This document shows positions 1-58,581 of a stretch of DNA of 58,581 nt, one piece after another. The notes under the pieces are model-generated. The model did no database searches and was not told the origin of the DNA. It saw only the letters and a program-made list of their open reading frames with translations. The stretch covers positions 1 through 58,581 of the IMG/VR virus record IMGVR_UViG_3300025732_000046. The stretch is one strand, 5' to 3'. How positions within the stretch are numbered: position 1 is the first letter of the stretch; each line of letters opens with the position of its first letter. This DNA is from a virus. Made by a program: the position numbers and the translations under genes.

Positions 1-532
1 TACCCTGGATACCTTGAGAACCTTGAGTACCTTGAGTTCCTGTACCTTGAATACCCTGGATACCTTGAGAACCTTGAGTACCTTGAGTTCCTGTACCTTG
101 AATACCCTGGATACCTTGAGAACCCTGGATACCTTGAGAACCTTGAGTACCTTGAGTTCCTGTACCTTGAATACCTTGAATACCTTGAGAACCCTGGATA
201 CCTTGAGAACCTTGAGTACCTTGAGTTCCTGTACCTTGAATACCTTGAATACCTTGAGAACCTTGGATACCCTGAGATCCAGCTCCTGTCGGAGAATCCC
301 ATTTGACACCACTACCAGTAGATACTAAAATACTTCCTGCTATACCTACTTGATTATTTCCATCATAAAGACCAGAACGAAGACGAATATTTCCATTTAC
401 ATCTAATTCTTGTGTTGCATTTGTCGTACCAATACCAACCTTTCCAGTTACTTCTAATACGGTATTGTTTTCTGTATAAGAATTAATACCAATTCTTAAA
501 TTTTTCTGGCGATTGCTGAGGTACTTTGCCAT
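1..532 (-). CDS. Collagen-like tail fibre protein, N-terminal part (runs off window)
   Basis: The ATG at 532-530 opens a reading frame that continues past the window's left edge, so only about 177 N-terminal residues are seen. The start reads [15 protein letters not shown]. It is followed by a fibre-head type motif ([16 protein letters not shown]), then from about residue 80 an uninterrupted array of GIQ/GTQ/GSQ triplets typical of phage collagen-like trimeric fibres. Its placement downstream of a 109-aa and a 787-aa gene matches the order at 9408-15219, where the collagen-like gene ends in an S74 chaperone. That this one also ends in S74 is only inference. The DNA repeats are regular 9- and 18-nt units, which invites length change by recombination. 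Confidence 0.85.
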
Positions 533-543
533 TTGACTTTATA

Positions 544-873
544 TTAGTTGAGTGTCTCTAAGATGCTTGCAAGAAATTCAAGATTAGTAGCATTGCTACC
601 ATATATTACAAGTTTGTCGCCACTTTCCAATACTAATTTTCCAGAAAGAAGATTTGCAGTATCACTTGCAGAAATTGGATAATTTTTTAACATTCTTGTA
701 TCTGTTGCACCTCTGCGATGAACTAAAGTTACATCTTCAGAAGTTGCACCAATATTTGCAACTTGTGCTAAAAGAATAACTCCCGTATATCCAACAGGAG
801 CTGTATAAACTATTGTAGGACTTGTGGATACAACTGCTGTAACTGTTTGGAATACATTAAGTGCTAATGGCAT
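544..873 (-). CDS. Small structural protein, 110-aa fibre-cassette family
   Basis: 109 aa, beta-rich by appearance, no signal peptide or membrane segment. It is a clear paralogue of the protein at 12184-12516: both start M..LALN, both contain a VYT.P.G segment, an H(R/N)RG segment and SG.LVLE.GD near the C-terminus. Both lie directly between a large beta-helix-like protein and a collagen-like fibre. The role is unknown. Position and pairing suggest a small virion or fibre-attachment protein. It lies 3 bases downstream of the 787-aa gene. Confidence 0.75.
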   Translation of the reverse strand: MPLALNVFQTVTAVVSTSPTIVYTAPVGYTGVILLAQVANIGATSEDVTLVHRRGATDTRMLKNYPISASDTANLLSGKLVLESGDKLVIYGSNATNLEFLASILETLN

Positions 874-876
874 TTA

Positions 877-3240
877 TCAATCTCCTCCTAATGCAAGAAT
901 AAATGGTGTCATTGTTGAAAATAAACTCTTAGAATAAAACGTTCCACTAATCGTTCCATTTTGCTGATTAATTACGACACCATCACCAATTCTAAAGTTT
1001 CCTGATTGATCTGTTGAAGTAAATACAACTAATCCACCATTTCTTCCATCAGTTTCATTTACTTGTATCGGAACTCCACCATTTGCAGGAAGTGCTTTTG
1101 CAATATCAGTTCCAGAACCAATATATTCAAGAGAATGACCAGATGCTAATACTCTACTTTGCTTAAAGAAATTCACCTCAGTTCCAACTCCAACACCATA
1201 TGGTACATTATCATTTACAGTAATTGTACAAATTCCAGAAGAAACTGGAGTTGAACTTATAATACTATAGTAAGTTGGAATAAGAATAGCAGTACCCGTA
1301 GCAGTATTTATTCCAACAGTAGGAGACCCAAAAGTAACTTTTGGAGTAGTAGTATATCCTCTTCCATTTGAAACCATTTCAACTGATATTACTTTTCCAT
1401 CCCTTACCTCAGCAACAGCAGTTGCAGGAATTCCCCAAGGACTTTCCGGAGATTCAATCGTTACATCAACATTTTCAGAGTACCCAGTTCCGCCAGAACC
1501 AACAGTTACTCCACCTATTGTATAATACAATCTTTCAAAATAAATGACTTGACCATCAAATGGTCTAGAAACATTAATCTTTGCAGTTCCACCTGAATTA
1601 TAAGTGTGAGATAAAGTTGATACTCCAACATAAACACTGAATGTTGTACTTGCTGCTGATACTACAGGAAGTGCATTTACTCCTGTAATATTTCCAGCAT
1701 CTAATCTTGTCGTTACAATACCAACAAGGTTATCAATAAATGACTGAACATCTGCACAAGATGCAGGACTTGTGTTACTTCCAGTGAGTGGATCTGGTGC
1801 AATTGTTAAATCTTTATTTGTAAGATTATTTGTAATCGCAAGTTTCATTAAATCTCTTGCTGAACTAAACCCAACAATTGTTTGTGGAACTTCGCTTGAA
1901 ATTCCTACAATAAGTGAAGACCCAGAATAATTAAAATATGCCTTTGTTGCTTCAATTGTATTTCTACTTGTAAAATCTCTTACATCAGTAGAAACAGCAT
2001 CTACAATATAACCAATATCCCTCTTACACTTATCTGGACTTGGGTTAACAAAAGATGGATAAACTGAAGAAATACCAGCATAAGCAGTATCAATAATTTC
2101 TTGACGATTTGCTTGAATTAAATTATAAGAATCAACATATCTTCCTGGAGCAACTGTAACTGTTTCAAAGATATAACCTTTATTTCCTGATGGATAGGTT
2201 ACAATTCCTGGACCAGAAGGGCAGGTAAAACCAAGTCCAGCAATTGAAATACCCATTCCAACTGAGAACTTATGCGGAGAATCTGTCGTTGCAGTTAGAA
2301 TTCCACTTACATTATCATATCTTGCAGAGGTGATATTTAATGTTGGAACGTTTAAATTTAAAACAAAAGTATCATCATTTGCTGGAGATGCTGCAGTAAT
2401 AATTCCAGTATATTTTAAAGGACCAACTCCATCAGCAACAAGTGCATAGTTACCGAATGATGAGTTAGAGTTTGTTAAGTCGCAAGCACCTCCAGTCCCA
2501 CAGAAGATTGCAACGTCATTACAAATCGTAAATATAGAAACTAACTGAGCATAACCTTCGTTAGTAATTGAAACTCCTATACCACCTTGATTGTATTGAG
2601 TATAGGAGTCAACGACCATTGATTTTAATGGTCCAATTGCTTTCTTTCCATCAATCTTCATTCCAATACTATTTGGAATAAAATTGGTACAATTCTGAAC
2701 GTATGGTGATTGATCAAAGTATCCTATTTCTTCTGGATTAAATGCAAAAACTGCCTTTCCTGAATTTAAAGTTCCAGTAAAAGACATCTCAGCAATATAA
2801 TTTCCATTTGAAACGTGGAATAAATCTTCACCTGCATTTTGTGGAGATACTGATACTTCCCTTAAACTATCTCCAACGATTGATACTTGTTCGGGAATAA
2901 CTAAGGGGTTATTTTCTACATAAGATCCAGCACTAACTTTAATAACTGTTCCTGTTGTTGCTGATGTGAGTGCTCCTCTGATTGTTGCCTTTGCGTCTCC
3001 AAGTTTTTTTCCTGTGTTTGTGTCGTTTCCATCTTCAGTTACATAAAGAATATTAGTGACTCTTGATCCAGCACCAAGATTAACAACATCAGTGCCAACC
3101 CCAGTGCGATCTCTTAATGTATATAAATCACCATCATAAGTATTGACTGCAAGTACTCCCGTAAGCAGCTGCTCTACTGTTGGTTTCTTACCGGGAACTG
3201 AGGATCTAAGAATCCTTACGATAGGATCTGTATTTATCAT
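877..3240 (-). CDS. Large virion structural protein, beta-helix-like (paralogue of 12520-15219)
   Basis: 787 aa. Near residue 65 it has the motif YVTEDGNDTNTG followed by ATIRGAL. This is the Y-V-x3-G-x-D-x-N-x-G...TI..A pattern that opens pectate-lyase-like or DUF1565 beta-helices. A similar opening is seen at 12520-15219 and 15252-21008. The central part contains a QYNQGGIGVSI segment and NSNSSFG, both shared with the 899-aa paralogue. The C-terminus has the SGHSLEYIGSG motif and ends in NGTISG...TPFILALGGD. It is probably a tail-fibre or baseplate-peripheral protein; exact function is unknown. A late promoter-like AATAAATA lies about 40 bases upstream. Confidence 0.8.
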   Translation of the reverse strand: MINTDPIVRILRSSVPGKKPTVEQLLTGVLAVNTYDGDLYTLRDRTGVGTDVVNLGAGSRVTNILYVTEDGNDTNTGKKLGDAKATIRGALTSATTGTVIKVSAGSYVENNPLVIPEQVSIVGDSLREVSVSPQNAGEDLFHVSNGNYIAEMSFTGTLNSGKAVFAFNPEEIGYFDQSPYVQNCTNFIPNSIGMKIDGKKAIGPLKSMVVDSYTQYNQGGIGVSITNEGYAQLVSIFTICNDVAIFCGTGGACDLTNSNSSFGNYALVADGVGPLKYTGIITAASPANDDTFVLNLNVPTLNITSARYDNVSGILTATTDSPHKFSVGMGISIAGLGFTCPSGPGIVTYPSGNKGYIFETVTVAPGRYVDSYNLIQANRQEIIDTAYAGISSVYPSFVNPSPDKCKRDIGYIVDAVSTDVRDFTSRNTIEATKAYFNYSGSSLIVGISSEVPQTIVGFSSARDLMKLAITNNLTNKDLTIAPDPLTGSNTSPASCADVQSFIDNLVGIVTTRLDAGNITGVNALPVVSAASTTFSVYVGVSTLSHTYNSGGTAKINVSRPFDGQVIYFERLYYTIGGVTVGSGGTGYSENVDVTIESPESPWGIPATAVAEVRDGKVISVEMVSNGRGYTTTPKVTFGSPTVGINTATGTAILIPTYYSIISSTPVSSGICTITVNDNVPYGVGVGTEVNFFKQSRVLASGHSLEYIGSGTDIAKALPANGGVPIQVNETDGRNGGLVVFTSTDQSGNFRIGDGVVINQQNGTISGTFYSKSLFSTMTPFILALGGD

Positions 3241-3279
3241 TCAATTTAAGATGGTGGTATATACCGCAAAACAACCCAA

Positions 3280-3287
3280 TATTTATT
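3280..3287 (-). promoter_or_regulatory. Late promoter-like AATAAATA
   Basis: Minus-strand AATAAATA, one mismatch from the T4 late promoter TATAAATA, sits about 40 bases upstream of the 787-aa gene inside the palindrome CCAATAAATATTGG. A second AATAAATA occurs at 3299-3306. Assigned by motif and position only. Confidence 0.45.
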
Positions 3288-3304
3288 GGAGTTTTAGATA
3301 TTTA

Positions 3305-4393
3305 TTAATATTCTCCGCAATCTATGATGATGTTTTGGAGGAATCTTTCTGTACCTATTGCAACGATTACAGTAGAAATTCCTGCACTATCATTAAATAT
3401 CAAACTCCCACCAATACCAACAGACCCCAATACTGTTAATTGTTCTGTTGGATTTGTTGTGCCAATTCCAACATTTGATAAAGTATTAATACCAACATCA
3501 GTTTGGACCCAATAAGTATCTCCTGTTAATCCTTGAACTCCTTGAATTCCCTGTATACCTTGATTTCCCTGAAGTCCTTGAGTTCCTTGAGAACCGGTAA
3601 TTCCCTGAATACCTTGAATTCCTTGTTCTCCCTGAACCCCCTGTAACCCCTGGTCTCCTTGAATGCCAAATTGACCTTGAATACCTTGGATACCCTGTTG
3701 TCCCTGAATACCTTGAAGTCCTTGTTGACCTTGAATTCCTTGAATACCTTGGATTCCTTGCTGTCCTTGGATTCCTTGAAGTCCTTGTTGACCTTGAATC
3801 CCCTGAATACCTTGGATTCCTTGTTGACCTTGGATTCCCTGAAGTCCTTGTTGACCTTGAATCCCCTGAATACCTTGGATTCCTTGTTGACCTTGGATTC
3901 CCTGAAGTCCTTGCTGACCCTGAATTCCTTGAATTCCCTGTTGACCCTGAATTCCTTGCTGTCCTTGTATTCCCTGTTGACCTTGAATTCCCTGAAGTCC
4001 CTGTTGACCTTGAATTCCCTGAAGTCCCTGTTGACCTTGAATTCCCTGGATTCCTTGCTGACCTTGTATTCCTTGTTGACCCTGAGTTCCCTGAAGTCCT
4101 TGTTGACCTTGAATTCCTTGGATACCTTGAATACCCTGAATTCCTTGGCCAGCAAAAGCACCATCAAGTCCCTGAGCACCTTGAATACCTTGGAGTCCTT
4201 GAATTCCCTGAATACCCTGAAGTCCTTGGATACCTTGAATACCCTGAAGGCTATCTGCTTCTCTTGTAACTTTTAAGGAAGGTACATAACCAGCAGTTAC
4301 ATTATAAGAAGTGGATCCAAGAGAAACTGTTGAAGAATTACTCCCAGATCCTATTACATTATAACCAGTACTTCCAATCGTTACCGTAGGCAT
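3305..4393 (-). CDS. Collagen-like tail fibre protein
   Basis: 362 aa. An N-terminal domain of about 50 residues contains two related segments (IGSTGYNVIGSGS and LGSTSYNVTAG). A collagen-like array of GIQ/GLQ/GQQ triplets then runs to about residue 290. The C-terminal head contains VGIGTTNPTEQLTVLG, a motif shared with several fibre proteins here. Unlike its relatives it has no S74 chaperone. The start codon overlaps the previous stop by one base (TAATG), so translation is probably coupled to the 110-aa protein at 4393-4725. It is likely an adhesive or decorative trimeric fibre. Confidence 0.85.
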   Translation of the reverse strand: MPTVTIGSTGYNVIGSGSNSSTVSLGSTSYNVTAGYVPSLKVTREADSLQGIQGIQGLQGIQGIQGLQGIQGAQGLDGAFAGQGIQGIQGIQGIQGQQGLQGTQGQQGIQGQQGIQGIQGQQGLQGIQGQQGLQGIQGQQGIQGQQGIQGQQGIQGIQGQQGLQGIQGQQGIQGIQGIQGQQGLQGIQGQQGIQGIQGIQGQQGLQGIQGQQGIQGIQGIQGQQGLQGIQGQQGIQGIQGQFGIQGDQGLQGVQGEQGIQGIQGITGSQGTQGLQGNQGIQGIQGVQGLTGDTYWVQTDVGINTLSNVGIGTTNPTEQLTVLGSVGIGGSLIFNDSAGISTVIVAIGTERFLQNIIIDCGEY

Positions 4394-4725
4394 TAGAGTG
4401 ACGCAGTTGCTTTTATAAGAGCCATTCCATCAACTACTTTTACTTTCTTTCCTCCAGAAGTTGTGGTAATAACATCATAATAATATCTTCCTGGTTTTAG
4501 ATCATCGGTAACAGTATTAGCAAGAGATACAACAATTTGCCCTGCAGCAGTTACGATACCAACACCAAAAGAAGTATAAGAAACAGATTCTGGAAATTTT
4601 CTTATCTTTGCAGTCGCAGTGTGTCCTGTTAAATCTAAAGGACTTCCATCGGGATTATTAACAGTAAAAACTTCTTGATAATCAGTTCCCTGCTCTATAA
4701 CAATATTAACTGCTGGAACAGCCAT
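4393..4725 (-). CDS. Small structural protein, Ig-like/BppU-like fold suspected
   Basis: 110 aa, starting MAVPAVNIVIEQGTDYQEVF. The pattern EQG-x-(7)-F...G.PLDLTG..A.A.IR in the first half and PG.Y.YD in the second resembles small phage proteins with a BppU N-terminal-type Ig-like fold, often fibre or baseplate connectors. It is the first gene after a terminator and a late promoter-like site, and its stop overlaps the start of the collagen-like gene. The fold assignment is inference. Confidence 0.7.
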   Translation of the reverse strand: MAVPAVNIVIEQGTDYQEVFTVNNPDGSPLDLTGHTATAKIRKFPESVSYTSFGVGIVTAAGQIVVSLANTVTDDLKPGRYYYDVITTTSGGKKVKVVDGMALIKATASL

Positions 4726-4748
4726 TTTTTAAATATTATACTTTTAAT

Positions 4749-4756
4749 TATTTATT
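4749..4756 (-). promoter_or_regulatory. Late promoter-like AATAAATA
   Basis: Minus-strand AATAAATA 24 bases upstream of the 110-aa gene start at 4725 and just past the terminator at 4762-4792. It therefore fits as the start of a new late transcript covering 3305-4725. A TATAAT also occurs at 4735-4740 but has no fitting -35. Confidence 0.5.
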
Positions 4757-4761
4757 GACAT

Positions 4762-4792
4762 AAAAAAAAATCCTCTTGATTTCTCAAGAGGA
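4762..4792 (-). terminator. Rho-independent terminator after 2OG oxygenase gene
   Basis: A 9-bp stem, TCCTCTTGA paired with TCAAGAGGA (4771-4779 with 4784-4792), has a 4-base loop. On the minus strand it is followed by nine T (4762-4770). It lies 12 bases past the stop of the gene at 4805. Confidence 0.85.
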
Positions 4793-4804
4793 CTAATACC
4801 TTTA

Positions 4805-5518
4805 TTATCGGTCTCCTGCGTGATTTGCTCTATAACCATCAGAGAGGACATAATGAAAGAAAATTTGATGATAATATAATCCTTCTATCTCTACCTTTCT
4901 ACCATACCAAGTTCTTCTATATTCTCTTGCCATTGGTTCTCTCCAATGGGGACGTTCGCACCCCTTATAAAGCATCCCATCACCAGGATTAAGAATCACT
5001 GAGCGATTTTCACCTTTTTTAAGAATATTTGTTTTATTAACGGGATCATCATAAGTATCTGGAGTTTTAATCCAAATCGGCCAAGGAGTTTTTGCATTCG
5101 TTCCAACGTGAATAGTCACAGAAATTTCACAAGCAGGACGATCTGCATGATTTGTTAATTCTTGTCCTGGATTATAAAAACGATCATAATAATAAGTATT
5201 ATAAAGTTTTTTACCTATTTCTTTTTCAAGTTTTAATCTAATTTGAGAATGAGCATACTTATAAGGTGGATAATAATACCTTGAAGTAGAACCTTCTACT
5301 TGATTTTCTACAGGTTGATTAGAAAACTTTTCAAGTTTTCCGTAATAATCATACTTACCTTTAATTTCTGGTGGAGGACAATAAAAATCTTGAGGATCCC
5401 ATAAGTTTCTTAAAACTAAATATCCATCACGATCAAATTGTTCATTGTTTGTGGGTGAAGTATTAGCATTGACTCTTTCTTGAAAGTCAATTTGCTCTTG
5501 AGTCATTTGTTCTGCCAT
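4805..5518 (-). CDS. 2-oxoglutarate/Fe(II)-dependent oxygenase-like protein
   Basis: 237 aa. The core shows an H-x-D pair (NHADRPACEISVT, about residue 130) preceded by a YNPGQEL segment. A later GDGMLYKGCERPHWRE segment supplies a candidate distal metal-binding His. This layout fits cyanophage 2OG-Fe(II) oxygenases, though the usual Arg that binds 2-oxoglutarate is less clear. A YYHQIFFHYVL segment follows. It is one of two such genes between fibre genes (the other at 5533-6174). Possible substrates are a fibre residue, including the collagen-like proteins, or a host molecule; this is inference. It is followed by a strong terminator. Confidence 0.7.
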   Translation of the reverse strand: MAEQMTQEQIDFQERVNANTSPTNNEQFDRDGYLVLRNLWDPQDFYCPPPEIKGKYDYYGKLEKFSNQPVENQVEGSTSRYYYPPYKYAHSQIRLKLEKEIGKKLYNTYYYDRFYNPGQELTNHADRPACEISVTIHVGTNAKTPWPIWIKTPDTYDDPVNKTNILKKGENRSVILNPGDGMLYKGCERPHWREPMAREYRRTWYGRKVEIEGLYYHQIFFHYVLSDGYRANHAGDR

Positions 5519-5532
5519 AATTTAACTCCAAC

Positions 5533-6174
5533 TCAACGAAAACGAGGCCCGACTGTCCAACCAACAATACTCTTACGGACACCTTTAGTTACCTTTTGAA
5601 CTCTATGTTGTGTTCTGGAATCAAAAAGAATAATGGTTCCTCTTTGTCTTGGTGCAATATAAGATTTTCCGGATTCATCAATAAACTGTAAATTTCCTCC
5701 TTCATAAGTATCTGGATCTGAAAGTAACAAACTAAAAGAAAGTTTTCTTACCTTTTCACAGTTTTCGTTAATAAAATCGGTGGCAATTGCTTCTCCGTGT
5801 CCTCTATTTCCGCCAGACATTGGTTTATAATAAGATGCAAGTCCGGCATCGTTATGCCATCCATAATATTCACCTTCTCCATATACAGTATATTGAAGTG
5901 ATTCTCCATCAATATTTGTTAGGTCGTATAAAAAATTCTCACGATTTGCTCTTTGTACATAATGCCAAACAAATCCAGCAATCCAGTGATTTGTTGGAAC
6001 CCAAGCATTTTTCGCGTTTCTTTTATCTTTATCTACAGTTCCATAATCACCACCGCCCACTCTAGAATCTTGTAATTGTGGGTCAAATTTTTCTGCAAGA
6101 TCTTCTTCTATAATATCTACAATTTTATTCGGTAGATTGGTATAGTACCATATAGATTGAAAAGCCACTTTCAA
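5533..6174 (-). CDS. 2OG-Fe(II) oxygenase, prolyl 4-hydroxylase/PKHD type
   Basis: 213 aa. The double-stranded beta-helix signature is plain: YGWHNDAG gives the H-x-D iron ligands (about residue 103), GTIILFDSRTQHRV gives the distal His, and the Arg of VRKSIVGW about 10 residues later fits as the 2-oxoglutarate ligand. LSFSLLLSDP.TYEGGNL is also typical of this family. It lies 14 bases upstream of the 2OG-like gene at 4805 within a fibre gene cluster. The substrate is unknown. Confidence 0.85.
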   Translation of the reverse strand: MKVAFQSIWYYTNLPNKIVDIIEEDLAEKFDPQLQDSRVGGGDYGTVDKDKRNAKNAWVPTNHWIAGFVWHYVQRANRENFLYDLTNIDGESLQYTVYGEGEYYGWHNDAGLASYYKPMSGGNRGHGEAIATDFINENCEKVRKLSFSLLLSDPDTYEGGNLQFIDESGKSYIAPRQRGTIILFDSRTQHRVQKVTKGVRKSIVGWTVGPRFR

Positions 6175-6237
6175 CTCCTTATTTTTTTATTCAATAACAT
6201 TATATATTATTATTATCAAATAAGCAATCAAAAATTA

Positions 6238-6615
6238 CTAATCAACCTGAATAACAATCCAATTTACAGTTTCTTCATTCCAAAAATAAATGGATCCATC
6301 TGGAAGAGTATTAGATGGCATAGGTATTGGTGGTTCCCATGTATATGTTTCTTGATTTAAAACCCAAGATTGCTGTGGTTTAGGGGGAAGAAAAGCATCT
6401 AAATTTTCATCATATATACAACCAATTCCAGCAAATCTATACCTAATATTAGAATTATAAGATGTTTGAATCCATCGGCCACCATGAACTGACTCCATGT
6501 GAGCAATACCAAGAGATTCTACTTCATTTCCATTTTCATCTTTTAAATATTCATTGTTTACAACGAGAATTTCCTGAACTACATTATTTTCATCTAATCG
6601 TGCAAAATGTGCCAT
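6238..6615 (-). CDS. Conserved cyanophage structural-region protein (MAHFARLDENN type)
   Basis: 125 aa. The ATG at 6615 (MAHFARLDENNVVQ) is preferred over an in-frame upstream Met because it follows an AGGAG-type ribosome site and clears the upstream gene's stop at 6633. The C-terminus is rich in Trp, Pro and aromatic residues (YTWEPPIPMPSNTLPDG). I recognise the family as recurrent in cyanophage tail regions but know no biochemical role. A small fibre or tail protein is likely. Confidence 0.75.
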   Translation of the reverse strand: MAHFARLDENNVVQEILVVNNEYLKDENGNEVESLGIAHMESVHGGRWIQTSYNSNIRYRFAGIGCIYDENLDAFLPPKPQQSWVLNQETYTWEPPIPMPSNTLPDGSIYFWNEETVNWIVIQVD

Positions 6616-6632
6616 TTTATTTCTCCTTATAA

Positions 6633-7559
6633 TTATGTTGCGTTGAAAGTAATTGTTCCTGGGCCAGAGTTCCAACGATACACATTATATCCAGGTTGGG
6701 CAGGAGTTGGAGTATTACCAGTAACTGTTGCTGCAGCCCATGACGTAGGATAACGAACAACTACAAATCCAGATCCTCCAGCACCGCCGTTGTTGGAGGT
6801 GCCACCGCCACCGCCACCGCCTCCGGTATTTACAGTTGCAGTACCACCAATACCTGTGCTGGAGCCATTTCCTCCTCCATCATTACCAGGTGCTCCGCCA
6901 GCAGTTGGACCGTAACCTCCTCCTCCTCCTCCGCCTGCAATAGTAGAAGCTATACCAATGATATAAGCAGGAACGCCATAACCACCAAAAGACCCAGCAA
7001 TGAATGGACTTGGACTGCCATACGTAGGAGTTCCTGCACCACTTCCACCGTAATTATTAACAGGGTAAGGTATATATTCTGTGCTAAATCCACAAATTGT
7101 ATAAAAACCATCAGAAGATACATTAATATCAGTTGTCCTATTAATAAATTGACGTTGTTCAATAACATTACCATACGCCGGATACGGGGCACCATTGTTA
7201 TTTAAACCACCTGAAGGAGCAAAAATTCTACCATCAACCCAAGGTGTAGGAGCTGGTCCAAATGCATTATATGTAGCACCTCCACCTCCACCCATGACTA
7301 TTTCATTTGCAAAACTTGTATTACTTCCATTAGACCCAGCAGCACCACCAGCACCTACTGAAATTGTATATGATTTTCCAATAATTGCAAATGTTTTTTT
7401 ATACATAACTGTTCCACCGCCGCCGCCTGAGCCACCCAGGCCTGGCCCAGCTGGGCCGCCAGCGGAGCCACCTCCACCACCGGCAACCATAAAAAGTTCA
7501 ATAGGAACCAATGCGATGTTAGTATTCGCACCCGAAAAAAATTGACTTAAGTTTGACAT
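6633..7559 (-). CDS. Glycine-rich tail fibre/adhesin-like protein
   Basis: 308 aa with several polyglycine runs (VAGGGGGSAGG, GGSGGGGGT, ASTIAGGGGGGGYG, NTGGGGGGGGTSNNGG) separated by variable loops. It ends in a strand-rich segment (GSGFVVVRYP) and an aromatic tail. The pattern resembles the glycine-rich domain of phage receptor-binding adhesins, in which Gly-rich motifs frame variable loops. A strong AGGAGG ribosome site precedes the ATG at 7559. Likely a host-recognition component; the specific homologue is not named. Confidence 0.75.
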   Translation of the reverse strand: MSNLSQFFSGANTNIALVPIELFMVAGGGGGSAGGPAGPGLGGSGGGGGTVMYKKTFAIIGKSYTISVGAGGAAGSNGSNTSFANEIVMGGGGGATYNAFGPAPTPWVDGRIFAPSGGLNNNGAPYPAYGNVIEQRQFINRTTDINVSSDGFYTICGFSTEYIPYPVNNYGGSGAGTPTYGSPSPFIAGSFGGYGVPAYIIGIASTIAGGGGGGGYGPTAGGAPGNDGGGNGSSTGIGGTATVNTGGGGGGGGTSNNGGAGGSGFVVVRYPTSWAAATVTGNTPTPAQPGYNVYRWNSGPGTITFNAT

Positions 7560-7580
7560 TTATTTTATCCTCCTTTTTAA

Positions 7581-7925
7581 TTAAGAAATAACCCAACCAC
7601 GGGTAGCATCAATATAAATTAATCTTACAGGTGCATATGCAACATCAATCGTCATATTTTCATTAAGTCCCATAATTCTATTAGTACTACCTGCTGTTGA
7701 TATAGCAACAGCAGTATAATTACCAACCACTACTTCAACTTCATTTCCTGGATTAGCAGTTGTAGGTAGAGTAATTGTTTGACTATCAGAAGTTACATAA
7801 ATTATCTCTCTATTTGAAATAGTTTGAGTTCCGCCAGCAGTCACTTCCCCATATATTGATGATACACCAATCGCAATTCTACGATTGTTATCAATAACAT
7901 TAGTTCCACTAATTTGAATTGCCAT
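7581..7925 (-). CDS. Small structural protein of unknown function
   Basis: 114 aa. Starts MAIQISGTNVIDNNRRIAIG and is beta-rich, with no membrane segment. The opening ISGTNVIDN.R is a common form among small phage tail proteins placed next to fibres. It lies between the S74 fibre at 8004 and the Gly-rich adhesin-like gene. A CATAAATA at 8001-8008 may be its late promoter. Confidence 0.65.
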   Translation of the reverse strand: MAIQISGTNVIDNNRRIAIGVSSIYGEVTAGGTQTISNREIIYVTSDSQTITLPTTANPGNEVEVVVGNYTAVAISTAGSTNRIMGLNENMTIDVAYAPVRLIYIDATRGWVIS

Positions 7926-8003
7926 TATTTACCTCCCCGACCTCAAATGGATAAGGTTTCTCTTTGCCATCTTCGTGTCCCCACTCGGCATTACAAGTAT
8001 TAT

Positions 8004-9389
8004 TTATGAGATTTTTGATTTGAGTTCTTGTACTTCTTCCGATAATTCTTTAACTGCTTGTATTAGAACACCAATCAATCCATTATAATTTACAGATTTA
8101 ATATCTCCATCTTTCACAAGTTGAGGAAGAACCTGCTCAAGTTCTTGAGCAATCACACCAATAGAAGGTTCTTGATTTCTCTTCCAAGTAAAATTAACTC
8201 CTCTTAAAGAATTAATTGTTTCAAGTGCATTATCAAAAGTTTCTATATTTTCCTTAATTCTTTTATCAGAATTTGAGTTAAGATTTGCTGCAGTTACATC
8301 AAAAGTAGCATTTAAATATGCACAACTAATAGTACCAGCACTGAAATCTCCACTTGCATCACGAGCAACAATATTATCACTTCCAGTTGTAGATGCATTT
8401 ACATTAATAGTTCTTGCTGTAGAACCATTATAAGTTGTTCCAGTGGTATAAGTTATGTAACTACCCGCAGTTAAACTACTTAAAGTACTTCCTAATGAAA
8501 CTCCAGAGATAGTAGAATTTGCAAGATTTGCGTTGGTAATTCCAGCAGATCCAGACAAATTAGAATTTGTCAGTCCAGAAATAGTATTAGAACCTGCTGA
8601 AATTGTTTTATTTGTAAGAGTATCTGTAGTATTTCTTCCAATTAAAGTGTCAGTTGCTGCAGGAAGAGTTAATGTTCCGGAAGCAGTTGCGGATGCTTGT
8701 AGTGTAGTAGAACCTGAAGTTGATCCATCAAGAATAACTCCACCATTAACATCAATACCACCAGAAGTAACTACTGGAGAAGTTAATGATGGACTGGTTA
8801 GAGTTTTATTTGTAAGAGTTTGAGTATCTGTAGTTCCAACAATATTTCCAGAAGGTGGAGTTTTACCTCTTAAATAATCTGCGTTTAAATTGGTAACAAG
8901 TGTTTGAGATAAAACGCTAAGAGGTTGCGTTCCCGTTGTAACTGTTGAAATAAATTGACCAGCAGAAACATTACCAACTACCGTAAGTTTTTGTGTTGGT
9001 ATAGATGTTCCTATTCCAACATTTCCAAGAGAACGATAAATGGTATTTCCAGAACCGACTGACCAAGTTTGAAGTTCTGCATTTACTAAAGGAATATCAT
9101 TAAGATAAAATGCAGAAGCAGTAATAATACCAGAAGTATTCCAACTAAGAGTTGGGTCAATTGTTAGGACACTTGTTGCTGTTCCAACTAAATCGCCATA
9201 AAAAGAAGAAGCAGTAATCACTCCCGATGCTCTTATTCCACCATAAACATCAAGTTTTGTAGTGGGAATAGTTGAACCAATTCCAACAAATCCAGATGCA
9301 CCTTCAGTAATCGCAATACTTTGAGTTGAATCAGTAATATAGAGAAAGGATCCAAATTGTGAAAGTTCTCTATTTCTGGTTATGGACAT
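8004..9389 (-). CDS. Tail fibre protein with C-terminal S74 chaperone
   Basis: 461 aa. The N-terminal half has two head motifs (VGIGSTIPTTKLDVYG and VGIGTSIPTQKLTVVG). The middle is rich in T/S/G/N with repeats of T(L/D)TNKT type (DTQTLTNKTL, DTLTNKTI). The last ~100 residues are an S74/endosialidase-type intramolecular chaperone, SDKRIKENIETF...GVNFTW...IGVIAQELEQVLP...VNYNGLIGVLIQAVKEL, ending in a short coiled coil. In this family the chaperone trimerises the fibre and usually cleaves itself off before the SD site. Likely a trimeric fibre. Confidence 0.88.
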   Translation of the reverse strand: MSITRNRELSQFGSFLYITDSTQSIAITEGASGFVGIGSTIPTTKLDVYGGIRASGVITASSFYGDLVGTATSVLTIDPTLSWNTSGIITASAFYLNDIPLVNAELQTWSVGSGNTIYRSLGNVGIGTSIPTQKLTVVGNVSAGQFISTVTTGTQPLSVLSQTLVTNLNADYLRGKTPPSGNIVGTTDTQTLTNKTLTSPSLTSPVVTSGGIDVNGGVILDGSTSGSTTLQASATASGTLTLPAATDTLIGRNTTDTLTNKTISAGSNTISGLTNSNLSGSAGITNANLANSTISGVSLGSTLSSLTAGSYITYTTGTTYNGSTARTINVNASTTGSDNIVARDASGDFSAGTISCAYLNATFDVTAANLNSNSDKRIKENIETFDNALETINSLRGVNFTWKRNQEPSIGVIAQELEQVLPQLVKDGDIKSVNYNGLIGVLIQAVKELSEEVQELKSKIS

Positions 9390-9407
9390 TGCTCTCTCCT
9401 TATATTA

Positions 9408-12179
9408 TTATTTAGAATTTGCTTCAAGAACTTCCACTCTTGTTACCAATTCTTTAATAGATTCAATCAAAACAGGAATTAATCCACTATAATTTACTGT
9501 TTTATTTTGATCTCCACTTACCAATTCAGGAATAATATTTTCAAGTTCTTGTGCAATTACACCAAGTGATGGTTTTCCACTTTCCTTCCAATTGAATTTA
9601 ACTCCTCTAATATTTCTAATTGTTTCAAGTGCATTAGTAATATTAACAATATTTTCTTTTACTCTAATGTCAGAACCAGAGTTTACATCACCAGTAACAG
9701 TTAATGTTCCAGTAGAAGGATTAAAACTAAATGCAGTTGCTGCAGTTCTTATACTTGGTGTTTGATCACCAATTCCAGCAACGAATACTGGATAGAAAGT
9801 AGCATTTGTTGTTACTGCAGTGGAGTTAAGTGTGTTTGAAGGTCCCGTTGAACCTTGAATTGAAGTACCTTGAATACCCTGTCTTCCCTGAATACCCTGA
9901 GATCCTTGTGGTCCAAGAGCCCCCTGAATACCTTGAGCACCTTGAGGTCCAGTTCCTCCAGGAACACCTTGAGTTCCTTGAAGTGCAGTACCTTGAATAC
10001 CTTGAATACCTTGCTGACCTTGAGTACCTGTGGCACCCTGAGTACCTGTTGCACCCTGAACACCAGTAGTGCCCTGTGTTCCAGATCCAGTAATACCCTG
10101 AGAACCTAAGGCACCTTGAGCACCAGTAGTTCCCTGAGATCCTGTTGTTCCCTGAGATCCTGTTGTTCCCTGTCTTCCTTGAATACCCTGAAGACCTTGA
10201 GCCCCAGTAGCACCTTGAGTGCCAGTAGTACCTTGAGAACCAGTAGTTCCCTGTGTTCCTCCAGAACCCTGAGAACCTGATATACCTTGAATACCCTGAG
10301 CACCTGTAGCACCTTGAGTACCCGTAGTTCCTTGAGAACCTGTAGTTCCCTGAATTGCAGTACCTTGAATGCCCTGAATACCTTGTTGACCTTGAGCACC
10401 TGTGGCACCTTGAGCACCTGTTGTACCCTGAGCACCTGTAGTTCCTTGTGTTCCTCCAGAACCCTGAGATCCAGCAATTCCTTGAAGACCTTGAGCACCA
10501 TTAGTTCCTTGAGTTCCTCCCGTACCTTGAAGACCTGTAGTTCCCTGTGCTCCCGTAGAACCTTGAATACCCTGTCTTCCTTGAACACCTTGAGAACCTG
10601 TAATACCCTGAATACCCTGTTGACCTTGAGGACCGGTAGTTCCTTGAGTACCCCCAGTTCCTTGAACAGAAGTTCCCTGAATACCCTGAATACCCTGCTG
10701 CCCTTGAGCACCTACTGCACCCTGAGCTCCTTGAGTACCTTGAGTTCCTCCAGTACCTTGAACTGAAGTACCTTGAATACCCTGAATACCTTGTTGACCC
10801 TGAGCACCTGTTGCTCCTTGAACACCTACTGAACCTTGAACTCCCTGTCTCCCCTGAACACCTTGAGATCCAGTAGTTCCTTGAATTGAAGTTCCTTGAA
10901 TACCTTGAATTCCTTGAGGACCAACTATTTTCCCAACATCATTCCAAATAGTTCCATCAAATACCCATAGATTTCCTGTATCTTGTGCAATTACACCATC
11001 TCCAGTTGATGGTGGATACCAAGAATAAAGATTATCTGTAAATGGATTAGTTAAAACAGTAGATCCAATTCCAGAAGTTTTAGATGGAATAGATCCGACA
11101 ATTGTAACGGATGAACCGGTGGTTCCTTGTGTTCCAGTACCCTGAATTCCTTGAACTCCTTGAGCACCTTGAGTTCCTCCAGTACCCTGAATTGCAGTAC
11201 CTTGAATGCCCTGAATACCTTGTTGACCTTGAGCACCTGTGGCACCTTGAGCACCTGTTGTACCCTGAGCACCTGTAGTTCCTTGTCTACCCTGAACACC
11301 TTGAGCACCGGTAATACCTTGAATGCCTTGTTGTCCCTGAGCACCGGTGGCACCTTGTGTTCCCCCAGTGCCCTGAATTGCAGTACCTTGAATACCCTGC
11401 TGACCTTGAGCACCTGTGGCACCTTGAGCACCTGTAGTTCCCTGAGAACCATCAGTACCTTGAGCACCTTCAACTCCCTGAGATCCAGTTATACCTTGGA
11501 GACCTTGATTGCCGTTAGTTCCTTGAGTTCCTCCCGTACCTTGAAGACCTGTAGTACCCTGAGATCCTGTTGTTCCCTGTCTTCCTTGAATACCCTGAAT
11601 ACCCTGCTGACCTTGAGCACCTGTGGCACCTTGAGTTCCTCCAGTTCCTTGAGATCCTACAGTGCCCTGAACACCCTGTCTTCCTTGAACTCCCTGAGCA
11701 CCAGTAGCCCCCTGAGTTCCACCAGAACCTTGAATACCAACAGTACCTTGAGTTCCAGTTTGACCTAAAGTACCTTGAATACCCTGAATACCCTGAGAAC
11801 CTTCTGTTCCTTGAGCACCCGTTGTTCCTTGAGAACCCGTTGTTCCTTGTGTTCCAGTTTCACCTAAAGTGCCCTGAATACCTTGAATTCCTTGAGCACC
11901 AGCAGTTCCTTGAGCACCCGTTGTTCCTTGAGAACCTGTAGTCCCTTGAATTGCAGTACCCTGAATACCCTGAATACCCTGAAGACCTTGAGAACCTGTC
12001 GTTCCCTGAGTTCCAGTAGTTCCCTGAGCACCGTTTTCAGTCCAATATCTTATACCACCATCAGTAGATGCTAATACGTATCCAGTACTAGTTGGTATTC
12101 CAAGATATCTCTCCGTCTCTTCAAGAGAGATAAACTGACCATCAGCACCTATAACCTGACCACTACTTAACTGAGCCAT
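9408..12179 (-). CDS. Long collagen-like tail fibre with C-terminal S74 chaperone
   Basis: 923 aa. A short N-terminal domain (MAQLSSGQVIGADGQFIS) is followed by about 700 residues of GTQ/GIQ/GAT/GQQ triplets. These are broken once, near residues 370-420, by a globular insert containing LYSWYPPS, VIAQDTGNLWVFDG and W.DVGK. That insert resembles a segment of gp53 at 45621-46604. The C-terminus is an S74 chaperone (SDIRVKENIVNI...LGVIAQELENIIPELV...VNYSGLIPVLIESIKEL) with a coiled-coil end. It is probably a long trimeric fibre assembled with the help of the chaperone. Confidence 0.88.
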   Translation of the reverse strand: MAQLSSGQVIGADGQFISLEETERYLGIPTSTGYVLASTDGGIRYWTENGAQGTTGTQGTTGSQGLQGIQGIQGTAIQGTTGSQGTTGAQGTAGAQGIQGIQGTLGETGTQGTTGSQGTTGAQGTEGSQGIQGIQGTLGQTGTQGTVGIQGSGGTQGATGAQGVQGRQGVQGTVGSQGTGGTQGATGAQGQQGIQGIQGRQGTTGSQGTTGLQGTGGTQGTNGNQGLQGITGSQGVEGAQGTDGSQGTTGAQGATGAQGQQGIQGTAIQGTGGTQGATGAQGQQGIQGITGAQGVQGRQGTTGAQGTTGAQGATGAQGQQGIQGIQGTAIQGTGGTQGAQGVQGIQGTGTQGTTGSSVTIVGSIPSKTSGIGSTVLTNPFTDNLYSWYPPSTGDGVIAQDTGNLWVFDGTIWNDVGKIVGPQGIQGIQGTSIQGTTGSQGVQGRQGVQGSVGVQGATGAQGQQGIQGIQGTSVQGTGGTQGTQGAQGAVGAQGQQGIQGIQGTSVQGTGGTQGTTGPQGQQGIQGITGSQGVQGRQGIQGSTGAQGTTGLQGTGGTQGTNGAQGLQGIAGSQGSGGTQGTTGAQGTTGAQGATGAQGQQGIQGIQGTAIQGTTGSQGTTGTQGATGAQGIQGISGSQGSGGTQGTTGSQGTTGTQGATGAQGLQGIQGRQGTTGSQGTTGSQGTTGAQGALGSQGITGSGTQGTTGVQGATGTQGATGTQGQQGIQGIQGTALQGTQGVPGGTGPQGAQGIQGALGPQGSQGIQGRQGIQGTSIQGSTGPSNTLNSTAVTTNATFYPVFVAGIGDQTPSIRTAATAFSFNPSTGTLTVTGDVNSGSDIRVKENIVNITNALETIRNIRGVKFNWKESGKPSLGVIAQELENIIPELVSGDQNKTVNYSGLIPVLIESIKELVTRVEVLEANSK

Positions 12180-12183
12180 TTAC

Positions 12184-12516
12184 TTACTTTGCAGATTCCA
12201 GAACACTAAGAGTAAACTTCATAGAGCTATTTGATTGACCTTGTACTTCAATTTTATCACCAACTTCAAGTACTAAACTTCCACTAATAGGACTTAAAGT
12301 ATCAGTGGTAGGTATTCTTGTATTTTTACAGAGTTCATATTGAACTCCACCTCTGTTATGATAAACAGTAACTGTTGCAATTCCAGCAGAAGTGTTGGCA
12401 ATGGCAGAAAATAAATGAATTGAAGACACGCCATTAGGAACAGTATATACTGTGGTAATTCCCGTAGTTACTTCTTGCCTAAAAGTTTTATATGTATTAA
12501 GTGCTAATGCTGCCAT
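12184..12516 (-). CDS. Small structural protein, 110-aa fibre-cassette family
   Basis: 110 aa and paralogous to the 109-aa protein at 544-873 (shared LALN start, VYTVPNG, YHNRGG and SGSLVLEVGDK). It lies 3 bases after the 899-aa beta-helix-like gene and 4 bases before the collagen/S74 fibre, the same order as in the first cassette. Function is unknown. Confidence 0.75.
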   Translation of the reverse strand: MAALALNTYKTFRQEVTTGITTVYTVPNGVSSIHLFSAIANTSAGIATVTVYHNRGGVQYELCKNTRIPTTDTLSPISGSLVLEVGDKIEVQGQSNSSMKFTLSVLESAK

Positions 12517-12519
12517 CTC

Positions 12520-15219
12520 TTATTTTGCCCCTAAAGCGATAATAAATGGTGTTACAGTATTTAGTAAACTACGCTCAAACGATCTTCCACGAATTGTTCC
12601 AGTTGCCTGATCAATAACTAATCCATCACCAATTGCAAAGTTTCCATCCTGATCAGTGCTTGTATATACAATTTCACCACCATTTGTCTTAACAACTTCA
12701 TTTGCTTGAATAGTTACTCCACCCTTTGATGGTCTTGCTAACTCTATTGTATTTCCGGCACCAATATATTCAAACGAGTGAGAAGATACGATTTGCAAAC
12801 TTTGACGGAAGAAAAATGCCGTAGTACCAATTCCAACATCATTATTCAATGGATTTGCAAGAGTTATTGTAGAAATTCCCGCAGAAGGGGGAGTTGCTGA
12901 ACGAACCTGATAGTAAATAGGTCTCAAGTTTACAACTGCGGATATTCCCCCAAGAGATGGATCAAAAGTTACTGTAGGTGAATCTCCAGAACGATAATTT
13001 CTTCCACTACCAATCAGATTAATAGTACTAACAGATCCATTTGTGATTTCTGCAAAAGCTTCTGCATTAATTGCGGAAGGTCCAGAAGCATCACCTAAGA
13101 ACATAACTGTTGGAGCACTAGTATATCCAGATCCTCCGTTAAGGATAGTTACACTTTCAACTTCATAATATAATTCATCAAAATATACTGCTTGGCCAGA
13201 ATATGGTCTCTCTTTTCCAATTCCACTTATAGAAATCGTCAAATCACCCTCAGAAGAAATACCAGCAACTTCTCCAGTATAATGATATCCGGATTTTGTT
13301 GACGGTAAACTTAATCCATCAGAAACTAATCCGTAAGTTCCAAAGGATGAGTTTGAGTTAGTAATATCACACTGTCCACCACTTTCTGTTACAATTGCCT
13401 GATCATCACAAATTGTAAATATAGAGACCAACTGAGCATAAGCACCATTAGAAATTTTTACTCCAATTCCACCCTGATTGTACTGTGTATATGAGTCAAC
13501 ACTCATCATACCAGTAATTCCCATATCATCTTTATCACCAGGTTCTGCATAGAATCCATTTACATTCATTCCTATACTATCAGGAATAAAATTGGTACAG
13601 TTACGAATGTATGGTCCCTTTGTTACATTTCCAACACCAGGAATAAAAGAGGGATCATTAGGATTTGTAGTTCCAATACCAGAATTTCCCGGATAAGTTC
13701 TGTTAAATAAAGTTCCAATAGCGGTTGTTCCAATACCAATAATCGTTGTGACAATACCAACACAAGAATTGATAGCAGAAACTACATTTGCACAACCATC
13801 AATACTTTGATTTCCATATGCACCATCAGGTTGCATACTTAAATCTCTAACCTGAGTAAATTCAGTTTGATAATTCCCATTCCATAGAACGTTATTGATG
13901 CAAGATTTTGCAATTCCAGCGGCATATCGAATTGTATCAATAGTTTCGGTCTTTACTCCAACAATATGCTGAAGAGTTCCTCCATTATAGTAAGAAAGAC
14001 CTGCACCTACACACTTAGAGTTTCCTCCTCTTGTGATGTCGTAGCAAACTGCTCTAAAGATATCTTTAACATCATCCTTACAAGAAGTATAATCTCCACC
14101 GGATAATGTAAATGCTGGTGATCTATAATCGGTACTCGTTAAATATCCTACCGCTTCTGATGCAATAAAATCTAAATTATATCTAATCATTCTTGCGGCA
14201 TCAAAAAATCTATCAGATGCAACACCTACAAGAGGTTTAAATGCAACTACAGAAGCTCCGCTTGTAGAAGGTTGCCCCTGGAAAGATAGATCAGTTAAAT
14301 GATTACCATTTGAAACCCAGAATAAATCACTTCCAGGATTTGCTGGAGTAACAATACAATTTCTCAATTCAGCGCCTTCAATTGATACATCTGGTTCTAA
14401 AACTAATGGATTATTTTCAACATAAGTTCCAGGAGAAACTTTAACAGTATCTCCACCACTTGCTATACCTACAGCAGCCTCAATAGTTCTCTTCGGATAA
14501 TCAAGTGTTAATCCATCATTTAGATCACTACCATTCATTGCAACATAAATGGTTTTTCCTGGAGGATTAGTAACACCATTTATTGTTACATCAACTCCAT
14601 ATGAACTTGCGCTTGTAACTGTTACTCCAGCACCAACAAAATTAATTAAACTAATTGATGCAGCAGTTCCTACAGTTGAACCTTCATCTTGAACAGTAAG
14701 TCCGATGGCAACTGTAGTTCCTCCACTTGTAGGAACTGGAACAGTATCTACGGAAAGAATTTCAACAAGTTCTCCACCAAAACAAGGATCATTTAATATT
14801 ACATTTTCTCCATCCGACGCTACAAACTCATTAGGAGCAAGACGAACCCCATTTACATAAACCTCTACACTTCCCGGATAGTATGTAAAAGAAAATGTGT
14901 CTTGACCAACTGCAGCTTCAGAATATCTTGAATTTTTTATTAATGATGACCAAGTAACTCCCACACCAGTGGACATCAATATTGATTTATCACTTCCAAC
15001 CGTGCCACCAATACTTACATATCCATCCAGAAATAAATTGTTAATGGTGGTAATACCGCTAACTTTTAAATGAGTTGCTCCGATACCACCATTAACATCT
15101 AGAGTATATTGCGGATTAGTTTTTGCAATACCTATTCTATTCTGATCAGCATCTGCAAGAATAAGATCGGTATTTACTTCTAATCCGTGTTTTACGACGA
15201 AATTTTTATTAATCGCCAT
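12520..15219 (-). CDS. Large virion structural protein, beta-helix-like (paralogue of 877-3240)
   Basis: 899 aa. The N-terminus has a fibre-head type motif (IGIAKTNPQYTLDVNG) and a YSEAAVGQDTFSFTYYPGS segment typical of phage structural proteins. Near residue 230, IYVAMNGSDLNDG...RTIEAAVG matches the opening of a pectate-lyase-like beta-helix. Like its 787-aa paralogue it contains QYNQGGIGVKI, NSNSSFG and SSHSFEYIGAG, and it ends GTIRG...TPFIIALGAK. A GGTGGAG ribosome site and a canonical late promoter (15253-15260) lie upstream. Likely tail or fibre. Confidence 0.8.
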   Translation of the reverse strand: MAINKNFVVKHGLEVNTDLILADADQNRIGIAKTNPQYTLDVNGGIGATHLKVSGITTINNLFLDGYVSIGGTVGSDKSILMSTGVGVTWSSLIKNSRYSEAAVGQDTFSFTYYPGSVEVYVNGVRLAPNEFVASDGENVILNDPCFGGELVEILSVDTVPVPTSGGTTVAIGLTVQDEGSTVGTAASISLINFVGAGVTVTSASSYGVDVTINGVTNPPGKTIYVAMNGSDLNDGLTLDYPKRTIEAAVGIASGGDTVKVSPGTYVENNPLVLEPDVSIEGAELRNCIVTPANPGSDLFWVSNGNHLTDLSFQGQPSTSGASVVAFKPLVGVASDRFFDAARMIRYNLDFIASEAVGYLTSTDYRSPAFTLSGGDYTSCKDDVKDIFRAVCYDITRGGNSKCVGAGLSYYNGGTLQHIVGVKTETIDTIRYAAGIAKSCINNVLWNGNYQTEFTQVRDLSMQPDGAYGNQSIDGCANVVSAINSCVGIVTTIIGIGTTAIGTLFNRTYPGNSGIGTTNPNDPSFIPGVGNVTKGPYIRNCTNFIPDSIGMNVNGFYAEPGDKDDMGITGMMSVDSYTQYNQGGIGVKISNGAYAQLVSIFTICDDQAIVTESGGQCDITNSNSSFGTYGLVSDGLSLPSTKSGYHYTGEVAGISSEGDLTISISGIGKERPYSGQAVYFDELYYEVESVTILNGGSGYTSAPTVMFLGDASGPSAINAEAFAEITNGSVSTINLIGSGRNYRSGDSPTVTFDPSLGGISAVVNLRPIYYQVRSATPPSAGISTITLANPLNNDVGIGTTAFFFRQSLQIVSSHSFEYIGAGNTIELARPSKGGVTIQANEVVKTNGGEIVYTSTDQDGNFAIGDGLVIDQATGTIRGRSFERSLLNTVTPFIIALGAK

Positions 15220-15251
15220 CGGGTTTCACTCTCCACCCTTTTTGTTATTAG

Positions 15252-18200
15252 TTATTTATAAATCTGCTGTTTCAATTCTTCAATTTGTCTTTGCTGCTCT
15301 TTGATTGCTTCAATTAAAACACCAACCAATCCATTATAATTAACAGATTTTGTTTCATCACCACTTACAAGATGTGGTAGAACTTCTTCAATTTCTTGAG
15401 CAATAACACCAGAAGACGAACGATTATCACTCTTCCAATCAAAATCAACTCCACGTATCTGAAGAACTTTACTCAATGGATCTTCAATTTGCTTAATATT
15501 AGTTTTTAATCTAATATCAGAATTTGAATTTAAATCAGAAGCAGTTACAATTCCAATAAAGCTTCCATTTGTTGCATTAATAGTTGTAGCAGAAACATTA
15601 GTAGTAGAAACAGTGTCAGTAACTGTAATTCCAGTGGCACTTGTTGTCAGTTTTGATGTTCCGTTATAATATAAATCAACTTCACCATCTCTTCTCATTC
15701 TAATTGCATTTTCAAAATTGGTTGAACTTGTAAGTAACCTTAGATATGCATCATCACCAGAATTAGTGTAGAAATTAACTACCTTATCCCCAAGATTCGT
15801 AAAATTAAGAGTTCCTGTTAAACTAATATTAGAATTTACAGTTAAAGATCCAGAGGTTTCTAGTACTCCATTAGAACTATTATCAAGACGATATGTATAA
15901 TCAGAAGTATCTGTTGCAGTATTATGGAAATCAATATATCTACCAATCTCCATTACACCATCACTGCCAACTATTGGAGAAATATTCCAACGATTTCCAG
16001 AAGAACCACCGACAGTATTGTTACCTAAAATTGCAGTGGTTCCAAGACCAACAAAATTAAGAGTAGCAACGTCTGTTCCGGAATTATATGATGAGGTAAT
16101 AGTAATGTTAGTTCCAGTAAAATTAATTAATGTTGCAAATCCAACATATCCACCAGAAGTTCCAACACCTACTCCTGCTTGTCCTTCTCCTCCTCCACCT
16201 CCAGTTCCAATTTTACCAAACTGCTGCCACTCATTGTTACTTGTATAAATCCAACCAATATAATCAGAATTTGATGGATTTGCATTATATTGAATGTCGC
16301 CAGGATTTCCAGCAAGAGTAGGAGTAGATTCTCCAATAGTATATTTTCTAGAAACTTTTACATCTCCCTGTAAGAATAAAGAAGTAACTTCAAGTCCTTT
16401 ATCTGATGTTGAAGTTACTTTATCATTGAATATAACAGGACCATTAAACTCAGATGTTGCATTTCCGTCTGAACCACCGTCAACTCTAATTGAACGACTA
16501 AAATTACCCTCAATAGGAGTAATAACATTTAATGCTGGATCGTTACCAATATCTTCACCAGTAATAGTTTGAATTGGAGTATCAAAAATTTCCTCTTGAC
16601 CAGTAACTGTGCTTAACTTCTTGTTTCCAGAGTATGAAATACCCTTATCATTCATACCAGTGTAGAAGTTAATGCCACCTTCTCTTCTGGTTGACTGTGC
16701 AAGAAGTTCTTCTTGTGCGGAAATTTGACGATTTTGTTTGTCTGGGAAAGCGGTAGAATAGTTACCAGGACCAAATCCAACATATTCAAAAGTATGCCCA
16801 GAAGCACGAATAATTGAGTGTCTTCTAAATTCTACTGGATTTACAGAAACTCTTCTAACAACTGAATTAATAACGTGACTTGTTGCTTTAGTACCCAGAG
16901 CACCACGGAATACTGTAATATTATCTCCTTCGGCAATAGTATTTGAAACTGTTGATTTAACTCTTACAAGTTCATCATCAATTTGCAAATAGTCGCCAAT
17001 ATTAATATCAAGTTTATTGATACCACGAATAGTTACATCTTCCGTAGTTTCATCATCAATTCCAAAGTAAAGAGTAGTAGTTATTCCCGCATAAACAGGA
17101 TTCATTCTACCACCAATATTCTCATAATTTGAAGAAATTACTCCATCATTTGAAGTGATTCCTTCTGGATAAACATAAATCGTTCCAGCAGTTGATGGTA
17201 CATTAGTAGAAATACCAATATCAGCTACAAATGAGGTTAAACTGAGATTCTTGGTAACTACAAAATCTCCATTATAAAGATTTTGAGTTGCACCAGTTAT
17301 TTTAACTTTATTTCCAACAGAGAATCCGTGCCTATCTTGTGTTGTTATCGTGGCAAGTCCAACAACATTATTATAAGAAATAGAACTTATTCTATTTGAT
17401 TTACCTGTCAAATATACAAATGCATTTTGTGTTACAGTTACACCTATCCCAGTGGTAGAAAAACCAGAAACTGAACTTGAAGATTCGGCAGTAAAACTCT
17501 TAGCAACTCCAGTAGAAACGTTAGTAATTCTGTAAAGATTATTATATCCCTGATATGATTCTGAAGAAACTCCAGAAATTCTAACTACATCACCAACATT
17601 ATTATAAATTTGAGTAACTCTTACTCTTGCAGGAACAAATGAAGTAGTTGTTGCAATACCAACAACCTGAAGAACATTGCCAACAGCGTAAGAACTACCA
17701 CCGTCCATAACTATAACTTCATCAACATCTCCAGAAGGAGTTACAGAAACCTTTGCAGTGGCGTGTTGACCTGTGGTAGAACCAGCAAGTCCAACTAATC
17801 TTGCGTTATAGTATGTTCCTTCAATATATCCAGAACCTTCTTCTCCAGTAATAATCTCAACTTTAGTAACTCTGTTTAGTCCGTGATCTATTGAAGTGTG
17901 TATTCTATGAGATGTTGCAGAACTTGAAATGATATTGGTAATTCCTATACCAACATTACTATCTAAAAGTAACTTAGAAACAGTTTCTTTTGTAATGCTA
18001 TTACGAACATCATCAACTACAACCTCACCAATTAAAGAAGAAGAAGCAAATGATTTAGTTTCTTGCGGATCAGAAACTGGATTATCACGGTTAACTTGTG
18101 GATATAACTCTTTAACTGGTTGAGAATAACTTTCTCCCGTAAATGGAGAAACTACTGGAGTATTGGAAGCATTAACTAAAGTTAAATGATAAACACCGTC

Positions 18201-21008
18201 TTGCTGATTTGGAATGTATTTTTGTACTTCTTGATTTCTGTAGATATAGTAAATGTTATTATATCTCTTTCTCTTAAAATATGGAAGGGTAGTGTTTCTT
18301 GATGAAGTATTGTTTGTAAAAGTACCTGGATTAGTATCTAAAGAAACACTAAATTCCTTTGCACTGCTAATTCCAACTACAGAATAAGTACCATTAAATC
18401 CAGAGTTTCCTACACCTGTTGAGTTTAATGTACTCTTAATATTTGTTAGTTCAACCTCTGAACCAACTTTTAAGTTATGAGGTAATTCAGTTGTAATCTT
18501 TGCTGTATTTGAACTCCAAGTAGCATTTGCAATAAATCTGAAGTTTCTTTGCTGATTAATATTAGATAAATCACCGCTACCAAAATAGGTTTGAATTTCT
18601 GCATTTGATGCTCCAATAGAATCATTAGATTCTTGAAGAATAAATCCATCACTTGGTGGTCTAGCATATACATCACCATTAGATGCTGGAATTACATAAC
18701 GAATTCTATAAATTGAATCGGAAGCATTTCTATTATATTTTTTACGATTAAAATAAGTTCTTGAAGTTGCCGGAATACTCAATCCGGATACAGCAGAATA
18801 AATTCTATTCTCTGTTGATGCGGTAGCGACTTTAACATACCATTGACCAACACTAGTATCATATTGAATTGGATGTCCAATATCATTTGGAGCCTTATCA
18901 GATACTCTACTGAGAATCTTTAAACTTCCCCCATTTGCATTAATAGTCAGAGGAGTTAAGTTTCTTGCATCATTGAGAGTTTTTGCAAGTTTAATATCCA
19001 CGTTTGTGGATAATCCGCTAGTAATTGCATAATAAACTGTATTTGGTTTTAATCCATCTGGAAGATGACCATTATCACTTATAACACGAACAGTTTCTCC
19101 ATTTTCAAAACTATGTGCTTGAGTCAATTTAATAGTATTAGAAGTAATACTATTAATTCCAACGGAACTTCTTCTTACATTAAAAGATTTCTCAGAACTT
19201 GTCTGAGAATTACCCATCACAATTCTAGAACTATACTCAGTAGTTATTCCAGAATTAGAAATTAAAACATTAAGCGTGTCATTTTCTCTAGCACCTATTC
19301 TATATCCATCAAGAACGTGCTCTGGTGGGTTATCTAAATTTGTTTCATTGTATAGATAAAGCCTTCCAGTATTAGCAACAGAAACAGTCCTTGAGACATC
19401 AATCGCATTAAATTCAATTGCTACCTCATCGTTTGGAAGTTCTTTTGGTGGAATAATATGAGTGATATATCCAACATCGTCTTGAGAGAAGGCATTTTTA
19501 CGGAAACCAGAAGCAACAAGTGACTTTGCCCCAAAGTTTGAGTTTGAGTTTGTAACAGATTGATCTCCACCACTATCTACAGAGAAATGCTCGGCATAAC
19601 CAATCGCAAAAATAGACACGTTTTGAATGAACGCATCATTAATACACTTAATATGGAAATTACGATAAGAAGGTTTATATATTGATCTAGAATTTGTACT
19701 TAGAGATGGACCATAAGTTCCAGTACTTTCATCATAGATAACAAAAGCATTATCATCTTTTTGTAATCCAATTCCAGTGAATTGGGCAACAACCATAGAT
19801 TTAAATCCCGATGCCTTGTCTCCATCAGCAAGAACACCACACATACCATAAACAGATCTTAAAGAGATATTAAAAATGTATGGCGATGCCGAAGTAACAG
19901 TATCAGAACTTAGTGAAAGAAGAGAACCGATCGGAGAAGGAAGTGCCGTCGCTGGAGCATTCTGAACTTTATATTTTAATTCAGTATCACTTACCTTTTC
20001 AGTTACCACAAAATTACCATTATATCCGGGAGATGCTACACCTTCAATACGAATTGGAGTATCAACATCTAAACCTGGTACAATTTCTTCTGTAGTTACA
20101 GTAATCGTTGTTGTTGGAATAACACCATTACCCGATTTAATACTTGTAATACCTACGGATAAACCAGTAGATCCAACAATGCGATATTCATCAATTTTTG
20201 GTTCAATATCAATAGAAGATGATGGATAATCTGGTTCTATCTGCCTACCAGATGCTGATCCATACGCAAGACCGACTTTTTCATAATACATATCAAGATC
20301 TGTACGATCTGTTGAATATGTCTGAAATTCATCATCAATAGAAACATTATTTACACCATCAGCATACTCAAAACAAGAAAGTTTATGGTGAGAAAAATTA
20401 GGTACGAATAAATTATTAGTATAATCAATATAGCATTGTCCGTTTGGATCCGAATCAAATAAAGAAAACTGCCAGAAGTAACAACCACCAGTTACTCTAA
20501 AAATTGAAGATCTTTCAATATTATCATTTGTTGGATTTGGAACATACTTTGGACGAATCTTAGTTTTACGAAGATCCATACCAACAAGTGAAGTTCCTCT
20601 TGGTATTATAACTCCACCGTGAATACTATTAAGTTTATATAAAGCATTGTCTGAATCCGAAAGATCAAAATTTGTAGTTAATTCAAATGGAGAGAAATTA
20701 TTAGAAGTTTGACCATTTCGTAATCTGTAATTATTAGAACCATCTGGAATCCATCCGGGACGGTTATCTACTATATGATCTCCAGGATAAACAAGAATCG
20801 TTGTCTTACCAAATCTATCGTTGTTCAGTCCTCTTTGATATGAAAATCTTGCTGCCTCTATTAAAGCACGCTGAATAGTTTTAAATGGTCTAGTAAGTGA
20901 ATTACCCTGATTCTCAATACTATCCGTAGAATCAATACTATTAGGATCTACATATAAAATCGTGCCGCGAACAGATTTCAGAAAATTTTCCAGGCGTGAA
21001 AGACCCAT
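15252..21008 (-). CDS. Giant virion structural/tail fibre protein with C-terminal S74 chaperone
   Basis: 1918 aa, the longest gene in the window. The N-terminus (MGLSRLENFLKSVRGTILYV) leads into RPFKTIQRALIEAARFSY, the opening of a beta-helix domain. Many beta-repeat segments follow (several of the type T..HG...G..V.I.G....YNG.F.V). SGHTFEYVGFGPG near residue 1400 is shared with the two smaller beta-helix-like proteins. A Gly-rich linker (GKIGTGGGGGEGQ) follows. The C-terminal ~100 residues are an S74 chaperone (SDIRLKTNIKQI...SSGVIAQEIEEVLPHL...VNYNGLVGVLIEAIKEQ). Probably a large tail-fibre or peripheral baseplate protein. Confidence 0.85.
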   Translation of the reverse strand: MGLSRLENFLKSVRGTILYVDPNSIDSTDSIENQGNSLTRPFKTIQRALIEAARFSYQRGLNNDRFGKTTILVYPGDHIVDNRPGWIPDGSNNYRLRNGQTSNNFSPFELTTNFDLSDSDNALYKLNSIHGGVIIPRGTSLVGMDLRKTKIRPKYVPNPTNDNIERSSIFRVTGGCYFWQFSLFDSDPNGQCYIDYTNNLFVPNFSHHKLSCFEYADGVNNVSIDDEFQTYSTDRTDLDMYYEKVGLAYGSASGRQIEPDYPSSSIDIEPKIDEYRIVGSTGLSVGITSIKSGNGVIPTTTITVTTEEIVPGLDVDTPIRIEGVASPGYNGNFVVTEKVSDTELKYKVQNAPATALPSPIGSLLSLSSDTVTSASPYIFNISLRSVYGMCGVLADGDKASGFKSMVVAQFTGIGLQKDDNAFVIYDESTGTYGPSLSTNSRSIYKPSYRNFHIKCINDAFIQNVSIFAIGYAEHFSVDSGGDQSVTNSNSNFGAKSLVASGFRKNAFSQDDVGYITHIIPPKELPNDEVAIEFNAIDVSRTVSVANTGRLYLYNETNLDNPPEHVLDGYRIGARENDTLNVLISNSGITTEYSSRIVMGNSQTSSEKSFNVRRSSVGINSITSNTIKLTQAHSFENGETVRVISDNGHLPDGLKPNTVYYAITSGLSTNVDIKLAKTLNDARNLTPLTINANGGSLKILSRVSDKAPNDIGHPIQYDTSVGQWYVKVATASTENRIYSAVSGLSIPATSRTYFNRKKYNRNASDSIYRIRYVIPASNGDVYARPPSDGFILQESNDSIGASNAEIQTYFGSGDLSNINQQRNFRFIANATWSSNTAKITTELPHNLKVGSEVELTNIKSTLNSTGVGNSGFNGTYSVVGISSAKEFSVSLDTNPGTFTNNTSSRNTTLPYFKRKRYNNIYYIYRNQEVQKYIPNQQDGVYHLTLVNASNTPVVSPFTGESYSQPVKELYPQVNRDNPVSDPQETKSFASSSLIGEVVVDDVRNSITKETVSKLLLDSNVGIGITNIISSSATSHRIHTSIDHGLNRVTKVEIITGEEGSGYIEGTYYNARLVGLAGSTTGQHATAKVSVTPSGDVDEVIVMDGGSSYAVGNVLQVVGIATTTSFVPARVRVTQIYNNVGDVVRISGVSSESYQGYNNLYRITNVSTGVAKSFTAESSSSVSGFSTTGIGVTVTQNAFVYLTGKSNRISSISYNNVVGLATITTQDRHGFSVGNKVKITGATQNLYNGDFVVTKNLSLTSFVADIGISTNVPSTAGTIYVYPEGITSNDGVISSNYENIGGRMNPVYAGITTTLYFGIDDETTEDVTIRGINKLDINIGDYLQIDDELVRVKSTVSNTIAEGDNITVFRGALGTKATSHVINSVVRRVSVNPVEFRRHSIIRASGHTFEYVGFGPGNYSTAFPDKQNRQISAQEELLAQSTRREGGINFYTGMNDKGISYSGNKKLSTVTGQEEIFDTPIQTITGEDIGNDPALNVITPIEGNFSRSIRVDGGSDGNATSEFNGPVIFNDKVTSTSDKGLEVTSLFLQGDVKVSRKYTIGESTPTLAGNPGDIQYNANPSNSDYIGWIYTSNNEWQQFGKIGTGGGGGEGQAGVGVGTSGGYVGFATLINFTGTNITITSSYNSGTDVATLNFVGLGTTAILGNNTVGGSSGNRWNISPIVGSDGVMEIGRYIDFHNTATDTSDYTYRLDNSSNGVLETSGSLTVNSNISLTGTLNFTNLGDKVVNFYTNSGDDAYLRLLTSSTNFENAIRMRRDGEVDLYYNGTSKLTTSATGITVTDTVSTTNVSATTINATNGSFIGIVTASDLNSNSDIRLKTNIKQIEDPLSKVLQIRGVDFDWKSDNRSSSGVIAQEIEEVLPHLVSGDETKSVNYNGLVGVLIEAIKEQQRQIEELKQQIYK
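15253..15260 (-). promoter_or_regulatory. T4-type late promoter TATAAATA
   Basis: Exact TATAAATA on the minus strand, overlapping the last codons of the 1918-aa gene and 34 bases upstream of the 899-aa gene start at 15219. The position fits a late transcript for the 12520-15219 cassette. Confidence 0.6.
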
Positions 21009-21038
21009 CTTATTAATACTTATAGTTCCGTTATGGAT

Positions 21039-21046
21039 TATTTATC
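21039..21046 (-). promoter_or_regulatory. Late promoter-like GATAAATA
   Basis: Minus-strand GATAAATA (one mismatch to TATAAATA) 31 bases upstream of the 1918-aa gene and just past the terminator at 21048-21074. It fits as its late promoter. Confidence 0.5.
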
Positions 21047-21047
21047 A

Positions 21048-21074
21048 TACAACAAAACCTCCCAAAGGGAGGTT
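21048..21074 (-). terminator. Rho-independent terminator after Mom-like gene
   Basis: AACCTCCC pairs with GGGAGGTT (21056-21063 with 21067-21074) around a 3-base loop. On the minus strand it is followed by TTTTGTTG. It lies 21 bases past the stop of the gene at 21095 and separates the DNA-modification island from the fibre region. Confidence 0.85.
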
Positions 21075-21094
21075 CTGAAGTCACACATTTTGGG

Positions 21095-21742
21095 TCACTG
21101 TAACGATTCAGTATCGTCTTGTTTATTATACCACTTCTCTTCTTTCCAAGTCAAGCGTTTCTTTAGTTCTTCATCAAAGATCATCAAGTATCTATGCTTT
21201 CTGCTTCTTTCTCTCCACTCGCCCTCTGCACCTTTCACACTTCCCCTTGAGTGCTTTGTACCATCGGCATAATAAAAATCTTTCTTCGGTGATGTGAGAC
21301 CATAATATTTAAAATTTGTGGCGCGATAAATCACCCCAGAATGATGAGATGAATCAGCATAAGACAATATTGCTCTTACATTCGTTTCCTTACGAAACCT
21401 CTTTATACAACGACTGACGAACCAAGAAGTAATATTATATTCCGTTTTTTGAATATCTGGATGAATGCACAACCTAGAAAGTTCGTAAAGACCTTCTTGT
21501 TCGTGTCTTTGTAACCCAAATGCACCAACTGCTATTTCTGGGACGGGAATCTTAGTAAAGACACAACAACCCAAGCACTCACCAATATGAAGAATATCAG
21601 TAACTGATGATTTAAATAAAGCGTAATTATATCCACTTTTAAAATCTTTTGATTCGTCTTTAAGATAATGGTAGGTATAAAGAAGATTTTTGATTTCTTT
21701 CTTACCTACTCTATCTATAAAGTACTGAGTATTTTTACTCAT
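21095..21742 (-). CDS. Mom-like DNA-modification acyltransferase (GNAT fold)
   Basis: 215 aa. It shows the layout of the phage Mu Mom family: CLGCCVFTKIPVPEIA near the N-terminus, ELSRLCIHPDIQKTEYNITSWF in the middle (GNAT cofactor-binding region), then ILSYADSSHHSGVIYRATNFKYYG. The last segment matches the YAD..HH.GxIY.AxNF.Y.G signature that I recall for Mom. Mom transfers a carbamoylmethyl-type group to adenine in DNA, protecting phage DNA from restriction. It overlaps the 2OG oxygenase gene by one base and is followed by a terminator, so the pair form one operon. The chemistry in this phage is inferred. Confidence 0.8.
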   Translation of the reverse strand: MSKNTQYFIDRVGKKEIKNLLYTYHYLKDESKDFKSGYNYALFKSSVTDILHIGECLGCCVFTKIPVPEIAVGAFGLQRHEQEGLYELSRLCIHPDIQKTEYNITSWFVSRCIKRFRKETNVRAILSYADSSHHSGVIYRATNFKYYGLTSPKKDFYYADGTKHSRGSVKGAEGEWRERSRKHRYLMIFDEELKKRLTWKEEKWYNKQDDTESLQ

Positions 21743-22311
21743 TATTGTGAGGATTTGATGATATTAAATGCTATGGTGATTCTTTCTTTATTTGATATTT
21801 GAGGATTGACACAATGAATAGTATCACTGGGAAATAAAATCATTGTTCCATTTTTTCCATCATACTTAGTGTTATGCTCCGGAAAGATAGTAGGATGATT
21901 AAAGTTTTGAACATAAATTACACCGGAAATATTTCCCGAATGATTATGAATAGGATTATCATCTCCTTTATAAGCAAAATTTGCCCAAATATCATACCCA
22001 TCAAAATGTCCATCCCATTTTCTAAGTTTATAATTTCTATGATTACCTCCCCAATAAGCAGAACAAACTCTCAATGTATATGGCAACCAAAAAGAATTTT
22101 CTATTAATTGAGGTGAAATTGAACATTGGTACGAATTATGTTTTTTCCCGTCAATAGTAAGATAACCAACGTTTTCGTGTGCTTTTAGTTCTGCAAGAGG
22201 ATGATTTTTAATTTTTTTACATTCTTTTACCCAAAGATTTATTTCTTTTTGAATTTCTTTTGGCAAATTACAAAGTAAATATGGAAAATTAAAGGAAAGA
22301 TCGAATTTCAT
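21742..22311 (-). CDS. 2OG-Fe(II) oxygenase-like protein upstream of Mom-like gene
   Basis: 189 aa. The segment NPIHNHSGNISGVIYVQNF contains an H-x-H-x-G arrangement, and TMILFPSDTIHCVNPQ with ERITIAFNI supplies the distal His and Arg. This pattern fits the putative 2OG-Fe(II) oxygenase family common in cyanophages (PF13759-like). The start overlaps the 56-aa gene's stop by ATGA and its end overlaps the Mom-like start. A role in DNA-base modification with the Mom-like protein is possible but not shown by the sequence. Confidence 0.75.
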   Translation of the reverse strand: MKFDLSFNFPYLLCNLPKEIQKEINLWVKECKKIKNHPLAELKAHENVGYLTIDGKKHNSYQCSISPQLIENSFWLPYTLRVCSAYWGGNHRNYKLRKWDGHFDGYDIWANFAYKGDDNPIHNHSGNISGVIYVQNFNHPTIFPEHNTKYDGKNGTMILFPSDTIHCVNPQISNKERITIAFNIIKSSQ

Positions 22312-22478
22312 TTTTGATTATATTCTAACATATATTCTACAGTATTTGCAACATCATTCATTGCTGCACGAAGATCTGGTTGCTGACCTGATTCTTGCTT
22401 AAGAATAGGTCTTGAGTCGTCGGTAAGAGTCCAACGCCATTGTTTCATATCTTTGCAGTACCAGAGATTTATCTTCAT
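22308..22478 (-). CDS. Small conserved protein, 56 aa
   Basis: Frame from ATG 22478 to TGA 22308, reading MKINLWYCKDMKQWRWTLTD and ending EYMLEYNQK. It is Trp-rich at the N-terminus (LWYC...QWRWTL), with a helical C-terminal half. The ATGA overlap with the 2OG oxygenase start makes it a convincing first gene of the modification operon. No family is recognised. Confidence 0.75.
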   Translation of the reverse strand: MKINLWYCKDMKQWRWTLTDDSRPILKQESGQQPDLRAAMNDVANTVEYMLEYNQK

Positions 22479-22479
22479 G

Positions 22480-22497
22480 TTAAAACTTAAGTTTTAA
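22480..22497. repeat. 18-bp perfect palindrome
   Basis: TTAAAACTTAAGTTTTAA is fully self-complementary and lies between the 3' end of tRNA-Thr and the start of the 56-aa gene (it begins 2 bases upstream of that ATG). It could be a dimeric-protein operator or a weak RNA hairpin affecting tRNA 3' processing. No T-tract follows, so it does not look like a terminator. Confidence 0.5.
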
Positions 22498-22498
22498 G

Positions 22499-22571
22499 AG
22501 CCCCCATTCGGAATCGAACCGAAAATCTTCCGCTTACAAGGCGGATGCAGTAACCGTTATGCTATAGGGGC
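22499..22571 (-). tRNA. tRNA-Thr (anticodon UGU)
   Basis: A minus-strand cloverleaf fits: acceptor GCCCCTA with TGGGGGC (one G-U pair), anticodon stem CCGC/GCGG around loop CTTGTAA, giving anticodon UGU, and a T-arm containing GGTTCGATTCC. The CCA end is not encoded. The tRNA starts 2 bases after the stop of the 89-aa gene. UGU reads ACA, a codon favoured in AT-rich phage genes. Confidence 0.93.
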
Positions 22572-22572
22572 A

Positions 22573-22842
22573 TTAATCTGCAGGCATCATTTCTGGATTT
22601 TCCAGATCGACTTCAAACATCAGAGGATGACATTCTTCCATCATAAGATAGTAAGATGCTTGATATAAATCCTCTGGTTCAAATCGTCTTTCGTTGTCTG
22701 CACATTCAAGAACTTCCGGATCGTAAATGTAACTATCAGGAACATCGTCAAAAGTAAAAGGTAAACTTTGTATGAAATACATCAGAACAAGTTGTGTTCC
22801 TCTGTTATACCAAACATATCTGGCGTCTATTCTGTATTTCAT
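22573..22842 (-). CDS. Hypothetical acidic protein, 89 aa
   Basis: Starts MKYRIDARYVWYNRGTQLVL and has an acidic C-terminal half (many D/E, PEVLECADNERRFEPED). No membrane segment or known motif. It lies between tRNA-Leu and tRNA-Thr with a ribosome site (AAGGAAC) ahead of its ATG. Function unknown. Confidence 0.7.
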   Translation of the reverse strand: MKYRIDARYVWYNRGTQLVLMYFIQSLPFTFDDVPDSYIYDPEVLECADNERRFEPEDLYQASYYLMMEECHPLMFEVDLENPEMMPAD

Positions 22843-22888
22843 AGAATAGTTCCTTATACTTTTGTTTTATTTAGAGGTTGAGCCTCAG

Positions 22889-23170
22889 TGCGAGTAGGGA
22901 GACTTGAACTCCCACGGGCATACGCCCAACAGATTTTCGTACCACTATAGTTTTCACTACCCTTTCGGTTTGTGGTCTGGACTATACCTTCACCATACCT
23001 TTTGGTTTAGGTGCTCCCCGTCTAGTCTCTACACCTTCATCTTACGATGCTTGGCTCGGTATTGCCATTTTACAGGTTTCACCGAATTTGAGGAGTTACA
23101 CTCATAAGGTTTCCCAAATGAGGCTCAATTTTCATAAGTCTGGTGTGTCTACCGATTCCACCATACTCGC
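22889..23170 (-). tRNA. tRNA-Leu (anticodon UAA) interrupted by a group I intron
   Basis: On the minus strand the 5' exon (23136-23170) begins GCGAGTATGG and ends CAGACTT. The 3' exon (22889-22937) begins AAAATCTG and ends CTACTCGCA. Joined, they give an acceptor stem GCGAGTA/TACTCGC, a D stem GTG/CAC, an anticodon loop CUUAAAA (anticodon UAA), a long variable arm (GGGC/GCCC, class II) and a T stem GGGAG/CTCCC. One mismatch (C-U) sits at the base of the anticodon stem. The break is after U34, the site used by cyanobacterial and chloroplast tRNA-Leu(UAA) introns. CCA is not encoded. Confidence 0.92.
22938..23135 (-). mobile_element. Group I intron in tRNA-Leu(UAA), cyanobacterial type
   Basis: 198 nt, shorter than typical cyanobacterial relatives and without an ORF. 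It carries AAAATTGAGCC near the 5' end (the GAG can pair with exon CUU in P1, giving a U-G splice pair). It also has CTCAAATTCGGTGAAACC, GGCAATACCGAGCCAAGC, AGGTGTAGAGACTAGACGG and ATAGTCC, and ends in G before exon AAAATCTG. These blocks match, in order, the conserved core of the Anabaena-type tRNA-Leu(UAA) intron as I remember it. Confidence 0.9.
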
Positions 23171-23172
23171 AT

Positions 23173-23196
23173 AAAAAACTCAGAGAAAACTGAGTT
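23173..23196 (-). terminator. Terminator overlapping a stop codon, just before tRNA-Leu
   Basis: AACTCAG pairs with CTGAGTT (23177-23183 with 23190-23196) and is followed by TTTTTTAT on the minus strand (T-tract from stem end to 23173). The stop codon (23180-23182) of the 59-aa gene lies inside the stem. The tRNA-Leu 5' end is only 3 bases past the T-run. Confidence 0.7.
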
Positions 23197-23359
23197 GACT
23201 ATCAGATTCTACCGTATAAGTCGGAGGATGTAAAGTGCAGTATTCATTAAACGTAATCTTCATTTCTTTGTTTGTAAGATTACAATTTGCTGCTGCTTTT
23301 GGAACATTCCATTTTGCTGCGAACAGCATTTCCATTGATTCTCTTGTTTCTGGACGCAT
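23180..23359 (-). CDS. Small conserved protein, 59 aa, HTH-like
   Basis: The ATG at 23359 (MRPETRESMEMLFAAKWNVP) is preferred over an upstream TTG in the same frame. The body AAKWNVPKAAANCNLTNKEMKITFNEYC looks like a helix-turn-helix of the type that recognises repeated helices, but no named family is claimed. It shares an upstream leader element with gp59. Confidence 0.65.
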   Translation of the reverse strand: MRPETRESMEMLFAAKWNVPKAAANCNLTNKEMKITFNEYCTLHPPTYTVESDSQLSFL

Positions 23360-23428
23360 TTTTTGAAAAAGTATCGTGTGAGAATTTTTGCCGGGAATTT
23401 TTTCCCCCAAAAATGGATTTTAAAGTGG
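23360..23428 (-). promoter_or_regulatory. Leader element copy A (shared with 49110-49173)
   Basis: Minus strand: the CCACTTT stop region of the upstream gene, then ATTTTTGG, GGGAAAAAATTCCCGG (stem GGGAA/TTCCC), CAAAAATTC and TACTTTTTC before the ATG. The same series of blocks in the same order lies ahead of gp59. Similarity was judged by eye. Confidence 0.45.
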
Positions 23429-23602
23429 ATTTGCGTATGAGAGTGTTTCTTCATCCACTGTGGCACGTACAAATTCTAGCACGTTCATGAACTCATCAAC
23501 CGTATCACAGACCACTTCCTTTTCTGTCCCCTCACTGGAGTAAAGATACACGGTTCGTTTGATCGGATCAACGACGCATCGTGTCAGGTACTCATCTTGC
23601 AT
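23420..23602 (-). CDS. Small conserved protein, 60 aa
   Basis: Starts MQDEYLTRCVVDPIKRTVYL and continues YSSEGTEKEVVCDTVDEFMN: an alternating beta segment followed by an acidic helix. No named family. It is the most upstream gene of the minus-strand accessory set (23602 down to the modification operon), and 38 bases separate it from the structural gene at 23641. Confidence 0.65.
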   Translation of the reverse strand: MQDEYLTRCVVDPIKRTVYLYSSEGTEKEVVCDTVDEFMNVLEFVRATVDEETLSYANPL

Positions 23603-23640
23603 TCGGTTCGTTCCGTGATTACCTATTCATAGTAGCACGG

Positions 23641-24435
23641 TCAGGTGCCCGTGTCAACCCTCTCACCAGTTTTCGGATCTCTTCTGTCATAATCCCATCC
23701 ACCGACAAGAAATCTACTGTTGTCACCAGGATAATCATCAGGTGTTTTACCATCATAAACAACGTGAAGTTTTTCATTATGATCCAATGGATTCAACCAA
23801 CGAGCAGCCCATACTTCATAATAACAATTAATATTTGCCCCAAGACCAGAACGTATAATAACTTTTTTACCCCACTCAATCCTATCAACAATTAAATCCT
23901 GAGAATATCCGATTTGGGTTAGAGTAACTGTAATACTTTCTGGATCAACAAATCTATCCCAATACTCTGGCAATTCAATTATATTAGAATCCTTCAATTG
24001 ACCGCGAATATAAATTCCCGCTTCTGGACCTTCAGCAACAATATGACGAACACGTTTTCCTAGTTTAGTTAAATGAGGAACGTCAAATGCAGGTCCTGGA
24101 GTAATACCTTTAGCAGATGTTGCATTTCCAAAAAAAGTTCCATTAAAACTTGGAGCAGTAACAGATCCACTAAAATTTGTTTGATCTGCTTCAACATTAA
24201 AGGTTGGAATAGGTCCAGTATTTCTTTCTAAAGTTACATTTGAGGTATTACTTCCATCTAAATGCATATAAACATAATCTGCAGGAGATGATGTCGTATT
24301 TGCAAGAACCATTGAAACATCATCAAGATTAAAAGACCCCTCAAATGGTTCAGTAGAGAAATCGTCATTATCACGAAACTCAATATCAGTTCCGGGTCCA
24401 GTAAAGACCCCATATTTTTCAAATGTATATGCCAT
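23641..24435 (-). CDS. Virion structural protein, paralogue of 24435-25097
   Basis: 264 aa. The second half contains the module EGPEAGIYIRGQL...IELPEYW...V.LTQIG, which is repeated in the 220-aa neighbour as LEGPENGVYVRGKL...IELPEYW...ITPIG. Phages place this EGPE-x-G-(V/I)-Y-x-RG motif in fibre or spike-associated proteins. The N-terminal half is beta-rich, with TNFSGSVTAPSFNGTFFGN typical of fibre shafts. Its start overlaps the upstream stop by TAATG. Likely baseplate spike or fibre. Confidence 0.75.
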   Translation of the reverse strand: MAYTFEKYGVFTGPGTDIEFRDNDDFSTEPFEGSFNLDDVSMVLANTTSSPADYVYMHLDGSNTSNVTLERNTGPIPTFNVEADQTNFSGSVTAPSFNGTFFGNATSAKGITPGPAFDVPHLTKLGKRVRHIVAEGPEAGIYIRGQLKDSNIIELPEYWDRFVDPESITVTLTQIGYSQDLIVDRIEWGKKVIIRSGLGANINCYYEVWAARWLNPLDHNEKLHVVYDGKTPDDYPGDNSRFLVGGWDYDRRDPKTGERVDTGT

Positions 24436-25097
24436 TATTCTTCAATCTCCGTAATTAAAATAGGAACATCTTTTCTTGTAGCAAAGACGTGATAAAAACA
24501 ATGAATTGGGATGCCAGGTTTTGCTTGAAGATATACTTTATTATCTCCTATTCTTTTTACAATAATATCTTGATGTGCTCCAATAGGTGTTATTGAAACG
24601 CTGATAGAATCTTCGTGAACTAAATTAGTCCAATATTCTGGCAACTCAATTACAGAGTTATTTAATAGTTTTCCACGAACGTAAACTCCATTTTCAGGTC
24701 CTTCAAGGCACGTATGAACTAATTGCTTACCCTTTTTGGTTGGATGTGGAATTACAAAATTTTTGATTGATGCCTGGAGTATCTTAGTTCTTACGACCTT
24801 TGCTTCAATAAAAGTTGATTTAAGTAGCAAATCCACTCTAACAAAGCTTTGAAATCTTGCAAATGCCTTACACCATAAAGAATAAAGAGGTGCTGATTTT
24901 GCATCTGGATTAGTCAAAGGCCCGATCATTAAAGTTGCCTGGCAAGTATTATGCGCTCCAGGTTGTCCAGTTTGTAATGGACCCTCAACATATGCAGAAC
25001 CATTGATTTTTGCTGGACCAATTCCAAGTGCTTTTGGAACTCCAGCACCAACCATCATCTGACCACCAGCTGCAATATCATCCATTAAAAATGCCAT
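24435..25097 (-). CDS. Virion structural protein, paralogue of 23641-24435
   Basis: 220 aa. Starts MAFLMDDIAAGGQMMVGAGV and carries the LEGPENGVYVRGKL/IELPEYW module in the last ~110 residues. It lies between the needle-like protein at 25110 and its paralogue, with a 1-base coupled overlap to the latter. The N-terminal segment LMDDIAAGGQMMVGAG resembles proteins associated with tail spikes. Function inferred from context only. Confidence 0.72.
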   Translation of the reverse strand: MAFLMDDIAAGGQMMVGAGVPKALGIGPAKINGSAYVEGPLQTGQPGAHNTCQATLMIGPLTNPDAKSAPLYSLWCKAFARFQSFVRVDLLLKSTFIEAKVVRTKILQASIKNFVIPHPTKKGKQLVHTCLEGPENGVYVRGKLLNNSVIELPEYWTNLVHEDSISVSITPIGAHQDIIVKRIGDNKVYLQAKPGIPIHCFYHVFATRKDVPILITEIEE

Positions 25098-25109
25098 TTT
25101 TATTCCTCC

Positions 25110-25778
25110 TTACTTGTTGTTTTTTCTTTGAATATTTCTTCCACCAACCTTAGAATCTTTATTTGCAACCGCATCAGTAACTCCTCTAATCATTGCCGAA
25201 TATATTGTCATACAACTATTTGCAGATAATTCAAGTGTTCCTGGAGTCACTAAATTTATTGCACTTTTACCATTTACAATAATTTTATTATCAGCATCAA
25301 GTTCAATATTTTCATTTGCTTTTATTCTAACATTTCCTTTAGATCCTCCTTCTCCCACTGCAGTTAATTCAATATCAGTTCCCTGAAGTCGTATTTTTCC
25401 ATTTGTTGCAATAATATCTATATTACCATTATGAGTGTGTATAAAGATAGTATCTTCTGCTTCAGTTTTATCTATTCCCGCATCTATGGATATTCTTCCG
25501 GGAGCAGTAATTTGAGTAGATCCTTTTCTTGGTCCATCTTTGTCAAGAATAATAGAATGTCTACCATCGCTTGCCTGAAGCATCACATCTGCAATGGTTT
25601 CACCTTGTTTATGAATGTGCCCAAAACTTACTGATCCATGATCATTACCATAACGAATTGCAGTATAATTTTGTTTTGAAGTATTATTTTTTGAAATATT
25701 ATCCGCAAGAAGTTCTTCTCTTCCTGCTTTAGGTGGAGTACCAACTTTTGTATTATTAGTATTTGGTGCGGTTGCCAT
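25110..25778 (-). CDS. Baseplate spike/needle-like protein (gp5 C-terminal beta-helix type)
   Basis: 222 aa. The middle is a succession of short beta-strand repeats (GRISIDAGI, DTIFIHTHNGNIDIIATNGKIRLQG, NVRIKANENIELDADNKIIVNGKSAINL) like the triple-stranded beta-helix of T4 gp5 and VgrG needles. T4 carries this as the gp5 C-terminus. Here it is a separate gene, close to a gp5-like protein that lacks it. A TAAATAGTA late-type motif lies upstream. Confidence 0.65.
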   Translation of the reverse strand: MATAPNTNNTKVGTPPKAGREELLADNISKNNTSKQNYTAIRYGNDHGSVSFGHIHKQGETIADVMLQASDGRHSIILDKDGPRKGSTQITAPGRISIDAGIDKTEAEDTIFIHTHNGNIDIIATNGKIRLQGTDIELTAVGEGGSKGNVRIKANENIELDADNKIIVNGKSAINLVTPGTLELSANSCMTIYSAMIRGVTDAVANKDSKVGGRNIQRKNNK

Positions 25779-25817
25779 TAGTATTGAAATTTCAATATAG
25801 TACTATTTAATGTAGTT

Positions 25818-28800
25818 TTATTGTTCTGTCGTTGATTGAATAGTTCCTGGAATGTTGAGAAGAGGATCATTACTAGTAATATCAGTACCAGATCTCTGAA
25901 TAGCACTTGGAGGAGTAGTGACCTTAGCAGTAATACTTTCTTGAAGGGTTGCGTATACTCTTGTTTGTGTTCCAGCAGTTTTATAATATCCAGCATAAGA
26001 AATACCCTGATCATAATATACTGCTCCATAATATGCTCTTCCGTCAACATATCCAGTTTGCTTAAGACCAACAAGATCAGTAACTTGAATAAGAACCTGT
26101 TGCTGTCCTGGTGGAAGAATAGGATCTCTTACAACTTTAAAGACGGGTTTGAATGAAGCATTTACGCCAGTAGTAGATGGAAGAGTAATTGAAGGATAAA
26201 CATTAAAAGGACTTCCGGGATTTTGAACTATAACTTCAGTAATCTGTCCAAATGATCCGCACTTATATGAAAGTTGAACGCCATTATTTGGAACTATCTG
26301 AAGTTGATCCTCTCCACAACTATAATTAATTCCCGGATTATCAACAATAACCTTATCTAAAATAAGAGTAACTGGATATCCAGTTCCGGGAGTTTCTGTT
26401 GGTAGATATCCATTTCCAGGATCTTCTACAATAATTTCATCAACAACACCCTTTCCACCGATTAACTTTGAGCAGGGAGGAGGAATTAAAATAGCAGATA
26501 TTCCCATTGGGTTTTGAACCCAAGATGCTTTATTATTGTCACTTAAAACGACATCTTTACTAATATAAAGAGCAACACCTGTTGGATTGTCTTCAGTACT
26601 TGTATCGGGGGGAGTTACATTATCTAAAGTGACTTCAACATCATAATTACCAGCAGTCAAATTAAACGTATATTGAACTTTTTCTCCAATAAAATCAGCA
26701 ATTTCTATTATATCAACTCCACCGATTTTTAATTTTGCACTATTATCTGCTTGCAAATTAAATTTATAAGTTCCACTATATGGAAAATTAACTCCAGACC
26801 AAATTAAGGTAAATACTCCAGGAGAGTTAACATTTGAAGGTGAAACAGAAAAATCATTCATAAATGTACTCCACCTTTTATCACTATATCCAATCAAAGA
26901 AGGACCACTATAAGTAACTCCATTCTTTGTTGGACTTTGTGATGTTGCTGGAAGTGAAGAGGTAGAATTTTTTATTTTATCAATATTAATCTTAATATTT
27001 TCATCATCTCCATCAGCATCACGAATTCCAAGCCTACTTGAACTATTAATAATTGGACCTCTTGCGCCAAGATCAGCACCTATAATTTCAATGGGACCAT
27101 ATTTTTTCCCACCAGTAAAGGTTCCAGATTCTTTAATTGTCTCTTCCGTAGGAACTCCAAGAGTATTACCCTCAAAAAGTCCACCCTCACCAAAGGCACC
27201 AGTTGTTCCTTGCCTAACAAACTTTACTTTCCCGCTATCAGAAGGAATTCTTACTTCTTTAGCTGCTAAACCAGCAATATAAGATGCATCGTTTACTTCC
27301 ATAATAAAAGAAATTTCAGCAGAACCAGTCCCATCAACTTGCAAATAGAAACTAGAACCCTGTTGAATAAATTTTGCCGTTAAATTACTTGAGGTTTCTT
27401 GGGGTCCACCAACTCTCCAATCTTGAGTACTAAAAATCTTTTGGTCTATTACAGAATTAACATTCTCTGGAGTGTTTTGTAACTCTACAGAAATAGTTCT
27501 AAGACCAGGTTCTAAAAATATTTTTTGCGTCTTAACTTGATTTATCAATCCAGATTCAACCCACTTTGCATCACCAGAAGTCAAGACATCAAATGCAAGA
27601 ACACCGTCTACATAAATTTTTGCAGTATTATCTCTTTGAGCTTGAAAAGCATAATAACCTCTATAAGGAATTTCTATTTGCCAAGAATTTTTATAAGTAA
27701 CTCCAGTTCCATCAGTACCAGGAGTATCTAAAGGAAGAATAGGAGATATTGCATAACGATTAAAAAAGTCAGTCCATATCTGATTTCTAACAGGATACCA
27801 AGTTTGATCAGAACCAGGGAATCTTGTAGTCCAAATTGGATTTGGAGGACACTCACCTATTGCAGGAGGTAATTGTTCTTGAGGAACTGGAGGGGTTGGT
27901 GCTTCAATTAACAATGAAACTCCGACTGGATTTTCATTCCAAGATTTTGGAGAAATAACTTCACCAACTTCAATTGTAGATGTAGTTTTATTACCTTTTT
28001 TATCATCAATCGTAATCTTGATGTTTTCATCATCTCCATCAGCATCACGAATTCCAAGCCTACTTGAACTATTAATAATTGGACCTTTTGCACCAACACC
28101 AGCACCTATAATTTCAATAGGACCATATAAATTTCCTGCAGTAAAATTGCCAGATTTTTTAATGATTTCTTCTTCAAGATATGAACCTTCAACTAAAGTA
28201 GGTTGCCCTATAGTTTGATTCTTGGCATTTACACTCGGTAGTCCTTGTGTTCTAACAAATTTTACTTTACCATTATCTGATGGAATCCTAACTTCGTTGG
28301 CAGCAAGTCCAGCAATAATAGGACTATCATTAACCTCCATAACAAAATCAATTTCTCCAGAACCAGTCCCATCAACTTGAAGATAGAAACTTGATCCTTT
28401 CTGAATAAACTTTGCTTTTATACTTGAACTACTCGTTATTGTTTGAGTTTGAGTTTCAGTTGCAGGAGTATTTAATAAATCAATTCTTATGATATGATTT
28501 CCTTCTTGAATTGTTTTTTGCAATGGAGTTGGGTTCTGATTAAAAGTACCAAGATTTCCAACTAATGCATCATCAATATAAACCTGTCCTGTATCATCAC
28601 AAACTCCTCTAAAAATATACTCACCAGTAATTGGAAAATTATATTCCCATTCCATCTTAAAAACTTTACCTGCCTCATCAGTTCCTCTTGTATCCGAAGG
28701 TTTAATAGGAGAAACTGCATAGGTATTCATAAACTCTCCCCATTGTGAGAAAGTTACATTTGTCGTATCTTGAGTTGCATACTCAATATCAAGAGCAGTA

Positions 28801-29495
28801 ATTCTATCAGGTAGAGAATCTCTTGTTGTCCAAAAGGGATACTCTAATGCCTTTTGAAATGCTTCTATTTCTTGTTTAATAGGATCTTCAGTTATGTCCG
28901 TATATGAATTTGGATCCCAAGGACCAAGTTCTTCCCCATCAAGACCATACATTAATCCATAACTTTCTGCATCACCTTCACATATTTGATACTCTTCAAA
29001 ATCTTCTTCCCCATCATACACTTCAAGTTGATCAACAGTTTCACCTAAAACTGCAGTAAAAACAGCACCACTACCATTTTGGCAAGCATCGTTTGCAGTT
29101 ACATATGGTGGATATTGATATCCATTTCCCCCAGATACAATATCAATTGCTAAGATTGCACCATCAGCACCAACGACTGGATTTCCTACCGCACCAATTC
29201 CACCACCACCAGAAATTTGAACTACTGGGGGTCCACATTCAACATAATTTTGAATTCCACCACACTCATCCTTTGTTGATAATAAATCATCGGGAGTAAG
29301 TTTATTTACTTCATTGATATTCAAATATTTAATACTATTATTTCCATCCGTAAAGATAAAAACCGTTCCTGGATTATTCTGAGCGTAACTATTTGCCTCA
29401 CATATAGTAACACCATCAACATATCCAAGAGTTGGATCAATGTATCCAACCCTGATGTCATCTGTAGTAGGTGGTCCAGATAAATTAAAGGTCAT
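25818..29495 (-). CDS. Large virion protein with repeated PA14-like modules
   Basis: 1225 aa. Two long repeats (about residues 180-520 and 560-870) each contain an Sxxx(F/W)..(F/Y)MN.YA(V/I)SP entry and a G.Y.F....D.....YIDD..V PA14-like beta-sandwich. Each also has SFYLQVDGTGS, AA(N/K)EVRIPSD.GKVKFVR, and a GPIINSSSRLGIRDADGDDEN segment. A third, shorter PA14-like module follows near 890-990. PA14 domains bind carbohydrate in many proteins, so a role in host-surface contact is plausible. It sits among hub and spike genes. A 63-base perfect repeat encodes part of the duplicated module. Confidence 0.75.
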   Translation of the reverse strand: MTFNLSGPPTTDDIRVGYIDPTLGYVDGVTICEANSYAQNNPGTVFIFTDGNNSIKYLNINEVNKLTPDDLLSTKDECGGIQNYVECGPPVVQISGGGGIGAVGNPVVGADGAILAIDIVSGGNGYQYPPYVTANDACQNGSGAVFTAVLGETVDQLEVYDGEEDFEEYQICEGDAESYGLMYGLDGEELGPWDPNSYTDITEDPIKQEIEAFQKALEYPFWTTRDSLPDRITALDIEYATQDTTNVTFSQWGEFMNTYAVSPIKPSDTRGTDEAGKVFKMEWEYNFPITGEYIFRGVCDDTGQVYIDDALVGNLGTFNQNPTPLQKTIQEGNHIIRIDLLNTPATETQTQTITSSSSIKAKFIQKGSSFYLQVDGTGSGEIDFVMEVNDSPIIAGLAANEVRIPSDNGKVKFVRTQGLPSVNAKNQTIGQPTLVEGSYLEEEIIKKSGNFTAGNLYGPIEIIGAGVGAKGPIINSSSRLGIRDADGDDENIKITIDDKKGNKTTSTIEVGEVISPKSWNENPVGVSLLIEAPTPPVPQEQLPPAIGECPPNPIWTTRFPGSDQTWYPVRNQIWTDFFNRYAISPILPLDTPGTDGTGVTYKNSWQIEIPYRGYYAFQAQRDNTAKIYVDGVLAFDVLTSGDAKWVESGLINQVKTQKIFLEPGLRTISVELQNTPENVNSVIDQKIFSTQDWRVGGPQETSSNLTAKFIQQGSSFYLQVDGTGSAEISFIMEVNDASYIAGLAAKEVRIPSDSGKVKFVRQGTTGAFGEGGLFEGNTLGVPTEETIKESGTFTGGKKYGPIEIIGADLGARGPIINSSSRLGIRDADGDDENIKINIDKIKNSTSSLPATSQSPTKNGVTYSGPSLIGYSDKRWSTFMNDFSVSPSNVNSPGVFTLIWSGVNFPYSGTYKFNLQADNSAKLKIGGVDIIEIADFIGEKVQYTFNLTAGNYDVEVTLDNVTPPDTSTEDNPTGVALYISKDVVLSDNNKASWVQNPMGISAILIPPPCSKLIGGKGVVDEIIVEDPGNGYLPTETPGTGYPVTLILDKVIVDNPGINYSCGEDQLQIVPNNGVQLSYKCGSFGQITEVIVQNPGSPFNVYPSITLPSTTGVNASFKPVFKVVRDPILPPGQQQVLIQVTDLVGLKQTGYVDGRAYYGAVYYDQGISYAGYYKTAGTQTRVYATLQESITAKVTTPPSAIQRSGTDITSNDPLLNIPGTIQSTTEQ
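26998..27060. repeat. 63-base direct repeat, copy 1
   Basis: Identical to 28024-28086, 1,026 bases away within the 1225-aa gene. It encodes the GPIINSSSRLGIRDADGDDEN part of the repeated module. Flanking sequence is similar but not identical, suggesting recent duplication or gene conversion. Confidence 0.85.
28024..28086. repeat. 63-base direct repeat, copy 2
   Basis: Second identical copy of 26998-27060, in the same reading frame. The spacing of 1,026 bases is a multiple of three (342 codons), so exchange between copies would remove one whole module without a frameshift. Confidence 0.85.
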
Positions 29496-29514
29496 ATCTT
29501 TCTTGAGTTACTGA

Positions 29515-29522
29515 TATTTATT
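29515..29522 (-). promoter_or_regulatory. Late promoter-like AATAAATA
   Basis: Minus-strand AATAAATA about 20 bases upstream of the 1225-aa gene start at 29495, in the short gap after gp5. Assigned by motif and position only. Confidence 0.4.
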
Positions 29523-29527
29523 TCACA

Positions 29528-31303
29528 TTAGGCAAAAGTAACCTGCCCACTTTCAACTGCTTGAATTGCTTCATCTCTTGTCCCAAAATCAACATCTGGT
29601 TGATTTTGACTTGGAGTAGCATAAGGTGTTTGAGTTGGTTGAACACTTGCAGTAGATTGTTGTGCTGCTTTATCAACTTCAGACGCTCTTGGTTGTTGAG
29701 GTTCTGGTGCTGCTCCACTACCATTTGCAAGAGTATAATAATCAGACGCTGCACAGTTTGGTTTTAAATCACATCCAAAAATATTTAACTTTATGTTTTC
29801 AAAACTCAATGCAGATGTAATACTACCACTAATATCACCAATTATATTTTTAGTAGATGATATTGCTCCAGAAACTACTCCAAGTTGAGATTGAGTATCA
29901 TTTAAAAAACTGTTCACACTATCTAAAGCATTATTTACTCCAGTGGTCATTTCTTCCATATTTAATGCTATTAAATCTCCAGTAAGTGTTTCAACGCTAC
30001 AGATTGGAGTTGTTGGAGTTTTAACTTGTCCCTCTTCAGTAGGAGGAAGTTCTTGCTGAACTTGTTCCTCTAAAAGACCTTGAATTAATCCACAAAGATT
30101 CCCAGTTATTTTATTATATAAACAAGTAATTAATTCAGTTACTGATGTTTTCAGATCAACATACATATACCTCATATTTGGTGGCATGAGTTCAACCGTA
30201 GGAGACAATGCTTTATTAATTTGTTTTAGAACATACTCCTTTATCTTATCAAAAACTACCTTCATATATTTTGCAATCTTACAAGCAAAATCCGAAATAA
30301 TACTTTGAATATCGCCAAGTTTATTTGATACTGCATCAACATAACTTTGAGCAGCATTTAATATTTTATCAATATCTTTTGTTAAATTTTCAATCTCAGT
30401 TTGAATTCCTTTCAATGCAGATTTAACTTGATCGCAAGGAGACATCAAAACAGTTTTGCGATTATAATAATCATTTCTAACTACATCTGCTGCAGATACT
30501 TCGTGAACGGCATCTACATTTTCTTTAGTTGCTCCAGGTTGAGATGGAGATCCGGGAGAATTTGCTTCCTGACATCTTGCTTTAATACCATCAGAAACTG
30601 CTTGTTGTATAAACTGATCTCTCTCTGTTCCAGTTAATGCCCTTGCGTCTGCTTCTGCAATAGCACTTTGCTGATCGGCAAATTGTTGTTTTGTTAAAGA
30701 TTTATCAGCACGTAGTCCGTATTGATTTACAGAAACTCCAGGTGGAGGTGGAGCACATTCTCCCGATTGTTCAGCATCTTTAGGTTTATTGATTACAAGT
30801 CCTTCATCAGGAACCTTAAGATTTGGATCTTTATTGTCATCTGCGGGAGTAGCATATCCACTTGTTGCCAAACTTCCAGGTTGAGTATTCGTTACTCTAC
30901 TATCACCTATTGTTGTTGAAAGAGAAGTTTGTGCATTATTTCCAAGCACTCCCATAATAACAGGAACTTGCTGTTCCTGTCCATCCAAAAAGAACCCAAA
31001 GACAAACATTCCTTGTCTTAGGTTTGCAGTTGCGCCAGCATTTGCCTGCCCACCGCCTGCAGTGACAGGGTACATTATCTGTGCCCAAGGAAGTTGATCG
31101 GAAGGTATTTCAGTTTCTCCTTGGTCATGAAGACCTATAATTCTAACTTTATACCTTCTACCCCATCCAGGAACCTGGTCTTTACTTTCAAATTTTCCCG
31201 CTAAAATATTATCTCGCCAAGTTGAATCACTGGCGATTTGACCAATCCACCAATTAAATGTTGCCCCTAAGAAACCGGGATTAAATAAAGAACCTTCAGT
31301 CAT
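29528..31303 (-). CDS. gp5: Baseplate hub protein gp5-like, without lysozyme domain
   Basis: 591 aa. The N-terminus matches the T4 gp5 OB-fold: FNWWIGQIASD...GRRYKVRIIGLHDQG...DQLPWAQIMYPVTAGG...GMFVFGFFLDGQEQQVPVIMG. T4 gp5 continues with a lysozyme and a beta-helix. Neither is present here. The rest is coiled-coil-like (DQVKSALKGIQTEIENLTKDIDK) and Gln/Pro/Thr-rich at the end. The needle function is probably taken by 25110-25778. The start overlaps the upstream 70-aa gene by TAATG. Confidence 0.82.
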   Translation of the reverse strand: MTEGSLFNPGFLGATFNWWIGQIASDSTWRDNILAGKFESKDQVPGWGRRYKVRIIGLHDQGETEIPSDQLPWAQIMYPVTAGGGQANAGATANLRQGMFVFGFFLDGQEQQVPVIMGVLGNNAQTSLSTTIGDSRVTNTQPGSLATSGYATPADDNKDPNLKVPDEGLVINKPKDAEQSGECAPPPPGVSVNQYGLRADKSLTKQQFADQQSAIAEADARALTGTERDQFIQQAVSDGIKARCQEANSPGSPSQPGATKENVDAVHEVSAADVVRNDYYNRKTVLMSPCDQVKSALKGIQTEIENLTKDIDKILNAAQSYVDAVSNKLGDIQSIISDFACKIAKYMKVVFDKIKEYVLKQINKALSPTVELMPPNMRYMYVDLKTSVTELITCLYNKITGNLCGLIQGLLEEQVQQELPPTEEGQVKTPTTPICSVETLTGDLIALNMEEMTTGVNNALDSVNSFLNDTQSQLGVVSGAISSTKNIIGDISGSITSALSFENIKLNIFGCDLKPNCAASDYYTLANGSGAAPEPQQPRASEVDKAAQQSTASVQPTQTPYATPSQNQPDVDFGTRDEAIQAVESGQVTFA

Positions 31304-31515
31304 TAATCTTCATATACTCTACATTCTAATGCGTCTGGATTATCATTACAATATAATTCCAGAGAACTTGGATCGTGGTGATCTTCTGGATGATTAGCAA
31401 CCCATCTCTCAAGAGCACCTAATTCTTCTTCAGTATGTCTTCTTGCCTGAGCAGAAACCAATGGATCATCAAGAAGTTTTTTATCGTGCTCAATGTGCTT
31501 TTCTACGCTTTCCAT
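31303..31515 (-). CDS. Small conserved cyanophage protein, 70 aa
   Basis: Starts MESVEKHIEHDKKLLDDPLV. It is highly charged, with a His-rich N-terminal helix and two Cys in the C-terminal part (LYCNDNPDALECRV). It lies between the gp27-like and gp5 genes and overlaps gp5 by one base. It may be a small hub chaperone, but that is a guess from position. Confidence 0.72.
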   Translation of the reverse strand: MESVEKHIEHDKKLLDDPLVSAQARRHTEEELGALERWVANHPEDHHDPSSLELYCNDNPDALECRVYED

Positions 31516-31533
31516 CTTTATTAGCGTGAATAA

Positions 31534-31549
31534 TTATATTACTATTTAA
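31534..31549 (-). promoter_or_regulatory. Late promoter-like 16-mer, copy 1
   Basis: TTAAATAGTAATATAA on the minus strand, 19 bases upstream of the 70-aa gene. The identical 16-mer occurs at 32962-32977, and TTAAATAGTA also lies at 25801-25810. TTAAATA resembles the T4 late promoter core. Confidence 0.5.
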
Positions 31550-31554
31550 CAAGT

Positions 31555-32949
31555 TTATATCGCACTATTGGAAGGTGTTCCTTTTCTACCAACAGAATCT
31601 CTTACAAGCGTTAACTTAGTGTAACCCCCATTTGCTAAACTAATATAATGACATAGATCAGCAATGACATAAAATCCACCAAACTGCTTGTTCATTTCCG
31701 GATTATCTTTGCTTGATAGTTCTGGAGAATCTATGAAGATATAATCTCCTGCGTGTAAACTAAAGTCGGCAGTAATTGTAATCGTTACTTGAGTTGAAAA
31801 GAACTGATTATATCTCATTACAGATTGATTCAAAATATTTTTTGGATCAAAATTTTCTTCTTTAGATTTTTCAATTTGTTGAGTGGTATCACCTGTAGGC
31901 AAAGAACCCTTATCAATTAACATATACTGAGTTCTTGAGAAATCTTTATTTGCTTCGGTTCTATTAAACTCAGAATTATACTTTGGTAAATTTTTACCTG
32001 CTTTTTGAAGATTTGTTTCAGCACCGGGTTTGCCTTCATCTGCACTTGCATTTGGAGTTATTACCTCATAGTAGCAAGTAAAGGGATCAAATAAAATTGT
32101 TCTTGTAGAATAAGTTCCAATTTCTAATTTAGATTGAACGTCTCCTGCTGCAGTGTTGACGTTATGTTCAAGTACTTTACCTGAGTATCCTTCAGGAATA
32201 GTTGTACCTCTTCCATCTGGAGTTTGGTTATTTACTAAACTCTTGTAACTTTTTTTAGACCCACTGGGATCAGTATCAGATAAAAGCCCTTCTATTGATT
32301 TAAATTTAAATCCATCAGATGTTTCAAAAAAGAAAAATCCAGCACTATTACCTTTTGCTTTTTGTGTTTTTGGTACTGACTTTCTCGCCAACCACAAAAG
32401 AGTATAGAAAGGTCTACGATTGTTTCCAAGAAAATTATAATTATTTTCAGTTTCTTCTATATCAGTTTTTTTAGAAGTCCCAAGATATGCTTGATCTGTT
32501 AGAATTTTTGTTATGTGGTCAGATATTTTCCCATCAAATCTTGTATTTAAAGCGGTCTTGTAGTTAAGAATTGATTCCTTAGAAACTAAGTTAAGGGCAA
32601 CAGCAGTTTTCTGAGTATCTTGAGTCAATGGTTTTATGTTATCAATATACATATCAACTTTTATTTCTACTTGATTCGGGTCTGTAATTTTTATAGTTGT
32701 TTTTTCAGTGCCCACTAAAGGCATACCCTCAACTAGAGTTTTATAAGATCCCTCAGATTCAACAGTTTTACCTGTTTCAACATAAATTATATCCATTTTA
32801 ATAAAAGGACTTAGAACACTTTCAAAGTAATATAAGTCACTAATTAAAGTGGAGATATCCTTTTGATTCTTTTGATCATTGGATGTAATTATAAACTGAG
32901 AAATATTATAATCTCTAGATTGTGCAGCAGTGATTGGTGTATTTGCCAT
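31555..32949 (-). CDS. Baseplate hub protein, gp27-like
   Basis: 464 aa. LYYFESVLSPFIKMDIIYVETGK...LVEGMPLVGTEKTTIKI near the N-terminus is the pattern of gp27/VgrG-type hub domains (ESI.SPF...I.I.D...L.....I.G.E.I.I.I). Later segments include GKVLEHNVNT and DFSLHAGDYIFIDSPEL, fitting the second barrel-like domain. Its place directly upstream of gp5, with one small gene between, matches the hub partnership of gp27 and gp5. Identity is by pattern and context. Confidence 0.65.
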   Translation of the reverse strand: MANTPITAAQSRDYNISQFIITSNDQKNQKDISTLISDLYYFESVLSPFIKMDIIYVETGKTVESEGSYKTLVEGMPLVGTEKTTIKITDPNQVEIKVDMYIDNIKPLTQDTQKTAVALNLVSKESILNYKTALNTRFDGKISDHITKILTDQAYLGTSKKTDIEETENNYNFLGNNRRPFYTLLWLARKSVPKTQKAKGNSAGFFFFETSDGFKFKSIEGLLSDTDPSGSKKSYKSLVNNQTPDGRGTTIPEGYSGKVLEHNVNTAAGDVQSKLEIGTYSTRTILFDPFTCYYEVITPNASADEGKPGAETNLQKAGKNLPKYNSEFNRTEANKDFSRTQYMLIDKGSLPTGDTTQQIEKSKEENFDPKNILNQSVMRYNQFFSTQVTITITADFSLHAGDYIFIDSPELSSKDNPEMNKQFGGFYVIADLCHYISLANGGYTKLTLVRDSVGRKGTPSNSAI

Positions 32950-32961
32950 ACTTTTCTATTT

Positions 32962-32977
32962 TTATATTACTATTTAA
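32962..32977 (-). promoter_or_regulatory. Late promoter-like 16-mer, copy 2
   Basis: Exact second copy of TTAAATAGTAATATAA, 13 bases upstream of the gp27-like start at 32949, in the gap after the gene at 32982. Confidence 0.5.
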
Positions 32978-32981
32978 TTCA

Positions 32982-35900
32982 TTACATATACAAACCATCC
33001 ATAGATGGATCATCGCCTTCTTCGCTATCAGAAGAACCAGATCCACTAAAGATAGGTATGACTTGAGGGGGAACAACAGTTACTGAAGAACTTTCTGGGA
33101 CTTGGTATGTATAATCGTTTTCTGTTTCTGGATATCCATCTTCAGTATATTGACTTAAAATAGATACTAAATTCTCAGATGCTCTTCTTCTTTGACTAAC
33201 GGTTTCAGTTTTATTAATAATATCATAGAACTTAATTCCAAACAATCTTACAGAATCCGCATCAACAACATATTCTCCGGCGTGAGTTAGGACCATTTGG
33301 GTTTTATCAATGTAACCGCCGTGAAATGCTTGAGATATTGGTCCAGGAGAAGATCCAGATTCGGCCATATGAATAGTATATCCTTCACCCGTTCCCAGAT
33401 AATTTTTAGCGGCAACACTTAGATCTAACATATGATTTGAAGAATGCCCAGAAACTCCCGGTCCAACATCATTTACCCTAACTACTGCTTTTTTCCCATT
33501 TGGACCAGTAACTATAACATTAAATCCTCTTTTTAAAGTTCTACCACCAGGAAAACGTGATGCTGGAACAGTCATTGAAGATGGCAATCTTGCAATCAAA
33601 GGAGGAAAAGCAGCAGCAGAAAATACATTTGATCTATAACCTTCTCCAGTAGAAGTAGCGGGCAATCCTTCTCTAGTTTTTGCCCCACTAGCATTAATAC
33701 CACCTAAAGATGGATCGTAGTATGTAGTTTTAGCTCCACTAGCAAGAAGTTCTCCAGGTTTTCCACTGCCAGCACCTAATTGCATTTTATCTTGCGATTG
33801 TAAAGCAACATCTTTATCTCTCTTTATCTTCAAGTTCGCGTAATCTTCATCAGTTCCGTGGAGTTTATCCTTTCCTCCCCTATATCCACCATAAAAATAG
33901 AATCCATATTTACTCGCCATTTGAGAAAGTTTTTCATTAATTCCACCCTTTGCTTTACTAAAATCATTTCCAACTCCAAGTATTCTAACTCTTGCACCTA
34001 TTGATTTAAGATGTTTTAATTGTGCTTCCACCGAATCCCAATCTCCAGTAGAGTTAGCAATACCAGTAGATAAATCAATCAAAGCACCCTTCAAAGCATC
34101 CCCCCTTGCTTTTAGTATCCCAAGAACAGCAGAAGAATTTCTACCAACCTGCGTATCAGATGCATTATCACCATTACCCGATCTTCCTGCAAATCCGTGA
34201 GCAATACTATCTCCAATTACAAACTGTGCTTGACCTCCAAATTGTGCCATAGGATTTTCAGATCCACCACCAGAACTTGGTTTATTTGATTTTTCTTTTG
34301 CAGAGGTTCTACTCTTCTTTAAAGTTAATTGATCTTTCAACTCATCCAAAATGCTATTAATATTATTTGATATAGAATCTTTCACCATACTCGTCACCCA
34401 TTTTGCAATGTTTACGGAACCAAATTCATCGCTAATAGATGTATCTTTTCCGGGCGATTTAACAGTACCTAGGATTTCATTTAAAAAGTTATCTAATCCA
34501 ACTCCAACCGCTTTGTAATCACCTTCGTTAGGTTTATCTCCAAATATTGCTTTAATACCCAATTCAAGTATTGGGTGAATAAATTTAGATCTGCTAGCAA
34601 TGCCGTAAGTATTTGTTAGATACTTATAAGAATTTACTAATCCAGGATCACTTGGATTAGTATAAAAAGTTTCAATTTTTGATACTTTACTTTCTGGATA
34701 AGGGAGAAGACCACCAACATCAGATCCAGGTTTAATTGGTGCGGTCGTTACCTTTTCAACTCTTCGTGCTCTTAATTTTTTTCCGACAGTTCTTGTAACA
34801 GCACCTTCATAAACTCCACCACGGGTTACAGCACCTCCAGATGCATAACCCATAGATTTAACTGCTTGATCTCCAAATAAACTACCAAAAGATCCTTGTT
34901 GTTTTGCAAGGGTTCCAAAACTTAATGTGTTTACTATCTGGCGGATTTGCTCTCTAATTCTTGCATCAAGTTTTCCAAGATTTTCTCTCTGCTGTTTAAT
35001 TCCATCAGCATCTCCAGTAAGGGACATAATACCAAAATTAATTAATTCAATGGCATATCTAAATGGAGCACCTATAATGTCAAGTAGAGTTCCAATTCCT
35101 GTGGAAACAAAATTATAAAATCTCATTCCGGGAATTGCAATTGTATTATAAAATCCAACCTTCAGAAATCTAGTAAAAGGATTTGGATCTTTTTGTGCTT
35201 CTGCTAATCCATCATATGCATCTCTTTCAACCTTAGTAGTAAACTTCCTCAATTGGAACATTCCTTCGCCAAGGGCAGAAGAAATGAGACCAACACCAGC
35301 AACAATTCCTGCTGCTGCACGGGTTGATATTTGTGCTGCTCCGCGAATTGCTGCCTGCTGTGCTGCTCTTTGTCCCGCTTGCTGAATAACCCTATCCTTT
35401 ACAAGATCTGTTGCTTGCTGTGCTGCTCCAGCATTTGAATCACTTTCAACCAAGTCACTGAACAACATTCCAGCAATTAACATAGAATTCATTACCTTGT
35501 TGGCAAGGTCTAGAGTTCTATTATAATTTTTTAATCCAGCATCTCCCCCAAGAAGTTTTGCCTGCTGTTTTCCAAAATCAACTATCTTATAAACTTTATC
35601 AACAAAAGTGGCAAATGCATTTAATATAGAACCAGAGAATTCAAGAATGAAATCACTAAACTTCAAAGCACCCATCAACACACCTTTAAGTTTTGGAAGT
35701 TGTGGTAATAATTTAATTGCAAAGGCACCTAATAAAATTTTAAATAAAAAGTCCTTTACAGCATCAAGAAATCCTAATCTTGGTACGGGTATTTTATTTG
35801 ATACTTCTCTCTCCTTAGAATCAGGACGACTCTCTACTTTCTTTTCTCTCTCTTCAGATCTTTTCCTTTCATTAAAGATTCTCTGTTTTTTAAAAGCAAC

Positions 35901-35999
35901 ATCTCTAAATTTATTTCTTTCACCGACAAGTTTCTCTACACGAATAACTTGCTTCTTTATAATATTGGCAGTTAAATTTCTGGGTTCAATATATGCCAT
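32982..35999 (-). CDS. Hub/tail protein with SGNH-like and RlpA-like (double-psi barrel) domains
   Basis: 1005 aa. A charged N-terminus is followed by a hydrophobic segment (FLDAVKDFLFKILLGAFAIKLL, about residue 80) and alanine-rich helices. From about 590, FVIGDSIAHG (GDS nucleophile block) with DKLHGTDEDY near 713 suggests an SGNH hydrolase. From about 755 to 870, TYYDPSLGGINASGAKT and VRVNDVGPG...HMLDLSVAAKNYLG resemble a double-psi barrel of RlpA/expansin/lytic transglycosylase type. The C-terminus has GEYVVDADSVRLFG, a motif shared in form with the next two genes. Likely acts on the cell wall during infection. Confidence 0.7.
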   Translation of the reverse strand: MAYIEPRNLTANIIKKQVIRVEKLVGERNKFRDVAFKKQRIFNERKRSEEREKKVESRPDSKEREVSNKIPVPRLGFLDAVKDFLFKILLGAFAIKLLPQLPKLKGVLMGALKFSDFILEFSGSILNAFATFVDKVYKIVDFGKQQAKLLGGDAGLKNYNRTLDLANKVMNSMLIAGMLFSDLVESDSNAGAAQQATDLVKDRVIQQAGQRAAQQAAIRGAAQISTRAAAGIVAGVGLISSALGEGMFQLRKFTTKVERDAYDGLAEAQKDPNPFTRFLKVGFYNTIAIPGMRFYNFVSTGIGTLLDIIGAPFRYAIELINFGIMSLTGDADGIKQQRENLGKLDARIREQIRQIVNTLSFGTLAKQQGSFGSLFGDQAVKSMGYASGGAVTRGGVYEGAVTRTVGKKLRARRVEKVTTAPIKPGSDVGGLLPYPESKVSKIETFYTNPSDPGLVNSYKYLTNTYGIASRSKFIHPILELGIKAIFGDKPNEGDYKAVGVGLDNFLNEILGTVKSPGKDTSISDEFGSVNIAKWVTSMVKDSISNNINSILDELKDQLTLKKSRTSAKEKSNKPSSGGGSENPMAQFGGQAQFVIGDSIAHGFAGRSGNGDNASDTQVGRNSSAVLGILKARGDALKGALIDLSTGIANSTGDWDSVEAQLKHLKSIGARVRILGVGNDFSKAKGGINEKLSQMASKYGFYFYGGYRGGKDKLHGTDEDYANLKIKRDKDVALQSQDKMQLGAGSGKPGELLASGAKTTYYDPSLGGINASGAKTREGLPATSTGEGYRSNVFSAAAFPPLIARLPSSMTVPASRFPGGRTLKRGFNVIVTGPNGKKAVVRVNDVGPGVSGHSSNHMLDLSVAAKNYLGTGEGYTIHMAESGSSPGPISQAFHGGYIDKTQMVLTHAGEYVVDADSVRLFGIKFYDIINKTETVSQRRRASENLVSILSQYTEDGYPETENDYTYQVPESSSVTVVPPQVIPIFSGSGSSDSEEGDDPSMDGLYM

Positions 36000-36002
36000 T
36001 TG

Positions 36003-39000
36003 TTAACTCCTCATACTTAACATATCATATTCATAATCAGAAGAACCACCACCAGAACTTCCACCGGCAGATGAAATAGGAATAAACATAGGAGGAGACA
36101 TCATAATCTCAGATTCATCTTCTTCAAAAATTACATCAGGTTTTTGGTCAATTTTTCTTCCAGTGTATCTACTCAAATGTTCAATTAATTTTGAAGAAGA
36201 ACTTGCTCTTTGTTTTTCATTCTCAACATTATTAATTAGAGAAAAGAATTGATTCCCCCCAAACAAATCAACAGAGTCCTTATCAATAACATATTCACCT
36301 TTGTGAAGTAACCTCATACCACCAGTAAGTGTAGGACCACCATACTCTCTACCAATAGTAAGATACTTAATATATGGCATAGGATCTTTACTTCCATATG
36401 CAGAAGTTATAGTGTCGTGTGATTCAAAGTGAACGTGAGCACCAGTAGAACTTCCCGTACTTCCCACATAACCAAGAAGTTGCCCAGCAACTGTCTTTTG
36501 TCCCTTTGTAACTGACGGGGTATCTCTCATATGAGCCATTCTAAACATTTGTTTCAAAGAAGGAACCCAAATATCAACAACATTACCATATCCACCACTA
36601 AATCCAGCAAAAACAACTTCTCCAGGTGCTCTAATTGCTATTGGTTTTCCCTGAGGAGCACCAACATCAACACCTCCATGATTTCTACCCCATCTAGGTC
36701 CAAACCTAGAAGTAATAGGATAACCACTAACAGTTCCACCAGCAGTTTCTCCTGCAGGTTGAACTTGTCCACCAATATTAGTTGCATCTGGTATTTCTGG
36801 ATCACAAACACAATCAGACACATTTGTAGCAGGAGATCCTGGAGCAATTTTTGCAGTTGATGATTCTCCTTTATATTTTTTAACACTTGCCTGATATCTT
36901 CCCAAAAATCCATCAGTGGCATTATTCTTCTCTGCTCCTCCAGGAAGAGAAGTCCAAGTTCCACTCAATTTATTTGCAACTCTTAATGGATCTGATTGCA
37001 AATCCTTAATTATTCCATTAGATCCATAACCATATGCATCAACAGCAAGTTGCCAGGCAGCTCTATCTTGATTTGCTGGAGAAAAATCTTTTAATCCTAA
37101 TTTCTTAGCAAGAGGATCCCAAGTAGTAGATAAAAATTGATATCTTCCTGCAGCATTACTTGTCAATCCAGGTCTCCAAGGAATTGGTGCATCTATTCTT
37201 GGATGATCTTTATATCCATTATTAAATGTTTCTCCGGGAAACCTAGAATTATATCCTTTTGCTTCTGAACCAGCAATAGCATCCAAAAGTGCCTTTCCCT
37301 CTGGTGGTATTTCTCCAGCAAAGACCTCTCCTCCCCCACCACCCTCTGTAGGACATTCACAATCCATCTTATCTGAAGTTTTAACATTTTCAGGTTCTTT
37401 AAGACCTAATTGAATTCTTAACTGTGATTGAATTTGGTCAAATGTACCACTGAGTATTTTAGTGATCTCTCCATTGATGGCAGAAGATAATCCATCAGAT
37501 CCCAATTTCAAAACAATCTGCCTATAAATTTCTGGATTTTTATCATATATTCCTCTCATTAAAAAATTAGAAATGGAATCGGAAACAATATTATAATCTT
37601 GAGATGAAATTCTATCACCCATTACAGATTTCATAGTCATTCCCATCAAAGAACCCAAAGAATCCACATTAGATAACTTTTTTTGAGAACGAACAATAAA
37701 ATTATATTGATTCATTGTATTATTATCTGGAGTATATGGGAATACTTTTTCAATCATTTTTTCACCGCCAATAGCAGAACCTGGATTTACATCAGACAAT
37801 TCCCGTTCAAATGTTCTAGGAATTTTTACTTTGTTTTCGTCACCAACAGTTCTTGCATATCCACCACCAGCAAATTTTTTAATTACCAAACCTCCACGAT
37901 AATATCCCATATCTCTTGCTGCTTTTTCTCCATATAAAGATCCAAAAGAACCGGGAGTTTGTAACTTCTGAGAAACTCCTTTCATACCTATAAACTGAAA
38001 CAAAGGAGCAAGAATAGAAAAATGTTCTCTAATTCCATCTCTTACTCTTGCATCAAACTTTCCAAGATTTTTATTCTGTTTCTCCAATCCCTTTCGGTCA
38101 TCATTTAATTTCATTATTGCTGCCCGTATCAATTCAACACCATATCTAAATGGAGCACCTACAATATCAAACATTACTCCAGTCCCATTCAATAACCAAA
38201 TAGCAGGACCAAGAGTTTTAGATAACCATCCAAAAAATCCTCTCTTCAAAAATCTAGTAATTGGATTCTTGTCCTGAGATGCTTCTGCAAATTTTCCAGT
38301 TGTCCACGATTCAAGTTGCTTTCCAAATCTTTTAATCTGAAATGCACCTTCACCTAAAGCAGAAGATAGCAATCCAACACCAAGAATAATTCCAGTAGCA
38401 CCTAAAGGACCAATAGCAGATCTAACTCCCTGCTTTGCTGCCTCCTGCGTTGCCCTTTTTATCCCTTCCTGCTTTATTGTTTCTTCAATAATTTCTTCAC
38501 CAGCATCTATTGCTCCCCTTGCTGCAGGACCAACAGTACCAACTCCGCCAAAATCAGTAAACAACATTCCAGCAATCAAAATTGAATTCAATAAAGAATT
38601 CGTTTGATTATTCATACTATCAAGAGCATCAATTGCCTTCTGCCCGCCAATACTCTTTACCAATTTCTTAGCATTGTCCGCTGCTTGATAACCCTTATCA
38701 ACAAAAGTGACAAGTCCATTTAAAAGTTTTCCACTCATATCAAGTATAAAATCACTAACCTTTAACAATAAAGGGAGTAATCTTAGTAATTGGGGGAGGT
38801 ATTTTAAAAGACGAATGCCAATGAATCCAAGTAAAGTACTTGTAATAAATTGCTTTAAAGAATCAAGAAAACTCATTCTTTTACCTATGGATTTTATAGG
38901 TCTTCCAAGAAATCCAAGAGTTCTTTCCAATACGGATTCATAATTAATTCTTGATTCTCTTTCAGAATTTTTTCTTCGCGTTTCACTATTCTTCTTCTGA

Positions 39001-39098
39001 AGAATTAAAGAAGATTTAATTAACTTCTCTTTAGAAATAAATTGTTTCTTAAGAGAAACAAAACTACCTGTTAAAGGAGAAGTTATTTTTGCCATCAC
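36003..39098 (-). CDS. Hub/tail protein with lambda R-like lytic transglycosylase and M23 peptidase domains
   Basis: 1031 aa. The N-terminal ~300 residues parallel those of the 1005-aa gene (basic start, SFLDSLKQFITSTLLGFIGIRLL, NSILIAGMLFTD, LLSSALGEG). About residues 603-745 match the lambda R endolysin pattern: AIAGSEAKGYNSRF, DHPRI, AGRYQFLSTTWD, LGLKDFSPANQD, SGTWTSLPGG, with the Glu of GSE as likely catalytic residue. About 790-900 are an M23 metallopeptidase: SRFGPRWGRNHGGVDVGAP and GAHVHFES (His/Asp and H-x-H zinc ligands). A GEYVIDKDSVDLFG motif follows. Two peptidoglycan-cutting activities in one tail protein suggest local wall penetration. The end overlaps the start region of the upstream gene by ATGA. 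Confidence 0.85.
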   Translation of the reverse strand: MMAKITSPLTGSFVSLKKQFISKEKLIKSSLILQKKNSETRRKNSERESRINYESVLERTLGFLGRPIKSIGKRMSFLDSLKQFITSTLLGFIGIRLLKYLPQLLRLLPLLLKVSDFILDMSGKLLNGLVTFVDKGYQAADNAKKLVKSIGGQKAIDALDSMNNQTNSLLNSILIAGMLFTDFGGVGTVGPAARGAIDAGEEIIEETIKQEGIKRATQEAAKQGVRSAIGPLGATGIILGVGLLSSALGEGAFQIKRFGKQLESWTTGKFAEASQDKNPITRFLKRGFFGWLSKTLGPAIWLLNGTGVMFDIVGAPFRYGVELIRAAIMKLNDDRKGLEKQNKNLGKFDARVRDGIREHFSILAPLFQFIGMKGVSQKLQTPGSFGSLYGEKAARDMGYYRGGLVIKKFAGGGYARTVGDENKVKIPRTFERELSDVNPGSAIGGEKMIEKVFPYTPDNNTMNQYNFIVRSQKKLSNVDSLGSLMGMTMKSVMGDRISSQDYNIVSDSISNFLMRGIYDKNPEIYRQIVLKLGSDGLSSAINGEITKILSGTFDQIQSQLRIQLGLKEPENVKTSDKMDCECPTEGGGGGEVFAGEIPPEGKALLDAIAGSEAKGYNSRFPGETFNNGYKDHPRIDAPIPWRPGLTSNAAGRYQFLSTTWDPLAKKLGLKDFSPANQDRAAWQLAVDAYGYGSNGIIKDLQSDPLRVANKLSGTWTSLPGGAEKNNATDGFLGRYQASVKKYKGESSTAKIAPGSPATNVSDCVCDPEIPDATNIGGQVQPAGETAGGTVSGYPITSRFGPRWGRNHGGVDVGAPQGKPIAIRAPGEVVFAGFSGGYGNVVDIWVPSLKQMFRMAHMRDTPSVTKGQKTVAGQLLGYVGSTGSSTGAHVHFESHDTITSAYGSKDPMPYIKYLTIGREYGGPTLTGGMRLLHKGEYVIDKDSVDLFGGNQFFSLINNVENEKQRASSSSKLIEHLSRYTGRKIDQKPDVIFEEDESEIMMSPPMFIPISSAGGSSGGGSSDYEYDMLSMRS

Positions 39099-41461
39099 TT
39101 AATACCGTAGATCTTTGCATTCTTCTTATTTCCACCAGAAGATGCTGGGAACTTTGGAACCGATGGTTTTCCACCACCCCTTCCTCCACCCATTCCTCCA
39201 CCAGCAACTTGTGGTTTTGCTTTTACAACTTTGGGTGCTGGTTTTGGCGTTGGAGTTATTGGTTTTCTATTAGGAGATGATTTTGCTAATCGTGCTTGTC
39301 TTGCTTTTTGTGCGGCAGCATAATCTTTATAATACTTACCATCAGAAGAGGAATAATATCTACCGATAGAAGCAGCACCTGCCTGCTTTGTTCTTGATTC
39401 TGATGCTTTATCTTGTGCTGCAACTCGTGCTTTATCTTTTTCACTCCCAAACATTCTCGTAAGTCCTCTACCTATTCCACCAAGCATTCCACCACGACCA
39501 GCAAACTCTGCTTTTCCTGAAGCACTTTCTGTTTCAAATCTTCTTCCCTTTCCACTACCCTCGCCACTTAATCTTTGCAATCTTTCTTTTGAAGATAACT
39601 TAGATAAACTTGCCTCTTTAGATTTGGTATTTGCTCTATAATAATCTGAAGATTTTATTCCAGCAAATCCACCGATTTTTATTCCAGCAAATCCACCGAT
39701 TCCCTTTGCCTTTTCAAAAGCAGCATCACGAGCACCAGGAAACTTAGATTGATATGGAGTATATTTCATTTCAGTTAGGTTTGATACATTTGACTGCTTT
39801 GCCAAATAATCTTTTTTAAATTTTTCATAATTATAAGTTTCATCAAATGCTGCCTTTTGATATAATGGATTTGTCGGATCACTAAATGCTTTATTCCACT
39901 CTTTTCTTATTGCATCATCGGCAGATCTTCTCTGCTTCCCCTGCTGCATAATTCTATTTCTCTGAGCAGCATCTTCTGCGATTCTTCTTTGTTGATCTGC
40001 CGTTAATCTTCCACTTCCAACTCCAGTAAGAGCATTAATAGAACCAACAATACCCTTTGCAGAAGATTTTGCTGCACTTGTTATTTCTGAGGGATTTGTA
40101 ATACCAGTCCCTTTAAATTTAGATGGATTTATTCCAATAGGAATAGTTAATCCATTAATCGTCGTTGTTTTTGTTCCCCTTCCCGCTTGTGCTTTGAGTT
40201 CTCTAGTTAAAGCAGTTTCAGTACGAACAGGTTTTTTATTTCTTTTTGCCTCTGCTGCAGCATCCTCAGAAGCATATTGTGCTTTTCTTCTTGCACTCTC
40301 TTTGTCATAAGAACCAGCACCGTGCTTAGCATCGTACTTTGCTCTTAACTCATCAACCCCACCAATAAGTCCACCTCCAGCAGCGTGAGGAACTCCGCGT
40401 ATAATTTTGGGTTGATTAGTTCCACCCCCAGCAGCGTTCATTGCCTCCAGAGTATTCACACCAAACTTTTGAACTGCCCCGCGAGACATTACAAACTCAC
40501 CATCAGTAAGCATCGCAGGAACCTTATCAATTCCCTTTGGTCCAGATACTACACCATTCATTCCTTGCATTAAACTTGCAAGTCCACCAGAACCAAAGAA
40601 TGCAGTAAATGGACTGACCTTAGAACTTAATCCTGATGTTGCATTAGTAAATAAGTCCTTAATACCTGCAAATCCACCACCAAAAGCACCCATAGCAGGA
40701 GTTGCAGGTGCTTCGGGAACATCAAGTTGTGGTGCTTCTCCACCACCCATCATATTATTAACTGCTATTCCAGTTCCTATAGTAGCAGCTGCAGCAATTC
40801 CACCCCTGAGAGCAAATCCTTTTAATCCTCCAAGTTTTCCACCACCAGCAAATACCGATGCAATTCCTTTCTTCTTTAATATCTGACCCGTTAAAATTGC
40901 CTTTGTTAATCGGGCAGCAATTACAACAAGACGGGCAGTTACTCCTATAGCAACTCCCGCAACCTTTCTTACAATTCTACCAAATCCAGTTCCAAATAAA
41001 ATATAACCAGCGACTAATGAAGGCCACCAATCCTGCAAAAACCGCATAATAGAGCGGACTTTGCTTCGGTTATTTTCATCAGCAAACCAATTCAATAATA
41101 ATATTAGAGCGCGACCAAGAAATATAGTTACAAAAAACTGTATAATTTGATCTAAGATACTTTTAACTGGGGCAACAACTGCCGTTGCTACATTTTTAAC
41201 GGTAGCAAAAGATCTCTCTAAATTTAATTCTATTCCCTTTCTTCTACTTCTTTCTTGTTCCTGTCTGGTTTGATCAGCATCTCTCACAGTTTGCTTATTT
41301 TGCTGTGAGAGAAGTTGTATAATATTTGTTAACGATTTTGATATATCTTTTAGAACAGCAGTATCGGCAGGAGAAGCAACAAGTTGTTGCTGAGGAGCAA
41401 CCGCAGCGGACTGTACTGTAGATGTTCTACCCATCAGCCTTTGTGCGTTTACTGGTGCCAT
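39095..41461 (-). CDS. Tail protein with membrane-like segments, tape-measure-like
   Basis: 788 aa. Near residues 100-190 it has strongly hydrophobic segments (ILDQIIQFFVTIFLGRALILLLNW split by charged residues, then WWPSLVAGYILFGTGFG and VAGVAIGVTARLVVIAARL). A Gly-rich hydrophobic stretch follows, then GFGVNT-like GEFVMSRGAVQKFGVNTLEAMN, a motif found near the end of tape-measure and hub proteins and parallel to GEYVIDKDSV in the two genes downstream. The C-terminal half is basic and low-complexity with no enzyme domain. It may be the tape-measure or gp29-like component, but this is tentative. Confidence 0.6.
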   Translation of the reverse strand: MAPVNAQRLMGRTSTVQSAAVAPQQQLVASPADTAVLKDISKSLTNIIQLLSQQNKQTVRDADQTRQEQERSRRKGIELNLERSFATVKNVATAVVAPVKSILDQIIQFFVTIFLGRALILLLNWFADENNRSKVRSIMRFLQDWWPSLVAGYILFGTGFGRIVRKVAGVAIGVTARLVVIAARLTKAILTGQILKKKGIASVFAGGGKLGGLKGFALRGGIAAAATIGTGIAVNNMMGGGEAPQLDVPEAPATPAMGAFGGGFAGIKDLFTNATSGLSSKVSPFTAFFGSGGLASLMQGMNGVVSGPKGIDKVPAMLTDGEFVMSRGAVQKFGVNTLEAMNAAGGGTNQPKIIRGVPHAAGGGLIGGVDELRAKYDAKHGAGSYDKESARRKAQYASEDAAAEAKRNKKPVRTETALTRELKAQAGRGTKTTTINGLTIPIGINPSKFKGTGITNPSEITSAAKSSAKGIVGSINALTGVGSGRLTADQQRRIAEDAAQRNRIMQQGKQRRSADDAIRKEWNKAFSDPTNPLYQKAAFDETYNYEKFKKDYLAKQSNVSNLTEMKYTPYQSKFPGARDAAFEKAKGIGGFAGIKIGGFAGIKSSDYYRANTKSKEASLSKLSSKERLQRLSGEGSGKGRRFETESASGKAEFAGRGGMLGGIGRGLTRMFGSEKDKARVAAQDKASESRTKQAGAASIGRYYSSSDGKYYKDYAAAQKARQARLAKSSPNRKPITPTPKPAPKVVKAKPQVAGGGMGGGRGGGKPSVPKFPASSGGNKKNAKIYGIK

Positions 41462-41471
41462 ACGAACCTAC

Positions 41472-41654
41472 TTACATATGTGAACTTTGTTGTTGCTGTT
41501 TCGCTCTTTCCTCTTCAAGATGTTGCTCTAAAAGACCAACATAGATATCTCTTTCCCAAGGAATCATATTTTCAACTTCCCATAATGAATATTTATGGTA
41601 CTGTATCAAAGCAAAAGTTAACCTAAAGTAATTTTCAAGGTCCATATGGACCAT
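41472..41654 (-). CDS. Second frame of tail assembly chaperone (gp51 position), likely made by -1 frameshift
   Basis: 60 aa from ATG 41654 (MVHMDLENYFRLTFALIQYH), with a WEVENMIPWERDIYVGLL core and a Gln-rich end. It follows gp26 where T4 has gene 51. Its frame is open back to the slippery site inside the end of gp26, so it can be translated as a C-terminal extension of gp26 (fusion of about 301 aa), as with lambda G/GT. Separate initiation at 41654 or 41645 is possible, though I see no strong ribosome site. Confidence 0.65.
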   Translation of the reverse strand: MVHMDLENYFRLTFALIQYHKYSLWEVENMIPWERDIYVGLLEQHLEEERAKQQQQSSHM

Positions 41655-41669
41655 TGCTACGCGAAAAAA
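41639..41669 (-). promoter_or_regulatory. Programmed -1 ribosomal frameshift signal at end of gp26
   Basis: The slippery heptamer T TTT TTC (41669-41663) is in the correct phase of gp26, two codons before its TAG (41659-41657). After a 10-base spacer there is a hairpin, GGTCC-ATAT-GGACC (41652-41639). Slipping back one base gives Arg-Val-Ala then Met-Val-His, entering the 60-aa frame without a stop. Confidence 0.7.
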
Positions 41670-42376
41670 GATGCTAACCCTTCAAGAACAACTTCACTTT
41701 CTACTCCAGTTTTTGGATTCTTAATCTGAAGTTTATGAGAAAGTTTTGGCATTGTTTCAAAAAACTTCTCAATTTCTTTAAATTGAGAAGAATTCATTTG
41801 ATCTAAAAATTCAGTGAGTTCTTTTTTGGTAACATCTGCTGCTGCCCATACTTCATCCTCAGTAAAAATCTTATCAATACAAGATGCAATCAGATCAAAA
41901 GATTGCTCCATAGCATTTTCATTTTTAAAATCAAAATTGGTCTTAATGAATTGATCCAACGATGGATACTTCATTTCCATCATAATAGTACTATCAACCT
42001 TTATTCTATTTGTATGCTCTTCACTTTTCTGAACTTTAATATCATCTAAATTGATAGAAACGGTGACATTTGTTTCATTATCGTCCGGACAAATAATATT
42101 AACTTCTACTTCTTCTCCAACAGATTTACCACGAATATTTAAAAACAAATACTCAATATCAAACGTAGGTAAAGTTTCTACCTTAACATCTTTTGTCAGG
42201 ATGCAATTTTTAATGACTGTTTTAATAGCATTAGTAATCTGCTTATTATCTTCACTCTCTAAAGCAATTACTAATAACTTCTCCTCTTTTACAAGAAATG
42301 GTCTATAACGAATATTTTTTCCAGTTGATGGCAATTCCAACTCATATGTTGGTGTAGAAATCTTAGGTAAAGGCAT
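41657..42376 (-). CDS. gp26: Baseplate hub subunit / tail assembly chaperone gp26
   Basis: 239 aa. YELELPSTGKNIRYRPFLVKEEKLLVIALES at the N-terminus is the hallmark of the T4 gp26/T4_baseplate family (PF12322). The middle (IEYLFLNIRGKSVGEEVEVNIIC) and the C-terminal helices also fit. The gene ends in the frameshift site at 41663-41669, which suggests that part of the product is extended into the next frame. A late promoter-like AATAAATA lies upstream at 42404-42411. Confidence 0.88.
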   Translation of the reverse strand: MPLPKISTPTYELELPSTGKNIRYRPFLVKEEKLLVIALESEDNKQITNAIKTVIKNCILTKDVKVETLPTFDIEYLFLNIRGKSVGEEVEVNIICPDDNETNVTVSINLDDIKVQKSEEHTNRIKVDSTIMMEMKYPSLDQFIKTNFDFKNENAMEQSFDLIASCIDKIFTEDEVWAAADVTKKELTEFLDQMNSSQFKEIEKFFETMPKLSHKLQIKNPKTGVESEVVLEGLASFFA

Positions 42377-42403
42377 AATGTCCTATAGAAACTTCAGTGT
42401 GAT

Positions 42404-42411
42404 TATTTATT
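42404..42411 (-). promoter_or_regulatory. Late promoter-like AATAAATA
   Basis: Minus-strand AATAAATA 28 bases upstream of gp26, overlapping the stop codon of the gp54-like gene. Confidence 0.45.
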
Positions 42412-43321
42412 ATCCATTTGTAGCAAGAGCTCTTTCTTGAGATAATGCAGTATTAATATCAGATTGTGTGACGGAATTTCCAGATGCATTAGCAGCAGAA
42501 GTAGGAACACCTCCAATATTAAATCCATTAATCGGAGTTGATAAAGCACCAGTACCTTGAAGATCTGGTGGAGAAGTACCACTAACTTCAAATTGAGGGT
42601 TGTTAAATGTTGCTTGATTAACCGGATTTGATGGATCTCCAGAAACAGAAGATGTTCCACTCGTAGCATCTGGATGCGGAGGATCTGTGGAAGGTGGATT
42701 TAACACATATCTAAGATAAGTAAATGAAACCGTACACTTCAATAGAGAAGATGATTCATAAGAAATAGGCATAGATGCTACAGAAATTGGAAATGCATTA
42801 ATAAAATCATAAACTAATGAGGTACTAGAATAATCCCTCTCAAATTTTGTAATCTGCAATCCTTGTTTAGAAACATAAAGGTCGGGATAATTAAGCCTAT
42901 AAAAATAATTAGGTGATTTAGATCCAGGTCTTGAACCAGAATCTGAAATACTTTCTCCAACAATATATTTTATCCAGGTTTCAAAATATCTAATAGCAAG
43001 ATAGTTCTGAGCGTCAACATAAAAAGTTAAATCAATTCTATCATCATATATTCTTCTATTTGCAAATCTTTGAGTTGCTCCGTGATAATCACCAGTAATA
43101 TCCATCGTACCCAAATTAGATCCGGGTAAAGTTGCTTCGGAACAAAGTAAGTTTAAAGTTTCTTGATTTATATTTGCAAACTGCTGAAGACCATTTGCTT
43201 CCAGATAAGAAGGATTGTTTGAAAACCCTTCAGGAATTGGTATTTTAACTTCAAAATGAGAAGTTAATGCAGGACGAGTTAACTTAGATTTAAAATCGTC
43301 TAATGTCCTTTTGGTAGGCAT
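42410..43321 (-). CDS. gp54: Baseplate tail-tube initiator, gp54-like
   Basis: 303 aa. It has the tail-tube fold signature found in gp19/gp48/gp54: EATLPGSNLGTMDITGDYHG, DRIDLTFYVDAQNYLAIRYFETWIKYI and FINAFPISVASMPISYES followed by CTVSFTYLRYVL. The last block parallels the T4 gp54 C-terminal region (FTGCIPISVSAPELSYD...FDVTFAYRV). The C-terminal ~80 residues are low-complexity (N/S/P/G). gp54 starts tail-tube polymerisation on the baseplate. The gene is divergent from gp4. Confidence 0.65.
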   Translation of the reverse strand: MPTKRTLDDFKSKLTRPALTSHFEVKIPIPEGFSNNPSYLEANGLQQFANINQETLNLLCSEATLPGSNLGTMDITGDYHGATQRFANRRIYDDRIDLTFYVDAQNYLAIRYFETWIKYIVGESISDSGSRPGSKSPNYFYRLNYPDLYVSKQGLQITKFERDYSSTSLVYDFINAFPISVASMPISYESSSLLKCTVSFTYLRYVLNPPSTDPPHPDATSGTSSVSGDPSNPVNQATFNNPQFEVSGTSPPDLQGTGALSTPINGFNIGGVPTSAANASGNSVTQSDINTALSQERALATNG

Positions 43322-43322
43322 T

Positions 43323-43330
43323 TATAAATA
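43323..43330 (+). promoter_or_regulatory. T4-type late promoter TATAAATA for the plus-strand block
   Basis: Exact TATAAATA on the plus strand, 34 bases upstream of the gp4 start and only 2 bases from the divergent gp54-like start codon. It fits as the late promoter of gp4 to gp53. Confidence 0.6.
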
Positions 43331-43363
43331 CTTTTTGACCTTATATATTATGTAGTTAGGATA

Positions 43364-43807
43364 ATGGCAGAAAGTATTAAAAGTATCTACAAACCATCTT
43401 ATCCAGAAAAATATCAAGGTGACGCAAACAATATCATCTGCAGAAGCAGTTGGGAAAGACGCTTTTGTTATTGGTGCGATCATAACCCAAGTATTATATC
43501 TTGGGCATCGGAAGAATTTTGCATCGGTTATGTATCTCCAGTAGACAATAGAGTTCACAGATACTTTCCAGATTACCTAATCAAAGTAAAAGAACAATCA
43601 GGTAAAATAAAAACCTATGTGATTGAAGTGAAACCAAAAAAGCAAACTCTTCCACCAAAACAAAAGTCAAGAGTAACTAAATCATATCTACATGAATGTA
43701 GAACTTATGCAGTTAATCAAGCAAAATGGAAAGCAGCAAAAGAATGGTGTGAAGACAGGATGTTAGAATTTAAGGTCATTACAGAAGAAGAATTAGGTAT
43801 TAAGTAA
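43364..43807 (+). CDS. gp4: Head completion protein gp4
   Basis: 147 aa. SIYKPSYPEKYQGDANNIICRSSWERRFCYW, NPSIISWASEEF.IGY.SPVDNRVHRYFPDYLIK and NQAKWKAAKEWCEDR match the T4 gp4 (50/65) head completion family. That family has a restriction-endonuclease-like fold (YFPDY..K...VIEVKPKKQ). It acts on filled heads to allow tail joining. Its stop overlaps the next start (TAATG), and it is the first gene of the plus-strand block. Confidence 0.92.
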   Translation: MAESIKSIYKPSYPEKYQGDANNIICRSSWERRFCYWCDHNPSIISWASEEFCIGYVSPVDNRVHRYFPDYLIKVKEQSGKIKTYVIEVKPKKQTLPPKQKSRVTKSYLHECRTYAVNQAKWKAAKEWCEDRMLEFKVITEEELGIK

Positions 43808-44202
43808 TGGCAGAAGGTTTTGGGAAATATGTAGAAAAAACATCTACCACTCAGAGGATGAGAGACCTTCTCAAGAGAATTGATACAACTCAAACGTCAG
43901 ATCCAGAAGATCTGATGTTAATGATTATTGATTCTTTAAAAGAAGAAGTATTATATCCTGAACCTGGGAAATTTTATACATTCATTTATAATCCCAAGAC
44001 ACCCGATATTGAATATGACCAGCATCCATTGATTGCTTGCACCGAACTTTATAGTTGGGGATTTAAGGCAATCAACTTTCACTGGAGAAAATCAAGACAA
44101 TATACTTGGGAAGAGATAGCAGGTAAACTTCACGTTATCAAATACAATGAATTAGACGAAATGCTTTCTATACCATATGCAAAATTCCGTCTAAATAAAT
44201 AA
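43807..44202 (+). CDS. Conserved T4-like cyanophage protein, function unknown
   Basis: 131 aa. Contains FYTFIYNPKTPDIEYDQHPL and ELYSWGFKAINFHWRKSRQYTWEEIAGKLHVIKYNELDEM. It is recognisable as a recurrent gene between gp4 and gp48 in cyanophages. Both neighbours are morphogenesis genes, so a structural or assembly role is likely. Translationally coupled to gp4. Confidence 0.8.
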   Translation: MAEGFGKYVEKTSTTQRMRDLLKRIDTTQTSDPEDLMLMIIDSLKEEVLYPEPGKFYTFIYNPKTPDIEYDQHPLIACTELYSWGFKAINFHWRKSRQYTWEEIAGKLHVIKYNELDEMLSIPYAKFRLNK

Positions 44203-44278
44203 AACCCTTCTCATCAATGTCTCATACTCTACAAAAAATTGAGATGACTAATCCTATTATGATTAGGGGAGAGTTCTG

Positions 44279-45619
44279 ATGGCAACAACTGCTAAAAGTG
44301 GAATTAATAAAGTAGGAAATAGTCATTATCAATCACTAACAACAAGTAATGACGATGGAAGTGTAGGAACTACACTTTATAGAGTTAATGCTGACGGAAC
44401 TGGTGGTGTCCCGATTTATGAGGTAGATAAACCTGCAGGATCTGGAGAATTAGTAAAATCTTTTGATACTAATGCATCACCAGAAGAAAAAAAACTTCTT
44501 TCAGATCCAAACTCACAATTAAGTCAAGTTAGATCTCAACAAATTAAATCATCAAATCCATTCGGTGATAATCCAACAGCAGAACAAACGTCAACATTAA
44601 ATGCTGCAGCAGGAAAATCAAATCAAGCATCAGCAAATAATAATACAAATACTAATGATGATAGCAAACCGGCAACTGATGAGCAAAAAAAGACAGCACA
44701 AGAAGAAAATGATTCTTTCAGAGAAGGTACAAGAAAAGAATACGGAAACGCAAAATATCCATTAGATTTATCGTCCGACCATCAAGATTGCATTAAATTT
44801 ACAATCTTAGAGTATAAACCATCTCTTGCTCAAGGAAAAGCGTCAGAAAATGGAAGAATCGTTACTGTAGATTCGGCAGGAAATCCTACCATTCAGGGTG
44901 CAGGAAAAATATCTTTAGGAACTATAACCTTACCGATTCCATCAGGGATTAATGATAGTAACTCTGTTGGTTGGCAACAAAATGAACTAAATGATTTACA
45001 AAAAGCAGCAGGACAATTTGCTCAAAATTATGCACTTGGTGGAGCAGAAGGTGCTAAAAGTGCAATAGAAAATACAGCAGAAAAAGCAAACCAAGGAATC
45101 CAATCTGGAGATTTGCAGACAGGGATATCTGGTCTGATTGCAAATGTTGCAGCAAATAATAATATGATTAAACAAAGAACCCTTGGTTCTATGTTTAATA
45201 ATAACCTTGAATTATTATTCAGTGGTCCAGGACTAAGATCTTTCTCATTTACATTTAAATTATCACCAAGAAATGGCGGAGAGGCAAAAGAGATTATGAA
45301 AATAATTCGCTTCTTTAAACAGGCAATGTCAGTAAAAAGAAGTAGTAGTTCTTTATTATTAAAGACACCAAGAACCTTTGCAATTTCCTATCTGACATCA
45401 AATAAACAACACCCATACTTAAATAAATTTAAAGAGTGTGCATTAACTGCATTTAATGTTGACTACACTCCAGAAGGTCAGTATATGACTTATATGAGTT
45501 CAAATATTAATGAACGTTCTATGATTTCTTATGTAATCTCTATGACTTTCCAAGAACTTGAACCAGTATTTGATGATGAATATGGATCAGAAACAACTAT
45601 AACAAACGTAGGTTACTAA
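44279..45619 (+). CDS. gp48: Baseplate tail-tube cap gp48
   Basis: 446 aa. The C-terminal half is diagnostic: NNNLELLFSGPGLRSFSFTFKLSPRNGGEAKEI split across an NG loop, then IIRFFKQAMSVKRS, LNKFKECALTAFNVDYTPEGQYMTY and ISMTFQELEPVFDDEY. All are close to T4 gp48. The N-terminal ~150 residues are low-complexity and polar. gp48 caps the hub and supports gp54 and tail-tube growth. The ATG overlaps the TGA of a 20-codon upstream frame (44217-44279), and the ribosome site GGGGAGAG precedes it. Confidence 0.9.
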   Translation: MATTAKSGINKVGNSHYQSLTTSNDDGSVGTTLYRVNADGTGGVPIYEVDKPAGSGELVKSFDTNASPEEKKLLSDPNSQLSQVRSQQIKSSNPFGDNPTAEQTSTLNAAAGKSNQASANNNTNTNDDSKPATDEQKKTAQEENDSFREGTRKEYGNAKYPLDLSSDHQDCIKFTILEYKPSLAQGKASENGRIVTVDSAGNPTIQGAGKISLGTITLPIPSGINDSNSVGWQQNELNDLQKAAGQFAQNYALGGAEGAKSAIENTAEKANQGIQSGDLQTGISGLIANVAANNNMIKQRTLGSMFNNNLELLFSGPGLRSFSFTFKLSPRNGGEAKEIMKIIRFFKQAMSVKRSSSSLLLKTPRTFAISYLTSNKQHPYLNKFKECALTAFNVDYTPEGQYMTYMSSNINERSMISYVISMTFQELEPVFDDEYGSETTITNVGY

Positions 45620-45620
45620 A

Positions 45621-46604
45621 ATGCCATCATATTTCAGAAAAGTACCATCATTTGAATACGTTAGCAGAGATCCTAATGCTAAAATTGGAGATTATGTTCA
45701 GGTCAAAAACTTATTCAAAAGAGGAGAGATACGTCCAGATATTTTTGGCAACTTAGCTTACTTTGAAAAGTACAAAATTATAGGTGATGATCGTCCAGAT
45801 AATGTTGCATATGAAATTTATGATGATCCTACATTGGATTGGATAGTATTACTATCAAATAATATCATTAATATACAAACAGAGTGGCCATTAACTCAAA
45901 ACTCTTTTGACACTTTTCTGAAAGAAAAATATGCAAGTATTGACATCTCCAATATGTACTTACAAATTGTTGGAGAAGTTCCATCCGTCATACCATTGTC
46001 ACCCGAACCACAAAAATATTTGACTGGTACAATGACATCTGATGGTAACTATTTTTCTCAACCACCATCAAAAGAAAACTGTGTTCTTGCTCAAGATACT
46101 CAACATCTTTGGGTTTTTAATGGTGAAGTATGGGAAGATTTTGGAAAACTAAGTAAAATTTCAGATACTTATTTTAAGTTATCAGATATTCCAAATTACC
46201 TAGATAAGTTAGATAATGATAGGAAAACAACAGAAGAAACCTTATATTATATTATTTACAATGGAATTCACCATTATGAGTCAATAGAAGTTAAAAACAG
46301 TAAAGGAGTTACTATATTACCGGCAGGTCTTAATATTTCTCCAGATTATTCAATTAATTACTATGACTCTTATATTGATGAGCATTTAGATTCAATAGAT
46401 ATAGGACCCATTGCTACTCCTATCACAATCTATGAATATGAAGAAAGAATAGAAGATGCTAAAAGAAATATCTACGTTCTAAAGTCAAGATACTTAAATA
46501 TCATTATTGATGATCTAGAAGAAGCAATGAGATACAAAGAAGGGTCCAGTCAATATAAGACCGAGACCCTTAAACGTGCTGATGATATCAGGCTTTATAG
46601 TTAA
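45621..46604 (+). CDS. gp53: Baseplate wedge protein gp53, enlarged
   Basis: 327 aa, against about 196 in T4. The N-terminal half has the gp53 signature (SYFRKVPSFEYVSRDPNAKI, GDDRPDNVAYEIYDDPTLDWIVLLSNNI and NIQTEWPLTQNSFDTFL, each within the first 110 residues). About residues 135-180 contain an insert with QPPSKENCVLAQDTQHLWVF and W.DFGKLSK. It resembles the globular insert of the collagen-like fibre at 9408-12179. The C-terminus is helical. The gene meets gp32 tail to tail with no spacer. Confidence 0.88.
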   Translation: MPSYFRKVPSFEYVSRDPNAKIGDYVQVKNLFKRGEIRPDIFGNLAYFEKYKIIGDDRPDNVAYEIYDDPTLDWIVLLSNNIINIQTEWPLTQNSFDTFLKEKYASIDISNMYLQIVGEVPSVIPLSPEPQKYLTGTMTSDGNYFSQPPSKENCVLAQDTQHLWVFNGEVWEDFGKLSKISDTYFKLSDIPNYLDKLDNDRKTTEETLYYIIYNGIHHYESIEVKNSKGVTILPAGLNISPDYSINYYDSYIDEHLDSIDIGPIATPITIYEYEERIEDAKRNIYVLKSRYLNIIIDDLEEAMRYKEGSSQYKTETLKRADDIRLYS

Positions 46605-47549
46605 TCAATCTTCAGCAAGACGCTGGAAGTAAGAGAGTGCATCGTCCTCATCTTCATCCTGAGTAATCTTAGGAAGTGAAGGTGACTTAGAGCGAGCATA
46701 AGATTGCTCCAGTTCCTCAACAACACGACTCTCAACAGAGGGTTTCTCTGCATAAGATTCATACTCTTCCTCTTCTTCCATCACAGCACGGGAACGTGCG
46801 GGAGAAGAATTCTGAAGACCCAGAACAACGTTCATACGTGCTTCCAATTCTTCATAGGACTTGAACTGATCAGGAGCAGTTACTGCTGCCAGAGAATACT
46901 CTTTCTTCCAGATGGCTTCCAGAGCATCGTCATCATCCAGTAGTGGTTCAACAGAACCAAATTCTGACTTGTCGTAATTCCAGTACCCATCTTTCTTGAC
47001 GATTTTGAGTTTGAAATTCGCACCCTGCCAGAAGTCAAAGGGATTGATAGGAGTTTCATCCTCAAACTCAGGTTGCATTGCTTCCATAATCTTATCAAAG
47101 ATCTTCTTGCCATATTTGAACAGGAAGACCTTACCTTCGTTTTGAGGATTGGTAGGGTCTTTTACAACATAAATGTTGCTGTAATAAGACAGTTTACGCT
47201 TCTGCTTACGAACAGTTTCCTTATCTTTGTCGCTACCGCTGTTCCACAGTTTGCGATTATACTCAGAAACAGGATCTTTCTGACCCAGAGTTGTCAGAGA
47301 GTTTTCAATAAACCAACCACCAGGACCTTGGAAACCATGAGAATAAATCTTTGCCCAAGGAACATCCTCTCCTTCGGGGGCAGGGAGGAAACGAATCACT
47401 GCAAAACCGTTTCCAGTTTTATCAAGTTCGGGTTTCCAGAGACGATCATCTTCACCACCACTGGTGGAACTCATTTTTTCAACTTCTTTCACCAGTTTTT
47501 CGGTGAGAGAACCAAGTTTGGATTGTTTTTTAAGATCAGAAAAACTCAT
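46605..47549 (-). CDS. gp32: Single-stranded DNA-binding protein gp32
   Basis: 314 aa. It has the basic N-terminal B-region (SFSDLKKQSKLGSLTEKLVKE), the core (FAVIRFLPAPEGEDVPWAKIYSHGF, YYSNIYVVKDPTNPQNEGKVF, YGKKIFDKI) and an acidic C-terminal tail ending DEDEDDALSYFQRLAED. Compared with T4, the three zinc-binding Cys are not kept: the ETC...CPVC region reads ENS...DPVSEY, although the SHGF His remains. It coats replication and recombination intermediates. A consensus-quality promoter lies directly upstream. Confidence 0.95.
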   Translation of the reverse strand: MSFSDLKKQSKLGSLTEKLVKEVEKMSSTSGGEDDRLWKPELDKTGNGFAVIRFLPAPEGEDVPWAKIYSHGFQGPGGWFIENSLTTLGQKDPVSEYNRKLWNSGSDKDKETVRKQKRKLSYYSNIYVVKDPTNPQNEGKVFLFKYGKKIFDKIMEAMQPEFEDETPINPFDFWQGANFKLKIVKKDGYWNYDKSEFGSVEPLLDDDDALEAIWKKEYSLAAVTAPDQFKSYEELEARMNVVLGLQNSSPARSRAVMEEEEEYESYAEKPSVESRVVEELEQSYARSKSPSLPKITQDEDEDDALSYFQRLAED

Positions 47550-47602
47550 TTTAATTACCTTTTTTGATTGGATTAATTAGATTTGGCCTTTATAACGACT
47601 TT

Positions 47603-47631
47603 ATTCTACTTGTAATAGAAAGGGATGTCAA
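47603..47631 (-). promoter_or_regulatory. Sigma70-type promoter of gp32
   Basis: TTGACA (47631-47626), a 17-base spacer, then TAGAAT (47608-47603) on the minus strand: a full -35 match and a 5/6 -10. The -35 box overlaps the stop codon of the HNH endonuclease gene. gp32 starts 54 bases after the -10. Confidence 0.8.
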
Positions 47632-48128
47632 GCCCGTGTCCATCCTTTATGCTGTTTCCTACCTTCAACACCATTTACAACTTTAGACATAGCAGCAGGA
47701 TCAATATTTTTTTCTAAGCAAAATTCTTTTAAATTTCTAGTAATATGAATTTTTCCATTAGGATCTTTTAATTTCCATTCTATTGGATTTTTTAAATACT
47801 TATTATTTCTAGAAATTCTATTATGCTGAACACAAAGATTCATATTTTCGGTTTGAGTTCCCCACTTTAAATTTGATAAATTATTGTTTTTTGGATTATC
47901 ATCAAGGTGCAAAACATTTGGAAAATTATTTGGGTTGTTCAAAAATGCTTCAGCAACTAATCTGTGAACATAAAAGGTTTTCCATTTTCCTTCATCAGTT
48001 TTTAAAGACACAAAATTATATCCACAGTTATTTTCATAAACATTTATATAATTTTTTTTAGAAAGAGAAAATATTTTTCCAGTATCTTCAACAAGATAAT
48101 TAGAAAGTTCTTTTAATTTATTAAACAT
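47628..48128 (-). CDS. HNH homing endonuclease
   Basis: 166 aa. YNFVSLKTDEGKWKTFYVHRLVAEAFLNNPN, VLHLDDNPKNNNLSNLKWGTQTENM (HNH core with H.D.N..N......W.T..EN) and a C-terminal NUMOD-like region (EFCLEKNIDPAAMSKVVNG...HKGWTRA) mark a free-standing HNH endonuclease of the HNH_3/NUMOD type. It sits between gp32 and the DUF1825-like gene, a typical intergenic homing position. A long hairpin lies directly upstream of its start. Confidence 0.9.
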   Translation of the reverse strand: MFNKLKELSNYLVEDTGKIFSLSKKNYINVYENNCGYNFVSLKTDEGKWKTFYVHRLVAEAFLNNPNNFPNVLHLDDNPKNNNLSNLKWGTQTENMNLCVQHNRISRNNKYLKNPIEWKLKDPNGKIHITRNLKEFCLEKNIDPAAMSKVVNGVEGRKQHKGWTRA

Positions 48129-48133
48129 AATTT

Positions 48134-48168
48134 ATGTCTTTTACTTCTAACTATTTAGTAAAAGACAT
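48134..48168 (-). promoter_or_regulatory. Hairpin upstream of HNH gene with late-type box in loop
   Basis: ATGTCTTTTAC pairs with GTAAAAGACAT over 11 bp (48158-48168 with 48134-48144). The 13-base loop holds TAAATAGTTA on the minus strand. The right arm carries the only purine-rich segment (AAAAGA) near the ATG at 48128. In readthrough RNA this arm would be paired; a transcript starting from the loop would free it. The model is inference. Confidence 0.45.
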
Positions 48169-48174
48169 ATTCTA

Positions 48175-48516
48175 TCAGTCCTGGTCGTGCTTGTCAATCT
48201 GTTGCTTCATCATCTCAAGAATCTTGGACATATTGTTAAGAATGATATTCATATCAGTTCCTTGAGGCATACCCATCATCATTGCAGATTCAACAATGCG
48301 ATCTTTCATCATTCTAGCTTCAGGGTCATCAGATAAACTCATTCTTGTGTAAAGAACTTTCTGCTTTTCTATAAGACGCTCAAGAAGTTCAACGTGCTCT
48401 AGTCGTTCATCTTTGGTCATTGTAGGAAACTTGAAGATGTTTGAGTAAACCTCTTCTTGCATCTCTGCAATCTCTGTCATTTCAGCACGAACAACATCCG
48501 AACTAAAAAAATTCAT
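48175..48516 (-). CDS. DUF1825-like protein
   Basis: 113 aa. MNFFSSDVVRAEMTEIAEMQ...ERLEHVELLERLIEKQKVLYTRMSLSDDPEARMMKD follows the pattern of the cyanobacterial DUF1825 family (FF.S..V..E...I...Q; LLE...E.QK..YTR..LSDDPEA). It is mainly helical and Met-rich towards the end. It lies within the replication operon and overlaps gp59 by 4 bases. The function of the family is unknown; a host origin is plausible because relatives are cyanobacterial. Confidence 0.75.
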   Translation of the reverse strand: MNFFSSDVVRAEMTEIAEMQEEVYSNIFKFPTMTKDERLEHVELLERLIEKQKVLYTRMSLSDDPEARMMKDRIVESAMMMGMPQGTDMNIILNNMSKILEMMKQQIDKHDQD

Positions 48517-49109
48517 GAATCCTCCAGAACAATCTCTTTTAAAATTTTACGAAATCTGAATATATCAATATTTAGAAAAGGGTTATATTTTTTAATTCTA
48601 CGACTGACGGTTTCCCACACTGGATCTTTCAGTTTTTTATCAAAATTATTTGAATAAGAAAAGATCTTATCGTAAATAACAAGTGTTTCTAAACTTACTT
48701 TTCCAGTTAAAAACCTTTTAAGAAGTGGAGGATGACCTTTAGAGCAACTAAAAACTTCTTCTAGTTTATTCTCTTCAAACAAAGATTGACTTTCTTCTTT
48801 AAAAAGATATGAAAGAGATTGAATTTTCTTCTGCCAGTTTTGGTATCGTTCTTCTCCTTCCTTTATCATTTCACCAATCCAAAGAGTTTCTGGATCATTG
48901 CAGGAGACAAAATTAGCAACAAAAAAGTCCACAACTTCCTGATCCGATTTTTGCCTTGCAACCTTTTCAAACCACATTCTGTCCTTTCGTTTATAAAAAG
49001 ATTGAAGGCTTGCCCTACTCTTCCCACAATATTTAAAGTAATCATAACTGTCCTTGGTGAAATGATTCTTCAAGGACAGATAAGTTTTATAGGAGTCAAA
49101 TGGCATCAT
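48513..49109 (-). CDS. gp59: Loader of replicative helicase, gp59
   Basis: 198 aa. FDSYKTYLSLKNHF...YDYFKYCGK, KDRMWFEKVARQK, VANFVSCNDPETLWIGEM and the C-terminal FLTGKVSLETLVIYDKIF parallel T4 gp59 in order and spacing (YKLYLMIKQHM, KRRDKYFFQKL, ISNLVAN...WIGD, LLQSNIISFETFILLD). It loads the gp41 helicase on gp32-coated DNA. Two adjacent ATGs (49109 and 49106) are possible starts. It follows gp33, the same pair as in T4 though in reverse order. Confidence 0.85.
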   Translation of the reverse strand: MMPFDSYKTYLSLKNHFTKDSYDYFKYCGKSRASLQSFYKRKDRMWFEKVARQKSDQEVVDFFVANFVSCNDPETLWIGEMIKEGEERYQNWQKKIQSLSYLFKEESQSLFEENKLEEVFSCSKGHPPLLKRFLTGKVSLETLVIYDKIFSYSNNFDKKLKDPVWETVSRRIKKYNPFLNIDIFRFRKILKEIVLEDS

Positions 49110-49173
49110 TCAAAAAAGTAATATAAGGATTTTTTACCGGAAAAATTTTTCCACCAAAATCAAATCAAAGTGG
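49110..49173 (-). promoter_or_regulatory. Leader element copy B, upstream of gp59
   Basis: Minus strand: CCACTTT (end of gp33), ATTTTGG, TGGAAAAATTTTTCCGG (palindrome GGAAAAATTTTTCC), TAAAAAATCC and TACTTTTTTG, then the start codon. It parallels 23360-23428 block for block. The gene upstream of each copy ends in codons for Pro-Leu-stop. Confidence 0.45.
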
Positions 49174-49422
49174 CAATTTTGCACGGGAACTCTTCTTTAA
49201 AAAGTTAAGTTCCATTGCTTCATACTTAAGTTTTTCTTTCAGTGGTTTTGAGATGAGTTTCGGAACCGATTCCAAGTCAATATTATTCTGCTCACAGAAA
49301 TGAATAATCGCATCAATATAATTCATTTCAACATTGATTTGCACAAGATTCTCAATCTCTTGTGCAAACCGCGAAGGGCAGAAAAACTTACTTTCAAGAA
49401 CCTTTTCTAACTCATTCTCCAT
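49165..49422 (-). CDS. gp33: Late transcription accessory protein gp33
   Basis: 85 aa from ATG 49422 (MENELEKVLESKFF). An upstream in-frame TTG is less likely. IENLVQINVEMNYIDAIIHFCEQNNID and LISKPLKEKLKYEAMELNFL match the T4 gp33 pattern (MVEEFGMSYLEATTAFLEENSI...IIEKIQSEAIDENLL). gp33 bridges host RNA polymerase and the sliding clamp at late promoters. It overlaps the end of the exonuclease gene by 11 bases. Confidence 0.82.
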   Translation of the reverse strand: MENELEKVLESKFFCPSRFAQEIENLVQINVEMNYIDAIIHFCEQNNIDLESVPKLISKPLKEKLKYEAMELNFLKKSSRAKLPL

Positions 49423-50092
49423 CTGGCCTAGTATTGTGAGATACAAATTCTTTAATATAACGAACTAAGAGTTTAATATAATCCCCTTTGTTTCTTTTGT
49501 CAAATACCTTCACTTCTCCACCAGGAGTTACCATTAATGTGATCAGTTTTTTAATTGGTTTACCAGTCATTTCATAATAAGCAGATGCATAAAACATCTC
49601 TTGAACAAAATAGTTCTCAATCCACTCTTCTGGTTTAATCTTATCTGAAGTTTTAAAGTCGATAACTGCTAACTCCCCCTCATATTCGGCAATACAATCA
49701 ACTCGTCCAGCAAGTCCAAAGTATTCGGAATAGAGAGTTCTTTCAATCGCATGAATATTATTTATCTTATCAAGTTCTACCTTTGCATGATAGAACATAT
49801 GTTTTGTCAGAGGTTGATAATTATCCCAGTTTAGTTCTTTGTTTTCAAGATAGTCCTGACAAACTTGGTGAAAATCAGTACCTCTTGCTGTTGCTCTTTT
49901 AGTAATGCGATTTGCTTCTTCAAGACCCACTCTCTTTCGCCAATTCACAAAGATCTGACGGTTGTAGAATGAAGTAACTGAGGTAATTGAGGGCACCCAC
50001 TGACCATCGGGTAGATGGTAGAGTCGGATGCCATTTGTTTCTTTCTTTTCTAATTCAATATCACCTAGAAAATTATGATGAATAAAGGTCAT
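49412..50092 (-). CDS. PD-(D/E)XK exonuclease (RecB/Cas4-like)
   Basis: 226 aa. GTDFHQVCQDYL supplies the family His, and YFGLAGRVDCIAEYEGELAVIDFKTS gives the Asp...(D)-x-K catalytic core, followed by the QEMFYASAYYEMTG helix with Gln and Tyr typical of RecB-family nucleases. It probably acts in recombination or host DNA degradation. ATGA overlap with phoH shows coupling. Confidence 0.88.
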   Translation of the reverse strand: MTFIHHNFLGDIELEKKETNGIRLYHLPDGQWVPSITSVTSFYNRQIFVNWRKRVGLEEANRITKRATARGTDFHQVCQDYLENKELNWDNYQPLTKHMFYHAKVELDKINNIHAIERTLYSEYFGLAGRVDCIAEYEGELAVIDFKTSDKIKPEEWIENYFVQEMFYASAYYEMTGKPIKKLITLMVTPGGEVKVFDKRNKGDYIKLLVRYIKEFVSHNTRPDGE

Positions 50093-50841
50093 AGATTCAA
50101 TTCCGTTTTTGCAACAATATACTCTTTAACTAATCCTGAGCGAACGATATCCTCAATACCAAATTCAATAATATCAAACGAAGGCATTACACGAAGAATC
50201 TTCATAAAATCAATAATACCATTCTTTTCATTAGTTTTAATCAGATCACTTTGAGTAGCATCGCCACAGAACATAATTTTACTATGTTCACCAACGCGAG
50301 TGATAATTGAATCCAACTCATGGAAGTTAAGATTCTGGAATTCATCTACGATAATGATTGCATTGTCCAGAGTAGTTCCGCGAATAAAAGAAGTACTCCA
50401 AAAACTAATCGTACCTTGTAGTTTGAGGTTTCCATAGAGCATCTCAAAAGAAGCGTCGTCTGGCATTTGGAACATATACTTTACCATATTCTTATATGGA
50501 ATTTGGTAAAGGGATGATTTATCTTCGTGATCTCCTGGAAGGAATCCAATTTCACGGGTAGCAACAAGAGACCTTACGATATAGATCTTCTCATAAGGAG
50601 TTCTTTCATCAAGAACATCTTGTAGAGCATTATAGAGTGTGATAAAAGTTTTACCTGTTCCTGCCGCTCCATAGGCAACAATATTTTGACTTGATTCGTA
50701 TGCCTTATAGAGAAGTTTTTGATTTTCTGTGAGAGGTTCAATCTCTCTCATTAAATCAGCACTGATTGGTTTCTTACGCTTCATTTGTTTTGCAGTAAGT
50801 CCAACACCAATCGGTTGATCATTCGTTCTTTTTCTTGCCAT
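50089..50841 (-). CDS. phoH: PhoH-like ATPase
   Basis: 250 aa. Walker A GAAGTGKT near residue 60, IYIVRSLVATREIGFLPGD, and Walker B AIIIVDEFQN, followed by FCGDATQSDL, are characteristic of PhoH P-loop ATPases. PhoH is nearly universal in marine T4-like phages. Its role is unsettled (RNA or phosphate-stress related). Here it lies between thyX and the exonuclease. Confidence 0.95.
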   Translation of the reverse strand: MARKRTNDQPIGVGLTAKQMKRKKPISADLMREIEPLTENQKLLYKAYESSQNIVAYGAAGTGKTFITLYNALQDVLDERTPYEKIYIVRSLVATREIGFLPGDHEDKSSLYQIPYKNMVKYMFQMPDDASFEMLYGNLKLQGTISFWSTSFIRGTTLDNAIIIVDEFQNLNFHELDSIITRVGEHSKIMFCGDATQSDLIKTNEKNGIIDFMKILRVMPSFDIIEFGIEDIVRSGLVKEYIVAKTELNL

Positions 50842-50847
50842 ATGTGA

Positions 50848-51090
50848 TTAGATTTTTTTGACTTTTGAACCAGGCATCTTGGCAGCACGACCAAGAACAT
50901 CATTCCAACCAGGATTTTTGGAGATTAACTTATTCTGCCAATCTCCAACCTCTCCAGGAGTTGCACATCCTTCAGACCAATCCCTTTGCCACTCAGGATT
51001 GTCTTTATACCATTGCTGAATGTCATGAACGCTCATTTCAATGACTTTCTTTTCACCAGTTTCTTTGTGAACAATTGGGTAGATTGCCAA
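50848..51090 (-). CDS. Conserved T4-like small protein, 80 aa
   Basis: Starts MAIYPIVHKETGEKKVIEMS and ends WNDVLGRAAKMPGSKVKKI. The N-terminal strand pair (Y..VHKETGE...I.MS) and the G(F/W)NDVL ending resemble FmdB-like phage proteins, but the zinc-binding CxxC pairs are absent. It lies between phoH and thyX. Function unknown. Confidence 0.72.
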   Translation of the reverse strand: MAIYPIVHKETGEKKVIEMSVHDIQQWYKDNPEWQRDWSEGCATPGEVGDWQNKLISKNPGWNDVLGRAAKMPGSKVKKI

Positions 51091-51116
51091 TTTTATTCCT
51101 CCATTTTATATGAGAG

Positions 51117-51124
51117 TATTTATT
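51117..51124 (-). promoter_or_regulatory. Late promoter-like AATAAATA
   Basis: Minus-strand AATAAATA overlapping the stop codon of thyX, 27 bases upstream of the 80-aa gene. Motif only; a late boost of the phoH group would be possible. Confidence 0.3.
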
Positions 51125-51839
51125 CAATAGTGATTGAACGTGCATCAGAGCATTCTGGGCAATCTTCACGAGTCCAACCAAGAGCAGTAGAAACTGCGGG
51201 AAATTGACAAGTAAAAATACAACGAACTGCCTCAGCAATATCCATATGTTCCTTTTGTGTACCATGTCCAGCACGAAGATCAATGTAGTGAATCCAGGAC
51301 CTCACAGAACCCGTCATATAGAGGCGTGTAGGCGTCGCTAAGGGCAGTACGAACCTTGCACACTCCTTTGCTACTCCTTTCTCCAGAAGGCGATCATAGA
51401 CCCTCTGGGACTGCTCAAACAGAACACGGATATCTTCCAGTAGAGTAAGCCTCACATAATCAGGAAGATCATCAATTGAGTTCTGACGATTCTTAGTATC
51501 TTGACGACGAAGTTCAGGAAGAGGAATAGTTTGATTTAGAAGATTAGTATCAGCATACCGTTGAGAAAACTCCTGAAATGTAAATGACCTATGACGCAGT
51601 ATCTGAGCTGCAATACCTCTTGTCGTATTGATTTCTATAGTCATCGAAGCTTGTTCGAAAATACTCCAGTGCTGATGCTTAATGCAATATTTAAGGAGCC
51701 CATCAAAACTTTCATTGTCTTGATTTTTTGGATTAGAAACGCGGGCACAATACGCCATATGTTTTTCTGCATCTGGCGTAACCGACACCAGTTTTACTTC
51801 TGGTTTCATGAATTCAAATTCTTCAAACATGTCCTTCAC
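51120..51839 (-). CDS. thyX: Flavin-dependent thymidylate synthase ThyX
   Basis: 239 aa. The ThyX motif [14 protein letters not shown] (RHR-x7-S) is intact. [14 protein letters not shown] and [19 protein letters not shown] also belong to the family. It makes dTMP from dUMP using FAD and methylenetetrahydrofolate. The start is taken as GTG 51839 because it forms a GTGA overlap with the 83-aa gene and has GGAG 7 bases upstream. An ATG at 51830 is the alternative. Confidence 0.95.
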
Positions 51840-52087
51840 AATTCATCTCCACTATTTTTATTTGAAACTTTATAATTTTTATTTGCTTTTATGATTTCGA
51901 ATAAATCGTCATCAAAATCATCATTCTCTCCATCATAAAACACTTCATCATAATCATCAATATAAGGAGCAACCTCTTCATATTGTGGTTTATATGAATC
52001 TACATCAGAATATACTTCTGACTTTAAACAATCCACAAGGGACTCAAGGTTTCTAATGATTAACTTAAGCTTTTCTTTATCCATCAT
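51836..52087 (-). CDS. Small acidic protein, 83 aa
   Basis: [20 protein letters not shown] begins a helix. The middle and end are very acidic ([22 protein letters not shown]). It is the first gene of the thyX transcript, directly after the promoter at 52108-52136, and overlaps thyX by 4 bases. No family is recognised. Confidence 0.72.
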
Positions 52088-52107
52088 GATTAACCCTCAC
52101 AAAGGTA

Positions 52108-52136
52108 ATTATACATAAAAAAAGAGAGGGAGTCAA
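52108..52136 (-). promoter_or_regulatory. Sigma70-type promoter interleaved with a terminator
   Basis: TTGACT (52136-52131), 17-base spacer, TATAAT (52113-52108) on the minus strand. The -35 box spans the loop of the terminator at 52116-52146 and the last stem base, and the spacer contains that terminator's T-tract. It would drive the 83-aa gene, thyX and phoH. Confidence 0.7.
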
Positions 52137-52146
52137 GTCCCTCTCT
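52116..52146 (-). terminator. Rho-independent terminator of the riboswitch unit
   Basis: AGAGAGGGA pairs with TCCCTCTCT (9 bp, 52123-52131 with 52138-52146) around a 6-base loop, followed by seven T on the minus strand. It lies just past the stop of the 33-aa gene (52153). Confidence 0.88.
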
Positions 52147-52152
52147 TAATTA

Positions 52153-52254
52153 TCAAGCAACTTGGGGTTGCTTTGCCATATTCAGTTGTGCGTCTTTAAG
52201 AAGTTGTTCCTTCTTTGCTTTTTTCTTAAGATAACGAACGAAGTAAGTGTTCAT
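52153..52254 (-). CDS. Small basic peptide, 33 aa
   Basis: Reads MNTYFVRYLKKKAKKEQLLK and ends MAKQPQVA. A strong ribosome site (GGAGG) lies 7 bases ahead, inside the end of the 45-aa gene, with which it overlaps by ATGA. Second gene of a riboswitch-controlled unit closed by a terminator. Function unknown. Confidence 0.75.
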   Translation of the reverse strand: MNTYFVRYLKKKAKKEQLLKDAQLNMAKQPQVA

Positions 52255-52388
52255 TTGTGCCCCTCCTTTACAAACTTAACACCACGATAGGTTTCGTTGT
52301 ATTGTTGGGGTTGTTGCATCATTTGCTGTTGATATGCAATACGCTTTTGCGTATCATACTCAACACCGCGATATACTACTTTAGACAT
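52251..52388 (-). CDS. Small DUF4278-like peptide, 45 aa, riboswitch-controlled
   Basis: Reads MSKVVYRGVEYDTQKRIAYQ then a Gln-rich stretch and ETYRGVKFVKEGHK. The (V)YRG(V).(Y/F) strands resemble the DUF4278 peptides found after glutamine-riboswitch 'Downstream-peptide' RNAs in cyanobacteria. GGAG lies 8 bases ahead of the ATG. Its leader (52389-52523) holds the riboswitch. It may relate to nitrogen control; the molecular role is unknown. Confidence 0.8.
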   Translation of the reverse strand: MSKVVYRGVEYDTQKRIAYQQQMMQQPQQYNETYRGVKFVKEGHK

Positions 52389-52420
52389 TAGGTTTTCTCC
52401 TTAGTTTTTTAGGTTAAAGA

Positions 52421-52517
52421 GCGTTCCTTCAGTCGGCGTTTGCGTTCGCTATTTGCGAATAGCGAATGAACGATCCGTTCCGCGTCGGCTTACTTCCGTC
52501 CCATATGGGATGAACGT
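52421..52517 (-). ncRNA. Glutamine riboswitch (Downstream-peptide / glnA type)
   Basis: Minus strand: CGTTCA, a small hairpin TCCC-ATAT-GGGA, the conserved CGGAAGTAAGC, a long variable stem-loop (TTCGCTATT/AATAGCGAA at 52445-52466), and finally CTGAAGGAACGC. The terminal helix CGTTC/GAACG and the conserved CGGAAGUA..C and GAAGGAACG blocks are those I recall for the glnA/Downstream-peptide glutamine aptamers. It starts at the predicted transcript start and precedes a short peptide gene, the usual context. One conserved G reads A here (AAGTAAG rather than AAGTAGG). Confidence 0.82.
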
Positions 52518-52523
52518 AGGATC

Positions 52524-52552
52524 ATTATAGACCCGTTGGTTTATATATGCAA
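52524..52552 (-). promoter_or_regulatory. Sigma70-type promoter of the riboswitch unit
   Basis: TTGCAT (52552-52547), 17-base spacer, TATAAT (52529-52524) on the minus strand. The expected start point near 52517 coincides with the first base of the riboswitch. Confidence 0.75.
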
Positions 52553-52570
52553 CTAACTTTGTAACATTTG

Positions 52571-52897
52571 TTACCGTTCTATATAACTTAAAGTATGATT
52601 GGTAGCATATAACTGCTGAATGATTATATCGCAACCAATCTTAGGGTTACAATCTCCGCAGGTATAAACATCCACTGCTGCTTTACCTTCCTCTGGCCAA
52701 GTATGGATGCTGATATGACTTTCAGACAACAAGCAAATCACAGTGACTCCCTGAGGAGTAAACTTTTTTGAGATGGTCTGAACTACAGTTGCACCACTTG
52801 CCGATGCAGCGTTCTCTAATAGGTCTATAAGACAACGCTCGTCGTCCAAAAGGACAAACGAGCATCCATACAAGTTAAGTAGATAATGCTTCCCCAT
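52571..52897 (-). CDS. speD: S-adenosylmethionine decarboxylase proenzyme SpeD
   Basis: 108 aa. LLSESHISIHTWPEEGKAAV holds the Glu-Ser self-cleavage site that yields the pyruvoyl group and the catalytic His, and VDVYTCGDCNP holds the catalytic Cys. The length fits the short prokaryotic class. It supplies decarboxylated SAM for polyamine synthesis, a known cyanophage auxiliary function. It lies 1 base after the 70-aa gene. Confidence 0.95.
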   Translation of the reverse strand: MGKHYLLNLYGCSFVLLDDERCLIDLLENAASASGATVVQTISKKFTPQGVTVICLLSESHISIHTWPEEGKAAVDVYTCGDCNPKIGCDIIIQQLYATNHTLSYIER

Positions 52898-52898
52898 T

Positions 52899-53111
52899 TT
52901 ACAGTGGATTTTCCTCCGCTTCCTTAATCAATGAACTTACAATCTCTTCTGTTCCGTCCATTGTTTTGATAGCGTACAGAGATGATTTTTGATATTTTTT
53001 AATTTTTTTATATTGTTTCAAAACAATATCAATATTGTCTAGATCTATGGTAATGTTTGCATCTTTACCAACTCTATTTTCTTTTCCTTGTCCCCCAAAT
53101 CCTGCGCTCAT
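52899..53111 (-). CDS. Small hypothetical protein, 70 aa
   Basis: The ATG at 53111 (MSAGFGGQGKENRVGKDANI) is chosen because it overlaps the upstream TGA by ATGA. A basic central helix (LKQYKKIKKYQKSS) precedes an acidic end. No family is recognised. Confidence 0.7.
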   Translation of the reverse strand: MSAGFGGQGKENRVGKDANITIDLDNIDIVLKQYKKIKKYQKSSLYAIKTMDGTEEIVSSLIKEAEENPL

Positions 53112-53413
53112 TTCCTTTTCTTTTTTTCTGGTTTCTGATATCCCCATAGTTTTGGGTTAGTTCTTCCGTATCCAAAATCAATTTTTTGAACTGATCCTGG
53201 ACCAAACCTATCATAATACATATCAAAAATACGAACTCTAGATCCTCTCACAAGATCAATGTGAGTTTCTCCATCTATATTATACCAAATTAAATAAGCA
53301 TCATTTGGAAAAGATTTATCTTTTGCCTTTTCAAGTAAAGTTTTTTCTAAAAGAACTTCGCAACCATATTCATGAGGCAGAACTTTTTTTTCCTTTTTTG
53401 AAGATTCTGCCAT
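53108..53413 (-). CDS. Conserved cyanophage protein, 101 aa
   Basis: The ATG at 53413 (MAESSKKEKKVLPHEYGCEV) follows AAGGAG at good spacing. A coupled alternative start is ATG 53443, which overlaps the upstream stop. The body (YGCEVLLEKTLLEKAKDKSF; DAYLIWYNIDGETHIDLVRG; FGPGSVQKIDFGYGRTNPKLWGY) is a compact beta-containing protein I recognise only as a cyanophage hypothetical. The end is Lys-rich. Confidence 0.7.
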   Translation of the reverse strand: MAESSKKEKKVLPHEYGCEVLLEKTLLEKAKDKSFPNDAYLIWYNIDGETHIDLVRGSRVRIFDMYYDRFGPGSVQKIDFGYGRTNPKLWGYQKPEKKKRK

Positions 53414-53439
53414 TGTTTTTTTCTCCTTTACAGATACTG

Positions 53440-54015
53440 TCATGAACGACCACCCCATTGAATATCTGGGTATGCTTCACTTACAATTTCTTTAGTGATT
53501 TTATATTTAGTGCTAAGTTTTTTATCTTTAACAAGGCAGAGAATCTCTGCTTCAAGAGGATGAAGTCCTTGAAGGATATTAATAAACATGGTTTCTCTAC
53601 GAAGAGAACTCAAACCATCATTACCACCTTTTACAAAATTATAAAACATATGATATTCTTTGCGAATAGATGATCTCCCTTGGTCCATAGATCCAAGAGA
53701 ATTAGAGTTTAACTCTTCCATTTTCAAAACTGCATCATCAATCTTATTGCTTAAAGTTCCACTATAAGATGTCTGTTCCCCAGTACTAGCGTATGGAACA
53801 TCCCCTTGAGGTAAAAGTGAAATTATAGAATCATCAAAATTCCAAATAAGAATTGTTTTTAAAGAAGGATCTTCATAATTTTGAAGAACTTCTACCTTTT
53901 TTGCATTTGTTCTTTGTTTTGAAGCTAGATTCAAAACTTCAAATATGAAAGGATTTGTTGGAAGATCCTCAATTGTCGATTCGGTCTTCTTCTTCGTCTT
54001 CGTCGTCGTAGTCAT
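53440..54015 (-). CDS. DUF6433-like conserved protein
   Basis: 191 aa from ATG 54015 (MTTTTKTKKK); an upstream in-frame TTG is less likely. TNPFIFEVLNLASKQRTNAKKVEVLQNYEDPSLKTILIWNFD, read in two parts, and LHPLEAEILCLVKDKKLSTKYKITKEIVSEAYPDI fit the conserved T4-like family DUF6433, of unknown function. The first 16 codons overlap, in another frame, the acidic tail of the membrane protein at 53969-54211. Confidence 0.75.
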   Translation of the reverse strand: MTTTTKTKKKTESTIEDLPTNPFIFEVLNLASKQRTNAKKVEVLQNYEDPSLKTILIWNFDDSIISLLPQGDVPYASTGEQTSYSGTLSNKIDDAVLKMEELNSNSLGSMDQGRSSIRKEYHMFYNFVKGGNDGLSSLRRETMFINILQGLHPLEAEILCLVKDKKLSTKYKITKEIVSEAYPDIQWGGRS

Positions 54016-54211
54016 AATCGGTATTTTCAAATCGTACAGATACTATTTCGTCAGGTATCACCTGCCCATTTTCATCAAAGAACTCTGGATGCAAATATGG
54101 AGGTCTTGACTCTAACAAATGCCTATAAGTTAACCAACCTATTATACCTCCTGTCATAAAAAAGAGCAACGTGAACATTACAGTGAATGTAATTACATAT
54201 GCTGTTTCCAT
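53969..54211 (-). CDS. Small membrane protein with acidic C-terminal tail
   Basis: 80 aa. One N-terminal membrane segment (YVITFTVMFTLLFFMTGGII) is followed by a soluble part and a strongly acidic end (DYDYDDEDEEEDRIDN). No known family. The acidic tail is encoded in a segment that also encodes, in another frame, the Thr/Lys-rich N-terminus of the next gene. Confidence 0.72.
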   Translation of the reverse strand: METAYVITFTVMFTLLFFMTGGIIGWLTYRHLLESRPPYLHPEFFDENGQVIPDEIVSVRFENTDYDYDDEDEEEDRIDN

Positions 54212-54229
54212 TTGTTTTCTCCAGAGAGT

Positions 54230-54427
54230 TTATTTTTTCCTAATATCAAAGTGAAATTCTATAAAGAAGTGAAACTCTCTACGGAAAAGAGAGATCATTT
54301 TACCAAACTTCACTTGAAAAGTTTTTGGTTTTTCTGATCTTCCCCTCCTATTTCTAAGTAATAATTCAACGCCTCTATTAATTTGAGGTTCTGATTTATT
54401 TAGTTTTGCTTCCTGGTCGCCTGTCAT
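54230..54427 (-). CDS. Small basic hypothetical protein, 65 aa
   Basis: MTGDQEAKLNKSEPQINRGV, then an Arg-rich segment (LLLRNRRGRSEKPK) and a C-terminal half rich in Phe and His (REFHFFIEFHFDIRKK). A GGGAG ribosome site precedes the ATG. No family is recognised. Confidence 0.65.
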   Translation of the reverse strand: MTGDQEAKLNKSEPQINRGVELLLRNRRGRSEKPKTFQVKFGKMISLFRREFHFFIEFHFDIRKK

Positions 54428-54446
54428 ATTTACTCCCAGGAACTTA

Positions 54447-54683
54447 TCAAACTATATTATTTTCTTTAAGATATTGAACAGTGTCAGAACATCCACCAAT
54501 ATGTTTGTCATCAACTATTACTTGAGGAAATGTTGATCCTTTCCCAAATTCTGCATAAAACTCATCACGGGTAAACTCATGATTTAATTTATAAACTACA
54601 TATTGAAGTTTTGCTAACTCCAATACTTGTTGAACCTTTGTGCAATAAGGGCATCCTTCTTTTGAATAAACTGTAAACTTCAT
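54447..54683 (-). CDS. Glutaredoxin
   Basis: 78 aa. The active site CPYC is at residues 11-14, with the cis-Pro motif STFPQVIVDD and the GG.(S/D)D glutathione-binding segment (IGGCSDTVQYL). This is a dithiol glutaredoxin, probably supplying electrons to ribonucleotide reductase or other phage redox enzymes. Confidence 0.93.
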   Translation of the reverse strand: MKFTVYSKEGCPYCTKVQQVLELAKLQYVVYKLNHEFTRDEFYAEFGKGSTFPQVIVDDKHIGGCSDTVQYLKENNIV

Positions 54684-54703
54684 ATTTTTTATAAAACTGA
54701 AAA

Positions 54704-55033
54704 TTATTTAGTATTAAGTGGGATCCTTTTATCTTCTTTAAGTTTTAATGGCCCACCATCTAAAAGTTGTTCTTTTCTTGGAGCACAACCATTTTCCTTT
54801 ATATTTGAAACTGCAATATTCGAAGTAGGAAGTTGTTTTGGAATTTTAATATCAACTACAGGTCCCATCAAAAATTTATTACGAGTATAAGATCTGTTTT
54901 GTGGATCAAAAGATACCATTGCAAGAGCATCTTCTTCTAATCCACAATCAACAATTTTTCTGCCCGTTTTAGTTTCAATTACTGAAAAATATTCTTCATT
55001 ATATTTTTTCATTTTTAGAAGTCTTTTGCTCAT
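54704..55033 (-). CDS. Conserved hypothetical protein, 109 aa
   Basis: From ATG 55033 (MSKRLLKMKKYNEEYFSVIE). ATG 55012 (MKKYNEEYF) is an alternative that reduces overlap with the small upstream gene. TGRKIVDCGLEEDALAMVSFDPQNRSY suggests a small alpha/beta protein. The C-terminal half is extended and Pro/Lys-rich. No named family. Confidence 0.68.
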   Translation of the reverse strand: MSKRLLKMKKYNEEYFSVIETKTGRKIVDCGLEEDALAMVSFDPQNRSYTRNKFLMGPVVDIKIPKQLPTSNIAVSNIKENGCAPRKEQLLDGGPLKLKEDKRIPLNTK

Positions 55034-55121
55034 TATATGACTTATGGGGTTTCCTGTAAAGTCCAGGCCAAGTGTCTCTAATTATTTCAGCAAGTTTATA
55101 AGGTGTTGTTGATGTAATCAT
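54999..55121 (-). CDS. Small peptide coupled to gnd, 40 aa
   Basis: Reads MITSTTPYKLAEIIRDTWPG and ends NEQKTSKNEKI. Its ATG overlaps the gnd stop by ATGA, which supports translation. The 3' end overlaps the next gene by up to 35 bases. Function unknown. Confidence 0.55.
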   Translation of the reverse strand: MITSTTPYKLAEIIRDTWPGLYRKPHKSYNEQKTSKNEKI

Positions 55122-56161
55122 CTAACGTGGTGTCCTCCAAACATATATCTCATACCATTCAGAATCTTGGCTGCGAAAGTGCCCAGATTGCGTGAATTAA
55201 ATCTTTCATAAAGAGCAGTTGTGATGACAGGAGCGGGAACCCCCAGATCCACAGCAGCATTAACCGTCCACCTACCTTCACCACTATCGGATACCCCTCC
55301 AGAGAAGTTAGAAAGATGTGGGCTGCGGCGCAACACATCAGCAGTAAGATCAAGTAACCAGCTACCAACAACGCTACCACGACGCCATAACTCAGCAACT
55401 TCAGCAACGTCAATATCATAGCAGTAGGATTCTGGGTCTGCCATAGGGGCAACCTCTGCGTCTCCTTCTCTGACATACTGTGCTCCGTTGTTGGCATTCT
55501 TGAGAATGTTAAATCCTTCTGCATATGCCTGCATCATACCATATTCAATGCCATTATGCACCATCTTCACAAAATGTCCAGCACCAGGAGGGCCACAGTG
55601 CAACCAACCGTGCTCTGCTGAAGTTACAGATGAGTCAAACTCAGTCCTCTCGGCAGCGTGTACTCCTGGAGCGAGGGCATTAAAAATGCTTTTACAAGTG
55701 GCGACTGCAGTATCTCCACCGCCAACCATAAGACAGTATCCACGATCCAGACCATAAACACCACCGCTAGTACCACAATCAATATATTGGATACCAAACT
55801 TTGCCAAACGTTCTGCTCTCTTCCGACTGTCTTTAAAATTGCTATTGCCATGATCAATAATAATATCTCCTTCACCACAAAATCGTAGTAACTCATTGAT
55901 TGTCTCCTCTACGTTTTCTGCTGGAACAACCATCATAAAAATACCTGGCCCATATTTGTCAGCAACTCCACTTTGTTTATGCTTTACTACTTGAACAAGG
56001 CTTTGTATAGAAGTTGTAATACCATTAACATACCCGTTTTCGTATGCTTCGTTTGCCTTTTCATAGTTTCTCCTGTAACCCCAGACTTCAATACCTGCCC
56101 TCATCATACGACGGGACATTCCTTCACCCATTCGTCCCAGTCCAATTAAACCTACTCTCAT
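55118..56161 (-). CDS. gnd: 6-phosphogluconate dehydrogenase, decarboxylating
   Basis: 347 aa. The Rossmann start MRVGLIGLGRMGEGM, IDHGNSNFKDS, DCGTSGGVYGLDRGYCLMVGG and GHFVKMVHNGIEYGMMQA (catalytic Lys and substrate-binding residues) are diagnostic. The length fits the short form rather than the ~470-aa form. It produces NADPH and ribulose-5-phosphate in the oxidative pentose phosphate pathway. With talC it forms the usual cyanophage carbon-redirecting set. Confidence 0.95.
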   Translation of the reverse strand: MRVGLIGLGRMGEGMSRRMMRAGIEVWGYRRNYEKANEAYENGYVNGITTSIQSLVQVVKHKQSGVADKYGPGIFMMVVPAENVEETINELLRFCGEGDIIIDHGNSNFKDSRKRAERLAKFGIQYIDCGTSGGVYGLDRGYCLMVGGGDTAVATCKSIFNALAPGVHAAERTEFDSSVTSAEHGWLHCGPPGAGHFVKMVHNGIEYGMMQAYAEGFNILKNANNGAQYVREGDAEVAPMADPESYCYDIDVAEVAELWRRGSVVGSWLLDLTADVLRRSPHLSNFSGGVSDSGEGRWTVNAAVDLGVPAPVITTALYERFNSRNLGTFAAKILNGMRYMFGGHHVR

Positions 56162-56164
56162 ACT

Positions 56165-56368
56165 TTACTCCCACTCTTCGTAAACTTTTCTGAAATAAGT
56201 ATCAACTTTATTTAAATCATCTAAATGAATATCACAAGTATAGTTATGATCATCGCACCATTGAAGTGCAATTTCGTGAAATTTTTGTTCTATTTTAGTC
56301 CTTTCAACTCCATAAGATCTTGCGAATGAAGACATTATGAAGTTCCAGCACTGATGTTCTTCTTTCAT
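56165..56368 (-). CDS. Small hypothetical protein between talC and gnd, 67 aa
   Basis: MKEEHQCWNFIMSSFARSYG... is a helical, Cys- and Trp-containing protein that ends KVDTYFRKVYEEWE. The ATG overlaps the talC stop (ATGA), and gnd follows 3 bases after its end. No family is recognised. Confidence 0.7.
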   Translation of the reverse strand: MKEEHQCWNFIMSSFARSYGVERTKIEQKFHEIALQWCDDHNYTCDIHLDDLNKVDTYFRKVYEEWE

Positions 56369-57024
56369 TCTTTATTCTTAAGAACTTCTTCCCAGTCCTT
56401 CTGGAATAAATCAAGACCCTTTTCGGTCATAATGTTCTTATACATTCCCCAGAATACTGTAGGTGGAATAGTAACAACATCAGCACCAGCAAGAGCAGAT
56501 TGTTCTACTTGCCTCACATCACGAATAGATGCTGCGAGAATTTGAGTATATGAACGAGATTGATTGAATGCGCTACGAATATTTTTAATCAGTTCAATAC
56601 CATCCACAGAGTTATCCATCCAACGTCCAACAAATGGCGAGATATATGTTGCTCCTGCTTTTGATGCAAGTATTGCCTGTGCAACAGAAAATACCAAAGT
56701 TACATTGGTTTGAATTCCTTGTCCAGAAAGAAACTTACAAGCCTTTAGTCCTTCTACAGTACAAGGAACTTTGATTGTAACTGATGGTGCAATTGAATAA
56801 TACTTTTGTGCTTGTGAAAGCATTTCTTCTGCATCATCCGCAACAACCTCTGCAGAAATACTTGTCAAATCTGGAAATACATGTGATATATTTTCAATAA
56901 CTTCTTTTAATTGCCTTCCACTTTTAAGAATCAAAGTGGGATTTGTAGTGACTCCATCCAATAGTCCAGTATCATATGCTGGACCAATCATATCAACATC
57001 TGCTGTGTCTAAAAAGATCTTCAT
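56365..57024 (-). CDS. talC: Transaldolase (TalC type)
   Basis: About 219 aa from ATG 57024 (MKIFLDTADVD), which is the usual TalC start. An upstream ATG at 57042 adds MSSFSF. FLDTAD supplies the catalytic Asp, TTNPTL and VTIKVPCT (Schiff-base Lys) are conserved, and ATYISPFVGR is typical. It acts in the pentose phosphate pathway together with gnd. A promoter with an ATGACA -35 and TATAAT lies directly upstream. Confidence 0.95.
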   Translation of the reverse strand: MKIFLDTADVDMIGPAYDTGLLDGVTTNPTLILKSGRQLKEVIENISHVFPDLTSISAEVVADDAEEMLSQAQKYYSIAPSVTIKVPCTVEGLKACKFLSGQGIQTNVTLVFSVAQAILASKAGATYISPFVGRWMDNSVDGIELIKNIRSAFNQSRSYTQILAASIRDVRQVEQSALAGADVVTIPPTVFWGMYKNIMTEKGLDLFQKDWEEVLKNKE

Positions 57025-57030
57025 AAAAGA

Positions 57031-57075
57031 AAAAGAACTCATAAGTAATTATACGGAGTTCTTTTTTACTGTCAT
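57031..57075 (-). promoter_or_regulatory. talC promoter inside an inverted repeat/terminator-like hairpin
   Basis: ATGACA (57075-57070), 16-base spacer, TATAAT (57053-57048) on the minus strand. The TATAAT lies in the loop of a stem formed by AAAAGAACTC and GAGTTCTTTT (57056-57065 and 57031-57040), whose 3' arm runs into a T-rich tract. The hairpin may end transcription of the small upstream genes while the promoter restarts for talC. Confidence 0.55.
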
Positions 57076-57098
57076 CAAAATGTTATGGATTGAACATA

Positions 57099-57173
57099 TT
57101 AAAAGTCTTGAGTAAGGGACATTACAAACATAAAAACTCCAAAGAGTATGAAGACTGTAAGAATGAAGAACAT
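57099..57173 (-). CDS. Tiny membrane peptide, 24 aa
   Basis: ATG 57173: MFFILTVFILFGVFMFVMSL then TQDF and TAA. It is a single hydrophobic helix. It follows the 39-aa membrane peptide by 4 bases. No ribosome site is obvious, so this call is tentative. Confidence 0.4.
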   Translation of the reverse strand: MFFILTVFILFGVFMFVMSLTQDF

Positions 57174-57177
57174 ATGC

Positions 57178-57297
57178 CTAAAAGTACATCATTGAAAGAG
57201 TGAATATGACAAATATGATAACTGTAAACATCATAATTCCTACTCCTGCCCAGATTACCCAAGGTTCCATAGGTTCGTGTTGAGGATGGTGAGACAT
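57178..57297 (-). CDS. Small membrane peptide, 39 aa
   Basis: ATG 57297: MSHHPQHEPMEPWVIWAGVG, then a hydrophobic helix (IMMFTVIIFVIFTLSMMYF) and TAG. It has a His/Pro-rich N-terminus and one membrane segment. It starts 1 base after the stop of the endonuclease VII-like gene. The function is unknown. Confidence 0.55.
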   Translation of the reverse strand: MSHHPQHEPMEPWVIWAGVGIMMFTVIIFVIFTLSMMYF

Positions 57298-57298
57298 A

Positions 57299-57820
57299 TT
57301 ATTGGTGCTTTTGTAGGTATTTAACTGCGTTAGTTAATGTACTAATATTATCACCAACCAATCCTAACATTCTATTACAATTACTACAAAGCAATCCACG
57401 AACTTTCCCCGTCTTATGGTTGTGGTCTACATAAAGATTGTTACTATCTTTTCTACCATTAGTATTTGGATTTAGACAAATAGCACATACTTCGTTCTGC
57501 TCTTGTAACACATTTTTGTACTGTTCTAAACCAAAGTCTTCTCCATAAGTATATTTTAACATATAGTCTTTCTTTTCATCATAAGAAGGTCGTTTGTCCT
57601 TATAGTCTTTGCTATAACAATCCTTACATCTTTTATGACCTTTATAATACTCATCAATAAGTTTTTCTACACCACATTTATTGCAGACAATATGACTTTT
57701 ACTTGCCCAGTTTTCAGCATAAGTTTTCTCTTCACATCTCATACACCTCCTACGACCTTCTCTAAAATCAGAGGAAGGAAGTTCTTGTGTGCAGGTTCTA
57801 CAAATTTTAGTGGTTCTCAT
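57299..57820 (-). CDS. Endonuclease VII-like HNH (homing) endonuclease next to psbA
   Basis: 173 aa. Three Cys-pair zinc motifs (CRTC...CMRC, CNKCG...CKDC, CAIC...CSNC) precede YVDHNHKTGKVRGLLCSNCN, the recombination endonuclease VII-type beta-beta-alpha-metal core. Free-standing enzymes of this type act as homing nucleases in T4-like phages. It lies directly downstream of the intron-bearing psbA, the same relation reported for the S-PM2 intron and its endonuclease, so it may mobilise that intron. Target specificity is inferred. Confidence 0.85.
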   Translation of the reverse strand: MRTTKICRTCTQELPSSDFREGRRRCMRCEEKTYAENWASKSHIVCNKCGVEKLIDEYYKGHKRCKDCYSKDYKDKRPSYDEKKDYMLKYTYGEDFGLEQYKNVLQEQNEVCAICLNPNTNGRKDSNNLYVDHNHKTGKVRGLLCSNCNRMLGLVGDNISTLTNAVKYLQKHQ

Positions 57821-57841
57821 TATGGTATTTAATCTTTTAAC

Positions 57842-57849
57842 TATTTATA
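57842..57849 (-). promoter_or_regulatory. T4-type late promoter TATAAATA for the endonuclease gene
   Basis: Exact TATAAATA on the minus strand, 22 bases upstream of the ATG at 57820. The sequence TAAATAGTTA here also occurs in the hairpin loop ahead of the HNH gene at 48128. Confidence 0.6.
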
Positions 57850-57863
57850 AAATATTAAACTCC

Positions 57864-57892
57864 ATTATAACATAAAAAAAGAGACCCGTAAA
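57864..57892 (-). promoter_or_regulatory. Sigma70-type promoter interleaved with psbA terminator
   Basis: TTTACG (57892-57887), 17-base spacer, TATAAT (57869-57864) on the minus strand. The -35 box covers the loop of the psbA terminator and the spacer contains its T-tract, the same arrangement as at 52108-52136. Confidence 0.55.
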
Positions 57893-57900
57893 GGGTCTCT
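57874..57900 (-). terminator. Rho-independent terminator of psbA
   Basis: AGAGACCC pairs with GGGTCTCT (57880-57887 with 57893-57900) around a 5-base loop, with seven T on the minus strand. It lies 7 bases past the psbA stop. Confidence 0.9.
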
Positions 57901-57907
57901 AATTTTA

Positions 57908-58581
<674 letters not shown>

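Follow-up and report, generated by a model that had tools for sequence, protein, structure and literature searches.

Three Large Genes between gp51 and gp27

The window, i.e., the whole stretch of DNA analyzed here, comprises 58,581 nt (positions 1 to 58,581 of IMG/VR virus record IMGVR_UViG_3300025732_000046), and the host of its virus is probably cyanobacterial. Three consecutive large genes, here termed A, B, and C, lie in a T4-like cyanophage tail operon, where they fill the slot from gp26/gp51 to gp27. The order among the tail genes is gp26-gp51-A-B-C-gp27-gp5, with the following features:

41657..42376, minus strand: gp26-like protein (PF12322, 263 bits), the anchor for the synteny survey
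39095..41461, minus strand: gene A, ORF of 788 aa, a tape-measure-like tail protein in which no enzyme domain was found; slot gp51-A-B-(C)-gp27
36003..39098, minus strand: gene B, ORF of 1031 aa with a GTG start; scaffold, two enzyme cassettes, and anchor
32982..35999, minus strand: gene C, 1005 aa; judged from trees, the tandem duplicate of B, carrying its own cassettes
31555..32949, minus strand: gp27-like hub protein (phrog_350, E 3e-87), annotated in the records of relatives as baseplate hub or central spike
29528..31303, minus strand: gp5-like spike (phrog_33098) with an OB domain and no lysozyme domain (Pfam)

A first-pass annotation, made from the sequence alone, had described three consecutive hub/tail proteins of 788, 1031, and 1005 aa; ORFs of exactly these extents are present, all on the minus strand, and they sit in the tail/hub block. 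The slot itself is conserved. Two large genes in the arrangement gp26-gp51-[A,B]-gp27 were found in 16/16 phage-record loci and in 34 of the 35 complete slots on gp26-anchored contigs, the remaining slot holding three, and contigs anchored on B/C had three genes in all 17 complete slots (10 of them non-identical).

Relationships among A, B, and C

B and C are 36% identical along B residues 16-593 (E 1e-83) and 41% identical along B 925-1021, with a profile-profile E of 2e-119, and by these comparisons they are homologous beyond doubt. In phylogenetic trees, the 17 B rows and the 19 C rows form sister groups with support of 100/98 and 100/99, and L029 is the first branch in both. The two-gene B rows were a manual selection based on length and spread (24 of 51 in the first tree and 20 of 50 in the second), and the second tree was built without the long-branched rows L004, L007, L008, and L068, with C rows being full-length ORFs only; both trees gave the same outcome on the B/C duplication. 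On this evidence, B and C stem from one tandem duplication.

A is related to B/C in about 120 N-terminal residues only. Profile-profile comparison of B with A in two-gene relatives gave E 2.4e-15, and none of 36 controls, in which the A profiles had been reversed or shuffled locally, fell below E 7e-4; within the window's own clade the signal between A and B is less strong (E 6e-5, probability 65%). The three genes had been annotated as paralogues arising by duplication, which holds for B and C, in one event, and leaves A outside that recent duplication. The membrane-like N-terminal segments also noted were confirmed, as each of the three proteins has hydrophobic stretches in its N-terminal part. 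Each likewise carries the GE(Y/F)V motif (position 321 in A, 934 in B, and 908 in C), but homology of the copy in A with those in B and C is not supported, as their profile comparison gives a probability under 1%. By its profile matches, described below, the copy in A belongs with a motif common among tape-measure families.

A as a Tape-Measure-Like Protein

Two parts of A carry its relationships:

40994..41287, minus strand: A residues 59-156, a hydrophobic, helical stretch whose homologue in B and C lies in their N-terminal part (profile-profile comparison with controls)
40367..40579, minus strand: A residues 295-365 with the motif DKVPAMLTDGEFVMSRGAVQKFG, defined by PHROG matches of this 71-aa piece

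The 71-aa motif piece matched 21 PHROG families, 13 of which bear the name tail length tape measure protein (lowest E among the 13, 3e-4), and for the Bellamy A, 12 of 17 PHROG matches are tape-measure families (best 6e-8). A Pfam scan of A gave nothing above cut-off and hence no Pfam-detectable cell-wall domain. The AlphaFold model of A is poor (mean pLDDT 47), with one long helix at residues 31-126, and its comparison with viral models gave no structural match at E ≤ 0.001.

It is possible, if on balance doubtful, that A is the tape measure itself and that B and C are further tape-measure subunits lining the tube, with the cassettes as passengers, which would be a special, non-exclusive form of the tail-interior role proposed below. 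The motif matches and the N-terminal segment common to A and B/C favor this possibility, as does a scan of further long proteins in the window, which identified them as fibres and a tail tube cap. Several properties of A argue against it. Its length among the loci spreads from 387 to 1567 aa, and the ratio of A length to tail length is not constant over the four phages compared (933 aa/138 nm, 1016/165, 950/173, and 1565/418), a comparison that leaves aside S-PM2, S-SZBM1 (tail given as a range), S-H34, and MS29. In addition, A has a Gly-rich composition with less helix than in T4 gp29, and the single T4 gp29 sequence gives no match; T4 gp27, gp28, and gp29, taken as single sequences, all had no profile similarity to A, B, or C. 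Separately, S-CREM2 ORF124 (2668 aa), considered as a tape-measure candidate for the 418-nm tail, matches phrog_358/877 (unknown function) and is not strongly helical on a crude scale.

Enzyme Cassettes of B and C

B consists of conserved ends with two cassettes between them:

37374..39098, minus strand: B residues 1-575, scaffold, conserved at 43-71% identity across 16 relatives whose cassettes differ
36864..37304, minus strand: B residues 599-745, GH104 (lambda R-like) cassette (PDB 1am7/3d3d, E 7e-14; lambda R alignment)
36363..36731, minus strand: B residues 790-912, M23 cassette (PF01551, 65.5 bits, residues 806-894)
36006..36347, minus strand: B residues 918-1031, C-terminal anchor containing GEYVIDKDSVDLFGG, conserved at 52-68% identity across 16 relatives

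The first-pass annotation had assigned lambda R-like and M23 domains to the 1031-aa protein, and both assignments stand, including their catalytic residues: B E612 aligns with lambda R E19, the catalytic residue of that enzyme, and the M23 metal ligands of the HxxxD and HxH motifs are in place (H807, D811, H856, H888, and H890). B therefore carries two domains of peptidoglycan-hydrolase type, GH104 and M23, with their catalytic residues.

C has the same arrangement with different cassettes:

34320..35999, minus strand: C residues 1-560, scaffold, conserved at 45-76% identity across 18 relatives
33795..34238, minus strand: C residues 588-735, SGNH/GDSL-hydrolase fold (S598; G646/N649; D711/H714), from structure comparison and conserved residues
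33330..33734, minus strand: C residues 756-890, cassette weakly assigned as an RlpA-like double-psi beta-barrel (DPBB_1, E 7e-4)
32985..33317, minus strand: C residues 895-1005, C-terminal anchor containing GEYVVDADSVRLFG, conserved at 44-74% identity across 18 relatives

The SGNH-like and RlpA-like domains that had been claimed for the 1005-aa protein were borne out in part. For the former, the fold and conserved residues speak in favor: C 581-743 reaches Z 6.2-7.2 with many SGNH esterases, which is below Z 8 and comes from a low-confidence model (mean pLDDT 36), a different region of which gives Z 7-8 with helical chains belonging to other folds, and S598, G646, and N649 are present in 15/15 SGNH rows and H714 in 13/15. 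On the other hand, this region has no Pfam or NCBIfam match and no significant match in a profile search of PDB sequences, and Foldseek gave no match to the C model at E ≤ 0.001. The SGNH domain may not act on the cell wall at all. The RlpA-like cassette matches DPBB_1 at 20.2 bits, below the Pfam cut-off of 28.8, as it likewise does in L010; it is 73% identical to that of isolate RB11-B, and its best PDB profile match is PA4485 (E 0.15).

Exchange of Cassettes between Close Relatives

Pairs of related loci differ in their cassettes while sharing the flanking parts. Given as aa identity in the order scaffold/slot 1/slot 2/anchor, the values are 97/96/20/100% for C of L025/L026, 94/92/16/92% for C of L010/L013, and 100/100/29/71% for B of L032/L035; in L033/L034, B (95/18/12/97%) and C (96/22/26/86%) are both affected. 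The opposite pattern occurs in B of L030/L034, with 49% identity in the scaffold but 90% in slot 1. Swap junctions lie at linkers, and the reading frames stay open. The isolates S-B05 and RB11-B, both recorded on Synechococcus MW02, show the same pattern in two genes: their B genes have 93% nt identity across residues 1-430 and 91% across the final ~87, with an unalignable middle, and their A genes are 99% identical (nt) over residues 1-542 and 94% over the last 52, with the middle replaced. PDB sequence searches found M23 alone in the cassette part of S-B05 B and no match for the middle parts of A in the two isolates. By eye only, these middle parts of A look amidase-like; C of L019, L020, and L023 appear, again by eye and with no Pfam call, to have M15-like cassettes.

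As judged from these alignments, the scaffold and C-terminal anchor are conserved and the cassettes between them are exchanged, even among near-identical phages, and wall-entry tools seem to be traded like tail fibres. Chimeric metagenome assembly could produce such a pattern, since most swaps are between IMG/VR contigs and the L032/L035 pair, 100% identical for 7.5 kb before the breakpoint, could be a chimera. Nevertheless, the same pattern in two genes of isolate genomes, the several independent pairs, and the junctions at linkers with open frames make an assembly artefact a most improbable explanation of the exchange as a whole.

The enzymes had been interpreted as a complementary set suited to the thick cyanobacterial wall. 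A fixed set of this kind is contradicted because close relatives exchange cassettes, and the different cassettes of S-B05 and RB11-B on the same host strain argue against simple tuning to one wall. We tentatively suggest, while placing it somewhat below an even chance, that A/B/C form a dedicated exchange rack, whose conserved ends and linkers would enable recombination to pass peptidoglycan-cutting cassettes from phage to phage over short time scales. This would amount to an arms race in penetrating the wall, alongside the exchange of tail fibres over receptors, and the duplication of B would have added slots to the rack.

Location and Proposed Role

The comparison initially drawn was with T4, which carries one lysozyme on gp5. 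The window's gp5-like protein has no Pfam-visible lysozyme domain, nor does any of the gp5-like spikes sampled (0/9), although a divergent one may have escaped detection, and window B and C have no Gp5_OB or Phage_lysozyme match at E ≤ 1 (Pfam). The wall enzymes that we found are on A/B/C-type proteins and not on gp5-like spikes. As no lysozyme domain is detectable on the gp5-like spike, wall cutting would therefore rest on the A/B/C proteins.

Equivalents of these proteins have been detected in virions. By mass spectrometry, S-SCSM1 ORF213/214, in the same slot as A/B, were identified in virions (PMC9602691), as were S-CREM2 ORF208/209, also in this slot, with 73 and 71 unique peptides (PMC10665884). 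Virion presence, which the first-pass annotation had implied, is thus supported for these equivalents and predicted for the window phage itself. In their accounts of the two proteins, the authors of both papers regard them as not structural and suggest virion carriage, carry-over, or capsid packaging (PMC9602691, PMC10665884).

These data bear on two other roles. The proteins could be endolysins for lysis from within, in line with their endolysin-type domains and with the 'endolysin' annotation in the records of S-CREM2, S-N03, DSL-LC02, and RB11-B. We regard this as very unlikely given the large non-enzymatic scaffold, the presence in virions of two isolates, and the position of the genes between baseplate hub genes in all loci examined. 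Ejection proteins have hydrophobic helices and enzyme domains, a combination that A/B/C resemble. They could thus reside inside the capsid and leave it together with the DNA, a role that the authors suggested for S-CREM2 ORF208/209 (PMC10665884). The conserved place in the hub operon beside gp26, gp51, and gp27, together with the tape-measure motif on A, renders a capsid location unlikely, if less so than an endolysin role.

We therefore consider it probable that A/B/C are distal tail-interior proteins of the tape-measure/hub region that present exchangeable peptidoglycan hydrolases at entry. B and C are each built of a conserved N-terminal scaffold of ~560-575 residues with hydrophobic helices, one or two cassettes, and a conserved ~110-residue C-terminal anchor. 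Upon sheath contraction, A/B/C may be released via the gp27-gp5 hub, and the cassettes would then cut peptidoglycan locally, while the hydrophobic N-terminal parts may aid passage of the tail or DNA over the inner membrane. A single duplication of B in this lineage gave rise to C and doubled the number of cassette slots. Recombination between relatives swaps cassettes, leaving scaffold and anchor in place, presumably under selection.

Comparison with Known Systems

Among known systems, a close likeness is to gp15, the hub protein of the Anabaena myophage A-1(L), which has lysozyme, endoglucanase, and peptidase domains, two of them active on host cells (PMC10966104). Both are cases of cyanophage baseplate-region protein(s) with several hydrolase domains; gp15, as described, is one hub protein with a barrel domain, whereas here two or three scaffold proteins beside gp27 carry exchangeable cassettes. 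Tape-measure proteins with lysin domains are reported for TM4, T5, and phiIPLA35 (PMC6116005), tail-interior proteins that carry hydrolase domains and that the tape-measure-like motif of A recalls. In contrast to these, it is chiefly B and C, proteins related to A, that bear the window's enzymes, and a ruler function is putative. T4 gp5 serves the same step, as a tail enzyme opening the wall locally, but window-type gp5-like proteins lack a Pfam lysozyme domain, and B and C lack a Gp5_OB match. S-SCSM1 ORF213/214 and S-CREM2 ORF208/209 share the slot and the presence of enzyme domains, with two genes instead of three, and the papers, where they discuss them, treat them as carried-along lytic proteins and not as tail components. 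Finally, mosaic domains have been described in tail proteins and endolysins by Smug et al. (2023), who, in their account, could not confirm recent tape-measure mosaicism (PMC10684548), whereas here different cassettes occur in near-identical scaffolds.

Implications

Our results suggest that the name 'tail lysozyme' for gp5 proteins in T4-like cyanophages is a misnomer. In the usual description of tail lysins, each phage has a single enzyme that does not vary. In the present case conservation applies to the holder, whereas the enzymes on it are exchanged, also between two isolates of the same host strain. S-B05 and RB11-B make a direct test feasible, as they offer different wall cutters in a near-identical tail background on the same host. 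T4-like cyanophages are a family abundant in the sea, and the conserved, functionally unassigned pair of A and B are candidates for the family's missing tape-measure/hub components.

Gene Block and Domain Content

The gp26-like protein of the window is ~80% identical to its counterparts in the Kyanoviridae phages S-SM2, Bellamy, and SynMITS9220M01, and on this similarity we therefore assign the window to a T4-like cyanophage. The gp26-like gene is followed by three large genes, A, B, and C, and then by gp27-like and gp5-like genes:

41461-39095, minus strand, long gene A (788 aa)
39098-36003, minus strand, long gene B (1031 aa)
35999-32982, minus strand, long gene C (1005 aa)

Elsewhere in the window, a 1225-aa protein adjoining gp5 (25818-29495) carries three PA14 stretches, with such a protein at the same place in relatives, and a 923-aa collagen-like fibre protein (9408-12179) is rich in Gly (27.5%) and Thr (15.8%).

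B and C each consist of an N-terminal scaffold, two cassette slots, and a C-terminal anchor. In B, a GH104 domain (599-745), in which E612 aligns with E19 of lambda R, precedes an M23 domain (806-894) with its ligands present. The linker between them, AKIxPxSPAANVxxCxCDP, is conserved in many aligned relatives and is possibly a recombination site. In C, an SGNH fold spans about 588-735, and a DPBB-like domain follows at 756-890. This DPBB match was below the Pfam threshold but was seen again in the related locus L010 and in phage RB11-B. The SGNH assignment is drawn from a structural model of low overall confidence, of which this domain is the best part (pLDDT 50-77), and from conserved residues: S598, G646, and N649 are invariant in all 15 rows with the domain, and 13 of these rows also have H714. 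Structure matches spanning C 581-743 were nearly all SGNH esterases (Z 6.2-7.2, rmsd 3.2-5.3), including the peptidoglycan O-acetyltransferase PatB, sialate O-acetylesterase, and TesA. A small separate gene near gp5 in S-CREM1 (L140:8674-9036), annotated as rare lipoprotein A, is a free-standing counterpart of the DPBB-like cassette type in C.

The Pfam scan of A gave no domain above cut-off, and its motif region is tape-measure-like. The A protein of one relative (L028:3046-5214) has a second, diverged copy of the motif, VPAML..EFVMS..AV.

Origin of the Three Genes

The first ~590 and last ~100 residues are common to B and C (profile E 2e-119), while their middles differ. In a tree built on the N-terminal 590 residues, 17 B and 19 C sequences from three-gene loci form two fully supported sister groups sharing the same earliest branch (L029), and B proteins from two-gene phages lie outside both; a single duplication of B in the window's lineage therefore explains C. 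A is an older relative of B and C: the match covers only ~120 N-terminal residues (E 2.4e-15 between A and B with clean two-gene sets; none of 36 controls with reversed or shuffled profiles scored better than E 7e-4).

Two large genes occupy the gp26-to-gp27 slot in 34 of the 35 complete slots, and three in one, among the 80 contigs that were the best of at least 595 gp26-anchored matches. All 16 slots from phage records hold two. On contigs anchored on C or B, every one of the 17 complete slots, 10 of them non-identical, had three, as expected from how these contigs were found.

Cassette Repertoire and Exchange

In relatives, the equivalent slots hold other enzymes, as Pfam matches show.

Pfam matches in B and C of related loci
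C: Amidase_2 in L012 (below cut-off in L029)
C: Phage_lysozyme2 in L013, L025, L027, L028
C: SLT_3 in L014
C: Hydrolase_2 below cut-off in L026; near cut-off in slot 1 of L030, L034, L035
C: GH24 and weak M15 in L033
B slot 2: M23 in L012, L013, L014, L034, L037
B slot 1: SLT_3 in L032, L035 (L032 also with M15_4)
B: Phage_lysozyme2 in L033 (below cut-off in L030, L034)

Pfam found no domain in three of the 17 C proteins scanned (L018, L019, L020), with a sole sub-threshold match to an unrelated family in a fourth (L023), nor in six of 15 B proteins (L018, L019, L020, L023, L028, L029). Of 14 relatives that keep SGNH, 13 are 45-76% identical to window C in the scaffold but only 9-18% in slot 2, an unrelated segment; in the fourteenth, L010, slot 2 is 88% identical.

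Closely related pairs show that cassettes have been exchanged recently. C of L025 and L026 is 97% identical in the scaffold (94% at fourfold sites) and 100% in the anchor, but only 20% in slot 2, which is Phage_lysozyme2 in the former and Hydrolase_2 (below cut-off) in the latter. L010 and L013 show 94/92/16/92% amino acid identity in C (scaffold/slot 1/slot 2/anchor), and in L033 and L034 both slots of B and C differ, with scaffolds at 95-96%. In L032 and L035, identity is unbroken for 7.5 kb up to B slot 2 and is then lost, a switch that could be an assembly chimera. Exchange is also indicated by two isolate genomes, S-B05 and RB11-B, for which Synechococcus MW02 is given as the host in both records: gp26 and gp27 are 98% and 97% identical in nucleotides, B is 93% identical to residue 430, unalignable until 854, and 91% identical to the end, and A is 99% identical to residue 542, followed by a replaced stretch and then 94%. 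The first B cassette of RB11-B is a DPBB 73% identical to that of window C, in a protein otherwise distant from its window counterpart. The pattern is reversed, with a cassette at least 12 points more alike than its scaffold, for 19 of 136 B pairs. The same holds for 55 of 171 C pairs, many of which reflect the better-conserved SGNH domain, not transfer.

In the open-licence PMC literature, we found work on tail lysins, on the A-1(L) hub with its several domains, and on domain shuffling in general, but no report of cassette exchange on these proteins. Smug et al. state that they were unable to confirm that tape-measure proteins show recent mosaicism (PMC10684548).

Two-Gene Phages and Virion Evidence

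Pfam detected no lysozyme domain (E <= 1e-3) in the gp5-like proteins of nine phages including the window; six of the nine have an OB domain. In two-gene phages, A and B carry the enzymes found: S-SCSM1 has glucosaminidase and VanY, S-CREM2 has GH19 and GH24, S-PM2 has Phage_lysozyme2 and M23, and B23 has Phage_lysozyme2 plus M23. As counter-evidence, five of eight A and four of 11 B proteins scanned lacked a Pfam wall domain; one of these five A proteins, from DSL-LC02, is annotated as GH104 and aligns with lambda R.

The A protein of S-PM2 (L131:11886-15389) combines its tail-lysozyme domain with an N-terminal ADP-ribosyltransferase-like match (PF01129 ART, E 1.3e-5, above the Pfam cut-off), possibly an enzyme delivered at entry. 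By eye, ORF208 of S-CREM2 (L127:4484-9181) shows, in addition to GH19, stretches resembling amidase, NlpC/CHAP, and collagen, as well as a long tract rich in Asn, Ser, and Thr.

Mass spectrometry detected S-SCSM1 ORF213 and ORF214 (PMC9602691) and S-CREM2 ORF208 and ORF209 (PMC10665884), whose positions identify them as A and B; the authors viewed these pairs as non-structural or encapsidated. From gene place and scaffold, we infer that they are tail proteins. The tail of S-CREM2 is 418 nm long, and the available text names no tape measure for this phage (PMC10665884).

Proposed Role in Entry

Before infection, the proteins most likely sit in the distal part of the tail, the anchor lying close to the hub and the hydrophobic helices poised for action, and tail contraction would release them. 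GH104, and perhaps DPBB, would then cut glycan strands, and M23 would cut peptide links. Lytic transglycosylases are blocked by 6-O-acetyl groups on peptidoglycan, and the SGNH domain, if a peptidoglycan O-acetylesterase, could remove these groups.

Follow-up and report, generated by a model that had tools for sequence, protein, structure and literature searches.

A predicted −1 ribosomal frameshift with a dnaX-like arrangement of signals in the tail assembly chaperone gene of T4-like phages

The frameshifting cassette of Escherichia coli dnaX comprises an upstream Shine–Dalgarno (SD)-like motif, the slippery heptamer A AAA AAG and a downstream hairpin. The locus described here, at the end of gp26 in a 58.6-kb virus fragment (the whole of which we call the window), shares this three-part layout but differs in its heptamer, and the two are unrelated in gene and function. 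Lambda slips on the heptamer GGGAAAG, unlike the T TTT TTC of our virus. In other respects the lambda pair is comparable: gpG and gpGT have a common N-terminus, arise through a −1 shift late in the first gene and are encoded beside the tail tube and tape measure genes (PMC5009743), whereas here the shift is predicted and the tape measure gene is a candidate. The present case differs from them in its conserved SD-like motif and stem-loop, and the comparison implies no sequence relation between the two systems. The same 2016 review describes the G–T frameshift as conserved “except T4” (PMC5009743).

A conserved poly-T −1 shift in a chaperone gene of myophages, with the tape measure gene downstream, is reported for the Vandenendeviridae and Andersonviridae (phage Adele, PMC12846349), where the motif is reported as GTTTTT in another phage family, as against the T TTT TTC found here. 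In T4-like phages the tail assembly chaperones were identified by Vladimirov, Gautam and Davidson (Virology 2022, doi 10.1016/j.virol.2021.11.003), a study that the PRFect paper cites for a short gene with a longer fusion gene in some of these phages, and that the Adele paper (PMC12846349) cites for poly-T −1 signals in their TAC-N genes. As far as these citing papers convey it, the core idea of frameshifted T4-like chaperones was already published in 2022 and is largely known. With respect to T4 itself, gp26 and gp51 are listed in a review as hub assembly chaperones, gp51 being essential but of unknown function, and required yet absent from the final particle (PMC3004832); a 2010 comparison put the gp51 of cyanophages and marine vibriophages at about 20% of the T4 length, the cyanophage protein having a similar C-terminus (PMC3037559). 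Within a limited set of open-access literature we found no description of the upstream SD-like motif, of a covarying hairpin or of occurrence at the breadth reported below.

Junction layout and the encoded proteins

The whole junction lies on the minus strand, where gp26 ends in GAA GGG TTA GCA TCT TTT TTC GCG TAG. Its components and immediate neighbors are:

42410..43321, minus strand: tail tube protein, upstream of gp26 (PF23849, 4.6e-15; phrog_45, 9.9e-35)
41657..42376, minus strand: gp26, the short form, 239 aa, with its TAG stop at 41659..41657
41678..41683, minus strand: SD-like GAAGGG, 8 nt before the slip site, a putative stimulator
41663..41669, minus strand: slippery heptamer T TTT TTC in the gp26 phase, TTC being the second codon before TAG
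41653..41662, minus strand: 10-nt spacer GCGTAGCAAT, with the gp26 stop inside it, read from the sequence
41639..41652, minus strand: stem-loop GGTCCATATGGACC, that is GGTCC-ATAT-GGACC, backed by covariation and excess folding
41472..41654, minus strand: 60-aa ORF in the −1 frame (cyanophage “gp51”; phrog_634), with poor conservation of its start and SD
39095..41461, minus strand: 788-aa protein directly downstream, candidate tape measure by position (phrog_35029, unknown function)

The original prediction had pointed to a T TTT TTC in phase two codons before the gp26 stop, a 10-base spacer and a perfect hairpin, all of which are present; the SD-like GAAGGG is an element additional to these. 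It had also envisaged a −1 frame running stop-free into the 60-aa ORF and an extended product of about 301 aa, and the computed value agrees: the predicted product of a −1 slip has 301 aa, consisting of 238 gp26 residues followed by 63 from the −1 frame. gp26 matches PF12322 (E 2.3e-78, 263 bits against a cut-off of 24.5) and phrog_150 (8.6e-83), which would make the short form a TAC-N or G-like protein, and it is the only PF12322 gene that a search for a second one found in the window, which is itself a 58.6-kb virus fragment. For the 60-aa ORF the match is to phrog_634 (gp51, “baseplate hub assembly catalyst”; 1.3e-25) and also to the C-terminal end of phrog_150, which implies that some members of the family hold both parts in one chain.

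AF2 models of gp26 and of a long form that is naturally in frame (locus L259, of the T4 gp51 type) have pLDDT values of 85.7 and 89.5, respectively. Fold matches in predicted viral structure libraries are T4-like hub proteins. A sequence search against solved structures found no relative; by fold, the best-ranked PDB entry is 2OB9, the tail assembly chaperone of HK97, at a level short of significance (E 0.78, prob 0.30), and similarity of the modeled fold to this solved chaperone is suggestive only.

The 788-aa protein contains two strongly hydrophobic segments and, from its position, is a candidate for the tape measure role. Beyond it lies a second large downstream protein (36003..39098, minus strand) with an M23 peptidase domain and a lysozyme-like match; the product of one or other of these two genes is probably the cyanophage tape measure protein, which is without annotation. 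Elsewhere in the window, a 1225-aa protein (25818..29495, minus strand) shows similarity to a virion structural family and partly also to families of major head proteins, an unusual combination for one chain of that length. A small gene of unknown function (53108..53458, minus strand) carries the in-phase heptamers AAAAAAG and CCCAAAA near its end (53120, 53150), with 72–82 open codons in the −1 frame. A further heptamer at 48537 was rejected as a candidate: its extension is just the adjoining gene, which has an SD and an ATG of its own.

Conservation of the slip site and its flanking elements

Relatives of gp26 are encoded in 689 phage records. Junctions of the one-gene type were read in named phages and viral contigs, 245 in all and 198 of them distinct; this set includes many related sequences, such that the counts that follow are not counts of independent events. 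The heptamer is TTTTTTC in 187 of the distinct junctions and TTTTTTT in 10, always in the same phase, and neither in one; T TTT TT(C/T) is thus kept in 197/198, in relatives with as little as 24% protein identity, and in 198/198 the −1 frame stays open for at least 122 nt beyond the stop. Judged from these junctions, the conservation of the slip site is far beyond chance. It was in part on this retention of slip site and open frame among relatives that the original prediction had staked itself beforehand, and it withstands the comparison.

The one-gene relatives include cyanophages, Sinorhizobium phage phiM19, Agrobacterium phage OLIVR5, Stenotrophomonas phage Moby, Aeromonas phage CC2, Vibrio phage ValKK3, Nitratidesulfovibrio phage SRB7757 and Acinetobacter phage SH-Ab 15599, and the same slip site is seen in the Aeromonas phages PX29 and 65, which were examined additionally. 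A scan of viral contigs with the Nitratidesulfovibrio gp26 as query gave no matches. Vibrio phage K452 (locus L097, 3190..3230) is the sole distinct one-gene relative without the canonical heptamer; it reads ACG CTT TTT GCG TAATG, and may slip on its T5 run or use the overlapping start codon.

On the downstream side, the 51 nt following the slip were folded for 197 junctions and compared with versions carrying synonymous codons in the −1 frame. The mean folding energy is −10.0 kcal/mol as against −5.7 kcal/mol for these synonymous nulls (mean z −1.8), with 54% of the junctions at p ≤0.05, whereas a control stretch further downstream has no excess folding (z −0.11); the virus's own junction has a moderate excess (z −1.7). 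For the 5-bp stem in the 75 closest distinct junctions, 85% of cells are paired, as compared with 10–52% for slid versions, and 44 cells are changed on both sides; 44 sequences have the complete stem, whereas 2000 arm shuffles gave 27 on average and 36 at most. Other lineages have different stems at roughly the same location.

On the upstream side, an SD-like tetramer stands 8 nt before the slip in 177/197 junctions, as opposed to 212/4107 control windows (5%). The Glu codon within it is GAG in 124/160 cases, compared with 31% at other places, and when Glu is instead encoded by GAA, the Gly that follows often has GGG, a codon otherwise rare (17/36). The upstream motif is therefore, as far as codon choice can tell, under selection at synonymous sites, and it and the downstream structure would both qualify as stimulatory elements of a programmed −1 frameshift.

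T4 counterparts and the status of the −1 frame

T4 genes 26 and 51 lie on opposite strands. Their products both match PF12322, gp51 over its first 201 residues, and the C-terminal domain of phrog_634 is present in T4 gp51 and not in T4 gp26. By these matches, T4 gp26 and gp51 are paralogues, gp26 corresponding to the short form and gp51 to an in-frame long form. The proposal that gp26 and the gene in the gp51 position form a short/long pair thereby gains a natural precedent, T4 gp51 being an in-frame version of the predicted fusion. A slip site was sought in T4 genes 26 and 51 and in their counterparts from Acinetobacter, Aeromonas 44RR and Klebsiella KM3 phages, and none was found; T4 accordingly has two paralogous genes without a slip site, whereas our virus has one gene with a predicted −1 shift, all within the same protein family. 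In a maximum-likelihood tree the one-gene, gp26 and gp51 types each fall on one side of a branch, and the tree, being unrooted, is silent on the direction of change between these modes of encoding.

Public annotations treat gp26 and the 60-aa ORF as separate, ordinary genes, and would have the latter translated on its own by coupled reinitiation at an ATG just past the gp26 stop. Indeed, the virus's own −1 ORF has an ATG at 41654, which is the commonest state of that codon (76/197), and in Moby, K452 and ValKK3 the −1 frame starts overlap or abut the gp26 stop. However, no ATG is present within the first 8 codons after the slip in 80/197 junctions, 46/197 have no ATG, GTG or TTG within the first 14, and only 3/151 have an SD-like motif ahead of the initial start of the −1 ORF; by these features, the −1 ORF does not look like a normal gene. 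Reinitiation also leaves the invariant T TTT TT(C/T), the stimulators and the fused gp51 of T4 without explanation, and we regard it as a highly improbable account of the junction. A stand-alone gp51 made in this manner is disfavoured by the missing starts and ribosome-binding sites; such a product could possibly be made in those relatives that have a −1 frame ATG beside the gp26 stop, and some minor reinitiation might occur in addition to frameshifting. The 60-aa ORF most probably serves to extend the C-terminus of the long form (TAC-NC or GT-like, 301 aa overall). In the public records of Aeromonas phage CC2 (L085), Synechococcus phage S-CAM22 (L091) and Aeromonas phage 65 (L270), the −1 extension is omitted or truncated because it has no good start codon.

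Scant probability attaches to a long form made when RNA polymerase slips on the T6 run during transcription: the heptamer does contain six consecutive T, in some junctions seven, but six T is short for polymerase slippage. Strict adherence to the codon register, a last base that is usually C, the SD-like motif and the RNA structure would all suit a ribosome, while the polymerase needs none of them.

A T precedes the TTT TTC in 197/197 junctions, the amino acid encoded there varying among S, N, D, A, T, G or H, and TTT TTC encodes the Phe–Phe of the slip site in 187/197 but just 15/197 of the other Phe–Phe pairs in these genes. Because this T is invariant and the spelling is rare at other Phe–Phe pairs, selection appears to act on the nucleotides and not on the protein alone. 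We therefore give next to no credence to the motif being a mere protein constraint for Phe–Phe at the gp26 C-terminus with an incidentally open −1 frame: the family does conserve Phe–Phe, and the terminal ..KEFFELL of T4 gp26 contains it too, but the codon data already contradict a pure protein constraint, and the −1 frame encodes a conserved protein domain.

A two-form chaperone and its alternative encodings

We consider it very probable that a single gene at this locus yields both a short and a long tail assembly chaperone by −1 ribosomal frameshifting, the occurrence and the efficiency of the shift being deduced from sequence. Most ribosomes would end at the gp26 stop to give the 239-aa short form; a fraction would slip back one base on T TTT TTC and pass the TAG to give the 301-aa long form, probably aided by pairing of the upstream SD-like motif with 16S rRNA and by the downstream stem-loop. 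If the analogy with lambda G/GT holds, binding of the tape measure protein would fall to the short form, whereas tube or hub subunits would be brought in by the extension of the long form. Such a G/GT-type chaperone role would fit the gene order, the short/long pair and the cited literature, and T4 would make the same two products from its paralogous genes 26 and 51.

More broadly, we think it likely that a dnaX-style cassette, made up of the SD-like motif, T TTT TTC and a lineage-variable stem-loop, is present in the chaperone gene of T4-like phages outside the T4 two-gene clade, on hosts that include cyanobacteria, vibrios, rhizobia, Aeromonas, Stenotrophomonas and a sulfate reducer, and that its stimulators may be previously undescribed. 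The T4 lineage holds the equivalent of this cassette as a gene pair; therefore, frameshifting and gene duplication would be interchangeable means of supplying the short and long forms. The frameshift would also explain the apparent truncation of the “gp51” of cyanophages and marine vibriophages, the missing first 200 residues of which would come from gp26. In many public records the extension is instead shown as a separate small “hub assembly catalyst”, is truncated or is absent. These phages may also offer a natural comparison in which the same protein pair is made by frameshifting in one clade and from two genes in another.
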